A stretch of DNA of 64,000 bases from Antedon mediterranea. Taxonomy: Eukaryota > Echinodermata > Crinoidea > Comatulida > Antedonidae. The position numbers and the translations under genes were made by a program. The notes under the pieces were generated by a model. That model ran no database searches, was not told where the DNA came from, and saw only the letters and a list, made by a program, of their open reading frames with translations. The stretch spans positions 3,167,001 through 3,231,000 of the forward strand of contig NC_092673.1 in assembly GCF_964355755.1 (NCBI RefSeq), given 5' to 3'. This document shows, piece after piece, positions 1 through 64,000 of the stretch; the stretch's first letter is position 1; each line of letters starts with the position of its first letter.

Positions 1-502
1 TATAAACTGTATATCTCCTGGTATAATCCCACCCAGGTGGTCAATGCTTAAAGTAATTTTTACTTGTTTTGATCTCCTTTCACACATTGTTTTCTTTTTT
101 CTTTTCTTATTGTTCATATTTCTGTTCCTTTTGTTCAATGTGTGGAAAATAAATAAATGAAACAAACAAAACAAAACCCACCTAGAACACAAAATTTGGC
201 CGATTTTGGGTGAGTGGGACTATACCCAGGGAAACCCTTATTCATTAAATAAATGATTGGCAAGCATTTCTTGAAAAACTCTTCTGAAGTTGATAGAGAG
301 AGGCCTACATCCAGACAAAAGGGGATATGTCTTTCTGTGAAATCGGACATAAAGTAGGTGGTGGGATTAGACCCGAAGTGGGATTATACCGGAGGATATA
401 TGGTATATATTATTATATTTCTATTGAACCTTTCTCCTCTAAACTCTAGAATAAAAAAAGGTGCAATTTAAACAATTTTAACTTTAATTTTCAACATTAA
501 AG

Positions 503-3500
503 GTAAGAATGGATCATGGAACTCAATCGTTGAGCTTTGGAAAGGACATGTCTGTGTCCACTACCGAATCAACTGAAGGACCAAAGCTTCAGCCAATGCC
601 TGCTGAACAGATTCGTAACCAGCTTACTGAGATGTCATCGGCTCTCCACAAATCACTTCAGTTGATAAAACATCAAGATATCAAGGTAATTTTATATACT
701 TTCAACATATTTTAATACATGTGTGGTTTCTTGCAATATATACGATTGTGGATAATAATGTAGCTATATCAATGTTTCACTTGCAAATTGAATTTCTACA
801 TACCACATGATAGAGTGAGTTGAGTTAGACAGTGGAACCGTAGTTATGTAGCCATAACATCGGCAAGGGTTCAAGGCTCATTCGTTCCATGGTTCTGGTG
901 GTAGAACAATTCTTCTCGAATAAAGACTATAAACTGTAGGTCCAGTGTACACATCTAGCTCCTGTGCACTTCAAAGAACCTAGTACATCTTTTGAGACGA
1001 GTAGGGGTTACCCCAGTGTACTAGTACACACACAGCCTTGTTTCGCTTTTGTATTCACGAAAGTTATCTTTATTTTTTTAATATTGGTAGTAAAAATTGG
1101 TATTGTCTTGTTATATTTCAGGCTGACCTGATTGACCAGAAGCAGAAGATAATTCGGAACTATCTTCGTACCGCCCGTAAAGAACACGATCTTATCTTGG
1201 CCCGTCGTCATATCATTGAGGAGCGCAAAGAGAAGCTGGAGAGTATTAGCACCCAGAGAGTAAGTCATTTCCACGCTATTGTATAGAAACTAAAGTAGTC
1301 TGTCTAAACTATCAAACTAGTTTGACAAAAAGTGTGAAGTATGGTAGTGATATGCCTAAATATGGTAGTGATATGCCCAAATATGGTAGTGATATGACAT
1401 GTCCATATATGGGCACACATTTTTTTGTCGCACATAAATTTTGATAGTGTAGACAGAGCTTTAGGATATTAGAATTACGTTTTTATTCTGTGATGAACAC
1501 CTAAGCCAGAGATATGACCAAAGCCTTGACTTTGGATATGATTATCTTTCATGTTCTGAGAGAATCGTATCATCTGTCCAGTAGCAAATTCCTATCAATA
1601 AACAACAAGAAAATAATTATCGTGACTAATTAATATTAACTGTTACATTTAGGAAAAAGAGGAACAGGAAGAACAAGAGAAGCAGCAAAGATTACAGCGT
1701 ACTGCGGAAGAACAAAGGTTGAAACGAGAAGCAGAAGAACGCAAGAAGAAGAAGAAAGAGGATGAACTGAAGGAGATTCAGAAGAAACAAGCTCAACAAC
1801 GTTTGGATAACCTGAAGCAATCGGCTTTGGGAAAGAAAGTTATTGAGAAACTTAACAAAGAGGTATGTCACTTGTTATTAGAGAGCTTAGCATATAAAAT
1901 AAGGGGTTAGATCATTGTTGATATTAAATTTAAAATGATTAAAGACACGTTCGTGTTTTTCACAAACTGCATTTTATATACAATCAAATATTATATGAGC
2001 CTATCGTGATAATTTATTTTGTCTATAAGCGGTAAAAATGTGAAATATTAAGGAGATTTTAATGTATTGTATGTATTGATCAATCGATTGTGAAGGAAAT
2101 AATAACTTTTCAGCGAAAATACCGGGATTTCCTCAATTTGTATTAACGGATTCTGTCAAAAACAGAAAGATAATGAATGCAGCAACTACACATCAGGTTA
2201 GGCCTTTAGCTATCGTACGATGTTTGTATGTTAAGCAGTTTACCAGCTTGGCTTACAAACCTTAGCCTAGCTAGAATAGGCCTTAATACTGTCCATGTGA
2301 GGACATTCAACGCGAGCTACTTAGGTAGTGCATTGTTTCCCTCTCTTTATCATATTTAACCATACGTTAAACAAGCTAGCAAGGTTAATACAATGTACTT
2401 TATTTTGCTTTTCAGGAGCTTGAATCTCTAGATGTCGATGATATCTATGCAAAGCAGATTGAACAGCTGGAAGCAGAAAAGAAAGAATTACAGAATAGAC
2501 TGAAGACACAGGAAAAGAAGGCAAGTCACAGAAATGCATAAACATGCCCAGTTACCACTAGTAGTAGTTCTAGCCGTTTTAAGTTCAAACTAGAATCACT
2601 TTTACTAAAATTTTGTGTTCATGTTAGCCGTGATTGGACACAATCAATATTCAACAATCTAATAGTTTAGTGAAATATTTAACTTGTTATCTTGTTTATA
2701 GGTTGATTACTTTGAACGTGCGAAACGCGAGTTTGAGATACCACTGTTGAAAGAACAGTACGAACACGATAAGGTTGATGTCCGCGAGACGTGGGAAAAA
2801 CAAGAAGATGAGAGGGTATGTTACCAAAAGTTGTTCAGAAATAGTCCCTCATTTAAGTATGTAAAGGTATATGGTAAATAGGAAATTAGAAAAAGGATTA
2901 CGTTTTTCCACAAAATATTGTCATTTAAACTTCTTTTAGATAACATTGATCAAAGAAGAGCAGGCTCAAGCAGAAAGTAGTTGGAAAAGACTCTCCCGAA
3001 TGGCTAAGGATCGTGATGACTTCCTGGACAAGCTTAAACAAGCCCGTGGCTCTGTCTATAAAGTAAGTATTATTTCTTTAATTTATTGTTATCCCTTAAT
3101 AGCCGTATTCAACGTTCACACTAAGGGAAATACTTGCCATTAAAATTGAAAAATTCTTAATTTAGAATTTATTTTTTTAATGTTTTTTCTATCTAAATCC
3201 TTAAAGATTTATTGTCCCTTGAAACACAAAAAATGAAGGTCAAAATATTCTAAATTTAAATTGGCCATATCAAATAATATTAAAGTTATTCACTTTAAGT
3301 CGAAAATTCGAGCCAAAAACAACAAGTTTACGTAATTAACAGGTAAATTAATTTGATTACATTTCGTCTGGAAAATGTCGCGAGCGAAAGTAAACAAAAG
3401 ATTTCAAACCATGAGTATGCATTATGCATGATGCTAATTAGGATTGTTTACAACTCGTCACGGTTGAGAAGGTGTTTTCACACAGATCGCGAAGAAATTT

Positions 3501-5711
3501 TGTGATTATGCATACAGAGTAGCCAAACAAGCACGTTGCATTATAAGATATGTTTTGATCGAAAACTTTGACTGGAAGTCAAAGTAAATTTTTGAACAAA
3601 AAAATGTCTTTTTTTTTTTACATTTTTTTAGAATTAGTCAAAGGGACAATGCATCTTTAATTTATTATTGACTGTATGTATATATTTTATATGTAAGGGA
3701 AATATATTTAAGTGTTATTAGTTAATATGCCACTTTAATTTGTTTAACTTAAGAATTTGAGAGCCACTTAAAAACACCATACTACTAAATAGCATTACAT
3801 AAAAGATCGCTACTTCCAAAATGTCCATTATGTCAAATTATTTCAGAATTCTTTAGAGGTTTGCATGGCAAATAAACGCTAGTAAAGTTAGGTTTGCCGT
3901 ACACCATGTGATTTTAAAAAAAAAAAGTTTTGTTTGGCTCGATGTTTCAGTTGTTGTGCTACAACCGCGTTCTCAGTTGAGATTACCCTTTGTTTACCAG
4001 TACTTTGTTTTCACAATTTGTAGGAAAAGCTCAAGAAATTTGAGGAACTGGTTGCGGATGAACGCAAATTGCGCTTGATGGAACGGAAACAACAGCGCAA
4101 AGAGGAGCGTCGTGCTAAGTGGTTAAAAGATAAAGAAGAGGAGGAACAACGTATTCGTGATGAAGAAGCTAAAAGACGTGTGTAGATAATTTACTATTTT
4201 GATCATATTCGGTCTTAGAATTGATTCGCTGTATAAGTTATATTTACTTAAAATAAATGTTATTTACCAAAATTGATAATTACAATTTTTTTCCAGAGCG
4301 AGAATTGGAACGTGAACAGCAAGAGAAGGAGGAGGAAGAGTATCGACAGAAAGTTGCGAAACTCCAGGAGCAAGAAGCGAAGCGACGCGCAAAGTAAGTT
4401 ATTATTTTTTATTTCTCGTTTTATATTACCATAGTCCTAATTCTTTGATTGAATACCATGCTTACTGCTAGCTCATCTTTGTTCATACAATTTTGATATT
4501 TTAAGGCAAGTTCTATGCTATTCAATTGATGCAAATCCAAACAAGTAAACATTTTATTTTCAGGGAGAAAGAGATTGAAGAAAGACTGGAGAAGGAGAGA
4601 ATGTCTGGAGGAAATAGACGTTTCGAAGCACCTTCCCGGGAAGAGAATAGAGACTGGAAACGTGGCGAATCTGAAGTTGAAAATACTGATAGGTAAGAAA
4701 CTAGTTGAAGAAATATTATTAGTTGCATTCACCGCTGTTAACAATTCTCTGCCTATCATTATTATTATCATTATTATTATCATTATTATTATCATTATTC
4801 GTCAAATGTAAATTGCTGTTTACTTGATTTGCCATTTTATTTATAGTAGTGACGGACCATGGCGACCTAAAGGAAGAGAAGGTGGAGGTTGGCGAGAAAG
4901 AGTTAAAGCGAAAGAAGATAGTTGGAAAGGAGAAAATTATGAAGATTCTAAAAGTAGCTGGCGTGGTGATAATGATGATCGTCGGAGGGACGAAGAACCA
5001 CCAAGAAGAGACGATTACGAACGTGAAGGCGGTCGAGAAGAACGTGGTGGACGTAGAGTTGACGATGATGGAGGAAGTTGGAGAAGCGGTCAACCAGATG
5101 ACGGACCTCGTCGAGGTGGTGAAGGTGCGTGGAGAGGTAGTGAAAGACAAAGAGACTTTGGTTCACGAGGAGGTGACCGTTACGAGGATCGTGGTCCACG
5201 AGGTGGTGACCGTTACGAGGATCGTGGTCCACGAGGTGGTGACCGTTACGAGGATCGTGGTCCACGAGGTGGTGACCGGTACGAAGATAGAGGGCCAAGA
5301 GGTGGTGACCGGTACGAAGATAAGGAACCTCACCGTGTACCAATGCGTGATAATAGAGGACCAGATGAACGTGATGGTTGGCGTAGTAGTAGGGATGATG
5401 GGCCACCCAGAGGTGATTGGGGCAGAAGTAATCGTGGACCACCTAGAGATGAGCGTCCACCACCATCCGAAGATCGTTGGACAAGAAGTAGTGACCGTGA
5501 CAGGCCACGTGACGGTGGATGGGGACGAGACCGAGATGAACCACCTTCTGATCGAGGCGCATGGAGAAGAGGCGGGGGACGTGAAGCACAAGAGTCGAAA
5601 GAGTCTTCGAGCTGGAGGGGGAGAAACGACGGTCCAGCACGCGAAGAGAAGAAATCTGTCGAAACCCAGCCTAGGCAGGATGATGATGGCTGGACAACAG
5701 TATCACGTTAA
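503..5711 (+). CDS. EIF3A: Eukaryotic translation initiation factor 3 subunit A, C-terminal half (partial)
   Basis: EIF3A is the scaffold subunit of eIF3, which binds the 40S ribosomal subunit during translation initiation in the cytoplasm. Ten exons fit in phase: 503-685, 1122-1259, 1653-1862, 2416-2520, 2702-2815, 2940-3062, 4024-4177, 4297-4393, 4564-4692 and 4847-5711. They encode 705 residues and the stop; the N-terminal PCI half lies upstream of the window. Family signatures visible are [17 protein letters not shown], then [19 protein letters not shown], then a long charged helix (spectrin-like region) with VDYFERAKR, then an Arg/Asp/Gly-rich tail ending [10 protein letters not shown]. 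The tail holds near-perfect 11-residue repeats ([11 protein letters not shown]) at about 5161-5330, comparable to the 10-residue repeats of vertebrate EIF3A. The intron at 2521 starts with GC. The first exon shown is internal: its codons continue directly from the acceptor AG at 501-502. Identification is firm. Confidence 0.96.
811..1037 (+). mobile_element. tRNA-derived SINE, copy 1 (in EIF3A intron)
   Basis: The copy has a degenerate tRNA-like head (A box near 812-830), a B-box-like gggttcaaggctc near 875-887, then a body including 'ggttctggtggtagaac' and 'gacgagtaggggttacccc'. The same order of blocks recurs at 43657-43930, 53794-54079 (both inverted) and 54374-54594. The A box is the most decayed part here. 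Confidence 0.75.
1297..1461. mobile_element. Inverted-repeat element, CTCTGTCTACACTATCAAA family, copy 1
   Basis: The ends are complementary: tctgtctaaactatcaaac at the left and ttgatagtgtagacagagct at the right. The interior carries three tandem copies of a 21-bp unit containing 'tatggtagtgatatg'. The element is non-coding and MITE-like. Sister copies are at 33579-33734, 40434-40535 and 44715-44847. Confidence 0.75.
3201..3660. mobile_element. TTAA-flanked inverted-repeat element (MITE-like)
   Basis: Left end ttaaagatttattgtccctt is the approximate reverse complement of right end aagggacaatgcatctttaa. TTAA at both outer edges fits a TTAA target-site duplication, as known for piggyBac and Kolobok elements. 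It lies inside the large EIF3A intron 3063-4023 and has no convincing coding capacity. A shorter relative is at 43287-43426. Confidence 0.6.
4754..4799. repeat. (ATT/ATC)n microsatellite
   Basis: An imperfect 12-bp motif (attattattatc) repeats about four times in the last EIF3A intron, 47 bp before its acceptor. Confidence 0.9.
5161..5330 (+). repeat. 33-bp coding tandem repeat in EIF3A tail
   Basis: About five head-to-tail copies of a 33-bp unit encode [11 protein letters not shown]. The first units are nearly identical at DNA level; later ones carry synonymous changes (cgttac to cggtac). The frame is preserved, so copy-number change alters protein length without a frameshift. Confidence 0.9.
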
Positions 5712-5763
5712 AACAAAATTGAATGCAAATTAAATTTACACAAAATAATGAATAGTTAAATAC

Positions 5764-5769
5764 AATAAA
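5764..5769 (+). terminator. EIF3A polyadenylation signal (AATAAA)
   Basis: AATAAA lies 53 bp after the EIF3A stop codon. It is the nearest canonical hexamer on this strand; later signals could also be used. Confidence 0.6.
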
Positions 5770-7189
5770 ATTTACGACATTATTTTGAATATGCTATATA
5801 TTGGTTAAGTTTTGTGAGAGCAGCTTTTTACACTTTTACCGATTTTCTCATCTCCACCTTTATGCTTTATTTTTTCTAAATTAATGAATACGATTATAAA
5901 ATGAAATGTGCGGAGGGGGTTGATTATGTGATTGGTAGTGACTAACGCCTAAAATTAGAAAGAAATAAGGTGGCACAATGATAATAATTATTTGAACTGC
6001 AATTTTATAATTTGTTGGAATCATTTTTAAAGATTTTCTGCCATAGATATTATGATAAAGAATGCCTGCCAATGTATTGGATATGTACACCAGTGTATGT
6101 AAAATCATTTAGACCAGAATAGTCTTTTCCATCAATTGCATTTCCTAACATAATTGAAACAAATCGTATATTTTATTTGCACATCTTATAACCTATATAT
6201 TTAGTATCTATATTATACTTACATAAGTTGCATGTTTATATAGCCATTTTTTAAAAAGGGGTGCTTGATGATTTAATTGTCTGAAATTGGAAATTTAAAA
6301 AAATACCATGGATTGTATACATTGTTGCCATCATCATACCCATAATAAGTAATCTCTGGATAATTACAATTCCTACTAAATGTTACTGCCTGGCCCCTTG
6401 TTTTTTTTAAATTGCAAAACAAGCAAATCTGAGGTGTATTGCATATCAAGTGATGGTCATGTGTACTATTAAATTACGTGATGGAAACATTAATTTTGTT
6501 TGTATCTGTTCAAAGTGAGATAAATGTCCACCTTCTGTGACCACAGATAAAATGTGTGCCAATGCTGTATAGGTGGTTGTTTTCTGTATTATATTGTAAG
6601 TATAGATGCTTATTGATTTTTTTTCTTTGAATATTTACATACTGTAGTAGTAGTAGTATTATTTGTGGAGTACAACAAATGTTGGTTATAATGATATACA
6701 AATAATGTTTATATTATGTGGAATGGTAAAACTAATTTCATGAGGTGAAAGATGAAAATATATAAATATATTATCCTCGACATTGGATACTGTACACGAT
6801 TTAAAAAAAAAAAGAAACTTATCTCAGAATTACACCAATATATAGACCATAATTGTTTATTTTTAAATACAAGGTACACTATACAGCAGTATTACATGTA
6901 AACAGCACTTTCTGTGTAGGCCTATACTGTTGACATTACTGTATTCATGATTAACCCAATGGCAACTGTGCTTTTTAGTTTATATATATTTCAAAATTTG
7001 TTTTATTCTTTCAGGGTTTATGCAGGCAAACACCATCCAGAAACAAAAAATATTGTACTTCTATATACCGTAAATTTGTAAGTTATAATTGTTTTAAAAA
7101 AAATTCTCATTGATTCGCAAAAAATAATGTTGCATTATTACAAAGAAATGTATCTTGTACTATAGAGCCCGAATCTGGTCCCACATGCT
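5770..7189. other. Intergenic/3' UTR region between convergent EIF3A and GRPEL1
   Basis: This is AT-rich DNA with scattered homopolymer runs. I see no exon-like segment, RNA gene or repeat family member. Part is probably the EIF3A 3' UTR. Short open frames here have no recognisable protein similarity. Confidence 0.6.
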
Positions 7190-7195
7190 TTTATT
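7190..7195 (-). terminator. GRPEL1 polyadenylation signal (AATAAA on minus strand)
   Basis: TTTATT on the plus strand reads AATAAA on the minus strand, about 40 bp beyond the GRPEL1 stop codon. The tight spacing suits a short 3' UTR. Confidence 0.6.
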
Positions 7196-7236
7196 TGTCT
7201 AGGTCAGTGTGCACCTGATAGTAGATATACTATATA

Positions 7237-8606
7237 TCATGGTGCCTTTGCTACACCCACAAGTGCAGGGCGTATTGTTCTATTGTGAAGTTTGTAGCCA
7301 ACTTTGGTTACCACAGCTACGGTGCCTGGTTCTTTTCCCTCGACAACCGATTCAAATAAAGCTTCATGTTGATTTGGGTCAAACTTCTCTCCTAGAGGAT
7401 CTATTTTTAAGAGGTGGTTTCTAGTGAAGACCTGAAAGATTAAACATGTTCAACTGTTAACGAACACCATTACGGTACTTCAATTTATTAGGATATACTG
7501 TAAGTAGTTTATTATTATTCTACCTTTTGTAATTGTGTTTCTGTCATCGTAACACCATTGAATAAGTCTTTTAGGTGGCTGTTAGAATTCAACTCGGTTT
7601 CTGGTACACTCTCCGTTGCTTTTGACAGAATGTCGGCAACCTCTAATAAGTCTTTACAAAAGTCTTGAATGGCAAAACGTCTGCTATCTTCCAGCTGTTT
7701 TTGATACCTTGTGCGGGTGTTTTCAACTTCTGCAAGAGCCCTCCGATATTTATCCTGAAAATAGAATTGTAATGAGTCGTATAATTTTAAAAGAACCTCA
7801 TCACATAATAAAATTCATTATAAAGTAGCAATATATTTGTTTTTATATATTATTATTTAGGTATTTGGTAGCAGTAGATCTAACCGATGTTTCCTTCAGT
7901 TCATTTTCAAGTTTAGTCTTTTCTTCCGCTAACTTCTTTCCATTCTCACTTAACTCCTGTGTTTTGCTAGTGCTATCTTTTTGTTCTGCTTCTGAAGGTT
8001 TGTGTTCTTGAGCTTCTGATGATAAACTCGGTATCCTGTTGAGAATAAATAAGAATAGGGTCAAAGTCTTTCTGATCATTCTCTCCTCACCCCACATATA
8101 ATTACTTCATTGTATTTATTATCCTGTGCTGTATGACAGTGTATGTTATTGTTATATTATTGTGGAAATAAATTAAATTAAAAATAGCCTGGATGTTACT
8201 AAAGACTTATTTTAAAGAATAATTATCAAGTATATAATAGTAAACCTGGTCATCTAAGTTCATTTCTATGATGATTGATCTTACGCCCCCAGCTAGGCCT
8301 GGTTTCCACGGATAACCGTTTCCACCACGGCGGGTCACCAACAAGCCCGTCTACTGCTGCATGCTTTACACTCTGTACTACCTAGTTTATAGTAGTAGGC
8401 TAGCCTACTAGCTGACTGATTGCGTAAGATCGGTTTCATAAGATTTTATTTCGTAAGGTATGACACAAAGTTTACAGAAACATGGTAAATGATATAAATA
8501 TAAAGTGTGCTTACCTATATGTATTTAAATTACTAAGAGGAATACGGTAAAATCTAGAAAAACGTAAACATTTGGAAATTACGTGCGTGTTCATGGTAGT
8601 CGCCAT
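7237..8606 (-). CDS. GRPEL1: GrpE protein homolog, mitochondrial (nucleotide exchange factor for mtHsp70)
   Basis: GRPEL1 releases ADP from matrix Hsp70 and supports TIM23 import and protein folding. The exons, in transcript order, are 8606-8515, 8035-7885, 7754-7524 and 7431-7237. All join in phase and give 222 residues, against 217 for the human protein. The N-terminus (MATTMNTHVISKCLRF) is rich in basic and hydroxylated residues with no acidic ones, as expected of a matrix-targeting peptide. A charged coiled-coil segment follows (KTKLENELKETSDKYRRAL), then the GrpE core with DFCKDLLEVADIL, and the beta-domain with GEKFDPNQHEALF, EGKEPGTVA and GYKLHNRTIRPALVGV. Identification is firm. A 19-kb element is inserted so that only 10 bp separate the start codon from the target-site duplication, displacing the native upstream region to beyond 27692. 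Confidence 0.96.
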
Positions 8607-8616
8607 CTTTAGTATC

Positions 8617-8625
8617 CCAGCAATC
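8617..8625. repeat. Target-site duplication, left copy (CCAGCAATC)
   Basis: These nine bases directly abut the left inverted terminus (ACCGGCG...). They are repeated exactly at 27683-27691 next to the right terminus. A perfect 9-bp duplication is the mark of a transposition event. Confidence 0.93.
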
Positions 8626-8782
8626 ACCGGCGTGAAGTTGGTTACTTATTCCTTATTCGATATTCAATTTTTTTTGTGAAGTTGGATCCTTATTCGACAT
8701 TCACATTCACATGTATGGGGCGCAATATGTGTAATATTTTAATTAAATGATTTTATACTTACGGCTTAGATTAACTAGGGCT
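8626..8782 (+). repeat. Left terminal inverted repeat, unique part
   Basis: These 157 bp precede the first satellite monomer. They start ACCGGCGTGAAGTTGG and contain a direct repeat of a block running gtgaagttgg to attcgaNattca, near 8632-8667 and 8676-8709. Paired sub-terminal repeats of this kind often serve as transposase binding sites. The reverse complement of 27526-27682 matches with no difference seen. Confidence 0.92.
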
Positions 8783-11700
8783 ATGATTTATAGGGCTATA
8801 ACTTCGTTATAAACAGCATGGACCGGGATGACGATACATGGGTTGGGGCTAGTAGGGTCCAGTCGTTTCAGAAAAATACCACTTGCCCCGGTCCATGCCG
8901 TCTAGCTGTCATTTTACGCCATTTTAAAACCTTACTACAATTTAATGTTTTTTAAAATAAAAAATGCAATATACCGGATGATTTATAGGGCTATAATTAC
9001 GTGATAAACGGCATGGACCGGGATGACGATACATGGATTGGGGCGAGTAGGATCTAGTCATTTCAGAAAAATACCACTTGCCCCGGTCCATGCCGTCTAG
9101 CTGCCATTTTACGCCATTTTAAAAGGTTACCACAATTTAAGTTTTTTTTTTTATAAAAAATGCAATATAACCGTATGATTTATAGGGCTATAATTACGTT
9201 ATAAACGGCATGGACCGGGATGACGATACATGGGTTGGGGCTAGTAGGGTCCTGTCGTTTCAGAAAAATACCACTTGCCCCGGTCCATGCCGTCTAACTG
9301 CCATTTTACGCCATTTTAAAACGTTACTACAATTTAAGTTTTTTTTAAATGAAAAATGTAATATTACCGGATGATTTATAGGGCTATAATTACGTTATAA
9401 ACGGCATGGACCGGGATGACGATACATGGGTTGGGGCTAGTAGGGTCCTGTCGTTTCAGAAAAATACCACTTGCCCCGGTCCATGCCGTCTAGCTGCCAT
9501 TTTACGCCATTTTAAAACGTTACTACAATTTAAGTTTTTTTTAAATGAAAAATGTAATATTACCGTATGATATATAGGGCTATAATTACGTTATAAACGG
9601 CATGGACCGGGATGACGATACATGGGTTGGGGCGAGTAGGGTCCAGTCATTTCAGAAAAATACCACTTGCCCCGGTCCATGCCGTCTAGCTAGCATTTTA
9701 CGCCATTTTAAAACGTTACCACAATTTAACGTTTTTTTTTATAAAAAATGAAATATAACCGAATGATTTATAGGGCTATAATTACGTTATGAACGGCATG
9801 GACCGGGATGACGATACATGGGTTGGGGCTAGTAGGGTCCAGTCGTTTCAGAAAAATACCACTTGCCCCGGTCCATGCCGTCTAGCTGTCATTTTACGCC
9901 CTTTTAAAACGTTACTACAATTTAACGTTTTTTAAAATAAAAATTGCAATATAACCGGATGAAATATAGGGCTATAATTACGTGATAAACGGCATGGACC
10001 GGGATGACGATACATGGATTGGGGCGAGTAGGATCTAGTCATTTCAGAAAAATACCACTTGCCCCGGTCCATGCCGTCTAGCTGCCATTTTACGCCATTT
10101 TAAAACGTTACCACAATTTAAGTTTTTTTTTTTTATAAAAAATGCAATATAACCGTATGATTTATAGGGCTATAATTACGTTATAAACGGCATGGATCGG
10201 GATGACGATACATGGGTTGGGGCTAGTAGGGTCCTGTCGTTTCAGAAAAATACCACTTGCCCCGGTCCATGCCGTCTAGCTGCCATTTTACGCCATTTTA
10301 AAACGTCACTACAATTTAAGTTTTTTTTAAAGGAAAAATGTAATATTACCGGATGATATATAGGGCTATAATTACGTTATAAACGGCATGGACCGGGATG
10401 ACGATACATGGGTTGGGGCGAGTAGGGTCCAGTCATTTCAGAAAAATACCACTTGCCCCGGTCCATGCCGTCTAGCTAGCATTTTACGCCATTTTAAAAC
10501 GTTACCACAATTTAACGTTTTTTTTAATAAAAAAATGAAATATAACCGAATGATTTATAGGGCTATAATTACGTTATGAACGGCATGGACCGGGATGACG
10601 ATACATGGGTTGGGGCTAGTAGGGTCCAGTCGTTTCAGAAAAATACCACTTGTCCCGGTCCATGCCGTCTAGCTGTCATTTTACGCCATTTTAAAACGTT
10701 ACTACAATTTAACGTTTTTTTAAATAAAAATTGCAATATAACCGGATGAAATATAGGGCTATAATTACGTGATAAACGGCATGGACCGGGATGACGATAC
10801 ATGGATTGGGGCGAGTAGGATCTAGTCATTTCAGAAAAATACCACTTGCCCCGGTCCATGCCGTCTAGCTGCAATTTTACGCCATTTTAAAACGTTACCA
10901 CAATTTAAGTTTTTTTTTATAAAAAATGCAATATAACCGTATGATTTATAGGGCTATAATTACGTTATAAACGGCATGGACCGGGATGACGATACATGGG
11001 TTGGGGCTAGTAGGGTCCTGTCGTTTCAGAAAAATACCACTTGCCGCGGTCCATGCTGTCTAGCTGCCATTTTACGCCATTTTAAAACGTTACTACAATT
11101 TAAGTTTTTTTTAAATGAAAAATGTAATATTACCGGATGATATATAGGGCTATATTTACGTTATAAACGGCATGGACCGGGATGACAATACATGGGTTGG
11201 GGCGAGTAGGGTCCAGTCATTTCAGAAAAATACCACTTGCCCCGGTCCATGCCGTCTAGCTGTCATTTTACGCCATTTTAAAACCTTACTACAATTTAAT
11301 GTTTTTTTAAAAAAAAAATGCAATATACCGGATGATTTATAGGGCTATAATTACGTGATAAACGGCATGGACCGGGATGACGATACATGGATTGGGGCGA
11401 GTAGGATCTAGTCATTTCAGAAAAATACCACTTGCCCCGGTCCATGCCGTCTAGCTGCCATTTTACGCCATTTTAAAACGTTACCACAATTTAAGTTTTT
11501 TTTTAATAAAAAATGCAATATAACCGTATGATTTATAGGGCTAAAATTACGTTATAAACGGCATGGACCGGGATGACGATACATGGGTTGGGGCTAGTAG
11601 GGTCCTGTCGTTTCAGAAAAATACCACTTGCCCCGGTCCATGCCGTCTAGCTGCCATTTTACGCCATTTTAAAACGTTACTACAATTTAAGTTTTTTTTA

Positions 11701-14700
11701 AATGAAAAATGTAATATTACCGGATGATATATAGGGCTATAATTACGTTATAAACGGCATGGACCGGGATGACGATACATGGGTTGGGGCGAGTAGGGTC
11801 CAGTCATTTCAGAAAAATACCACTTGCCCCGGTCCATGCCGTCTAGCTAGCATTTTACGCCATTTTAAAACGTTACCACAATTTAACGTTTTTTTTTATA
11901 AAAAAATGAAATATAACCGAATGATTTATAGGGCTATAATTACGTTATGAACGGCATGGACCGGGATGACGATACATGGGTTGGGGCTAGTAGGGTCCAG
12001 TCGTTTCAGAAAAATACCACTTGTCCCGGTCCATGCCGTCTAGCTGTCATTTTACGCCATTTTAAAACGTTACTACAATTTAACGTTTTTTTAAATAAAA
12101 ATTGCAATATAACCGGATGAAATATAGGGCTATAATTACGTGATAAACGGCATGGACCGGGATGACGATACATGGATTGGGGCGAGTAGGATCTAGTCAT
12201 TTCAGAAAAATACCACTTGCCCCGGTCCATGCCGTCTAGCTGCAATTTTACGCCATTTTAAAACGTTACCACAATTTAAGTTTTTTTTTATAAAAAATGC
12301 AATATAACCGTATGATTTATAGGGCTATAATTACGTTATAAACGGCATGGACCGGGATGACGATACATGGGTTGGGGCTAGTAGGGTCCTGTCGTTTCAG
12401 AAAAATACCACTTGCCGCGGTCCATGCTGTCTAGCTGCCATTTTACGCCATTTTAAAACGTTACTACAATTTAAGTTTTTTTTAAATGAAAAATGTAATA
12501 TTACCGGATGATATATAGGGCTATATTTACGTTATAAACGGCATGGACCGGGATGACAATACATGGGTTGGGGCGAGTAGGGTCCAGTCATTTCAGAAAA
12601 ATACCACTTGCCCCGGTCCATGCCGTCTAGCTGTCATTTTACGCCATTTTAAAACCTTACTACAATTTAATGTTTTTTTAAAAAAAAAATGCAATATACC
12701 GGATGATTTATAGGGCTATAATTACGTGATAAACGGCATGGACCGGGATGACGATACATGGATTGGGGCGAGTAGGATCTAGTCATTTCAGAAAAATACC
12801 ACTTGCCCCGGTCCATGCCGTCTAGCTGCCATTTTACGCCATTTTAAAACGTTACCACAATTTAAGTTTTTTTTTAATAAAAAATGCAATATAACCGTAT
12901 GATTTATAGGGCTAAAATTACGTTATAAACGGCATGGACCGGGATGACGATACATGGGTTGGGGCTAGTAGGGTCCTGTCGTTTCAGAAAAATACCACTT
13001 GCCCCGGTCCATGCCGTCTAGCTGCCATTTTACGCCATTTTAAAACGTTACTACAATTTAAGTTTTTTTTAAATGAAAAATGTAATATTACCGGATGATA
13101 TATAGGGCTATAATTACGTTATAAACGGCATGGACCGGGATGACGATACATGGGTTGGGGCGAGTAGGGTCCAGTCATTTCAGAAAAATACCACTTGCCC
13201 CGGTCCATGCCGTCTAGCTAGCATTTTACGCCATTTTAAAACGTTACCACAATTTAACGTTTTTTTTTATAAAAAAATGAAATATAACCGAATGATTTAT
13301 AGGGCTATAATTACGTTATGAACGGCATGGACCGGGATGACGATACATGGGTTGGGGCTAGTAGGGTCCAGTCGTTTCAGAAAAATACCACTTGCCCCGG
13401 TCCATGCCGTCTAGCTGTCATTTTACGCCATTTTAAAACGTTACTACAATTTAACGTTTTTTTAAATAAAAATTGCAATATAACCGGATGAAATATAGGG
13501 CTATAATTACGTGATAAACGGCATGGACCGGGATAACGATACATGGATTGGGGCGAGTAGGATCTAGTCATTTCAGAAAAATACCACTTGCCCCGGTCCA
13601 TGCCGTCTAGCTGCCATTTGACGCCATTTTAAAACGTTACCACAATTTAAGTTTTTTTTTTATAAAAAATGCAATATAACCGTATGATTTATAGGGCTAT
13701 AATTACGTTATAAACGGCATGGACCGGGATGACGATACATGGGTTGGGGCTAGTAGGGTCCTGTCGTTTCAGAAAAATACCACTTGCCGCGGTCCATGCC
13801 GTCTAGCTGCCATTTTACGCCATTTTAAAACGTTACTACAATTTAAGTTTTTTTTAAATGAAAAATGTAATATTACCGGATGATATATAGGGCTATAATT
13901 ACGTTATAAACGGCATGGACCGGGATGACGATACATGGGTTGGGGCGAGTAGGGTCCAGTCATTTCAGAAAAATACCACTTGCCCCGGTCCATGCCGTCT
14001 AGCTAGCATTTTACGCCATTTTAAAACGTTACCACAATTTAACGTTTTTTTTTATAAAAAAATGAAATATAACCGAATGATTTACAGGGCTATAATTACG
14101 TTATGAACGGCATGGACCGGGATGACGATACATGGGTTGGGGCTAGTAGGGTCCAGTCATTTCAGAAAAATACCACTTGCCCCGGTCCATGCCGTCTAGC
14201 TGTCATTTTACGCCATTTTAAAACCTTACTACAATTTAATGTTTTTTTTAAAAAAAAATGCAATATACCGGATGATTTATAGGGCTATAATTACGTGATA
14301 AACGGCATGGACCGGGATGACGATACATGGATTGGGGCGAGTAGGATCTAGTCATTTCAGAAAAATACCACTTGCCCCGGTCCATGCCGTCTAGCTGCCA
14401 TTTTACGCCATTTTAAAATGTTACTACAATTTAAGTTTTTTTTAAATGAAAAATGTAATATTACCGGATGATATATAGGGCTATAATTACGTTATAAACG
14501 GCATGGACCGGGATGACGATACATGGGTTGGGGCGAGTAGGGTCCAGTCATTTCAGAAAAATACCACTTGCCCCGGTCCATGCCGTCTAGCTAGCATTTT
14601 ACGCCATTTTAAAACGTTACCACAATTTAACGTTTTTTTTTATAAAAAAATGAAATATAACCGAATGATTTACAGGGCTATAATTACGTTATGAACGGCA

Positions 14701-15894
14701 TGGACCGGGATGACGATACATGGGTTGGGGCTAGTAGGGTCCAGTCATTTCAGAAAAATACCACTTGCCCCGGTCCATGCCGTCTAGCTGTCATTTTACG
14801 CCATTTTAAAACCTTACTACAATTTAATGTTTTTTTAAAAAAAAAATGCAATATACCGGATGATTTATAGGGCTATAATTACGTGATAAACGGCATGGAC
14901 CGGGATGACGATACATGGATTGGGGCGAGTAGGATCTAGTCATTTCAGAAAAATACCACTTGCCCCGGTCCATGCCGTCTATCTGCCATTTTACGCCATT
15001 TTAAAATGTTACTACAATTTAAGTTTTTTTTAAATGAAAAATGTAATATTACCGGATGATATATAGGGCTATAATTACGTTATAAACGGCATGGACCGGG
15101 ATGACGATACATGGGTTGGGGCGAGTAGGGTCCAGTCATTTCAGAAAAATACCACTTGCCCCGGTCCATGCCGTCTAGCTAGCATTTTACGCCATTTTAA
15201 AACGTTACCACAATTTAAGGTTTTTTTTTTATAAAAAAATGAAATATAACCGAATGATTTATAGGGCTATAATTACGTTATGAACGGCATGGACCGGGAT
15301 GACGATACATGGGTTGGGGCTAGTAGGGTCCAGTCGTTTCAGAAAAATACCACTTGCCCCGGTCCATGCCGTCTAGCTGTCATTTTACGCCATTTTAAAA
15401 CGTTACTACAATTTAACGTTTTTTTAAATAAAAATTGCAATATAACCGGATGAAATATAGGGCTATAATTACGTGATAAACGGCATGGACCGGGATGACG
15501 ATACATGGATTGGGGCGAGTAGGATCTAGTCATTTCAGAAAAATACCACTTGCCCCGGTCCATGCCGTCTAGCTGCCATTTTACGCCATTTTAAAATGTT
15601 ACTACAATTTAATTTTTTTTTATAAAAAATGCAATATAACCGGAAGATATATAGGGCTATAATTACGTTATAAACGGCATGGACCAGGATGACGATACAT
15701 GGGTTGGGGCCAGTAGCGTCCAGTCATTTCAGAAAAATACCACTTGCCCTGGTCCATGTCGTCTAGCTGTCATTTTACGCCATTTTAAAACGTTACTACA
15801 ATTGAACTTTAAAAAAAAATGCAATATAAACGCATGATTTATAGGGCTATAATTACGTTATAAACGGCATGGACCGGGATGACGATACGTGGGT
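8783..15894 (+). repeat. Satellite arm A: ~196-bp monomers, forward orientation
   Basis: About 37 head-to-tail monomers. Each reads atgatttatagggctataa, then cggcatggaccggg, gatgacgatacatgg, ggtccagtc, ccccggtccatgccg, ttttacgccattttaaaa, and an A/T-rich tail. Every monomer has an internal dyad: cggcatggaccggg pairs with ccccggtccatgccg some 50-65 bp later. Higher-order structure is clear: blocks starting near 10388 and 11759 repeat with a 1,371-bp (seven-monomer) period. Rare variants such as gggctaaaattacg, near 11538 and 12909, recur at exactly that spacing. Confidence 0.93.
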
Positions 15895-16001
15895 GAAATG
15901 ACTGGACCCTACTTGCCCCAATCAATGTATCGTCATCCCGGTCCATGCCGTTTATAACGTAATTATAGCCCTATAAATCATGCGTTTATATTGCATTTTT
16001 T
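15814..16001. repeat. Central palindrome joining the two satellite arms
   Basis: Arms 15814-15888 and 15927-16001 are perfect 75-bp reverse complements around a 38-bp spacer (15889-15926). The switch of monomer orientation falls at about 15894/15895, where a forward monomer cut after 'gatacgtgggt' meets an inverted one at 'gaaatgactgg'. Confidence 0.92.
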
Positions 16002-19000
16002 ATTTAAAAAAAAGTTAAATTGTAGTAACATTTTAAAATGGCGTAAAATGGCAGCTAGACGGCATAGACCGGGGCAAGTGGTATTTTTATAAAATCACTC
16101 GAACATACTCGCCTCAACCTATGTATCGTCATCCCGGTCCATGCCGTTTATAACGTAATTATAGCTCTATTATATCATGCATATATATTGCATTTTTTAT
16201 TTTTAAAAACGTAAAATTGTAGTAACGTTTTAAAATGGCGTAAAATGACAGCTAGACGGCATGGACCGGGGCAAGTGGTATTTTTCCAAAATGACTAGAC
16301 ACTACTCGTCCAAACCCATGCATCGTCATCCCGGTCCATGTCGTTTATAACGTAATTATAGCCCTATAAATCATACGTTTATAGTGCATTTTTTATTTTT
16401 AAAAACGTTAAATTGTAGTAACGTTTTAAAATGGCGTAAAATGACAGCTAGACGGCATGGACCGGGGCAAGTGGTACTTTTCTATAATGACTAGACCCTA
16501 CTCGCACCAACCCATGTATCGTCATCCCGGTCCATGACGTTTATAACGTAATTATAGCCCTATATATCATCCGGTTATATTGCATTTTTTATAAAAAAAA
16601 GTTAAATTGTAGTAACGTTTTAAAATGGCGTGAAATGGCCGCTAGACGGCATGGACCGGGTCAAGTGGTATTTTTCTGAAACGACTGGACCCTACTAGCC
16701 CAACCCATGTATCGTCATCCCGGTCCATAGCGTTTATAACGTAATTATAGCCCTATAAATCATACGTTTACATTGCATTTTTTATGAAAACCTTAAATTG
16801 TAATAACGTTTTAAAATGGCGTAAAATGACAGCTAGACGGCATGGACCGGGGCAAGTTGTATTTTTCTGAAATGACTGGACCCTACTCGCCCCAACCCAT
16901 GTATCGTTATCCCGGTCCATGCCGTTTATAACGTAATTATAGCCCTATACATCATACGTTTACATTGCATTTTTTATGAAAACCTTAAATTGTAGTAACG
17001 TTTTAAAATGGCGTAAAATGACAGCTAGACGGCATGGATCGGGGTAAGAGGTATATTTCTGAAATGACTGGACCCTACTCGCCCCAACCCATGTATCGTC
17101 ATCCCGGTCCATGCCGTTTATAACGTAATTATAGCCCTATATATCATCCGGTTATATTGCATTTTTTATAAAAACGTTAAATTGTAGTAAGGTTTTAAAA
17201 TGGCGTGAAATGGCAGCTAGACGGCATGGACTGGGGCAAGTGGTATATTTCTGAAACGACTGGACCCTACTAGCCCTAACCCATGTATCGTCATCCCGGT
17301 CCATGCCGTTTATAACGTAATTATAGCCCTATAATCATTCGGTTATATTGTATTTTTTATATAAAAAAAACGTTAAATTGTAGTAACGTTTTAAAATGGC
17401 GTAAAATGATAGCTAGACGGCATGGACCGTGGCAAGTGGTATTTTTCTGAATTGACTGGACCCTACTTGCCCCAACCCATGTATCGTTATCTCGGTCCAT
17501 GCCGTTTATAACGTAATTATAGCCCTATATTTCATCCGGTTATATTGAATTTTTTATAAAAACGTTAAATTGTAGTAACGTTTTAAAATGGCGTGAAATG
17601 GCAGCTAGACGGCATGGACCGGGTCAAGTGGTATTTTTCTGAAACTACTGGACCCTACTAGCCCCAAACCATGTATCGTCATCCCGGTCCATACCGTTTA
17701 TAACGTCATTATAATAGCCCTATAAATCATTCGGTTATATTGCATTTTGTATTTAAAAAAAAAAATTGTAGTACCGGTAACGTTTTAAAATGGCTTAAAA
17801 TGACAGCTAGACGGCATGGACCGGGGCAAGTGGTATTTTTCTGAAATGACTGGACCCTACTAGCCCCAACCCATGTATCGTCATCCCGGTCCATGCCGTT
17901 TATAACGTAATTATAGCCCTATAAATCATTCGGTTAAATTGCATTTTTTATTTAAAAAAATTAAATTGTAGTACCGGTAACGTTTTAAAATGGCGTAAAA
18001 TGACAGCTAGACGGCATGGACCGAGACAAGTGGTATTTTTATGCAATGACTGGACACTACTCGCCCCAACCCATGTATCGTCATCCCGGTCCAGGCCGTT
18101 TATAACGTCATTATAGCCCTATATATCATCCTGTTATATTGCATTTTTTATTTTAAAAAACGTTATATTGTAGTAACGTTTTAAAATGGCATAAAATGAT
18201 AGCTAGACGGCATGGACCGGGGCAAGTGGTATTTTTCTGAATTTACTGGACCCTACTTGCCCCAACCCATGTATCGTCATCCCGGTCCATGCCGTTTGTA
18301 ACGTAATTATAGCCCTATAAATCATACGTTTACATTGCATTTTTTATGAAAACCTTAAATTGTACTAACGTTTTAAAATGGCGTAAAATGACAGCTAGAC
18401 GGCATGGACCGGGGTAAGAGGTATTTTTCTGAAATGACTGGACCCTACTCGCCCCAACCCATGTATCGTCATCCCGGTCCATGTCGTTTATAACGTAATT
18501 ATAGCCCTATATTTCATCCGGTTATATTGCAATTTTTATAAAAACGTTAATTTGTAGTAAGGTTTTAAAATGGCGTGAAATGGCAGCTAGACGTCATGGA
18601 CCGGGTCAAGTGGTATTTTTCTGAAACTACTGGACCCTACTAGCCCCAACCCATGTATCGTCATCCCGGTCCATGCCGTTTATAACGTAATTATAGCCCT
18701 ACAAATCATTCGGTTATATTGCATTTTTTATTTAAAAAAATTAAATTGTAGTACCGGTAACGTTTTAAAATGGTGTAAAATTACAGCTAGACGGCATGGA
18801 CCGGGGCAAGTGGTATTTTTCTGAAATGACTGGACCCTACTCGCCCCAACCCATGTATCGTCATCCCGGTCTATGCCGTTTATAACGTAATTATAGCCCT
18901 ATATATCATCCTGTTATATTGCATTTTTTATTTAAAAAAACGTTAAATTGTAGTAACGTTTTAAAATGGCGTAAAATGACAGCTAAACGGCATGGACCGG

Positions 19001-22000
19001 GGCAAGTGGTATTTTTCAGAAACGACTGGACCCTACTAGCTTAACCCATGTATCGTCATCCCGGTCCATGCCGTTTATAACGTAATTATAGCCCTATAAA
19101 TCATTCGGTTATATTTCATTTTTTTTATAAAAAAAAAACGTTAAATTGTGGTAACGTTTTAAAATGGCGTAAAATGCTAGCTAGACGGCATGGACCGGGG
19201 CAAGTGGTATTTTTCTGAAATGACTGGACCCAACTCGCCCGAAACTATGTATCGTAATCCCGGTCCATGCCGTTTATAACGTAATTATAGCCCTATATAT
19301 CATCCGGTAATATTACATTTTTCATTTAAAAAAAACTTAAATTGTAGTAATGTTTTAAAATGGCGTAAAATGGCAGCTAGACGGCATGGACCGGGGCAAG
19401 TGGTATTTTTCTGAAACGACAGGACCCTACTAGCCCCAACCCATGTATCGTCATCGCGGTCCATGCCGTTTATAACGTAATTGTAGCCCTATAAATCATA
19501 CGGTTATATTGCATTTTTTATAAAAAAAAACTTAAATTGTAGTAACGTTTTAAAATGGCGTAAAATGACAGCTAGACGGCATGGACCGGGGTAAGAGGTA
19601 TTTTTCTGAAATGACTGGACCCTCCTCGCCCCAACCCATGTATCGTCATCCCGGTCCATGTCGTTTATAACGTAATTATAGCCCTATATTTCATCCGGTT
19701 ACATTGCAATTTTTATAAAAACGTTAATTTGTAGTAAGGTTTTAAAATGGCGTGAAATGGCAGCTAGACGGCATGGACCGGGTCAAGTGGTATTTTTCTG
19801 AAACTACTGGACCTTACTAGCCCCAACCCATGTATCGTCATCCCGGTCCATGCCGTTTATAACGTAATTATAGCCCTATAAATCATTCGGTTATATTGCA
19901 TTTTTTATTAAAAAAAACGTTAAATTGTAGTAACCTTTTAAAATGGCGTAAAATGATAGCTAGACGGCATGGACCGGGGCAAGTGGTATTTTTATGAATT
20001 AACTGGACCCTACTTGCCCCAACCCATGTATCGTCATCCCGGTCCATGCCGTTTATGACGTAATTATAGCCCTATAAATCATTCGGTTATATTGCATTTT
20101 GTATTTTAAAAAATTACAATGTAGTACCGGTAACGTTTTAAAATGGCTTAAAATGACAGCTAGACGGCATGGACCGGGGCAAGTTGTACTTTTCTGAAAT
20201 GACTGGACCCTACTCGCCACAACCCATGTATCGTTATCCCGGTCCATGCCGTTTATAACGTAATTATAGCCCTATACATCATACGTTTACATTGCATTTT
20301 TTATGAAAACCTTAAATTGTAGTAACGTTTTAAAATGGCGTAAAATGACAGCTAGACGGCATGGACCGAGACAAGTGGTATTTTTATGCAATGACTGGAC
20401 ACTACTCGCCCCAACCCATGTATCGTCATCCCGGTCCAGGCCGTTTATAACGTCATTATAGCCCTATATATCATCCTGTTATATTGCATTTTTTATTTTA
20501 AAAAACGTTATATTGTAGTAACGTTTTAAAATGGCATAAAATGATAGCTAGACGGCATGGACCGGGGCAAGTGGTATTTTTCTGAATTGACTGGACCCTA
20601 CTTGCCCCAACCCATGTATCGTCATCCCGGTCCATGCCGTTTGTAACGTAATTATAGCCCTATAAATCATACGTTTACATTGCATTTTTTATGAAAACCT
20701 TAAATTGTAGTAACGTTTTAAAATGGCGTAAAATGACAGCTAGACGGCATGGACCGGGGTAAGAGGTATTTTTCTGAAATGACTGGACCCTACTCGCCCC
20801 AACCCATGTATCGTCATCCCGGTCCATGTCGTTTATAACGTAATTATAGCCCTATATTTCATCCGGTTATATTGCAATTTTTATAAAAACGTTAATTTGT
20901 AGTAAGGTTTTAAAATGGTGTGAAATGGCAGCTAGACGTCATGGACCGGGTCAAGTGGTATTTTTCTGAAACTACTGGACCCTACTAGCCCCAACCCATG
21001 TATCGTCATCCCGGTCCATGCCGTTTATAACGTAATTATAGCCCTACAAATCATTCGGTTATATTGCATTTTTTATTTAAAAAAATTAAATTGTAGTACC
21101 GGTAACGTTTTAAAATGGTGTAAAATTACAGCTAGACGGCATGGACCGGGGCAAGTGGTATTTTTCTGAAATGACTGGACCCTACTCGCCCCAACCCATG
21201 TATCGTCATCCCGGTCTATGCCGTTTATAACGTAATTATAGCCCTATATATCATCCTGTTATATTGCATTTTTTATTTAAAAAAACGTTAAATTGTAGTA
21301 ACGTTTTAAAATGGCGTAAAATGACAGCTAAACGGCATGGACCGGGGCAAGTGGTATTTTTCAGAAACGACTGGACCCTACTAGCTTAACCCATGTATCG
21401 TCATGCCGGTCCATGCCGTTTATAACGTAATTATAGCCCTATAAATCATTCGGTTATATTTCATTTTTTTTATTAAAAAAAACCGTTAAATTGTGGTAAC
21501 GTTTTAAAATGGCGTAAAATGCTAGCTAGACGGCATGGACCGGGGCAAGTGGTATTTTTCTGAAATGACTGGACCCAACTCGCCCGAAACTATGTATCGT
21601 AATCCCGGTCCATGCCGTTTATAACGTAATTATAGCCCTATATATCATCCGGTAATATTACATTTTTCATTTAAAAAAAACTTAAATTGTAGTAATGTTT
21701 TAAAATGGCGTAAAATGGCAGCTAGACGGCATGGACCGGGGCAAGTGGTATTTTTCTGAAACGACAGGACCCTACTAGCCCCAACCCATGTATCGTCATC
21801 GCGGTCCATGCCGTTTATAACGTAATTGTAGCCCTATAAATCATACGGTTATATTGCATTTTTTATAAAAAAAAACTTAAATTGTAGTAACGTTTTAAAA
21901 TGGCGTAAAATGACAGCTAGACGGCATGGACCGGGGTAAGAGGTATTTTTCTGAAATGACTGGACCCTCCTCGCCCCAACCCATGTATCGTCATCCCGAT

Positions 22001-25000
22001 CCATGTCGTTTATAACGTAATTATAGCCCTATATTTCATCCGGTTACATTGCAATTTTTATAAAAACGTTAATTTGTAGTAAGGTTTTAAAATGGCGTGA
22101 AATGGCAGCTAGACGGCATGGACCGGGTCAAGTGGTATTTTTCTGAAACTACTGGACCTTACTAGCCCCAACCCATGTATCGTCATCCCGGTCCATGCCG
22201 TTTATAACGTAATTATAGCCCTATAAATCATTCGGTTATATTGCATTTTTTATTAAAAAAAACGTTAAATTGTAGTAACCTTTTAAAATGGCGTAAAATG
22301 ATAGCTAGACGGCATGGACCGGGGCAAGTGGTATTTTTATGAATTAACTGGACCCTACTTGCCCCAACCCATGTATCGTCATCCCGGTCCATGCCGTTTA
22401 TGACGTAATTATAGCCCTATAAATCATTCGGTTATATTGCATTTTGTATTTTAAAAAATTACAATGTAGTACCGGTAACGTTTTAAAATGGCTTAAAATG
22501 ACAGCTAGACGGCATGGACCGGGGCAAGTTGTACTTTTCTGAAATGACTGGACCCTACTCGCCACAACCCATGTATCGTTATCCCGGTCCATGCCGTTTA
22601 TAACGTAATTATAGCCCTATACATCATACGTTTACATTGCATTTTTTATGAAAACCTTAAATTGTAGTAACGTTTTAAAATGGCGTAAAATGACAGCTAG
22701 ACGACATGGATCGGGGTAAGAGGTATATTTCTGAAATGACTGGACCCTATTCGCCCCAACCCATGTATCGTCATCCCCGGTCTATGCCGTTTATAACGTA
22801 ATTATAGCCCTATATATCATCCGGTTATATTGCATTTTTTATAAAAACGTTAAATTGTAGTAAGGTTTTAAAATGGCGTGAAATGGCAGCTAGACGGCAT
22901 GGACCGGGCAAGTGGTATATTTCTGAAACGACTGGACCCTACTAGCCCTAACCCATGTATCGTCATCCCGGTCCATGCCGTTTATAACGTAATTATAGCC
23001 CTATAAATCATTCGGTTATATTGCATTTTTTATTTAAAAACATTAAATTGTAGTACCTGTAACGTTTTGAAATGGTGTAAAATTACAGCTAGACGGCATG
23101 GACCGGGGCAAGTGGTATTTTTCTGAAATGACTGGACCCTACTCGCCCCAACCCATGTATCGTCATCCCGGTCTATGCCGTTTATAACGTAATTATAGCC
23201 CTATATATCATCCTGTTATATTGCATTTTTTATTTAAAAAAAACGTTAATTTGTAGTAACGTTTTAAAATGGCATAAAATGATAGCTAGACGGCATGGAC
23301 CGGGGCAAGTGGTATTTTTCTGAATTGACTGGACCTTACTTGCCCCAACCCATGTATCGTCAGCCCGGTCCATGTCGTTTATAACGTAATTATAGCCCTA
23401 TATATCATCCGGTAATATTACATTTTTCATTTAAAAAAAACTTAAATTGTAGTAACGTTTTAAAATGGCGTAAAATGGCAGCTAGACGGCATGGACCGCG
23501 GCAAGTGGTATTTTTCTGAAACGACAGGACCCTACTAGCCCCAACCCATGTATCGTCATCCCGGTCCATGCCGTTTATAACGTAATTATAGCCCTATAAA
23601 TCATACGGTTATATTGCATTTTTTATAAAAAAAAAACTTAAATTGTGGTAACGTTTTAAAATGGCGTCAAATGGCAGCTAGACGGCATGGACCGGGGCAA
23701 GTGGTATTTTTCTGAAATGACTAGATCCTACTCGCCCCAATCCATGTATCGTTATCCCGGTCCATGCCGTTTATCACGTAATTATAGCCCTATATTTCAT
23801 CCGGTTATATTGCAATTTTTATTTAAAAAAACGTTAAATTGTAGTAACGTTTTAAAATGGCGTAAAATGACAGCTAGACGGCATGGACCGGGGCAAGTGG
23901 TATTTTTCTGAAACGACTGGACCCTACTAGCCCCAACCCATGTATCGTCATCCCGGTCCATGCCGTTCATAACGTAATTATAGCCCTATAAATCATTCGG
24001 TTATATTTCATTTTTTTATAAAAAAAAACGTTAAATTGTGGTAACGTTTTAAAATGGCGTAAAATGCTAGCTAGACGGCATGGACCGGGGCAAGTGGTAT
24101 TTTTCTGAAATGACTGGACCCTACTCGCCCCAACCCATGTATCGTCATCCCGGTCCATGCCGTTTATAACGTAATTATAGCCCTATACATCATCCGGTAA
24201 TATTACATTTTTCATTTAAAAAAAACTTAAATTGTAGTAACGTTTTAAAATGGCGTAAAATGGCAGCTAGACGGCATGGACCGGGGCAAGTGGTATTTTT
24301 CTGAAACGACAGGACCCTACTAGCCCCAACCCATGTATCGTCATCCCGGTCCATGCCGTTTATAACGTAATTATAGCCCTATAAATCATACGGTTATATT
24401 GCATTTTTTATTTAAAAAAAACTTAAATTGTGGTAACGTTTTAAAATGGCGTAAAATGGCAGCTAGACGGCATGGACCGGGGCAAGTGGTATTTTTCTGA
24501 AATGACTAGATCCTACTCGCCCCAATCCATGTATCGTCATCCCGGTCCATGCCGTTTATCACGTAATTATAGCCCTATAAATCATCCGGTATATTGCATT
24601 TTTTTTTTTAAAAAACATTAAATTGTAGTAAGGTTTTAAAATGGCGTAAAATGACAGCTAGACGGCATGGACCGGGGCAAGTGGTATTTTTCTGAAATGA
24701 CTGGACCCTACTCGCCCCAACCCATGTATTGTCATCCCGGTCCATGCCGTTTATAACGTAAATATAGCCCTATATATCATCCGGTAATATTACATTTTTC
24801 ATTTAAAAAAAACTTAAATTGTAGTAACGTTTTAAAATGGCGTAAAATGGCAGCTAGACAGCATGGACCGCGGCAAGTGGTATTTTTCTGAAACGACAGG
24901 ACCCTACTAGCCCCAACCCATGTATCGTCATCCCGGTCCATGCCGTTTATAACGTAATTATAGCCCTATAAATCATACGGTTATATTGCATTTTTTATAA

Positions 25001-27525
25001 AAAAAAACTTAAATTGTGGTAACGTTTTAAAATGGCGTAAAATTGCAGCTAGACGGCATGGACCGGGGCAAGTGGTATTTTTCTGAAATGACTAGATCCT
25101 ACTCGCCCCAATCCATGTATCGTCATCCCGGTCCATGCCGTTTATCACGTAATTATAGCCCTATATTTCATCCGGTTATATTGCAATTTTTATTTAAAAA
25201 AACGTTAAATTGTAGTAACGTTTTAAAATGGCGTAAAATGACAGCTAGACGGCATGGACCGGGGCAAGTGGTATTTTTCTGAAACGACTGGACCCTACTA
25301 GCCCCAACCCATGTATCGTCATCCCGGTCCATGCCGTTCATAACGTAATTATAGCCCTATAAATCATTCGGTTATATTTCATTTTTTTATTAAAAAAAAC
25401 GTTAAATTGTGGTAACGTTTTAAAATGGCGTAAAATGCTAGCTAGACGGCATGGACCGGGGCAAGTGGTATTTTTCTGAAATGACTGGACCCTACTCGCC
25501 CCAACCCATGTATCGTCATCCCGGTCCATGCCGTTTATAACGTAATTATAGCCCTATATATCATCCGGTAATATTACATTTTTCCTTTAAAAAAAACTTA
25601 AATTGTAGTAACGTTTTAAAATGGCGTAAAATGGCAGCTAGACGGCATGGACCGGGGGAAGTGGTATTTTTCTGAAACGACAGGACCCTACTAGCCCCAA
25701 CCCATGTATCGTCATCCCGGTCCATGCCGTTTATAACGTAATTATAGCCCTATAAATCATACGGTTATATTGCATTTTTTATAAAAAAAAAAACTTAAAT
25801 TGTGGTAACGTTTTAAAATGGCGTAAAATGGCAGCTAGACGGCATGGACCGGGGCAAGTGGTATTTTTCTGAAATGACTAGATCCTACTCGCCCCAATCC
25901 ATGTATCGTCATCCCGGTCCATGCCGTTTATCACGTAATTATAGCCCTATATTTCATCCGGTTATATTGCAATTTTTATTTAAAAAAACGTTAAATTGTA
26001 GTAACGTTTTAAAATGGCGTAAAATGACAGCTAGACGGCATGGACCGGGGCAAGTGGTATTTTTCTGAAACGACTGGACCCTACTAGCCCCAACCCATGT
26101 ATCGTCATCCCGGTCCATGCCGTTCATAACGTAATTATAGCCCTATAAATCATTCGGTTATATTTCATTTTTTATAAAAAAAAACGTTAAATTGTGGTAA
26201 CGTTTTAAAATGGCGTAAAATGCTAGCTAGACGGCATGGACCGGGGCAAGTGGTATTTTTCTGAAATGACTGGACCCTACTCGCCCCAACCCATGTATCG
26301 TCATCCCGGTCCATGCCGTTTATAACGTAATTATAGCCCTATATATCATACGGTAATATTACATTTTTCATTTAAAAAAAACTTAAATTGTAGTAACGTT
26401 TTAAAATGGCGTAAAATGGCAGCTAGACGGCATGGACCGGGGCAAGTGGTATTTTTCTGAAACGACAGGACCCTACTAGCCCCAACCCATGTATCGTCAT
26501 CCCGGTCCATGCCGTTTATCACGTAATTATAGCCCTATATTTCATCCGGTTATATTGCAATTTTTATTTAAAAAAACGTTAAATTGTAGTAACGTTTTAA
26601 AATGGCGTAAAATGACAGCTAGACGGCATGGACCGGGGCAAGTGGTATTTTTCTGAAACGACTGGACCCTACTAGCCCCAACCCATGTATCGTCATCCCG
26701 GTCCATGCCGTTCATAACGTAATTATAGCCCTATAAATCATTCGGTTATATTTCATTTTTTATAAAAAAAACCGTTAAATTGTGGTAACGTTTTAAAATG
26801 GCGTAAAATGCTAGCTAGACGGCATGGACCGGGGCAAGTGGTATTTTTCTGAAATGACTGGACCCTACTCGCCCCAACCCATGTATCGTCATCCCGGTCC
26901 ATGCCGTTTATAACGTAATTATAGCCCTATATATCATACGGTAATATTACATTTTTCATTTAAAAAAAACTTAAATTGTAGTAACGTTTTAAAATGGCGT
27001 AAAATGGCAGCTAGACGGCATGGACCGGGGCAAGTGGTATTTTTCTGAAACGACAGGACCCTACTAGCCCCAACCCATGTATCGTCATCCCGGTCCATGC
27101 CGTTTATAACGTAATTATAGCCCTATAAATCATACGGTTATATTGCATTTTTTTATTTAAAAAAAACTTAAATTGTGGTAACGTTTTAAAATGGCGTAAA
27201 ATGGCAGCTAGACGGCATGGACCGGGGCAAGTGGTATTTTTCTGAAATGACTAGATCCTACTCGCCCCAATCCATGTATCGTCATCCCGGTCCATGCCGT
27301 TTATCACGTAATTATAGCCCTATAAATCATCCGGTATATTGCATATTTTATTTAAAAAAACATTAAATTGTAGTAAGTTTTTAAAATGGCGTAAAATGAC
27401 AGCTAGACGGCATGGACCGGGGCAAGTGGTATTTTTCTGAAACGACTGGACCCTACTAGCCCCAACCCATGTATCGTCATCCCGGTCCATGCTGTTTATA
27501 ACGAAGTTATAGCCCTATAAATCAT
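15895..27525 (-). repeat. Satellite arm B: ~196-bp monomers, inverted orientation
   Basis: About 59 monomers of the same family as arm A on the opposite strand. The inner part (to ~22.9 kb) is more divergent; the outer part (~23.5-27.5 kb) matches monomer types of arm A closely. A 2,345-bp (twelve-monomer) block is tandemly duplicated: about 18001-20345 and 20346-22690. Variants such as 'ggaccgagacaag' (near 18020 and 20365) support the spacing. The 1,371-bp period of arm A is also present near 24158/25529. Confidence 0.92.
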
Positions 27526-27682
27526 AGCCCTAGTTAATCTAAGCCGTAAGTATAAAATCATTTAATTAAAATATTACACATATTGCGCCCCATACATGTG
27601 AATGTGAATGTCGAATAAGGATCCAACTTCACAAAAAAAATTGAATATCGAATAAGGAATAAGTAACCAACTTCACGCCGGT
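27526..27682 (-). repeat. Right terminal inverted repeat, unique part
   Basis: These 157 bp are the reverse complement of 8626-8782, including the same 8-base A/T run. The equal length and apparent identity suggest a recent insertion or recent gene conversion between termini. Confidence 0.92.
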
Positions 27683-27691
27683 CCAGCAATC
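27683..27691. repeat. Target-site duplication, right copy (CCAGCAATC)
   Basis: Exact copy of 8617-8625, directly adjoining the right terminus. Confidence 0.93.
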
Positions 27692-28031
27692 CTATTACTT
27701 CCGGGATTGCCCATTGATATCTATCATGGGTAATTTTACCACATTGCAAACTTTTATTTTCTAATTTATAGAGCACACTTCTCATTAAAAGTGCTGAATA
27801 TATATATAATTATATGAATTTATTTATTTGATGTTAGTTTGCACATTTTTTTTAGTACATTTGGTTAATTAATTGATGAACTATTATTTGTGTGCGGACG
27901 TAGTATTGAAGTTATGTGTCCTGGATACGGGATAAACAACAACTACAATTTCACCTCTCGTGGAACTTTGTTAAGGAAATTTTGAAATAAGTAGATGTAT
28001 AAAGGGGAAAGAGTAGACATAATTATTAATT
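27692..28031. promoter_or_regulatory. Remnant of shared GRPEL1/CFAP58 upstream region
   Basis: Subtracting the element and one TSD leaves ~359 bp between the GRPEL1 and CFAP58 ATGs, a typical span for a bidirectional promoter. This segment holds an ETS-type site, ACTTCCGGG at 27697-27705. Ancestrally it would have been roughly 25 bp from the GRPEL1 start codon. It now serves CFAP58 and lies 19 kb from GRPEL1. Promoter activity is inferred, not shown. Confidence 0.5.
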
Positions 28032-31000
28032 ATGACAGAGGTAAGATTATATCTATCTATGATAAACATGGTCTAGGCTAGGGCCTGACATATAACTGTT
28101 TTAAAGCAGAATAGACAAGGCTAGGCCTGGCCCTAGAGGCTAGGCTAGGCAGTTGTAGTAAGTAGGAGGCTAACCCTTTCGACTAGCCTAGCTAGGCCTA
28201 GCCTCCTATAAAAATATAGGATAGGAGACCGTTAAATACACTCCTAGTAGTAGTACTATAAAAGGATCGATTCCAGGCTAGAGGTAAAGTAGGTCCTAGC
28301 TAGAAACAGATCGTCATTATACTTCAATTAACTTAATTAATTTAATAATATTAATAAATATAACCGCTGATTTGTTTTTCTTTTTGTGCAGGAAAAAAAG
28401 AATGAAAGTCCTGCCAATAAAGGTGCCATTGAAGACAGTGCCTTTGAGGCACTGGAAAGAGATTTCCAAGACACCTTGAGTGAGTTGATGGGTGATCGTA
28501 GCTTGGAAAAGTTTCGCACTGAATATGAAAAGTTACACCGTGCTCTGAAAAAATCACACGAAAGTGAGAAACGTTTGATGACAAAATGCAGGGAATTGAA
28601 TGCAGAGATTGTAGCAAATTCAGCAAAAGTATCAACAGCTCTTAAGTTGTCCCAAGAAGACCAGACGACAATTTCATCCCTCAAAAAAGTAACTTTCTAT
28701 TCTGATCTCTGTATTTCACAATGCTGTCCATTAATAATAATATAGTGAAAATAACTTTTTTAATTGAATTGTTAAATTTATAATCTACTAATCACCATTT
28801 TTATTCTTATCTTTTCAGGAAATTGAGAAGGCATGGAAGATGGTGGATGCATCCCAAGAGAAGGAACAAAGAGCAAGGGAGACAATCCAATCCCTTAAGC
28901 TAGAAATCACTAATCTGAGCAAACTGGTAGAGCAAGGAGCCGGCTTAACTATGGGACAGGAACATAGGTAGCTATCAAAGTACTGCACATAATTTAAGCA
29001 AAAATATGTCACCAGATTTTGTAGACACTGTATATGATATATTTTATACTCTATAGGCCTATCTTTTTGAAGCTGCAAAAACTAGCCCATTCATCCATTG
29101 TGGCCATCATCAAGAGCTTAGAAACGTTGTATTAGGCACTATAAGACTATCATTATTATTATTATTATTATAAATGATGCTTTAGACACTAACCTTATAT
29201 TAAAGTCTTTTTACGGTCAGCTGACCTGAAACCTCATCCTAACCAGGAGGGTCATTTTAAAAGTCCAGATTTTGACAACATGGTCATTGTTGGAAAACCA
29301 GTTTTTCCAATTTGTATTAAGGGTTACTGAATTCTGTAGTTCAGTATTATAGTGTTAAACAAATATTTCTACTTGTTTGTTAGTGTTAATGAGTTACTGA
29401 AAGCAAAAGAGGAATTGTCAAAAGAACGAGATGATCAACTGGCAGAGATTGTCAAACTCAGGGAGCAGTTGACAGATTCTTCAAAGAAACAACAACAGGC
29501 AGAAGAGGACAAGTCTGATGCTGAAAACAAAATATCTGAAGTAAGTCTAGATTACTGGTATTAAGTTTTTTCTCTGTTCCGACGACCTAGGCCTTAAATT
29601 ATATAAATTATCCATTATGGTATATTTGTCTCAAGATTGTCCAGCTCTGTAAATTAAGTTTTTGTTTAAATTAACTACACACCAAAAAAAACATGTGCAT
29701 ACCTGATATAGTGGAATCCAAGGTTATCAAATGGACCTAGAATCAACCAAATTTGTGTCTGATGAAAAAAAATTGGCAGACCAAATATATGTGAATAGTA
29801 CTATAGTAGCTTTTTACAACTCCCTGCTTTGTATGACCTCATAAATCCTAGGTACTAGGTCACTGCAAAAACCAAAAGCTGTCTATTATCTATGATGCAC
29901 TTTTACCAGAAATCATCAAATCCAATGTTTTGTTTTTTTTTTGTTGCTTTTCTAGTTAACACAAGACATTCAGGTTCGTAGTAATGAAGCGCAACGAGAG
30001 ATGCGCCGCAAAGAAAAGCTTGATCGTGAATTCAAAGCTGCCAAGACAGATCTTGAAGCAAAAGCGGGTGAAATCAAAGCTATGCAACAACAAGTGGAAC
30101 GCTACAAGGGTGACATGGCAAAACTGGAAACACAGTCTAAAGACCAAAAGGTCAAAAACTCCTCAAATTCACTTTATTTTATAGTGTATTTCATAGAATA
30201 TGAAAATATATAAAACATTAGGTTAAAAGTATAAAAATATTTAGGAACACTATATATATATTACACATTTCATTAAAATATAAAAATAGTACACACAGAT
30301 AGAATTAAGATAAAGTCACAAATTATACGTCATTTGAAAGTCTGATGGAATACGGTACAAAGTAAAATATCTCTTATATCTCAGCAAGTTACGTCTTTTT
30401 GTAATTGATACATATTATATTAATAAGTAATTTTTAAAGATGTTCTGTAAAAGCTACCATGATTGTTTGAAATTATTTTACTTTGGTTGATTTTAAGTCA
30501 AAATATTTTCTGTCATAATAATTTGTTTATTTAATTTGTAGATATTGTACGAAAGGACTGTAAGAGACACTGAGGTTTTGAACACGCGTTTTACACGACT
30601 GCAACAGGATTACGAAACACAGTTGATAAACAATGATCAATTGACGCAAGAGAACAATGAAAGGGTTGTCGAATTAAAGGTAAGTTGTATAACAGCTGCG
30701 TAAAATAGTTATATCTCCGATGTAGACGTTTATTTATTACTATATACTAATATAGTTATACCAATTTTTATTACAGTATTTCATTATTAATCATTATTTT
30801 TAGGCAAAAGAAGATGACATCAGTAACTTAAAAATTGAGACTGTACGTTTGAGCAAAGTGCGAGAAGGTATTCAGCGTAAGCTGAGGACGGTAGAAGACA
30901 ATAAAGCGGAAGTGGAGCAGCAGAAGGAAACTCTTAAATCGCAGATCGTTGCTCTTGAAAGAGGTAAGGCCCAGTTACATTCCTTTATTATTACAACCAA

Positions 31001-34000
31001 GCCCTTGGCCACTTTCATTCCATATGAAATGACAGTCACTGGAGTTGCTGACAGTACACCAATTACTGTCACTGAAAATTGTATTCTTGGAAGTTTATGG
31101 CCAAGAAAAATGGCAGTAAGAGTAATAAATTTGAAACATTGTATTATGAACTTTTGTAATATTTTTTTAAGAAATTGACTCAAGTAAGAAACAATCGGAG
31201 ATGGATCGCAAAGCCATCGACGATTTGATCCGTGAACGAGACATCCTAAACAAGAACCTTCTGAAAGCAGCTGGTGCAACCCAAAAACAACTGAATTTGG
31301 TGAAGCTGCATGAACACTCCAAGAAGAATCTTGAACAAGAAATTCAAAATTACAAAGATGAAGCCCTGAAACAGAGGAAGATTATTTACCAGTTGGAGAA
31401 AGAACGAGATCGCTACATCAATGAAGCCAGTGACCTGACTCAAAAGGTTAGCTTCTTGTCAACTTTAGATGACAAAACACAAACGTTTCTAGTTATTAAC
31501 TATCATCACTTTTGTCAACTTTGATGTTCTGATTATCTAGTGTGTTTACTTTTTCTTTTCCCAGGTTCTGCAACATATGGAAGATGTCAAAGTTCGCGAG
31601 ATGCAAATATTTGACTACAAGAAAAAAATTGCTGAAGCAGAAACAAAGTTGAAGCAGCAGCAAAACTTGTACGAAGCCGTCCGTAGTGACCGCAACCTGT
31701 ACAGCAAGAACCTGATTGAATCTCAAGATGAGATCACAGAGATGAAGAGGAAGCTAAAGATAATGAATCATCAAATAGATCAGTTGAAAGAGGAGATTAC
31801 TGCCAAAGAAGCAGCTCTTGTCAAAGAGCATCTGGACCATCAAAGGTACCATACATTAGATTCTCAAGCTTCAACATGAATAATTAATTGTACACCTGAC
31901 ACTTTAATTTGTGTTATGAAACCCCAGATTTATGAAAATAATTATTTAATATTTTCAGAGTGGAAAAACAGAAAGAGGCTCTAAAGGCAGAGTTGCAGCG
32001 AATGAAACAACAGGCAACTGAGAGCAGGGCATACATAGAGGCACAAGAGGCAGAAGAACGCAAACTCCTTAAGATCATATCAGAGGCTGATGCAGAAAGA
32101 CTCAGACAGAAGAAAGAACTTGATCAGGTTTGGAGACATTACTAATACTCAATTTGAAATTTGACAAGTGTCCATTGCTTGTGCCCTGGAACATGAATTA
32201 TATGTTGCCACATTGTGTAGAATATGTACCATTTAGTATCAAAGAACATTATATATATTATTATTATTTCACTTGCACTGATGAAAGACTAGTGTTGCCC
32301 GAAAGCTCTGCTAATTTTTCTGGCTGTTTTACTTTATCTTTTTTATTTAGCTTTTTGCTTATTTTATTTTGTATCTCCTTTGAGATCCAGACACTGGTAC
32401 CCACATCATTGTCATTTTTTCAATAATTTGGATTTATTATTATTATTTCATTTATATTTTTTGATTTAAGGTGATCAGTGAACGAGATATTCTTGGAACA
32501 CAACTTGTACGCCGTAACGACGAGCTTGCTCTGTTGTATGAAAAGATTAAGATTCAGCAATCTACGCTAAACAAAGGAGAGATCCAGTACCGGCAGCGCT
32601 TGGAGGATATCAGACTCCTTAAACTGGAAATTAAGAAGCTACGCAGAGAGAAGAACATCTTGAATAAGAGTGTGGCTAACGTTGATGACTTGAGGTAATT
32701 GTTTATCGTGGAAAATAAATCATACAGCATCATCACTATTATCAACATCTGAATGTGTTATTATGTTGATGTATGTCGTACAAATTATGTAAAGGTATTT
32801 CACACACAAGTCTGGTGCCAGAAAATCAAATCAAACGTCCAGGCCAAACGTTTCGTTTTCACACGACTAAGAGCATATCAATTGACGCATAGTCACATGG
32901 AGAGTCATGAAAACCAAATACTGAAATTCAATTTGATTTGCAGGAACCGCAACCATGCTGGAACAGGTGTGAAAGACCCTTAAGTCAAGACTACTTGGCG
33001 AATACTTAATATTGATAATTTATTTGTTTGCAGACGTGAGGTGTACCACCTCCAGCGTGAACTGCTTCGTGAGCGTACACGATGCAAGGCACTCGAAGAA
33101 GAACTCGAAAACCCGATGAATATCCACCGTTGGCGCAAGCTGGAAGGAAGTGACCCCAGCACGTATGAGATGATCCAGAAAATTCAAACTCTCCAGAGAA
33201 GACTGATACAGAAGACGGAGGAAGTTGTTGAGAAGGAACTCTTGATTCAGGTATGGCAGACAATCATTGTTTTTTTACAAACGTTTTAAGCAGCATGGTA
33301 TAGACTAGTCTTCACTCCATTTTGACCACATGTGAATAGTACAGTAATACTGTCTTATCATTTTTTTTAGGAAAAAGAGAAGCTGTACGTTGAATTGAAG
33401 CATATACTTGCTCGTCAACCAGGACCAGAGGTTGCAGAACAGTTGCAGATTTATCAACAGACATTGAAAGAGAAAACAAAGCAACTAAAGGTAAGCATTC
33501 CATTACTGTATAACATAATTTTTGAGATTTAAATTCTGTCAAATTTCATACTATAGAACACTATTGGGACACCAATCTGTCCTCTGTCTACACTATCAAA
33601 CTAGTTTGACAAAAAAAGTGTGATGTGCCCAAATATGGTAGTGATATGCTCAAATATGGTAGTGATATGACATCATCATGTCTATATATGGGCACATTTT
33701 TTTGTAACAAAGATTGATAGTGTAGACAGAGGACTCTATTTTTTGGGAATTCAACGAATTGTTGTTTTACTTTCTTTAGGGAATGTCGTCTGAATTAAAC
33801 ATGTATGAATCGCAAGTGAGTGAATATAAGTACGAGATTGAAAGACTAGCCCGAGAACTACAAGACGTTAAGAAGAAATACTACATGCAGAAAAGAAAAG
33901 AACAGCAGGCCAAGTATGTACAATATATTGATTTGTGTTAATATTCAATAAAGATAGAAATTCATGTCATTGTCTAGTTATTTACAATTTTCGCGCCGCT

Positions 34001-34390
34001 CCTTTAGGCAGTTATATTCAAGAGAACGAAAGCATTAGGAAACAGTTGCCATGCGGGAGCTTTTAGTTTACTACGGCTGGAATAATGGGTATTTGGAAAC
34101 TCGGACTGGGCATTCGCACACCCCCAAAGTATCTGGGAAAAGAGAGTCTATGAAAACATTTGCTGATAAATATTGAGATGCATGACGGTAGTTATGCGTC
34201 AGATGAGCAGCATTTTTTGTAAAAAATATTTCTTATTATAATACTGTATATTTTTGTTTTTTATAGGGAACGTGATCGTGTGTTAGCCCAAGGTGGCGCC
34301 CCCACCATACAAGCACAGAGGTCAGATGGGCCACGGTTCACAGGAGGTGGTTTTAACCTAAAGCCACCAGCTCAAGTCAAAGCTTCCTAA
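28032..34390 (+). CDS. CFAP58: Cilia- and flagella-associated protein 58
   Basis: CFAP58 is a coiled-coil axonemal protein needed for motile cilia and sperm flagella. Fifteen exons join in phase: 28032-28040, 28392-28688, 28819-28967, 29384-29540, 29956-30150, 30542-30679, 30804-30963, 31172-31446, 31565-31845, 31959-32127, 32471-32694, 33034-33250, 33371-33490, 33780-33913 and 34267-34390. The product is 882 residues, against 872 in human. It is almost entirely heptad-rich coiled coil. Conserved blocks include KCRELNAEIVANSAKV, EIEKAWKMVD, RERDILNKN, KQQQNLYEAVRSDRNLYSKN, RRNDELALLYEKIKIQQS and NIHRWRKLEGSDP. The C-terminus RFTGGGFNLKP matches the family tail. The first coding exon is only 9 nt (ATG ACA GAG), the least certain piece. 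Donor gtcaaa at 30151 is weak but phase supports it. Confidence 0.95.
32258..32452. repeat. Dispersed repeat of unknown class, copy 1 (CFAP58 intron)
   Basis: Contains 'ctagtgttgcccgaaa', 'tttctggctgttttacttta' and 'gagatccag', all in the same order as at 53170-53405. Both copies are flanked by att microsatellite runs. I do not recognise the family. Confidence 0.6.
33579..33734. mobile_element. Inverted-repeat element, CTCTGTCTACACTATCAAA family, copy 2
   Basis: Ends are gtcctctgtctacactatca and its complement tgatagtgtagacagaggac. The interior has two copies of the 21-bp unit with 'tatggtagtgatatg', one fewer than copy 1. It sits in a CFAP58 intron. Confidence 0.8.
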
Positions 34391-34405
34391 CTATATCACC
34401 CTGCT

Positions 34406-34411
34406 AATAAA
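34406..34411 (+). terminator. CFAP58 polyadenylation signal (AATAAA)
   Basis: AATAAA begins 16 bp after the CFAP58 stop; a second lies about 20 bp further on. The 3' UTR is probably very short. Confidence 0.6.
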
Positions 34412-34913
34412 TTAATTTACATATAATAAATGTATCACATTTAATGTTTAATATAAATAATAAATTCAATAAATGTTTCCATGAAGTTTTACTTGTATAC
34501 GTTTTAATTCAATAAATTACAATGTTTACAGTCTGAATAAATTATAAATGATTTATTTTATTGTTGTTTTGTACTAAATTGATGAATAGAGTAGACAGAC
34601 ACAATAGAGTTGAACACCAGTTATAGGACTAAATGGTAGCACTGTAAATTTCTCTCTTATCAATTATAACAGCTTTAAAAATGTAATATTTATTTAAAAA
34701 TTCAAGCAAGGTGGGATCGCATAACAAATGGCCAGTGGTGTTTTTTTCGTATTACTGCTTATTGACGTATTATAATCGGAAACGCGTTTTATGGATAGCG
34801 AAGAAACGGTGTGTGTAACAAGTTGTTGACGCATTTTAGTTTGAAACTGTTTTTCATCAAACCGCTAAGCAATGGCAATTTGTTGCCGTCTGATCGTAAA
34901 GTGGTTGCTGCTA

Positions 34914-35073
34914 AAGCTTGGTTCCCACTAGGACGTAACGCAAGGACGTAGACGAAACGCAAGTGAATTGACCAATCACAAGCGATGGCTTATTATAACT
35001 TCGCTTGTCATTGGATAAAACGCTTGCGTTGCGTTTACGTCCTTGCGTTACGTTCTAGGTGGGAACCAAGCTT
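34914..35073. mobile_element. 160-bp inverted-repeat element with TA duplication
   Basis: Termini aagcttggttcccac and gtgggaaccaagctt are complementary. The symmetry extends inward through ggacgtaacgcaaggacgta and its complement near 35036-35055. TA flanks both sides (34912-34913, 35074-35075), as for Tc1/mariner-type MITEs. It is non-coding. Confidence 0.75.
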
Positions 35074-35075
35074 TA

Positions 35076-36180
35076 CAAAAATATAGAAAATGATCGTGTC
35101 TTCATTTTTTATATTTTTTAGGCCTATATTGACATATTACGATCGGGAACGGCGAATAGAACGCATTTTTTGTAATCGTCTGTAAGTTGCTGACGCATTT
35201 ATTCTATATAAAAAAAACCCTGAACATATTTAATTTCAAAAATTGATTCAATCTTTTATTTATAGTTACGTCGATGTTGTTTACTAGGTCTCAATAAGCC
35301 ATGTCCGAATCCCGTTTGCGTAATTTTTTTTTCCAGGACGAACGTGGGCAGAAATCATGAATAATTCATGAATAATTATGACATAATAGGAAACATTATC
35401 CCGTTTGACATGCTTACAATTATTGTTATGCATTCGTTCAGTGCGCATGCTGATTTACATATTTAGGTGTACGTCAAAAAGCTATTCCGTAGAATTTAAT
35501 GGCTACAGCTTTACAAAAGAATGTGTTCCTCGCGGCTCCACACCCAGAAAATGCAATGACCATTGTAAGTAGGCCTGATATTGTCTGTATTTATGATATT
35601 TTTAATGTGACATTATATTTGTAAGACGGTTGGTTGTTCAGTCCTCCTGCCGCGTGGTAATTCAGTCCTGCCGCGTAATAATTCAGTCCATTGCGTTGTT
35701 TTGGCAAAAGCTATAGGCCTAGGCCTACATTGAAGCGTGTTATATTAGCCTACATGAGGAAACAGTAAGACACTCGCATTAGTCGGCATCGCCAGTATGT
35801 TCTTGTAAATTAAGTCGTACTCGTAAAATAACCAAACCCAGATATACTTATTGTGATAATCAAAAGATTTATTTAAATTTCGTGGCATTTTATTTCAAAC
35901 AGCGAGTCAAAACCCGTAGAACAAACATGCATAAAAAAGCTAAAAAACAACTCAACAACAAATCGATTTTAAATCATATGGATATAACAACATTATTATT
36001 AAATTAATAATAAAATAGAAAGTGGCAGAAACAGTGTTTACTTAACTTTAAACCTCATTAGCAAAACATGTTACACACAAAAATAGCAACTCTACCAATA
36101 AATACTGTACAATATTTGGTATACCTAGCCTCTTTTTCAAATTTAAATTCATTTAAATTTGTCACAAGTCCGAAATTAAT
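35076..36180. other. Intergenic region; one exon-like segment, otherwise nothing recognised
   Basis: Holds the exon-like segment at 35499-35564 (reported as a finding), and a small imperfect direct repeat around 35638-35695 ('attcagtcctgccgcgt'). The rest is AT-rich with no recognised coding or RNA signal. Confidence 0.5.
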
Positions 36181-36181
36181 G

Positions 36182-36187
36182 TTTATT
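36182..36187 (-). terminator. Candidate FOXI polyadenylation signal
   Basis: TTTATT reads AATAAA on the minus strand, about 220 bp beyond the FOXI stop and just past the inverted-repeat element at 36221-36370. If used, that element is part of the 3' UTR. Confidence 0.4.
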
Positions 36188-36220
36188 TACATTTGCAAGT
36201 TCTGTAATAGTTCTGTATAC

Positions 36221-36370
36221 TACCCCTTTCACACCAAAAGCAAAACTCCGGAGACACTCCGGAGTTGACGCCCCGCTGTTTTGGTGATCAAGCAGATCCG
36301 GTTGAACCGCTGAACATGATCCGGAGAGCGAACTGCGGGGACACCCCGGTGTTTTGGTGTGAAAGGGGTA
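36221..36370. mobile_element. 150-bp foldback element in FOXI 3' region
   Basis: Ends tacccctttcacaccaaaa and ttttggtgtgaaaggggta are perfect 19-bp complements. TAC flanks both sides (36218-36220, 36371-36373). The inside is GC-rich with a further small hairpin (actccggagacactccggag). It begins 40 bp past the FOXI stop codon. Confidence 0.75.
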
Positions 36371-36409
36371 TACCATACCACGCAGGAAATGTCATTAATG
36401 TCGATGTGT

Positions 36410-37351
36410 TTATGTATCACCAATTATGCTCTGGACACTGAAACTCAACGCTGGCCTCTTTGTTGCTGACATTCTCTTTTTATCATCTTGTGAGAGTAAC
36501 TCATTTCCAGCGCTTCTTTGTATTCCTACGTCATATTTACGTAGAACCGATGTGAAGTTTGAATAATGACCAGCTATGCGATAAGAGGGGGGCGATTCCC
36601 CTTCATGTACGCTACCAGTAATGGAACTGGAATTAATAGGCCTATCAGTGGTCAATTCTGATGTCGACGACAGCAGCAGACGTTTAGAACCAGATAAGAC
36701 TACTGGATGTGGAATGGTGTTTGCAGCCGACGACGGAGAGGATGTTTCAGATGGCGTTGCAGCAGTGGAAGATGTCTGTTGTTCTGATCGACGTTTCCTC
36801 TTGCGACGGAAGTTGCCATTGTCAAACATTTTTTCACAATCTGGGTCTAGTGTCCAGTAATTTCCTTTCCCAGGGTCTCCATCATTCCGTGGAACTTTGA
36901 CGAAACAATCGTTTAGAGATAAATTGTGTCGTATTGAGTTTTGCCATCCAGTTTTACTTTTTTTGTAAAATGGAAAATGATCAGAAACAAATCTGTAAAT
37001 ACCACTAAGCGTGATTTTCTTGTCTTTAGCCGACTGAATCGACATCGCAATGAGAGCTGAGTAAGAATACGGCGGTCGTACAATTTTGTACAGATCATGA
37101 TGTGTTGCAGCGAATGGAAACCAAATGTCCGTGGGGTTTAAATAGGTCGAGCTGGGCAGAGGAATTCGGTGATAACTAGGTTGATGATGGCCTGGATAGT
37201 AGCCTGTTGAGTTATGGAAGTCTAGCCCTACTGTTGAAACGTAAGGCGATGTATGTGTCCCAAGTAATCCAGATGTGTCTGCTAGTCTCACTGGTGTTGG
37301 GTGCTGTATCGACGAATACTCCATTGTAGTTTCACCGTTGTAGTAATACAT
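36410..37351 (-). CDS. FOXI: Forkhead box transcription factor, FoxI class
   Basis: The single-exon gene encodes 313 residues. A forkhead (winged-helix) DNA-binding domain spans about residues 91-185: [16 protein letters not shown], then recognition-helix text [16 protein letters not shown], then [10 protein letters not shown]. The FoxI-typical extension [17 protein letters not shown] follows directly and supplies a basic nuclear-localisation cluster. The N-terminus is Tyr/His/Pro/Ser-rich and the C-terminus Ser/Thr-rich, ending [14 protein letters not shown] chose the ATG at 37351; an in-frame ATG nine codons later is the alternative. FoxI factors act in ectodermal, pharyngeal and ionocyte development in vertebrates; the role here is not shown. 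Class assignment rests on the domain plus extension. Vertebrate FOXI genes usually have an intron after the domain, which is absent here. Confidence 0.92.
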
Positions 37352-37463
37352 ATCGATAAAATATTAATTCCTGTAAATATGTGATTCTTACAGAGTTTTT
37401 TTCACAGGGTATTAGACATCCAGAACTTTAGCAAACGAGTCTATCTGCAACCGAAAAGTTGTA

Positions 37464-37514
37464 TTTTATATAGGTACCCAATGCGCTGTAGAATTGAAAG
37501 TTTCTATGACGTCA
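37464..37514 (-). promoter_or_regulatory. FOXI core promoter: TATA box and CRE
   Basis: On the minus strand TATATAAAA (37464-37472) lies 113 bp upstream of the FOXI ATG. An inverted CCAAT pentamer (37479-37483) and a perfect palindromic CRE, TGACGTCA (37507-37514), are just upstream of it. The order and spacing suit a TATA-type regulated promoter. CREB/ATF binding is inference. Confidence 0.55.
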
Positions 37515-37519
37515 GACTA

Positions 37520-39963
37520 ACAAACAGCCAATCACGAATACGTTTGTCGTTACGGTTATCAACTTTTTGAGTTTGCACTGCTAGTTGAACTGGAGTCATT
37601 TGATACGGTATTCTCTTTGAAGCTTGTCAGCTATATTTACCTTAGATTCAATTCTTGTTGCTATAAACAACAACTGATTAGATGCCATATTTATTAATAA
37701 TAATATTATCAAATTATATTTGTTTGGGTTTGTTAAATCGATACTGCTTCTTACTAGGCCTATATGGCTATAAGTTAAAGAAAGTGAAAATTGTAAAGAG
37801 TTGGGTGATTGAATACAACTGCATGATATTAATTTGTAGGAAAAAAGAAAGAAATGACGTGTCTGTTCTCCGCAACCGCCGCCCTAACATCCAAAATGAT
37901 ATATAGGTGATCCGCATGAAACGTATAACCTATTGTTCTTATTTATTGATATTAAAAACTGAAGCAGTGTTTTATACGTAGGCCCATCCTACACTTTCCA
38001 TGAAACTAGACATTGTAGGGTTTCTCTAACATTTCCAAACACGACTGTGTACATTGTAGCTTACGTACAAATCGCCTGAGGTAGGCCTGGCTGTCTTTTT
38101 GACTTTGTTGGTACACTTAAACAATCAACCTGGTGTAGGCCTAGATCCACACCACAACTTTTAAATTGTTTACGTCTGGAGTAATTTTGTTTATCGTGAA
38201 AATACAATTCATTATATAAACACACAGGTATTATTGGTTTTCTTCTTTCGGAATACTAACTCACTGGAACTGAACGTGTAAATGAATCTGGTAATTCCAC
38301 GAAAGGGGGACGATTTGATTGTCGTCGTGAACGGTTCCAATATATCTATTTCAACCAGAGTGTGTGAAAACAAACATTAATCGTATTCTTACTGAAAAGG
38401 AACGAAGAACAACGTCTCCTGAAAACGTAAACATAGGTGAATTGGTGAAAATTAAACTGTAACATAGCTCGGTCAAAAGTTAATTCGTGAGATCAGTATC
38501 AACTAATCAAAGAGTTGACAAACAAATATGCGAGTAAATTATACGGCTCAGTTTTCTTTGGTTGAAGTTCAGTGCCAATCTAACAGATTAATTACTTAAC
38601 ATTTAAGACGTAGACGACAAAGGCCCACGCCCGTCACACAATCACTACCCTGACATTTCGTATACTTTATTTTATTTAATGCAGTTATTGTAGATCAGTT
38701 ATTTTTTTCCCAACCGCTCTCTAATTGTTAAAGATGTTGGCATATTGTCCCCCTGAAAATAGCCATTGTTTGTTTATTATAAGAGTTTTAAAACAATGTT
38801 GAATATAATGTCACAAAAATAATTGAAAGCTGCCAACCAATGTGTTTTTGGTTGATTTTAACTATTTATTTTGTCATTTTATTATTATAAGTGAAAATAT
38901 AATGTTTTGGGGTGTTTTTTTCTACGGCAGTAATTAACTTGATTAAAATTAGAAAATAAACCTATAAAGTCTGATTTGCCTGCTTGTTTTTTTATTATTT
39001 TATTACTGTTTTTTTACTTTTAATTTGATTCCTTATTTGGTCTGTATCGTATATCGAATTTTGCATTTTCGCTTTGTTGAATAGGAAACAAACATTAATA
39101 ATATAGTAGGCCTAGTAGGCCTAAGTGATAAATATAATGCCCAAATCGGCGAAATTGCCGTTCCCAAGTTTTATTTTATCAATTTCGCGCATGATAGCGG
39201 ATATATCTCATAACACGATAAGTGTGTGAATTCAATCTGATACATTGCATTTTGTATCAGTGGAGTTATTGATATGAAGCAATTAAAATCGTGTTGAGCT
39301 GGCGTATCAGTGACCAGTGACCAAACCACAAACGTGAAAATGCTGATTGATGGTCGGTAGATTAAATGAGCATTATATTAGATTGACTCCATTATTAATT
39401 TGGATGTTTCTTGTTTAATAAAATTGTCCTTTTAAACGCCAAGAACAACAAGGCACTAAGAATTACAATCGTTATACAATAGTTAGGCCTATTTGAAAAA
39501 AAAATTGAAAGAAAAAAATAGGTTTAAATAAATGATTTATTTTATTCGTTTAATTATTACTTTTTAAAACAAATTTAGCATGGAATATTATTCCATTCTG
39601 CTTTATTATAATCCGGTATGTTATAATTATGAATTTTAATTAAATTTTTTTTAAATGAATTAAAAAAATTAAACAATAGTGACCTTATGTAAAAAATACT
39701 TTAAAAATATAATTAGATTTGAAATAAATTTAACTTCGTCATTTTCATTTCTAAAAAACGGATCTATAATATTATGGAGTTACTATTCTCTTTGTTATTA
39801 TATTTATGGGTACAATTTATTTATTCGGAATTACACCTTTAGTGCAGGGAGTAGCTCCTGAGTGTAAGTAAGTAAGTGTAATAGTATTGGCCCTCAACCA
39901 AACAAAAGGCTATTGCCCTACTTAGCCGAACAAAGACATTTCGAAGCCCGCCCACTACCAGTT
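37520..39963. other. Intergenic region upstream of FOXI
   Basis: AT-rich with scattered 'aggcctag' words. Near 38728 there is 'ttaaagatgttgg' followed by 'attgtccccctga', which resembles one end of the TTAA-flanked element family. No exon or RNA gene is recognised. It may contain FOXI regulatory sequence. Confidence 0.45.
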
Positions 39964-40036
39964 GCCTCCTTGGCGCAGTCGGCAGCGCGTCAGTCTCATA
40001 ATCTGAAGGTCGTGAGTTCGAGCCTCACAGGGGGCA
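39964..40036 (+). tRNA. Elongator tRNA-Met (anticodon CAU)
   Basis: The 73-nt gene folds as a full cloverleaf. Acceptor strands are GCCTCCT and AGGGGGC; the A box is TGGCGCAGTCGG; the anticodon loop is CTCATAA with CAT at 39997-39999; the T arm is GTGAGTTCGAGCCTCAC. It matches the animal elongator Met tRNA closely, including the T-T pair at the base of the anticodon loop. A run of T residues follows within 10 bp as a pol III terminator. There is no intron. It is a single copy in the window. Confidence 0.96.
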
Positions 40037-40433
40037 CTTTATTTTTTTGATACATTTAAACTTATTAAACATTCTTTTAAATTCTGCATTATGAAGGAAA
40101 CAAATTTATATTTAGGGAAATTATCTTTTTAAAATAAATTTTACTTCCAAATTAAATTCATCAGAAGAATGTTTTTGTTGTTTGTTAACGTTTTCCGTCT
40201 TCCGACATTATGCTTTCCACAATTTGTTTCCATTTTTTCTGTTTATGGCAGGATGGTTTGTTATTGTGTTAGTGTCTACTTGTCCTTGTAAGTCTTTCTT
40301 TATTTTGTTCATCCAGTTATTTCTTGGTCTTCCTACGGGTCGTTTTACTTTCCTTCATTGTTTGTTTGATTGGGGTATCATCCGGTAATCTAATTAAGAC
40401 TGTATCTATAAATTATATCCATATCTTTCTTAG

Positions 40434-40535
40434 CTATGTCTACACTATAAAACTAGTTAAACAAAAAGTGTGATGTGCCCAAATATGGTAGTGATATGAC
40501 ATCATGTTCATATATGGGCACATCACAAATTTATT
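40434..40535. mobile_element. Inverted-repeat element, CTCTGTCTACACTATCAAA family, copy 3 (truncated)
   Basis: The left end (tgtctacactataaaactag) and one 21-bp unit are present. The right inverted end after 'atgggcacatcacaa' is missing. Confidence 0.65.
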
Positions 40536-41294
40536 ATTGATACCACTGTTGGCCGATTCTAATTAGAATAAAATATACTTCATACAAAATATACTTTTCA
40601 AATAAAAACGATTTATTAAACAACATCAGTACCATATTGTCAAACAAAGAAAACGTTCTTTTTACAGTTTAATGCAAATATCAAAATTATATAAATTGAC
40701 CTCCTAAAGAAAAAAATACTGTAGGCTACATTTTTACTAAATTAAGGTACACATTATACATAAAAAGATATTCTTTCTTTTTTCAGAGGCAAATTTGAAA
40801 AATAATGTGAAGGAATGTACTTGTGCTGGACGAAGGTGATAAAACATAGATCATGCAGCCGTTTGTCCATCCAGCTTTCTGTTGACACCCCCACCCATCT
40901 TCTAGATTGGTTAGGCCACACTGAATAGATTATTTCATCATTTTGTCATTTCCCCTTCAAATGACAGTATGTAATACAAAAATATATAAGAAATTTTGAA
41001 AAATTAAATGTTTGTCGATTTTAAAAGTTTTCATATCCCTTCACATGATTTTGTATGTTTAGATGTTTGAACTTTTTTTATTTACTGTACATGTGTTATT
41101 CTCAGACACAATCTTCCCAGTTTATACAATCCTTTCAAATAATCCCATTTGAAATTTGAACTTTCAGCAAGTCTTTCGTTTGTATTGTATCAGTACCATC
41201 AGTAGTTCATAGGTTTATATATATATACATACACAGGTCCTGTCCATTGTAGCCAAATCCTTGTAAATGTGTTATACCAGTAACTGTCCGTCTG
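40536..41294. other. Intergenic region downstream of SNRPG
   Basis: AT-rich and probably includes the SNRPG 3' UTR. TTTATT near 41078 (AATAAA on the minus strand) is one possible polyadenylation signal. No other feature is seen. Confidence 0.45.
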
Positions 41295-42035
41295 TTATAT
41301 AACTCTCTCCAATGCTTCTAACAAGATGATACTGTTACCTCTAATAACCTAGAATAAAAAAATTAAAATTAAAATATTCAATTTCTTGATTTATTTCAGA
41401 TAGTGGATCCCAGATAGTTATTATTGGAACAAAGACAGGAATTAAATTTGCTCGACAACGGATACATACCACCATTCCGATTTCATGCTTTTCGTTGCCT
41501 CTTTCTTCAACTGCTTCATCGATTACCAGGTTCATAAATGGGTCGAATCCACGTAAAACACCAGTAACTTTTCTGTTGCCATTTACTTTCACTGAAATTA
41601 TAAATAAGTACAATTATTTTTTAGCCTCTAGCCTAGACTAGTCTTATTCGTATCGAGAATGTTTGTAAATAATATTATAATACAAATTGAATAACTTAAC
41701 ATTAACAGATGAATTACTTACATGCTAATCTTTTTTCCATGAATCTGAAACAAAAAATATACAAGTAAGTTTAAGAAAATAGATACTTATAGGTTAAGCT
41801 AGGCATAGCATACCTTCTACAGTAAGCTAGGCCTACTTACTTAGCCTAGCCTCCACGGTACACCGCTACTGGAGCCTCTCGGCTCTGCCCTGAAAACGAG
41901 ACGATGACGGCCTAAACTATCACGTTATTTATCTCAACTAATAGACAATATAACGCGTAATATACAATAAGGTGAACAGAAAAATACAAAAACTATAACT
42001 AACTTCTTTAACTCTGGTGGATGTGCTTTACTCAT
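41295..42035 (-). CDS. SNRPG: Small nuclear ribonucleoprotein G (Sm core protein SmG)
   Basis: SmG is one of seven Sm proteins forming the ring on U1, U2, U4 and U5 snRNAs in the spliceosome. Exons in transcript order are 42035-42004, 41744-41722, 41591-41470 and 41348-41295. All phases agree, giving 76 residues, the same length as human SNRPG. The Sm1 motif reads [21 protein letters not shown] and Sm2 reads [13 protein letters not shown]. The second exon is only 23 nt. The gene is head-to-head with OGA, start codons 286 bp apart, suggesting a shared promoter. Identification is firm. Confidence 0.96.
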
Positions 42036-42321
42036 AGTTGATTATTTGGATAATATTATTATATTCAAAAACTTTTAAATCACACAACAACAAGACGCTC
42101 AACCACCGTTTTGATGAAGCGCCCTCTATCATAAAAAATATATTGATAAAAATTACATACAATTTATGAAATAGCCTGGCAACTAATGACGATTGCAAAA
42201 GAGTTGCGGAAGAAGATGTGTTATTTTTAACAATAAAACCTAGTTTTTTATCTATTAGAGATTAAATTAAATTACAAAATATACAATAATAGGGATTGAG
42301 TTTTCTGGTGAAGTTGTGGAC
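42036..42321. promoter_or_regulatory. Putative bidirectional promoter, SNRPG/OGA
   Basis: These 286 bp separate two divergent start codons. No TATA box is obvious at a fitting distance in either direction, as is usual for housekeeping head-to-head pairs. The promoter role is inferred from position only. Confidence 0.45.
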
Positions 42322-45300
42322 ATGCTTCCACGAAATAACGAGTTGCTTTGTGGTGTTGTTGAAGGTAAGGCCTCTCTCATCAGCTCAGTACTGCTAGCTA
42401 GTAGTAGGCCTAGCCTTTCCCAACCAACCATCATTAAAAAATAGTACAGCCCCCTCTGTCTGCTGGCTCTGCCTGAACTGAGCAGCCTCTTTATGTTGAT
42501 GTATTGTGGGCCCTATATAGTAAGATCTACTTCTACTGCTAGGGAGGAATACATTGATAGTTACAGTATAATTAAACGAGTCGGGAGAAGATTGCTTAGC
42601 TTATTTTTTATAATCTAGTCTTATTATATAGTCGTACTAAATCATTCGTTGTGTATTTATTTCAAGATACATACATCATGATTGATTTGCATAGAAAGAA
42701 TCGGTGGTGTATCACTGCCATGCATTCATTACGATAGTTCAAGAATTATAATAAACCTAAATATTGTTATCAAATAACATGCTATAACACAACAATATAA
42801 ATTCTTTGTTTTGTTCTTACAGGATTCTATGGCAGACCTTGGCGGACAGACCAAAGAAAGGATCTGTTTTGTTTGATGAAACGTCTGGGTCTTAACACTT
42901 ACATGTATGCACCCAAAGATGATGCTAAACATAGAGCGTATTGGAGAGAGTTGTATTCTGTTGAAGAAGCTGGTACAAATAAACATTATTATGACTTTAT
43001 CATAATCATACATATATCCACACAATACAACACAACAGTACAATAAAAACCCATCCTTTAACACATTAATTTGTCAACCAGTATTAAAATAAGAGGCAAA
43101 TATATTTGTTAACACTACAGCCAATCCTTATTCGGAGGACGTCCCTATTAAAAGTGAACACTTTGTTGGGACTACAGTATAAATTAAGCTACCAGTCAAA
43201 AGTGCTCAGAGGTTAAACCATACAGCTATAATGTTATAGCTCTATGATTAAACAGTAAACCCTCTGTGCTAGTTACTCAGTCTACTTTAAAGATGTATTG
43301 TCCCCTGAAAAAATTACTAATTTAACACAAAAAGTGGATAACTTAATTAATACTGCAAAATGGGCTATTAAAAGTCTGATTTTTTAAATCTTTATTGTTC
43401 ATGGTTTTTGAGGACAATACAATTAAATAAGTAATTAAATTAAACTGCATCAACTCAATAATAATCATTATCATTATACACAGATCATCTGACTGCATTA
43501 GTAACAGCTGCAAGGGAAAGTGATGTGCAATTTGTCTATGCTCTTTCCCCTGGCTTAGACATTACCTACTCAAGTCCTAAGGAACTGACTGCCTTAAAAC
43601 GCAAACTAGAACAGGTATTTCATTTTAATTTGTTATTTATTTATACTGGGTAACTGCTTCAGTCAAAGAATGGTCTCCCAGAGGGCCCAGTTATGATCGG
43701 AGGCTGTGTGTGTACTAGTACACCGGGGTAACCCCCTACTCGTCTTGAAAGATGTACTAGGTTCTTTAAAGTGCACATGAACTAGACACTGGACCTATGG
43801 TTTATAGTCCTTATCTGAAAAGACTTGTTCTACCACCAGAACCATGGAACGAGTGAGGCTCAAACCCTTGCCGATGTTTAAGGCTACGTAATTACGGTAC
43901 TACTGTCTTAACCGCTTGGCCACTCGCTCATTTGCTGAAGATATAGTTTGAAATGCCTTACATTTTTGTTTATACTATCATAGAACAGGTATTGATTGTT
44001 AAGTTTGTAAGGCATATGTATGTTCATGGATGCGAAGAAACATTAATTATTATTACTAGTATATTAGTGAATATTATGTTATTATTATGTTAATTTTCTA
44101 TTTTACAGGTGTCCCAGTTTGGTTGCAAGGCATTTGCTATTCTTTTTGATGACATTGATACTGACTTATGCCAAGCAGATAAAGATGGATTTCAGTCTTT
44201 AGCACATGCACAAGTTTCTGTCACTAATGAAGTATATGAACATCTCAATAGGCCATGCTTCTTGTTTTGTCCCACAGGTAAGTCTTATATTGTTTGTTGT
44301 AAATACCCTATTAATACAGAAACATGTATCTTGTAGCCTAAAGCGTCAACACTATCAAACTTTTGAGAAAAAATCCTGGCATTTAAATTTCAATTTATTT
44401 TCACAAGATACATCAACTGGTTGCATTTGAACCCATAACCCTGGCTGAGCTACAACCCCACTATCCAGGCTACCACTCCACTAAATATAATATTATTTTA
44501 GTATCTTAAACTATTTGTGTTGTTTTTTCTTCAGAATATTGCTCCACGAGAGCTACACCTAGCGTAGAGTCATCGGAATACCTGGCGATTACTGGTTCCA
44601 AACTTCACCCGGACATCCTATTTATGTGGACAGGTAAAATGGCCATGATGATCATGATAAAGAACCAATGTTAATGTTAATCAATATAATATAGTACTTA
44701 TTTTTCAATGTCTTAAGCTCTGTCTACACTATCAAACTAGTTTAACAAAAAAGTGCCCAATTATGGTAGGGATATGCTTAAATATGTCCATATATGGGTG
44801 CATCACATTTTTTTGTCACATAAAGTTTTATAGTGTAGACAGAGCTTTTGTTATAAACATTTGATAATTTGACAATTAAAACTGTGTTTTATTTATATCA
44901 AGGTCCAAAAGTGGTATCAAAGACAATCACCTGTGAATCAATTAAACAACTATCAAGCGTAATTAAAAGGAAGCCAGTGATATGGGACAACATTCATGCT
45001 AATGATTATGACCAGAAACGACTCTTTTTAGGTATTTTTTACTATTTTATATTTGAATATGTTCTCGTGAGACATATAGGAGCATTTAATTCATGCATTC
45101 TTAAATTACTTACATTGACATGCCAGTGAACGTATGACGTAAAAACCTTGGGATCTGATCTTGTAATCTCTATAGTAACACTTGTCTGTTGTGGAAGTGG
45201 AAGTACACAAGCTTTGCCCGGGCTTATGTCCGGCTAAGTGTGTAGCTTAGCCCCAGCCTAGATCCTAGCATGCCATAAAAATGATGTAATTACTAATAGT

Positions 45301-48300
45301 GTAGCAGTCGGCATAGTTGATGTGAAAATCTAAAAGTTCCTAATATAATCAACATATTTTTACAGGTCCATATGAAGGAAGGTCAACCGAGCTTATACCA
45401 TACTTAAGTGGTGTACTCACAAATCCCAACTGTGAGTTTGAGAGTAATTTCATAGCATTTCACACATTGGCTTCCTGGGCTAAGAGTGACTTGGAAGAAG
45501 ATAAACAAGATCTTGCAATGGGTAATTAATTTTCTTTTTTGTACATCCGTTTTTAAAAAATATACTAAAACATAAAGATTATTTTTTTGTGTATGGCTGT
45601 GTCATGAACTTATTTGAAAGCCTAAGTGTCAGTTTATATCTCGTCTGGTTAGACCAGATAGTCCTTAAGACTTATATCACCACCATAAACAAATCTAAGA
45701 ACAGATAGGAACGCGTAACAGTCCTTTGATCTTATGTCTGGCTGCGACAAATACCAACAGTACTGTACTATGTACATATTCTCTGCAAAGCGTGGAACTG
45801 ATCGTGACGCAGCCACATATAAACCCTTTGATCTTCAGAGCGCAGCATCCTGTTTATATTGCCTTGCTTAAACCATACTGAGCACATTTTTTTTTAAACA
45901 ATTTTTATTTCATATTTCATGGTGAACATTGTATATTTTTTGCTAATTTGTGGTTTTTACAAAAAATATTTAGGTGATATTTCAGACAATCCAACAATAG
46001 CAGCAGAAATCAAACTTGAAAGAGATGGAGACAACGAAACGCCACAAAGTCCAACGCCACATCATGGAAGGTACAACCCTCTGTCGGCTTTGAAGGCTGC
46101 CATAGTTGATTGGTTAGAAATCATCCAAGAACCAAGAACGGCTGAAGGTTTACGTACTGATCCATCTGGTCTTATAAACGCAAACTTGGTTGCAGCCTCG
46201 GTAAACGCTGCTCCTATCCCGAGCATAAACACATGTATGGCGGTAACGCAAACTACAAACTCAACGGTTACTCCGTTACCGCCCGAAGGAACAATAAGTA
46301 GTGGTATTGTGAAGAATAAAAACCTTATGGAAAACCTTGTTAATTCTGGTAGTAACTATACACCAATAATGAACCCTGTCAGTTCTCTAGTAACCAAAAC
46401 AACTGATGAAGTTTTAGAACCAATGGACTGTCTACCTGAAGTGGACACTTCAAAAGCTAATGTTGTACCGACAAAATTGAGCTCAGTTGTTTCAATATGT
46501 CCGTCCACTGTTTCTAAAAACTTTGACTCTGCAATGCAAGTGGACGATAGTTTAAACAAAGACATTAATAACAAAAGCGACACTTCTACGGATACTGAAA
46601 TGCAGATAGATATGGACCAAAATAGTAAACTTATCGAAGATTCAATTTCTGGGACATCAGTGACTGTACTGTCTGAAACGGTTAAACATGGAATTGATAA
46701 ACTAACTTTAGAAGATGTAGCCCTTTTAGTAGACCTATTCTATTTACCTTATGAACATGGAAAACAAGCAGTGCATTTACTAGAGGAATGCTTTTGGTTG
46801 AAATCAAATGCATATGCAGTAACAGAAGCTAAGAAGATTGGCAGTCCTTCTGATAAGGTATAGTTTTTGTTGTTGTCTAGTAATGTTTTTTTTTTCATCT
46901 TAATGCAGCTCTTGCATTCCTCAGACAACTCCTGCATCCTGCCGCCATGTCCTGCATCCAGCCGCCAACTCCCGCATCCTGCTTCACTTCTGCAACTCTT
47001 GCATCACTTTTTCTGCAGCTCTTGCATCACTTCTGCAGCTCTTGCATCACTTCTGCAGCTCTTGCATCTCTTGTTCCACAGAAAACTTTACCAGCTCTTT
47101 CATTCCTCTGATCAGTTGCACAGCATCCTGCTATTTGTCTCGTCTTACATAATTTATAATAATGTTCTTTTCTATTTATTTCAAGGCACTTGAGTGGTCA
47201 GATAGAGCAGCCCGATTTGTTGAAAATGGCAAACGGATGAAAATAATGTTCTCTCGGCTAATGAATATTCCGAACCGCTCACTCATGTACGAAATCTACA
47301 GCTATGTTTGGGATATCGAAGGTGTTATTTCGTTGTTGATGTCTTTTGTAAAGTGGCTGGGTAGGTATTCATACAAATGAAAATGATTAAAAACATACAC
47401 AAAAGTTTTAGTGTGTAATTTATCTAAACTAAAAATTAAATTAACTAAAATATACACTTTAAAAGAATTAAATTCATTAATCAGCCTGTAATAAAGTTTA
47501 CTATGACAATATGTAAACTTAAACTTTATTTCTGGCAATAATTACAATTAAAGTATAACAAATTTAAAACCAGGATTATTGTGATGCAATATTGAATAGG
47601 TAGCTTATAAGAAACCCTAAATGATCAACATGTCACTTAAAAGAACTATTTTATAGTATTTGAAGTTGTGAAGTGTCTAACAGTAACAATACTCACAAGA
47701 TTAATGAGAATATCAGAGAGAAATATAAATAACTGTAACCATAGTGATTATGTAATCATTGTTATGCTGTACATCCAAAATAAGCTTGGTTTTCACTTGT
47801 TTGAAAGAATTATTTATTATCAATCAGAATTATTTAGAATTAATTTATCATAAATTTTAATCTTTAATATATAAAGTAAATTATAAATTAAACTTCAAAT
47901 GTTTTTATGCATTATATATTTACGATGGATGTATTGATCAAGTGTACACAAACTTTATACCACATCTTTTTGAATATGATTGTTATGTTGGATTGATTGA
48001 AAACTAAGACACACCTTTTTTAATAAACAATTTTTCATTTACCTGTGAGGTATTAGCGTGTGATTTCTTAATCATGTGTCTGTGATACCATGCTGTTGTT
48101 TGGTATCATGGCAACCAATTAAGGGTTGATTACTTTTTTGGCAATATTAATAAGATTATGGGGGTTAAAATTTGTGACAGAACAATAAAAACACATGATT
48201 GTAAGATCACTTAGCTCCTCACATTTTAAAGAAATGTTTCAAAGATTGCGATGACTTGTTTAATGCTAATTTAGTTCCAGATTAATAATAATAATGTAAA

Positions 48301-51300
48301 AGTAACAATATTGGACTGTTTTCCCTGAAATTGATGTCATAAATAGTCAATAATAGATGAAAAATGAACTAAATCTTAAAACAAGTCTTTGAAAATTCTT
48401 ATGAATTCTATCACAAACAAACGATTGTTGAATTATTTCTTTATGTGGTCCTTTATATCATGCAGTATCGTTGTATACATTATGAATATATTGAAGGATT
48501 TTATTATGTTACTAATTTGTTTGTGGTGGATTTGTTTTATTTTCAAAACCTTTGAAACATTTCTATGTAGCGCTAATCCGGTTACTTTGTTTTCAGATGC
48601 AGCCTGCGTCATTCATCCTGTCATGAAACAGCTAAAATCTATTTATACTCTTTTTTATTGAATAAAAATAATTTAACAATACATATATTAATTACTTGTA
48701 TCTTAGATCAAGCTAATTTCTTGCATTTTAACTGTTTTCCCAATCTGCCATTATACAGACAATTTGTTTAGTATATTGTCATTTTGAACATTTTGAGGTC
48801 AGGATTCTGAATTTAAAATATGAATCATGATCCATATTTAAATTATGATAAATATAAATCAGAAAGAATAGTATAAATTATAATAACTGTAACATGACAT
48901 GGTGAAAGGATGCTTTTCTTCTTTAATCAGAGTTATGGATATTTTTCATATCCTTTCAAAAAATGTATGTTTTAGTTATTGTCAATCAACTGCAATCATT
49001 TTTCAAACAATTGTGATGACATTTTAAGTGTTATAAAATACAGAAAAAAATGTATTCTTTCATTCCAAGTGAAATTTATGCTTTTCCACATTTTCCAAAA
49101 CTGTATTGATGCACAAAATGACACTTTTGGTATTAATATGTGAACCATAATAAAATGATATGACCTATGACCTATGCCCCTGTGGTGCCTACAGTGCTTC
49201 CATTTTACAATTTCTGAATTCTGCCCTTCCCTTTCCCTTTATTTCAAAATCGTAGATCAAATATTAAATTTTCCTTGCTTGTCACAGATAGATAGATAAT
49301 AATACACCAGAAAAAGAACAACACATGCTAAATAATCTCGTTATCAATATTTTTCAATGAATCCTTACTATCAACATTTCTGGGGGATGTAGACTTCTCA
49401 GATGTGGGCGTAATCATATGCTGTAGATGGTTAACATTCTTACAACCTAGCTGCCTCATTACTCTCTTTCATGGCTAATTGGCTCTGTTCCCTCAAATCA
49501 TCATATTAAACAAAGTAATTTGCGTACATCAATTTGTTTTGAAAGATGACATAAATGACATTTTCCCTTAATCTACTTAATCTGTTTGTTTTCTTTTTCT
49601 TATTTTATGCAGCCCATGGCCTGATACGACAGATGCACTCGCATATCTTGCACAGTTACTATTCATGTACGCAATCGTTTCTGATATTTTTACCCCTTAC
49701 TACCTAAGCTGTGTTGCATATATATAGATCTACTGTAGCAATATGCTGTAGCAGCCGTGAGAGATGAAAAAAAACGCCCTTTCCTTTGCTGCATGTAAAA
49801 TGCCTGTGTATTGCGGTAAGGTAATATTATGCTATGGCTTCCTGTGGCGTGCATATCATGTGATCAGAGTATCATGTGATCTTCAGCATATCATGTGATC
49901 ATCAGCATATCATGTGGTCAGGTTTGTTTTATCCGCTGCACTAATGCATATCTTCTCTTCACCTTAGAATTCCTGGAGTGAAAGTTACCGTAATCAAAAT
50001 CATCAGTACACTCTTTACTTTGTGTTTCTGTTTTATTTTCATCAAGTTTATTGCTTTTATTTATACAGGATTTTATGTTATATAGATTTTTTTGTTCTCC
50101 CAGTGCTTGAACTTTGACATTTGACGCTTTTAGATTTTGACATCTAAGCCACTTTGTGATTCCCTAAACGAAAGTTTTTTTTTCCTTTTTGGCGCCTTGC
50201 ATTTCTTTCAAACCAAAAACCTTTTAATATGCAAAGAATATAAGGGTTTTTTGGTTTTTAAAAATTCTGATAAAATATAAAAATATATTACAAAGTGGCA
50301 TCATTGTTGTCATATTTAATAAGTAAATACATTAGTTATTTGATTACATAGTGTTACTTCAAGCATTAAATTCATGCATTCTTAAATTACTTACTAACGT
50401 CAATTTGATTGAATCATTTACAGGGGGTAACCACACACACAGAGAAGCATTTATGAGCGGCGATCTAGAACCATGGGTTTTTCGTGGAGGACTGACCGGT
50501 GAATTACAAGTACGGATATTATCAAAAATAAACTTTCTTTTTAGAAACAAGAGTTGCCATAGTAACAGAATGCCATTTGCATCTTAAACTATTAGCAAGG
50601 ACACGTTTTTAGAAATTATTTATAAATAACTTACTGTATTATTTCAGAAATTATTGCGCTATTATTATAGTCGTGGTGAGTTCATCGTGCAAAGCAAATG
50701 CTGCAGTGCGCCGTGTTAACGCCCTATACGTCGCCATTCGTTATTCTGCGCATTTATATTTTAACAGCGAAGCGTGGCGCTTGCTTTCTGAAGGCAAGAT
50801 CTATTTGTTTTTACAGAAAGTGTGAATTAATATTGAAAATTGTTATTTTTCTTTTATTTTCAGATAAATAACATCATTTAATGAGAATCACAAACAATGG
50901 TTTATTTTATGTCACAAGTTATAATCTTTGATTTAATATTCGCCCACAACAAAATTTTTATTTTTATTTATTAATCATTATATATCTATTCTGATATAGA
51001 ATTTTTATAGAATTTGTCCATCATTGTGAAGATTATTTGTACAAAATAAACCATTTGATCCAGTGATTGTCATTAAATTTCATTAATAGCGCAGCATTGC
51101 TGCTGTCATATGCCAACACTCGTGCCAAAATCAGATCGTGCGCTGCGGCGCCAACGAAATGCGCTCCACCTTTTGCTGTGTTTTAAATTTATTTCTCCAA
51201 AGATATAGTGTAGATGCCATTTTTAAAATGTATTTGAGGTCTGAGCATAGTAAAAAACTAAATTGTGTATTTTGTATATTAAACTATCTATCTCTGTTCC

Positions 51301-54300
51301 TGTTGAATTTATTTATATTTAAAGAAAATTGTTTAGCAGTATGTGAGGTCCTTTGTGGGAAGAAAGGGGTATGGGGCTAGGGTCTTCTTCATTGAGGTAT
51401 TGACTAGAGGGTGGACTCTTGACTGGTATGGGGCTGGGGTCTTCACATTAAGGTATTGACTAGAGGGTGGACTCCTGACTGGTATGGGGCTAGGGTCTTC
51501 ACATTGAGGTATTGACTAGAGCAGGGAAATAGAGGGTGGACTCCTGACTGGTATGGAGCTGGGGTCTTCCCATTTAGGTATTGACTAGAGGGTGCACTCC
51601 TGACTGGTATGAGGCTGGGGTCTTCCCATTTAGGTATTGACTAGAGGGTGCACTCCTGACTGGTATGGGGCTGGGGTCTTCCCATTGAGGTATTGACTAG
51701 AGGGTGCACTCCTGACTGGTATGGGGCTGGGGTCTTCCCATTTAGGTATTGACTAGAGGGTGCACTCCTGACTGGTATGGGGCTGGGGTCTTCCCGTTGA
51801 GGTATTGACTAGAGGGTGCACTCCTGACTGGTATGGGGCTGGGGTCTTCACATTAAGGTATTGGCTAGAGGGTGCACTCCTGACTTGTATGGGCTGGGGT
51901 CTTCCCGTTGAGGTATTGACTAGAGGGTGCACTCCGGACTGGTATGGGGCTGGGGTCTTCCCGTTGAGGTATTGGCTAGAGGGTGCACTCCTGACTGGTA
52001 TGGGGCTGGGGTCTTCCCATTAAGGTATTGGCTAGAGGGTGCACTCCTGACTGGTATGGGGCTGGGGTCTTCCCATTGAGGTATTGACTAGAGGGTGCAC
52101 TCCTGACTGGTATGGGGCTGGGGTCTTCCCATTGAGGTATTGGCTAGAGGGTGCACTCCTGACTTGTATGGGGCTAGGGTCTTCCCATTGAGGTATTGAC
52201 TAGAGGGTGCACTCCTGACTGGTATGGGGCTGGGGTCTTCCCATTAAGGTATTGACTAGAGGGTGCACTCCTGACTGGTATGGGGCTGGGGTCTTCCCAT
52301 TAAGGTATTGGCTAGAGGGTGCACTCCTGACTGATATTGGGCTGAGGTCTTCCCATTAAGGTATTGGCTAGAGGGTGCACTCCTGACTGGTATTGGGCTG
52401 GGGTCTTCCCATTAAGGTATTGGCTAGAGGGTGCACTCCTGACTAGTATTGGGCTGGGGTCTTCCCGTTAAGGTATTGGCTAGAGGGTGCACTCCTGATT
52501 GGTATGGGGCTGGGGTCTTCCCATTGAGGTATTGACTAGAGGGTGCACTCCTGACTGGTATGGGGCTGGGGTCTTCCCATTAAGGTATTGACTAGAGGGT
52601 GCACTCCTGACTGGTATGGGGCACGTTTTTTAATTTTTTTATGTTTTATTGCAGCGTATGCTACCAATTGATGGGGCAAATGACTTATTCTACAAAGTTC
52701 CACCGAAACAAATATGCAATAAAATATACACCATTCGTCCATTTCGTAACTCTGATGAGGTAAACATGATTAATTTTGCAAATTTTGTTTGACTAGTAGG
52801 TTGAGATACAAACTGTAACTTATACTTATTTGGCAAGGTCAAGGTTTTTATCTGTGGTGCACACAGATCCGTGAAAGACCGTTGTTTATGAAAGGAATGT
52901 GTTGTTATCTGGATGAGGCATGCAATTCATCAAAGCAGATGATTCAAAATGCTTTCCATCCAACATCTTGTATTTAATACAGCTCTTACATCTTACGCTT
53001 CAGTTGCGTGGGATAGAACGTTATATTGTAATGCAAGAATATAATGTTGTAATTTCTATTATTACAGTTAGGAATATTTAGGCAGTGTCGTATGACTTAC
53101 CAAGATGGTAGAGATGCTACTGACTTGTTCTCTGAGCACCTTCGTCTACCAGGAAACAAGTAAGATATATTTATTTATTATTATTTTGCACTGATGACGG
53201 GCTAGTGTTGCCCGAAACCTCTGCTATTTTTTCTGGCTGTTTTACTTTACTGTTTTTGAGTTAGCTTTTTGCTTATTTGAGATCCAGCCACTGTTTTTTC
53301 AGTGCTTGTTTTATTTTGTATCTCCATTGAGGTCCAGCCACTGATACCCACAGCATTGTAATTTTTTTCTGTAATTTGCCTTTGGATTTATTATTATTTT
53401 ATATATATTATACTGTGAGTATATCAGACCCATGCCTCTTGGATGCTAGTAGGATATCTCTTATTATTACACCATGTTGCTCTCTCAAATTCTGGTGACA
53501 CCCAAGAGTAGAAGTTGGTGGTTTAATGTTGAGATTTTTCTTAATATAACAATTATATTCATTTTTAGAAAAGTAGGTGCTCTACTCACATTTAGTCCTG
53601 AATACTGTTTTGTTGCCGAGGAAGATGGTGAATTATGTGGTTATGCCCTGGCAACCCTCGACTCGATGGAATTCCAAAAGAAATGCGAACTGGCTTGGCT
53701 ACCGGAAATGTGTATGAAGTATCCTAAACCAGAGAAGACCGAAGGGCTAACACTTGCTGAGGTATTTAATACTTGCCTTTTTATTAAAAAATCTCTTCAG
53801 TCAAAGACTGGTCTGCCAGAGAGCCCAGTTGGTGATCAGTGGCTGTGATGTACTAATACACCGGGGTAACCCCCTACTCGTCTCGAAAGATGTACAAGGT
53901 TCTTTAAAGTGCACACAAGCTAGTTGTGTATACTGGACCTACAGTTTATAGTCCTTATCCAAAAAGACTCGTTCTACCACCAGAACCATGGAGTGAGTGA
54001 GTCTCGAATCCCTGCCGATGTTATGGCTACGTAATTACGGTTCCACTGTCTTAACCGCTCGGCCACTCACTCACTCACAGTAATTTTGTTTCATTATTTT
54101 GTTTTTTTCAGATGATCATTGTCAGCTTTCACAATCACAAGCCATTCAGACCTGTGAACATGTTTCAACGATTTCCATCATTATTAACAATGAGCGTGTT
54201 GTCAAGTGTTGAGGATCAAGGTGTGTTAAAGAATCTATTGGCATGTATACTGTCAGCTCTTAAGGCGAATGGTAAGTAATGTACATCCAATTAAAGATCT

Positions 54301-54902
54301 CTAATTGGAGACCACTCTTTTTTAGACTAGACCAGACTAGACTTACCATGGATACCAACAGAAAGCTTAAGGCTAGTCAAATGGCCAACCAGTTAAGGCA
54401 GGGGTGCCATTTATCATACATAAAAAGAGCTACTCAAGACCGACTTGCTCCTAGTTCTGGTGGTGGAACAAGTCTTATCGGATAAGGACTATAAACTGTA
54501 GGTCCAGTGTACACTGTTATCCAGTGCATGTTAAACAACCTAGTTCATCATTCGAGATAAGTAGGGGGTTACCACGATGGACTGGTTCACAAAGTATCCT
54601 CTGTATCGGGGGAAGGATTTAGACATTGGATATCAGTAATAGTGTCATATTTACATTCATACACAATGACAAGAATTGTGGATATAAAGTTTGCGGTGTA
54701 TTAGTTCTGAATATTATTAATATAAAACTTTATTCTAAATAAATTTATTTTTATATTTTACTAAGGATCCCACGGTGCTTATATTGAAGTATTGAAATCC
54801 GAGTGTTCTATGATTGACTTCTACAAGAAACTAGGCTTTTTTGATGTCCCATTAGCGGACAACCAAGAAGAAGATTTCGTCATCCTTGGTAGAACCATCT
54901 AG
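42322..54902 (+). CDS. OGA: Protein O-GlcNAcase (GH84 plus HAT-like domain)
   Basis: OGA removes O-linked GlcNAc from Ser/Thr of nuclear and cytoplasmic proteins. Exons: 42322-42364, 42823-42972, 43484-43614, 44109-44277, 44535-44633, 44903-45031, 45366-45521, 45974-46857, 47186-47360, 50424-50509, 52655-52759, 53068-53159, 53569-53761, 54112-54271 and 54766-54902. The product is 902 residues (human 916). The GH84 domain opens with CGVVEGFYGRPW (~10-21). The catalytic pair D122-D123 in FDDID corresponds to human D174/D175. Y166, W225, N227, D232 and Y233 ([10 protein letters not shown]) match substrate-binding positions. The 884-nt exon encodes a disordered Ser/Thr-rich linker and the start of the helical stalk ([10 protein letters not shown]). 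The C-terminus is the acetyltransferase-like domain ([14 protein letters not shown]). Identification is firm; the N-terminus is shorter than in mammals. Confidence 0.95.
43287..43426. mobile_element. Short TTAA-flanked inverted-repeat element (OGA intron)
   Basis: Left end ttaaagatgtattgtcccct and right end gaggacaatacaattaa are imperfect complements with TTAA at both edges. It looks like a deleted relative of the element at 3201-3660. Confidence 0.5.
43657..43930 (-). mobile_element. tRNA-derived SINE, copy 2 (OGA intron)
   Basis: On the minus strand: A-box head GTGGCCAAGCGGTTAAGAC, B-box GGGTTTGAGCCTC, the shared body, then a tail ending in CTTTGACTGAAG. The A/B box spacing fits a tRNA-related pol III promoter. 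Inserted about 40 bp past the exon ending at 43614, antisense to OGA. Confidence 0.85.
44715..44847. mobile_element. Inverted-repeat element, CTCTGTCTACACTATCAAA family, copy 4 (OGA intron)
   Basis: Ends aagctctgtctacactat and atagtgtagacagagctt are perfect complements. The internal 21-bp unit is reduced to about one decayed copy. Confidence 0.8.
46900..47075. repeat. CT-rich tandem repeat in OGA intron
   Basis: Imperfect repeats of about 20 bp: 'cctgcatcctgccgcca' types first, then 'ctcttgcatcacttctgcag' types. It lies between exons ending at 46857 and starting at 47186. Confidence 0.7.
47361..50423. other. Large OGA intron, 3.1 kb
   Basis: Mostly AT-rich. It holds a short ~21-bp repeat at 49848-49922 ('gcatatcatgtgatc' units). 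An exon-like 54-nt segment at 49613-49666 is discussed in the findings. A 26-bp segment at 50367-50392 also occurs at 45088-45113 in another OGA intron. Confidence 0.5.
51362..52622. repeat. 56-bp minisatellite in OGA intron, ~22 copies
   Basis: Units contain 'gactagagggtgcactcctg' and 'tatggggctggggtcttccc', with a 56-bp period (e.g. 'tatggggctgg' at 51664 and 51720). It is GC-rich against AT-rich flanks. The array stops about 30 bp before the OGA acceptor at 52653-52654. The open frames within it are repeat read-through, not genes. Confidence 0.93.
53170..53405. repeat. Dispersed repeat of unknown class, copy 2 (OGA intron)
   Basis: Shares 'ctagtgttgcccgaaa', 'tttctggctgttttactt', and repeated 'gaggtccagccactg'/'gagatccagccactg' blocks with 32258-32452. 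Confidence 0.6.
53794..54079 (-). mobile_element. tRNA-derived SINE, copy 3 (OGA intron)
   Basis: The best-preserved copy. On the minus strand: A box GTGGCCGAGCGGTTAAGAC, B box GGGATTCGAGACTC, the body, and tail CAGTCTTTGACTGAAG. Antisense to OGA, about 30 bp past the exon ending at 53761, which is much the same placement as copy 2. Confidence 0.87.
54374..54594 (+). mobile_element. tRNA-derived SINE, copy 4 (OGA intron)
   Basis: Contains 'atggccaaccagttaaggca' (decayed A box), 'ggttctggtggtggaac'-like body, 'ctataaactgtaggtccagt' and 'gtagggggttacc', in the order of the other copies. The B box is lost. Confidence 0.7.
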
Positions 54903-55730
54903 AATTCTGGTGAAATACTTGTAGCGTTTCCTAACAGTCCCTGAATATGTATTACATTAGCCTGCACTCAAAATAGTACGTTCACATGTAATAGTAACCC
55001 CATGACAAGGCAATAATGATTTAAATATACAGGCACAAAGATGCACAAGGATAAAATGATGATTAAAATTATCCAAACCTTTTTAGTTATCAAATACAAT
55101 CATCGTCACAAGCAATTTAAACTAAATGCAAGTAAACTGTGATTTGTTTACTACTACAAAAAAAGGAAAGAAATATTGAATCTTTTTGAATTGTTATAAA
55201 TTACCCAATTACAATAGAAATATACATTAATTCTATTTATTTCTGAAATTGGATATAATGTGCACAAACAAAAATTAATTTGTGGTACATATAAAATAAT
55301 TTTAAAAAGTAGAAATTATGAAATTGTTAATTCAAAATTATAAGAACGTATAATATATTAAAGCCTAACAACAATTAATATTCGATGTTTTAAATTCACT
55401 CAAATAATTATAATTATCAAATGATTTTAGTGTATTTCACTACCCTGAATTAATATAAATTTTTTCTCAATTTTATTTAAAATTTATTATTAGATAATAA
55501 TAATTAATAATGTGTACTGTTATTATGTTTTAACCTGTTTAAATTCAATAGTAAAAAAGAATCTAAAATTTACATTTTTGTAACATCTGCATTATCGGTA
55601 ATTGTGTATTGGCCATAGTAATATAATTTTTTTTAAATTATCCTTTATGTTTTTCATTGTTTAATTAATATTCCTATATATATATTTTAAGAATAATCTC
55701 TGGAAGAAAAGAAATGTAATTATTCAATTT
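54903..55730. other. OGA 3' UTR and downstream AT-rich DNA
   Basis: Very AT-rich, no second gene and no repeat recognised. I could not pick a single convincing polyadenylation hexamer. Confidence 0.45.
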
Positions 55731-55732
55731 GT

Positions 55733-56092
55733 GGCATCCTGGATGCGATTTTTTTTTTCGTACATAAGTTGGGGACCCCATGTGAAAGATAGCCGAACTA
55801 CTTCCTAAATATAACTAAACCTAACCCTCCAAATAATCTCTCTCTCACTATAAAGTAAAAGAAGTAACTCATGGGAGTCGAACCCCATACATCGACATGT
55901 AAAGTCCATAGTCTTATCCACTCGACTACACAGACGGCTCGACAGAAATCGTTTGCATTAGCGAATTGTAGTTAGCTGAATTCTTACGTCACACCTTATG
56001 GATATGATTAATGAATATTCATGAATATTCTGTGACGTTTCACGAGGGGTCCCCAACTTATGTACGAAAAGAAATATCGCATCCTGGACATA
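55733..56092. mobile_element. Foldback element carrying a tRNA-like promoter
   Basis: Left end ggatgcgat plus cgtacataagttggggaccc is the inverted copy of gggtccccaacttatgtacg plus atcgcatcc on the right. Inside, on the minus strand (about 55865-55945), is a tRNA-like stretch with A box TAGTCGAGTGGATAAGAC and B box GGGGTTCGACTCCC. The would-be acceptor ends do not pair, so it is not a functional tRNA gene. Confidence 0.65.
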
Positions 56093-56585
56093 TGACGTTA
56101 ATTTTCCTGTATACGATTGGAAATTAAATTGTATTTAAAATTTTGAAATTTTAAAATAAGATAACTAATAGCATTATATACCATCAGATTCTGAATAGGA
56201 GCAGGAAATAATGAAATACATACCATGTTTAATTTGATTCAGCAAGATGGATGGTTTATATACATCAACAAAGGGAGTTTGGATCACAAGAATTAAAACA
56301 AAACTAGAATTTAAGTTTATTTAAGAAATCCTGATAATAATTGCTGAATTTATGTACAAATGCACATTTCAAATGAAGCAAGCTTGCGTTTAAGATAACA
56401 TCTGAGACCTGACTGTCAATAAAAAGAACCCTTGAAACTATGTATACATTGTGTTATTAGAGGGCGCTTTTGATTTGTGAGGTCCGATGACCAACCTATG
56501 TCACGTGTATCAATGTATTGCATATAATATTTTTGCATAATAATTCAATTTTGAAATGTCGATATAAAAAAATTCCTATACTGTA
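56093..56585. other. AT-rich spacer before second satellite
   Basis: No coding, RNA or repeat feature recognised. Confidence 0.4.
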
Positions 56586-59500
56586 CGCATTATTCGTCTC
56601 TGCGCATGTTTATTGTGCTATAGTAACCATTTATGTCAAAAAATAAAAGGGGCGAAAATCGGCCATTTTTCAAAAATTTCCCTGTACTATAGTACAGGGA
56701 TTTTTACCAAAAATGGCCAATTTCGACCTTTTTATTTTTCGATGCGCAGAACCCATTATTCGACTCTGCGCATGTTTATTGTGCTATAGTAACCATTTAT
56801 GTCAAAAAATAAGAGGGTCGAAAATCGGCCATTTTTCGAAAATTTCCCTGTACTATAGTACAGGAATTTTTTATTTTCGACCTTTTTATTTTTCGATAAA
56901 ACTGGTTACTATAGCACAATTGACATGCGCAGAACCCATTATTCGACTCTGCGCATGTTTATTATGCTATAGTAACCATTTATGTCAAAAAATAAAAGGG
57001 GCGAAAATCGGCCATTTTTCGAAAATTTCCCTGTACAGGGATTTTTTCCAAAAATGGCCAATTTCGACCTTTTTATTTTTCGATAAAACTGGTTAATATA
57101 GCACAATTGACAAGCGCAGAACCCATTATTCGACTCTGCGCATGTTTATTGTGCTATAGTAACCATTTATGTCAAAAAATAAAAGGGTCGAAAATCGGTT
57201 ATTTTTCGAAAATTTCCCTGTACTATAGTACAAGGATTTTTTCCAAAAATGGCCAATTTCGATCTTTTTATTTTTCAATAAAACTGGTTAATATAGCACA
57301 ATTGACAAGCGCAGAACCCATTATTCGACTCTGCGCATGTTTATTATGCTATAGTAACCATTTATGTCAAAAAATAAAAGGGGCGAAAATCGGCCATTTT
57401 TCGAAAATTTCCCTGTACAGGAATTTTTTCCAAAAATGGCCAATTTCGACCTTTTTATTTTTCGATAAAACTGGTTACTATAGCACAATTGACATGCGCA
57501 GAACCCATTATTCGACTCTGCGCATGTTTATTATGCTATAGTAACCATTTATGTCAAAAAATAAAAGGGGCGAAAATCGGCCATTTTTCAAAAATTTCCC
57601 TGTACAGGGATTTTTTCCAAAAATGGCCAATTTCGACCTTTTTATTTTTCGATAAAACTGGTTAATATAGCACAATTGACAAGCGCAGAACCCATTATTT
57701 GACTCTGCGCATGTTTATTGTGCTATAGTAACCATTTATGTCAAAAAATAAAAGGGTCGAAAATCGGTTATTTTTCGAAAATTTCCCTGTACTATAGTAC
57801 AGGGATTTTTTCCAAAAATGGCCAATTTCGATCTTTTTATTTTTCGATAAAACTGGTTACTATAGCACAATTGACATGCGCAGAACCCATTATTCGACTC
57901 TGCGCATGTTTATTATGCTATAGTAACCATTTATATCAAAAAATAAAAGGGGTGAAAATCGGCCATTTTTCGAAAATTTTCCCTGTACTATAGTACAGGG
58001 ATTTTTTCCAAAAATGGCCAATTTCGACCTTTTTATTTTTCGATAAAACTGGTTACTATAGCACAATTGACATGCGCAGAACCCATTATTCGACTCTGCG
58101 CATGTTTATTATGCTATAGTAACCATTTATGTCAAAAAATAAGAGGGTCGAAAATCGGCCATTTTTCGAAAATTTCCCTGTACTATAGTACAGGGATTTT
58201 TTCCAAATATGGCCAATTTCGACCTTTTTATTTTTCGATAAAACTGGTTACTATAGCACAATTGACATGCGCAGAACCCATTATTCGACTCTGCGCATGT
58301 TTTTTGTGCTATAGTAACCATTTATGTCAAAAAATAAAAGGGTCGAAAATCGGTTATTTTTCGAAAATTTCCCTGTACTATAGTACAGGAATTTTTTCAA
58401 AAAATTGCCAATTTTCGATCTTTTTATTTTTCGATAAAACTGGTTAATATAGCACAATTGACAAGCGCAGAACCCATTATTCGACTCTGCGCATGTTTAT
58501 TATGCTATAGTAACCATTTATGTCAAAAAATAAAAGGGGCGAAAATCGGCCATTTTTCGAAAATTTCCCTGTACTATAGTACAGGGATTTTTTCCAAAAA
58601 TGGCCAATTTCGACCTTTTTATTTTTCGATAAAACTGGTTACTATAGCACAATTGACATGCGCAGAACCCATTATTCGACTCTGCGCATGTTTATTGTGC
58701 TATAGTAACCATTTATGTCAAAAAATAAGAGGGTCGAAAATCGGCCATTTTTCGAAAATTTCCCTGTACTATAGTACAGGAATTTTTTATTTTCGATATT
58801 TTTATTTTTCGATAAAACTGGTTACTATAGCACAATTGACATGCGCAGAACCCATTATTCGACTCTGCGCATGTTTATTATGCTATAGTAACCATTTATG
58901 TCAAAAAATAAGAGGGTCGAAAATCGGCAATTTTTCGAAAATTTCCCTGTACAGGTATTTTTTCAGAAAATGGCCAATTTTCGACCTTTTTATTTTTCGA
59001 TAAACTAGTTACTATAGCACAATTGACATGCGCAGAACCCATTATTTGACTCTGCGCATGTTTATTATGCTATAGTAACCATTTTTGTCAAAAAATAAAA
59101 GGGGCGAAAATCGGCCATTTTAAAAAATTTCCCTGTACTATAGTACAGGGATTTTTTCAAAAAATGGCCAATTTCGACCTTTTTATTTTTCGATAAAACT
59201 GGTTACTATAGCACAATTGACATGCGCAGAACCCATTATTCGACTCTGCGCATGTTTATTATGCTATAGTAACCATTTATGTCAAAAAATAAAAGGGGCG
59301 AAAATCGGCCATTTTTCGAAAATTTCCCTGTACTATAGTACAGGGATTTTTTCCAAAAATGGCCAATTTCGACCTTTTTATTTTTCGATAAAACTGGTTA
59401 ATATAGCACAATTGACATGCGCAGAACCCATTATTCGACTCTGCGCATGTTTATTGTGATATAGTAACCATTTATGTCAAAAAATAAAAGGGTCGAAAAT

Positions 59501-61869
59501 CGGTTATTTTTCGAAAATTTCCCTGTACTATAGTACAGGAATTTTTTCCAAAAATGGCCAATTTCGACCTTTTTATTTTTCGATAAAACTGGTTACTATA
59601 GCACAATTGACATGCGCAGAACCCATTATTCGACTCTGCGCATATTTATTATGCTATAGTAACCATTTATGTCAAAAAATAAAAGGGGCGAAAATCGGCC
59701 ATTTTTCGAAAATTTCCCTGTGCTATAGTACAGGGATTTTTTTTAAAAAATGGCCAATTTTCAACCTTTTTATTTTTCGATAAACTGGTTACTATAGCAC
59801 AATTGACATGCGCAGAACCCATTATTCGACTCTGCGCATATTTATTATGCTATAGTAACCATTTATGTCAAAAAATAAAAGGGTCGAAAATCGGCCATTT
59901 TTCGAAAATTTCCTTGTACTATAGTACAGGGATTTTTTCCAAAAATGGCCAATTTCGACCTTTTTATTTTTCGATAAAACTGGTTACTATAGCACAATTG
60001 ACATGCGCAGAACTCATTATTCGACTCTGCGCATGTTTATTGTGCTATAGTAACCATTTATGTCAAAAAATAAAAGGGTCGAAATCGGTTATTTTTCGAA
60101 AATTTCCTTGTACTATAGTACAGGAATTTTTTCAAAAAATTGCCAATTTTCGATCTTTTTATTTTTCGATAAAACTGGTTACTATAGCACCATTGACATG
60201 CGCAGAACCCATTATTCGACTCTGCGCATGTTTATTATGCTATAGTAACCATTTATGTCAAAAAATAAAAGGGGCGAAAATCGGCAATTTTTCGAAAATT
60301 TCCCTGTGCTATAGTACAGGGATTTTTTTTTAAAAATGGCCAATTTTCGACCTTTTTATTTTTCGATAAACTGGTTACTATAGCACAATTGACATGCGCA
60401 GAACCCATTATTCGACTCTGCGCATATTTATTATGCTATAGTAACCATTTATGTCAAAAAATAAAAGGGTCGAAAATCGGCCATTTTTCGAAAATTTCCC
60501 TGTACTATAGTACAGGGATTTTTTCCAAAAATGGCCAATTTCGACCTTTTTATTTTTCGATAAAACTGGTTACTATAGTACAATTGACATGCGCAGAACC
60601 CATTATTCGACTCTGCGCATGTTTATTGTGCTATAGTAACCATTTATGTCAAAAAATAAAAGGGTCGAAAATCGGTTATTTTTCGAAAATTTCCCTGTAC
60701 TATAGTACAGGAATTTTTTCAAAAAATTGCCAATTTTAGATCTTTTTATTTTTCGATAAAACTGGTTACTATAGCACAATTGACATGCGCAGAACCCATT
60801 ATTCGACTCTGCGCATGTTTATTATGCTATAGTAACCATTTATGTCAAAAAATAAAAGGGGCGAAAATCGGCCATTTTTCGAAAATTTCCCTGTGCTATA
60901 GTACAGGGATTTTTTTTAAAAAATGGCCAATTTTCGACCTTTTTATTTTTCGATAAACTGGTTACTATAGCACAATTGACATGCGCAGAACCCATTATTC
61001 GACTCTGCGCATATTTATTATGCTATAGTAACCATTTATGTCAAAAAATAAAAGGGTCGAAAATCGGCCATTTTTCGAAAATTTCCCTGTACTATAGTAC
61101 AGGGATTTTTTCCAAAAATGGCCAATTTCGACCTTTTTATTTTTCGATAAAACTGGTTACTATAGCACAATTGACATGCGCAGAACCCATTATTCGACTC
61201 TGCGCATGTTTATTGTGCTATAGTAACCATTTATGTCAAAAAATAAAAGGGTCGAAAATCGGTTATTTTTCGAAAATTTCCCTGTACTATAGTACAGGAA
61301 TTTTTTCAAAAAATTGCCAATTTTCGATCTTTTTATTTTTCGATAAAACTGGTTACTATAGCACAATTGACATGCGCAGAACCCATTATTCGACTCTGCG
61401 CATGTTTATTATGCTATAGTAACCATTTATGTCAAAAAATAAAAGGGGCGAAAATCGGCCATTTTTCGAAAATTTCCCTGTGCTATAGTACAGGGATTTT
61501 TTTTAAAAAATGGCCAATTTTCGACCTTTTTATTTTTCGATAAACTGGTTACTATAGCACAATTAACATGCGCAGAACCCATTATTCGACTCTGCGCATA
61601 TTTATTATGCTATAGTAACCATTTATGTCAAAAAATAAAAGGGTCGAAAATCGGCCGTTTTTCGAAAATTTCCCTGTACTAGGCCTATAGTACAGGGATT
61701 TTTTTCAAAAAATGGCCAATTTTCGATCTTTTTATTTTTCGATAAAACTGGTTACTATAGCACAATTGACATGCGCAGAACCCTATTCGACTCTGCGCAT
61801 GTTTATTATGCAATAGTAACCATTTATGTCAAAAATAAAAGGGTCGGAAATCGGCCATTTTTCGTCGTA
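56586..61869. repeat. Second satellite array: ~195-bp palindromic monomers, ~27 copies
   Basis: Monomer period is mostly 195-196 bp, with some 183-187-bp units. Each monomer is close to its own reverse complement, with two dyad centres: one inside gcgcagaacc...tctgcgc, and one at ccctgtactatagtacaggg, a perfect palindrome. Flanking blocks mirror too: 'actatagcacaattgacatg' against 'atgtttattgtgctatagt', and 'ggccaatttcgacc' against 'ggtcgaaaatcggcc'. Tandem head-to-tail copying of one palindromic MITE-like unit would give this pattern. Long open frames here repeat the motif AEPIIRLCACLLCYSNHLCQ and reflect the repeat, not a gene. Confidence 0.93.
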
Positions 61870-61967
61870 GCATATGCATAATCATGATTGCATTGCCTGC
61901 CTTTTATTGCATGCAATATCGCCTCTGATCCAATGCACGTACATGTCACGTGACGGGACATGTACTA

Positions 61968-62035
61968 ATTATTAAGTGGCGGCCGCCAAATAATTAAGTG
62001 GCGGCCGCCAGAAAATTAAGTGGCGACCGCCAGAT
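61968..62035. repeat. Short GC-rich tandem repeat
   Basis: Three copies of a ~23-bp unit containing aattaagtggcggccgccag; the third has gcgaccgc. It stands out in AT-rich DNA just past the satellite array. Confidence 0.8.
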
Positions 62036-63145
62036 AACTGCTTTTAAAATATAGTTAACTTGTGGCCCGAACGGGCTTCCGTACACTATAAAAAGACATT
62101 AACATAATATATGCACATACATAGCAATATTTATGATATAAATAGTTATAATGTGTTGTTATTTACTTATCTTACAAAAGATTACAGAAGAAAAAGCATG
62201 TTATCGCTGAAAAAATGTTTTATTCTCTTCATTTCGTTTCTGAAACTGTACATATTTTACAAGTTGATCTAAAGATGTCATGTACTAAAAAAGAACACAT
62301 TTTACACACTAACATTAAAGAAGTTATAACAAACAAATGATTACATGTTTTACATTACAACATTATAGATATAATGTTACAAATTATTTCCATCGAGGTA
62401 TTTTTTAAATTTAGGCAGTAAATAAAGGTACGGATATTCCTTATTCTTCATAACCAAATTCATTTAACAATGCAATTACACACAGTTATATATTAAAAAA
62501 TAAATACAATAAATGTTAGGTATCTAGAAGCAGCCTGGTATTCTTTAAGTGAACATTGCTTTAGTGTGAACCAGCCTGTATTCACACAAGTTTCATGTAG
62601 ATACAATTCTTACAGATACATTTGTTAGTTAACTAATTGGTTCCCAGCACCAGATATGACCTTTAAACTTTACTACAATTCTGTGTTTTGACATTATATG
62701 AAGACCACAAACATGAAAAAATGGCAAATCTGTCGTTATTTGTATTGTGAAGGAGAACTACTAATTGAATATCATACAGAAAATATCGTTAGTTACAGAA
62801 AATGTACAGAGTATCTTCTCAATGTTTCACCATTTTCAAATTCCACTTCAAAACATGCAGACCACAAATACATTATTTTACATTTTACATTAAACTCATT
62901 CTACAGAAACCATCAAATGAATTTGTTACGTAAGAATTATCATTTACAAATGATCAAAATGCTGGTATTGCTTAATTAGTATTTTATTTAAGCACACTTT
63001 ATATTTAACTGATTGAAACAGTTGTAGTATAAAAGCCAATTTACACAGAATAAAAATATATTATTATTATTGTTATTTCTTATGACCATATACACACAAT
63101 ACAGAGCGGACAGACTGTTTCTGCTCAGTATAGATACAAATTTTA
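62036..63145. other. AT-rich region without recognised genes
   Basis: No splice-bounded exon, RNA gene or repeat family found. An open frame at 62698-62979 has AT-biased composition and no family similarity I can see. It could be a 3' UTR of a gene beyond the window, but nothing shows this. Confidence 0.4.
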
Positions 63146-63397
63146 TGCGGGACAAGCTACGCGATTTGCGGGACAAGCTACACGGTTTGCGGGACAAGCT
63201 ACACGGTTTGCGGAACAAACTACACGGTTTGCGGGACAAACTACACGGTTTGCGGAACAAGCTACACGGTTTGCGGGAAAAGCTACACGGTTTGCGGGAC
63301 AAGCTACACGGTTTGCGGGACAAGCTACACGGTTTGCGGGACAAGCTACACGGTTTGCGGGACAAGCTACACGGTTTGCGGGACAATCTACACGGTA
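63146..63397. repeat. 21-bp minisatellite, ~12 copies
   Basis: Unit contains gcgggacaagctacacggtt with a 21-bp period. Because 21 is a multiple of three, it stays open on both strands (RDKLHGL repeats one way, SRKPCSL the other). I do not regard either as a protein. Confidence 0.92.
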
Positions 63398-64000
63398 TGC
63401 CGCTTACTGTTTAACTTAATTCTACAGTTGTAGTAGTATGGAGCAAGGAAACAGAGACTGAAAACCAGACTAGGAGGAGGAGAAGAAGGAGGAGGAGGAG
63501 AAGGAAAGTCACCTGGGGGATGCAGATCGAAAGCCAGTGATGGATAATCACAAAATTTGTAGGGTGATATACCTTCACACAGACTGGTACATCATCTATG
63601 AACTGACTAGGTGATGCAAATACTTATCTTCTCGCTACTTCAGTTTTGCCCTTTTTAAAAATGTTAACCTTATGTAATTTCAATATTGCTGCCATAAATG
63701 CGCTTTTCTCTGTGTACCCTTTTTACAAATGCATTCATTTTACACAGAAACACATGTTATATCAGTATTATGATACTCAATTGTGATACATATTTTTCTA
63801 TTATTTTATAAATTTAATAAACTACCAAACTACTTGCTTTTTACATAATTTTAGTATCATCAAGTAAGGCACCATGGCACAACATGGAAGACAACAAACA
63901 TAGCAACAAATATTAAATATATGTATTATATTATAGAAAAATATGTTAATGATGATATATCATTAAAACTCACTATAATAAAGGCTACTATACATTACCA
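63398..64000. other. Non-coding end of window
   Basis: A purine-rich GGA tract at about 63469-63507, then AT-rich DNA. Nothing further recognised. Confidence 0.4.

Follow-up and report, generated by a model that had tools for sequence, protein, structure and literature searches.

How did a 19-kb palindrome of satellite DNA come to lie in the genome of the crinoid Antedon mediterranea? Two routes were considered from the start: either a very large palindrome was moved by a transposase, or the element was small at insertion and its arms expanded in place. The excerpt of PMC10218199 describes the general question as open, namely whether transposons seed a handful of repeats, which expand afterwards, or transport long arrays ready-made. 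The locus lies in a stretch of 64,000 nucleotides of contig NC_092673.1, hereafter the window, and 19 giant elements bounded by target site duplications (TSDs) in this one genome provide a direct test, with the order of monomers serving as a bar code of ancestry.

Structure of the element in the window

The element occupies positions 8626–27682 and is 19,057 bp long. Its left terminus, an inverted repeat of 157 bp outside the satellite on the plus strand (8626–8782), starts with ACCGGCGTGAAGTTGG and is identical, as a reverse complement, to the right one (157 bp, minus strand, 27526–27682). The exact identity of the two ends runs on to 304 bp from each end. The 9-bp TSD CCAGCAATC is found outside both ends, at 8617–8625 and 27683–27691. 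The sequence-only reading of the locus had described these termini and this TSD correctly. It had also claimed an interior of opposed satellite arms only, with about 96 monomers. Two tandem arrays, at 8783–15894 (36.3 copies of 196 bp) and 15894–27525 (59.4 copies), indeed fill the space between the termini, and 97 monomer anchors were counted. The left arm (8783–15893, plus strand) has 37 forward anchors and the right arm (15894–27525, minus strand) has 60 reverse anchors of the approximately 196-bp monomer, the satellite orientation flipping at the centre junction at 15893–15894. One correction is needed: with 7.1 kb on the left and 11.6 kb on the right, the arms differ in length, and the centre at about 15,893 is off the midpoint.

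The similarity between terminus and monomer is limited to short A/T-rich stretches, a result that speaks against terminal binding sites having been multiplied to form the arms. An ordinary satellite array, running head-to-tail without fixed ends, is ruled out by the fixed 157-bp ends and the TSDs. Another satellite of the window (195/391 bp, at 56.6–61.9 kb) was a candidate for a third family and was rejected, its edges, inspected by eye, being without such termini.

Two families of giant elements

Facing pairs of the termini of the window element were found at at least ten other loci. Together with the window element they form family A, with at least 11 full elements of 12.0–24.4 kb. Identical 9-mers lie outside 10 of the 11 pairs, that is, at nine of the ten besides the window element. 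Therefore, the structure in the window is not due to chance. Family B, whose termini are related to those of family A and whose satellite is diverged, has at least eight full elements of 7.8–20 kb, seven of the eight with identical 9-mers. The expectation that the terminus would recur with 9-bp TSDs was borne out in both families, and so was the classification of the window element as a TSD-bounded foldback element, with long inverted tandem-repeat arms, little or no middle and TSDs at many sites. In total, at least 19 giant elements were located on 8 contigs. A perfect 9-bp TSD is present in 17 of the 19, and the two imperfect ones count against the explanation preferred below.

Among the best 40 of 65 candidates in the family-A terminus search, 22 form the 11 pairs, three lie at the locus L032, three belong to family B and 12 are single or diverged. 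The family-B terminus search gave 41 places among the matches listed (63 candidates, 40 scored), at least 16 of them in the eight family-B pairs and 14 in family A. A 28-nt terminal motif, allowing up to three mismatches, has 61 places in the genome against 0 for the backward control, and 38 of these places are the ends of the 19 elements. This motif search was ungapped and for that reason missed a terminus on contig C2. The locus L032 (C10:11434641, 3.9 kb between termini) is nested, with matching 9-mers absent by eye, and was dropped from the counts.

Long palindromic repeats are difficult to assemble, and contig C5 has a lone terminus 7.2 kb from the contig start that faces the contig end. 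It is nevertheless extremely unlikely that the palindromes are assembly artefacts, considering the number of loci and contigs, the matching duplications at 17 of 19 loci, the flanks of the 11 family-A elements, which were read and are all different, and the differing arm lengths. The family-A arms range from 6/53 to 52/40 monomers, and the longest arm has 70. The elements C8 and C5a were read without 1.4 and 5.4 kb of their middle, respectively, and these gaps are excluded from the monomer counts. For family B, the reading covered one element almost completely and two others partially.

Centre junctions and order of monomers

One centre junction is common to five of the 11 family-A elements, the window element and four others, on five contigs and in either orientation. 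On one side of this junction, C7b, C8 and C5b show 92–100% agreement over eight units, with at least 97% in 17 of 24 comparisons. The window element and C11 agree at 96–99% over two units on both sides. The order of monomers is also common between loci, over 24 monomers for the arm pair C5b_R/C4a_L, 27 for C7a_R/C4b_R, 14 for window_R/C11_R, 14 for C8_R/C4a_L and 12 for C8_R/C5b_R. For these five pairs and for two pairs within elements, the observed score was reached by 0 of 100 shuffles. Over all arm pairs, 370 monomers are in shared runs, compared with 30.7 in shuffles. The divergence between monomers within one arm is 8.1%, and that between termini is about 1%, within and between elements alike. 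In several elements, arms sharing their order also diverge by only about 1% between loci. The shared junction and the shared order, at about 1% against about 8% within an arm, therefore indicate that the long arms most likely predate the dispersal and travelled as part of the element, turning over further at their sites. Of the two routes, movement of a large palindrome by a transposase is thus favoured over growth of a small element, with the addition that turnover of the arms continues.

Several observations count against this explanation. Among the five arm pairs with a common order, C7a_R/C4b_R is the weakest, with a score of 14.2 compared with 9.9 for the best shuffle. On the opposite flank of the shared junction, the similarity in several pairs is no higher than between unrelated monomers (for example, 84–93% for C7b/C8). 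The centre junctions are private in six of the 11 family-A elements. Most arm pairs are without shared order, the best of 40 shuffled pairs being exceeded by 24 of the 220 scored (231 pairs exist, and 11 gave no path). In the three family-B right arms compared, collinearity was not clear.

If a small foldback element with one to ten monomers per end had been inserted at each site, its arms could have grown there by unequal exchange, as is described for Tetris of Drosophila virilis in the excerpt of PMC4079207. The diverged terminus copies L033–L041, which carry about 1 to 10 monomers in the 4–5 kb inward, and the wide range of arm lengths are in line with such growth. In addition, the nearest relative is in the same arm for 351.5 of 775 monomers, compared with 40.2 with shuffled labels, which means that arms do turn over in place. 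We nevertheless regard growth from small insertions as very unlikely, since it is opposed by the centre junction common to five elements, by the order shared between loci and by the larger divergence within arms than between termini.

Copying from arm to arm inside an element was detected in two of the 11 elements, over 21 monomers at 0.55% in the window element and over 14 monomers in C8. The nearest relative of the window element, C11, is 1.1% away, and the C8 copy is not closer than C8 is to C5b. Exchange therefore happens, and elements could also have been homogenised with one another after insertion, through non-allelic gene conversion or recombination and with no movement of large elements. 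That the flanks of the shared junction match on just a single side in some pairs would fit. However, the shared blocks sit on different contigs and diverge by about as much as the termini, and in C8_R/C5b_R the sharing spans the outer part as well as the part of the arm beside the centre. Conversion would have had to act between chromosomes over several kb, and to do so again and again, and we give this explanation very little credence.

A transposase linked to the terminus

The giant elements retain no gene. A PHD-finger DDE transposase was found beside terminus A on contig C2. This copy is frameshifted, and a left terminus was not found within 8.4 kb upstream. The transposase gene (C2:17926764–17929467) is followed by satellite A and then by terminus A (C2:17931522–17931666). 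The satellite at this one locus consists of five full monomers and one partial monomer, 89–95% like monomer A. The PHD finger (PF00628) of this one broken copy was above the cut-off with an E value of 3.8e-8, and most rows of alignment A1 show the transposase motifs D, D, C-H and E. That the terminus-linked transposase is found on C2 only, and frameshifted, counts against the best explanation. An open transposase frame on contig C3 was weighed as the autonomous partner and set aside, with no terminus nearby among the matches listed or the places of the ungapped motif, although a diverged terminus may have escaped both.

Proteins related to the C2 transposase occur in a sea cucumber and in fishes. 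Among nine relatives scanned, the Pfam PHD finger was detected in P0005, P0017 and P0018 and was not found in P0001, P0003, P0006, P0008, P0012 and P0015 (the last being partial). That three of the nine have it, and no more, counts against the best explanation. A second protein search, based on alignment, looked for relatives named as coming from Tribolium or annelids and gave four matches, none so named.

The enzyme may instead come from another group with 9-bp TSDs, for example the Phantom-type MULEs or the relatives of the Drosophila FB/NOF enzyme, the PHD-type gene on C2 being a bystander. The linked transposase is a single broken locus, and the genome has 36 matches to the MULE transposase domain PF10551, one of which, at C4:9705235, is separated by 19.6 kb from a lone diverged family-B terminus (C4:9685422), on the inward side of that terminus. 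On the other hand, none of the other PF10551 places is near a terminus, as judged by eye against the termini among the matches listed, and satellite A and then terminus A immediately follow the C2 gene. Also, the 9-bp TSD, the PHD finger and the satellite at the C-terminal side match the summary of Rehavkus in the excerpt of PMC6446971. Another enzyme is therefore rather unlikely. The initial guess of a Mutator/Phantom-type enzyme came close, the PHD finger and the position of the satellite being those of Rehavkus, a group regarded as part of the MULEs or as their neighbour. It was not confirmed as such, the read-through protein of C2 having no match to PF10551 up to an E value of 5.

Proposed mechanism

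We consider it likely that the elements are non-autonomous cut-and-paste (class II) foldback transposons and giant derivatives of a Rehavkus-like, Mutator-related element. They probably originated through inverted duplication of an autonomous element's 3' end, which bears the satellite, and loss of the gene. The PHD-finger DDE transposase, presumably of the C2 type and supplied in trans, would mobilise the giant elements by binding the 157-bp ends, and the whole element would be inserted at a 9-bp staggered cut. The arms would already have been long before the recent dispersal, and presumably at each insertion. Between and after jumps, blocks of monomers may be duplicated or lost, one arm may occasionally be copied onto its partner, and the centre may be remade.

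An unlikely variant is that the palindrome itself is a replicating form, in which a satellite strand would fold back during or after excision and be copied into the other arm. Each round of transposition could then regenerate, lengthen and equalise the arms, and the transposon would be an engine breeding satellite and planting ready-made 10–20-kb arrays at new sites. The arms of the window element, closer to each other than to C11, are compatible with this variant. So are the remade centres, which have 0–4 shared bases, and the centre of C4b, which coincides precisely with an inverted repeat of the monomer itself.

Comparison with known systems

Drosophila FB and sea-urchin TU are foldback elements with inverted arms of tandem repeats. 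They share this plan with the Antedon elements, but they are usually only a few kb long.

Galileo of Drosophila is similar in that its terminal inverted repeats are long and have variable tandem repeats inside them. It differs in its 7-bp TSD, its P-superfamily enzyme, its shorter inverted repeats (up to about 1.26 kb) and its fewer internal repeats, three at most (excerpt of PMC3573991). The excerpts of PMC13359780, PMC12628747, PMC4438587, PMC4298943 and PMC6431247 contained nothing further on these families.

Tetris is likewise a non-autonomous foldback element with tandem repeats, of about 220 bp, inside its inverted ends. According to the excerpt of PMC4079207, it gives rise to satellite arrays that reach 66 copies, and a long array was seen within Tetris ends by fibre-FISH. 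The copies described there as structurally complete and flanked by TSDs number three, one with three or four repeats in the left end, and the authors suggested that larger arrays may have disrupted transposition. In contrast, complete long-armed copies are numerous in Antedon, several with a common order of monomers. Tetris repeats share 37 bp with the Tetris terminus (PMC4079207, same excerpt), whereas terminus and monomer in Antedon have only the short A/T-rich stretches in common.

The closest likeness is to Rehavkus. In the excerpt of PMC10218199, Rehavkus-1_TC of Tribolium castaneum is 9.5 kb long and carries a 164-bp satellite unit in its inverted termini, mostly as five and eight monomers. 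The excerpt of PMC6446971 gives Rehavkus a 9-bp TSD, a PHD-finger transposase and a satellite at the C-terminal side of the gene, and names only arthropods (insects) and annelids as hosts. The 9-bp TSD and the satellite in the inverted termini are found again in the crinoid elements, and the PHD finger and the satellite beside the C-terminal end of the gene at the C2 locus. The crinoid elements differ in their echinoderm host, their geneless giant copies and their arms of up to 70 monomers in 12–24 kb. The range of the Rehavkus-like group would thus extend to a crinoid, with related proteins in a sea cucumber and in fishes, and inverted satellite arms in elements of this size are present at many chromosome sites of an animal.

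Structure of the element and its families

In the window (C4:3167001-3231000; 354-Mb genome in 18 contigs), the element lies at window positions 8626-27682. Its 157-bp ends are identical, and the exact end-to-end identity extends further, up to 304 bp. CCAGCAATC flanks the element on both outer sides. The interior is a single satellite of about 196 bp, arranged in opposed arms of 37 and 60 units. One family-A monomer was examined; within it, ACGGCATGGACCGGG and its complement form an inverted repeat of 15 bp.

The genome was searched with the terminus of family A, to which this element belongs, and the best 40 of 65 candidate matches were scored. Of these 40, 22 make up 11 facing pairs. The sizes of these elements range from 11,994 to 24,408 bp (n = 11), and all 11 have ACCGG...CCGGT ends. 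Identical 9-mers stand outside the ends in 10 of the 11; the exception is the element on contig C11, with ATATAAATG and CGATAAATG. A second family, B, was traced from three weaker matches in the same search and collected with 310 bp of its terminus as a query. The outer 80 bp or so of the two termini are alike at 82-84%, and the family-B satellite (181/190 bp) has a 46-81-bp core which is about 73-85% like that of family A. At least eight family-B pairs were found, 7.8 to 20.4 kb in size. Seven of the eight have identical outside 9-mers, and the eighth matches at 7 of 9 positions. A genome search with a 28-nt terminal motif (up to three mismatches) gave 61 places, compared with 0 for the backward control. 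The ends of the 19 A and B elements account for 38 of these, and the 23 others are mostly single ends.

A small 3.9-kb copy (L032:301-4222; C10:11434641-11439240) has an extra nested terminus and a duplicated left flank, and no matching target-site duplication (TSD) was seen by eye there. At C5:1-7358, a single family-A terminus lies 7.2 kb from the start of the contig and points to the contig end; contig C5 may begin inside an element. The window also contains a second satellite at 56590-61864, with a 195/391-bp period and about 26 units. Its monomer contains the near-palindrome ATGCGCAGA...TCTGCGCAT, and no A- or B-type terminus was seen at its edges. A 56-bp minisatellite (51368-52622, 22 copies) lies in a region of strong strand skew, and several frames of a 21-bp repeat (62988-63419, 12 copies) are open, on both strands. 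An open frame of 317 codons at 36410-37363 on the minus strand presumably encodes a forkhead-type domain.

Probable dispersal of the long-armed elements

The order of monomers was compared by local alignment of monomer strings. Common order was found between arms at different loci, with 24 monomers for C5b_R/C4a_L, 27 for C7a_R/C4b_R, 14 for window_R/C11_R, 14 for C8_R/C4a_L, and 12 for C8_R/C5b_R (elements named by contig, left or right arm). The median divergence in these five runs was 0.6-1.2%, and in C8_R/C5b_R the runs include outer monomers as well as monomers next to the centre. A shuffle test was performed with 100 shuffles per arm pair on these five pairs and two pairs within one element. 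No shuffle reached the observed score in any of the seven, the weakest being C7a_R/C4b_R (14.2 against 9.9 for the best shuffle). Across all arm pairs together, counting also those inside one element, common-order runs of at least three held 370 monomers, compared with 30.7 in shuffles.

The centre junctions of the 11 family-A elements are of seven kinds, one common to five elements and six private. The common junction is oriented one way in the window element and C7b, and the opposite way in C11, C8, and C5b. On one junction side, eight units match at 92-100% among C7b, C8, and C5b, with 17 of the 24 comparisons reaching at least 97%. Between the window element and C11, two units match at 96-99% on both sides. 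Most of the remaining flank comparisons, at about 84-94%, show no more likeness than unrelated monomers do, and the same holds for the second side of C7b against C8 or C5b. Therefore, the junction neighbourhood has been reshuffled since.

The termini diverge by 0.95% within elements and 1.0% between them, but divergence reaches 8.1% (by k-mer distance) among the monomers of one arm. If the arms had expanded from a few monomers only once inserted, their uniformity would be expected to be close to that of the termini. Because one centre and stretches of monomer order are shared between loci and the termini differ by about 1% against 8.1% for arm monomers, the long arms most likely predate the recent dispersal. 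Two results count against movement of giant elements. Most arm pairs have little common order (24 of 220 beat the best of 40 shuffled pairs), and no clear common order was seen in the three family-B arms compared. Gene conversion between elements, instead of their movement, may have produced the sharing.

Arms also change in place. The elements with the common centre differ in arm length (37/60, 19/44, 35/60, 52/40, and 37/25 units, the 35/60 count excluding 1.4 kb of that element). The nearest relative of a monomer was in the same arm for 351.5 of 775 monomers, against 40.2 with shuffled labels; it was in another element for 374 and in the other arm of its own element for 49.5. Therefore, blocks duplicate inside the arms, and the offset is often 3, 7, 8, 11-13, or 15 units. 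Two of the 11 elements have one arm that largely derives, by recent copying, from part of the opposite arm (21 monomers in the window element, 14 in C8). In five of the six private centres, the two sides have 0-4 bp in common where they join; in the sixth (C4b), these common bases number 16 and are the monomer's own inverted repeat. These joins are as expected if the tip of a palindrome was cut or copied across.

Transposase candidate and proposed mechanism

Diverged terminus copies have short arrays within the 4-5 kb read. One broken locus, the C2 copy, contains in order a PHD finger (E = 3.8e-8), a DDE transposase in frame-shifted pieces, a C-terminal portion, satellite A (five full and one partial monomers, 89-95%), and terminus A at 85.6%. 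No left terminus was found within 8.4 kb upstream. A read-through protein, made solely as a search query, retrieved 16 relatives, among which are fish proteins and a protein of Holothuria leucospilota (45%), and an alignment search added P0017 (47%) and P0018 (36%). In these two, the PHD finger is N-terminal of the DDE region, as in the C2 gene. P0005 of Betta splendens has it at its C-terminus, following a stretch that resembles a C48 protease, and six other scanned relatives show none. The protein alignment has no variation at D and W of D-SW or at H and C of the C-H stretch. Most of the rows that extend far enough preserve DATGS and E-WF, and one row has N in place of the first D. The Pfam MULE model did not match the read-through protein.

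With P0017 as the query, 15 matching pieces were found in the genome, at C2, C4:13.58 Mb, C3:8.30 Mb, C10, and weaker places. The open transposase-like frame at C3:8298922-8302023 (+) has 1,108 residues with 26% identity to the PHD-type transposase, and may be an intact representative of a further family within this genome. Among the matches listed, no A or B terminus lies near the C3 or C4:13.58-Mb copies; thus, no intact autonomous element with A or B ends was found.

At C4:12969233-13002768, 33.5 kb separate two diverged family-B termini in facing orientation, and the interval contains a fragment of a PHD-type transposase frame; this is a possible remnant of a gene-bearing element. At C4:9685422-9705510, a lone diverged family-B terminus has a MULE-domain frame (C4:9705235) 19.6 kb inward, one of 36 MULE-domain places in the genome. 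An open frame of 417 codons at L036:1-1251 (-), about 0.9 kb from satellite A, presumably resembles a CR1-type LINE.

Judging from the TSD and the protein relatives, a transposase made elsewhere would bind the ends, excise the element, and insert it with a 9-bp stagger. The arms have no notable likeness to the termini, and therefore need not be binding sites. The giant form would probably have arisen by inverted duplication of the 3' end of a gene-bearing element with loss of the gene, because each of its ends has the layout found 3' in the C2 copy, where the satellite is followed by the terminus.

Comparison with known elements

Rehavkus elements are summarised as having a 9-bp TSD, termini of 26-400 bp, a PHD finger, and a minisatellite on the C-terminal side, with arthropods and annelids as hosts (PMC6446971). 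Rehavkus-1_TC is described with a satellite of 164-bp units inside inverted termini (PMC10218199). Compared by published summary, the crinoid elements and the C2 gene are a good fit to Rehavkus. Tetris and Rehavkus-1_TC, and Galileo to a lesser degree, are known foldback elements with satellite arms. The literature searched on foldback, satellite, Rehavkus, and Antedon, which included few subscription journals, gave no prior account of a giant A/B family. Relative to the published accounts compared, what is new is the size of 12-24 kb without a gene and up to 70 monomers per arm, the number of complete TSD-bearing copies, and the evidence for dispersal of long-armed elements.
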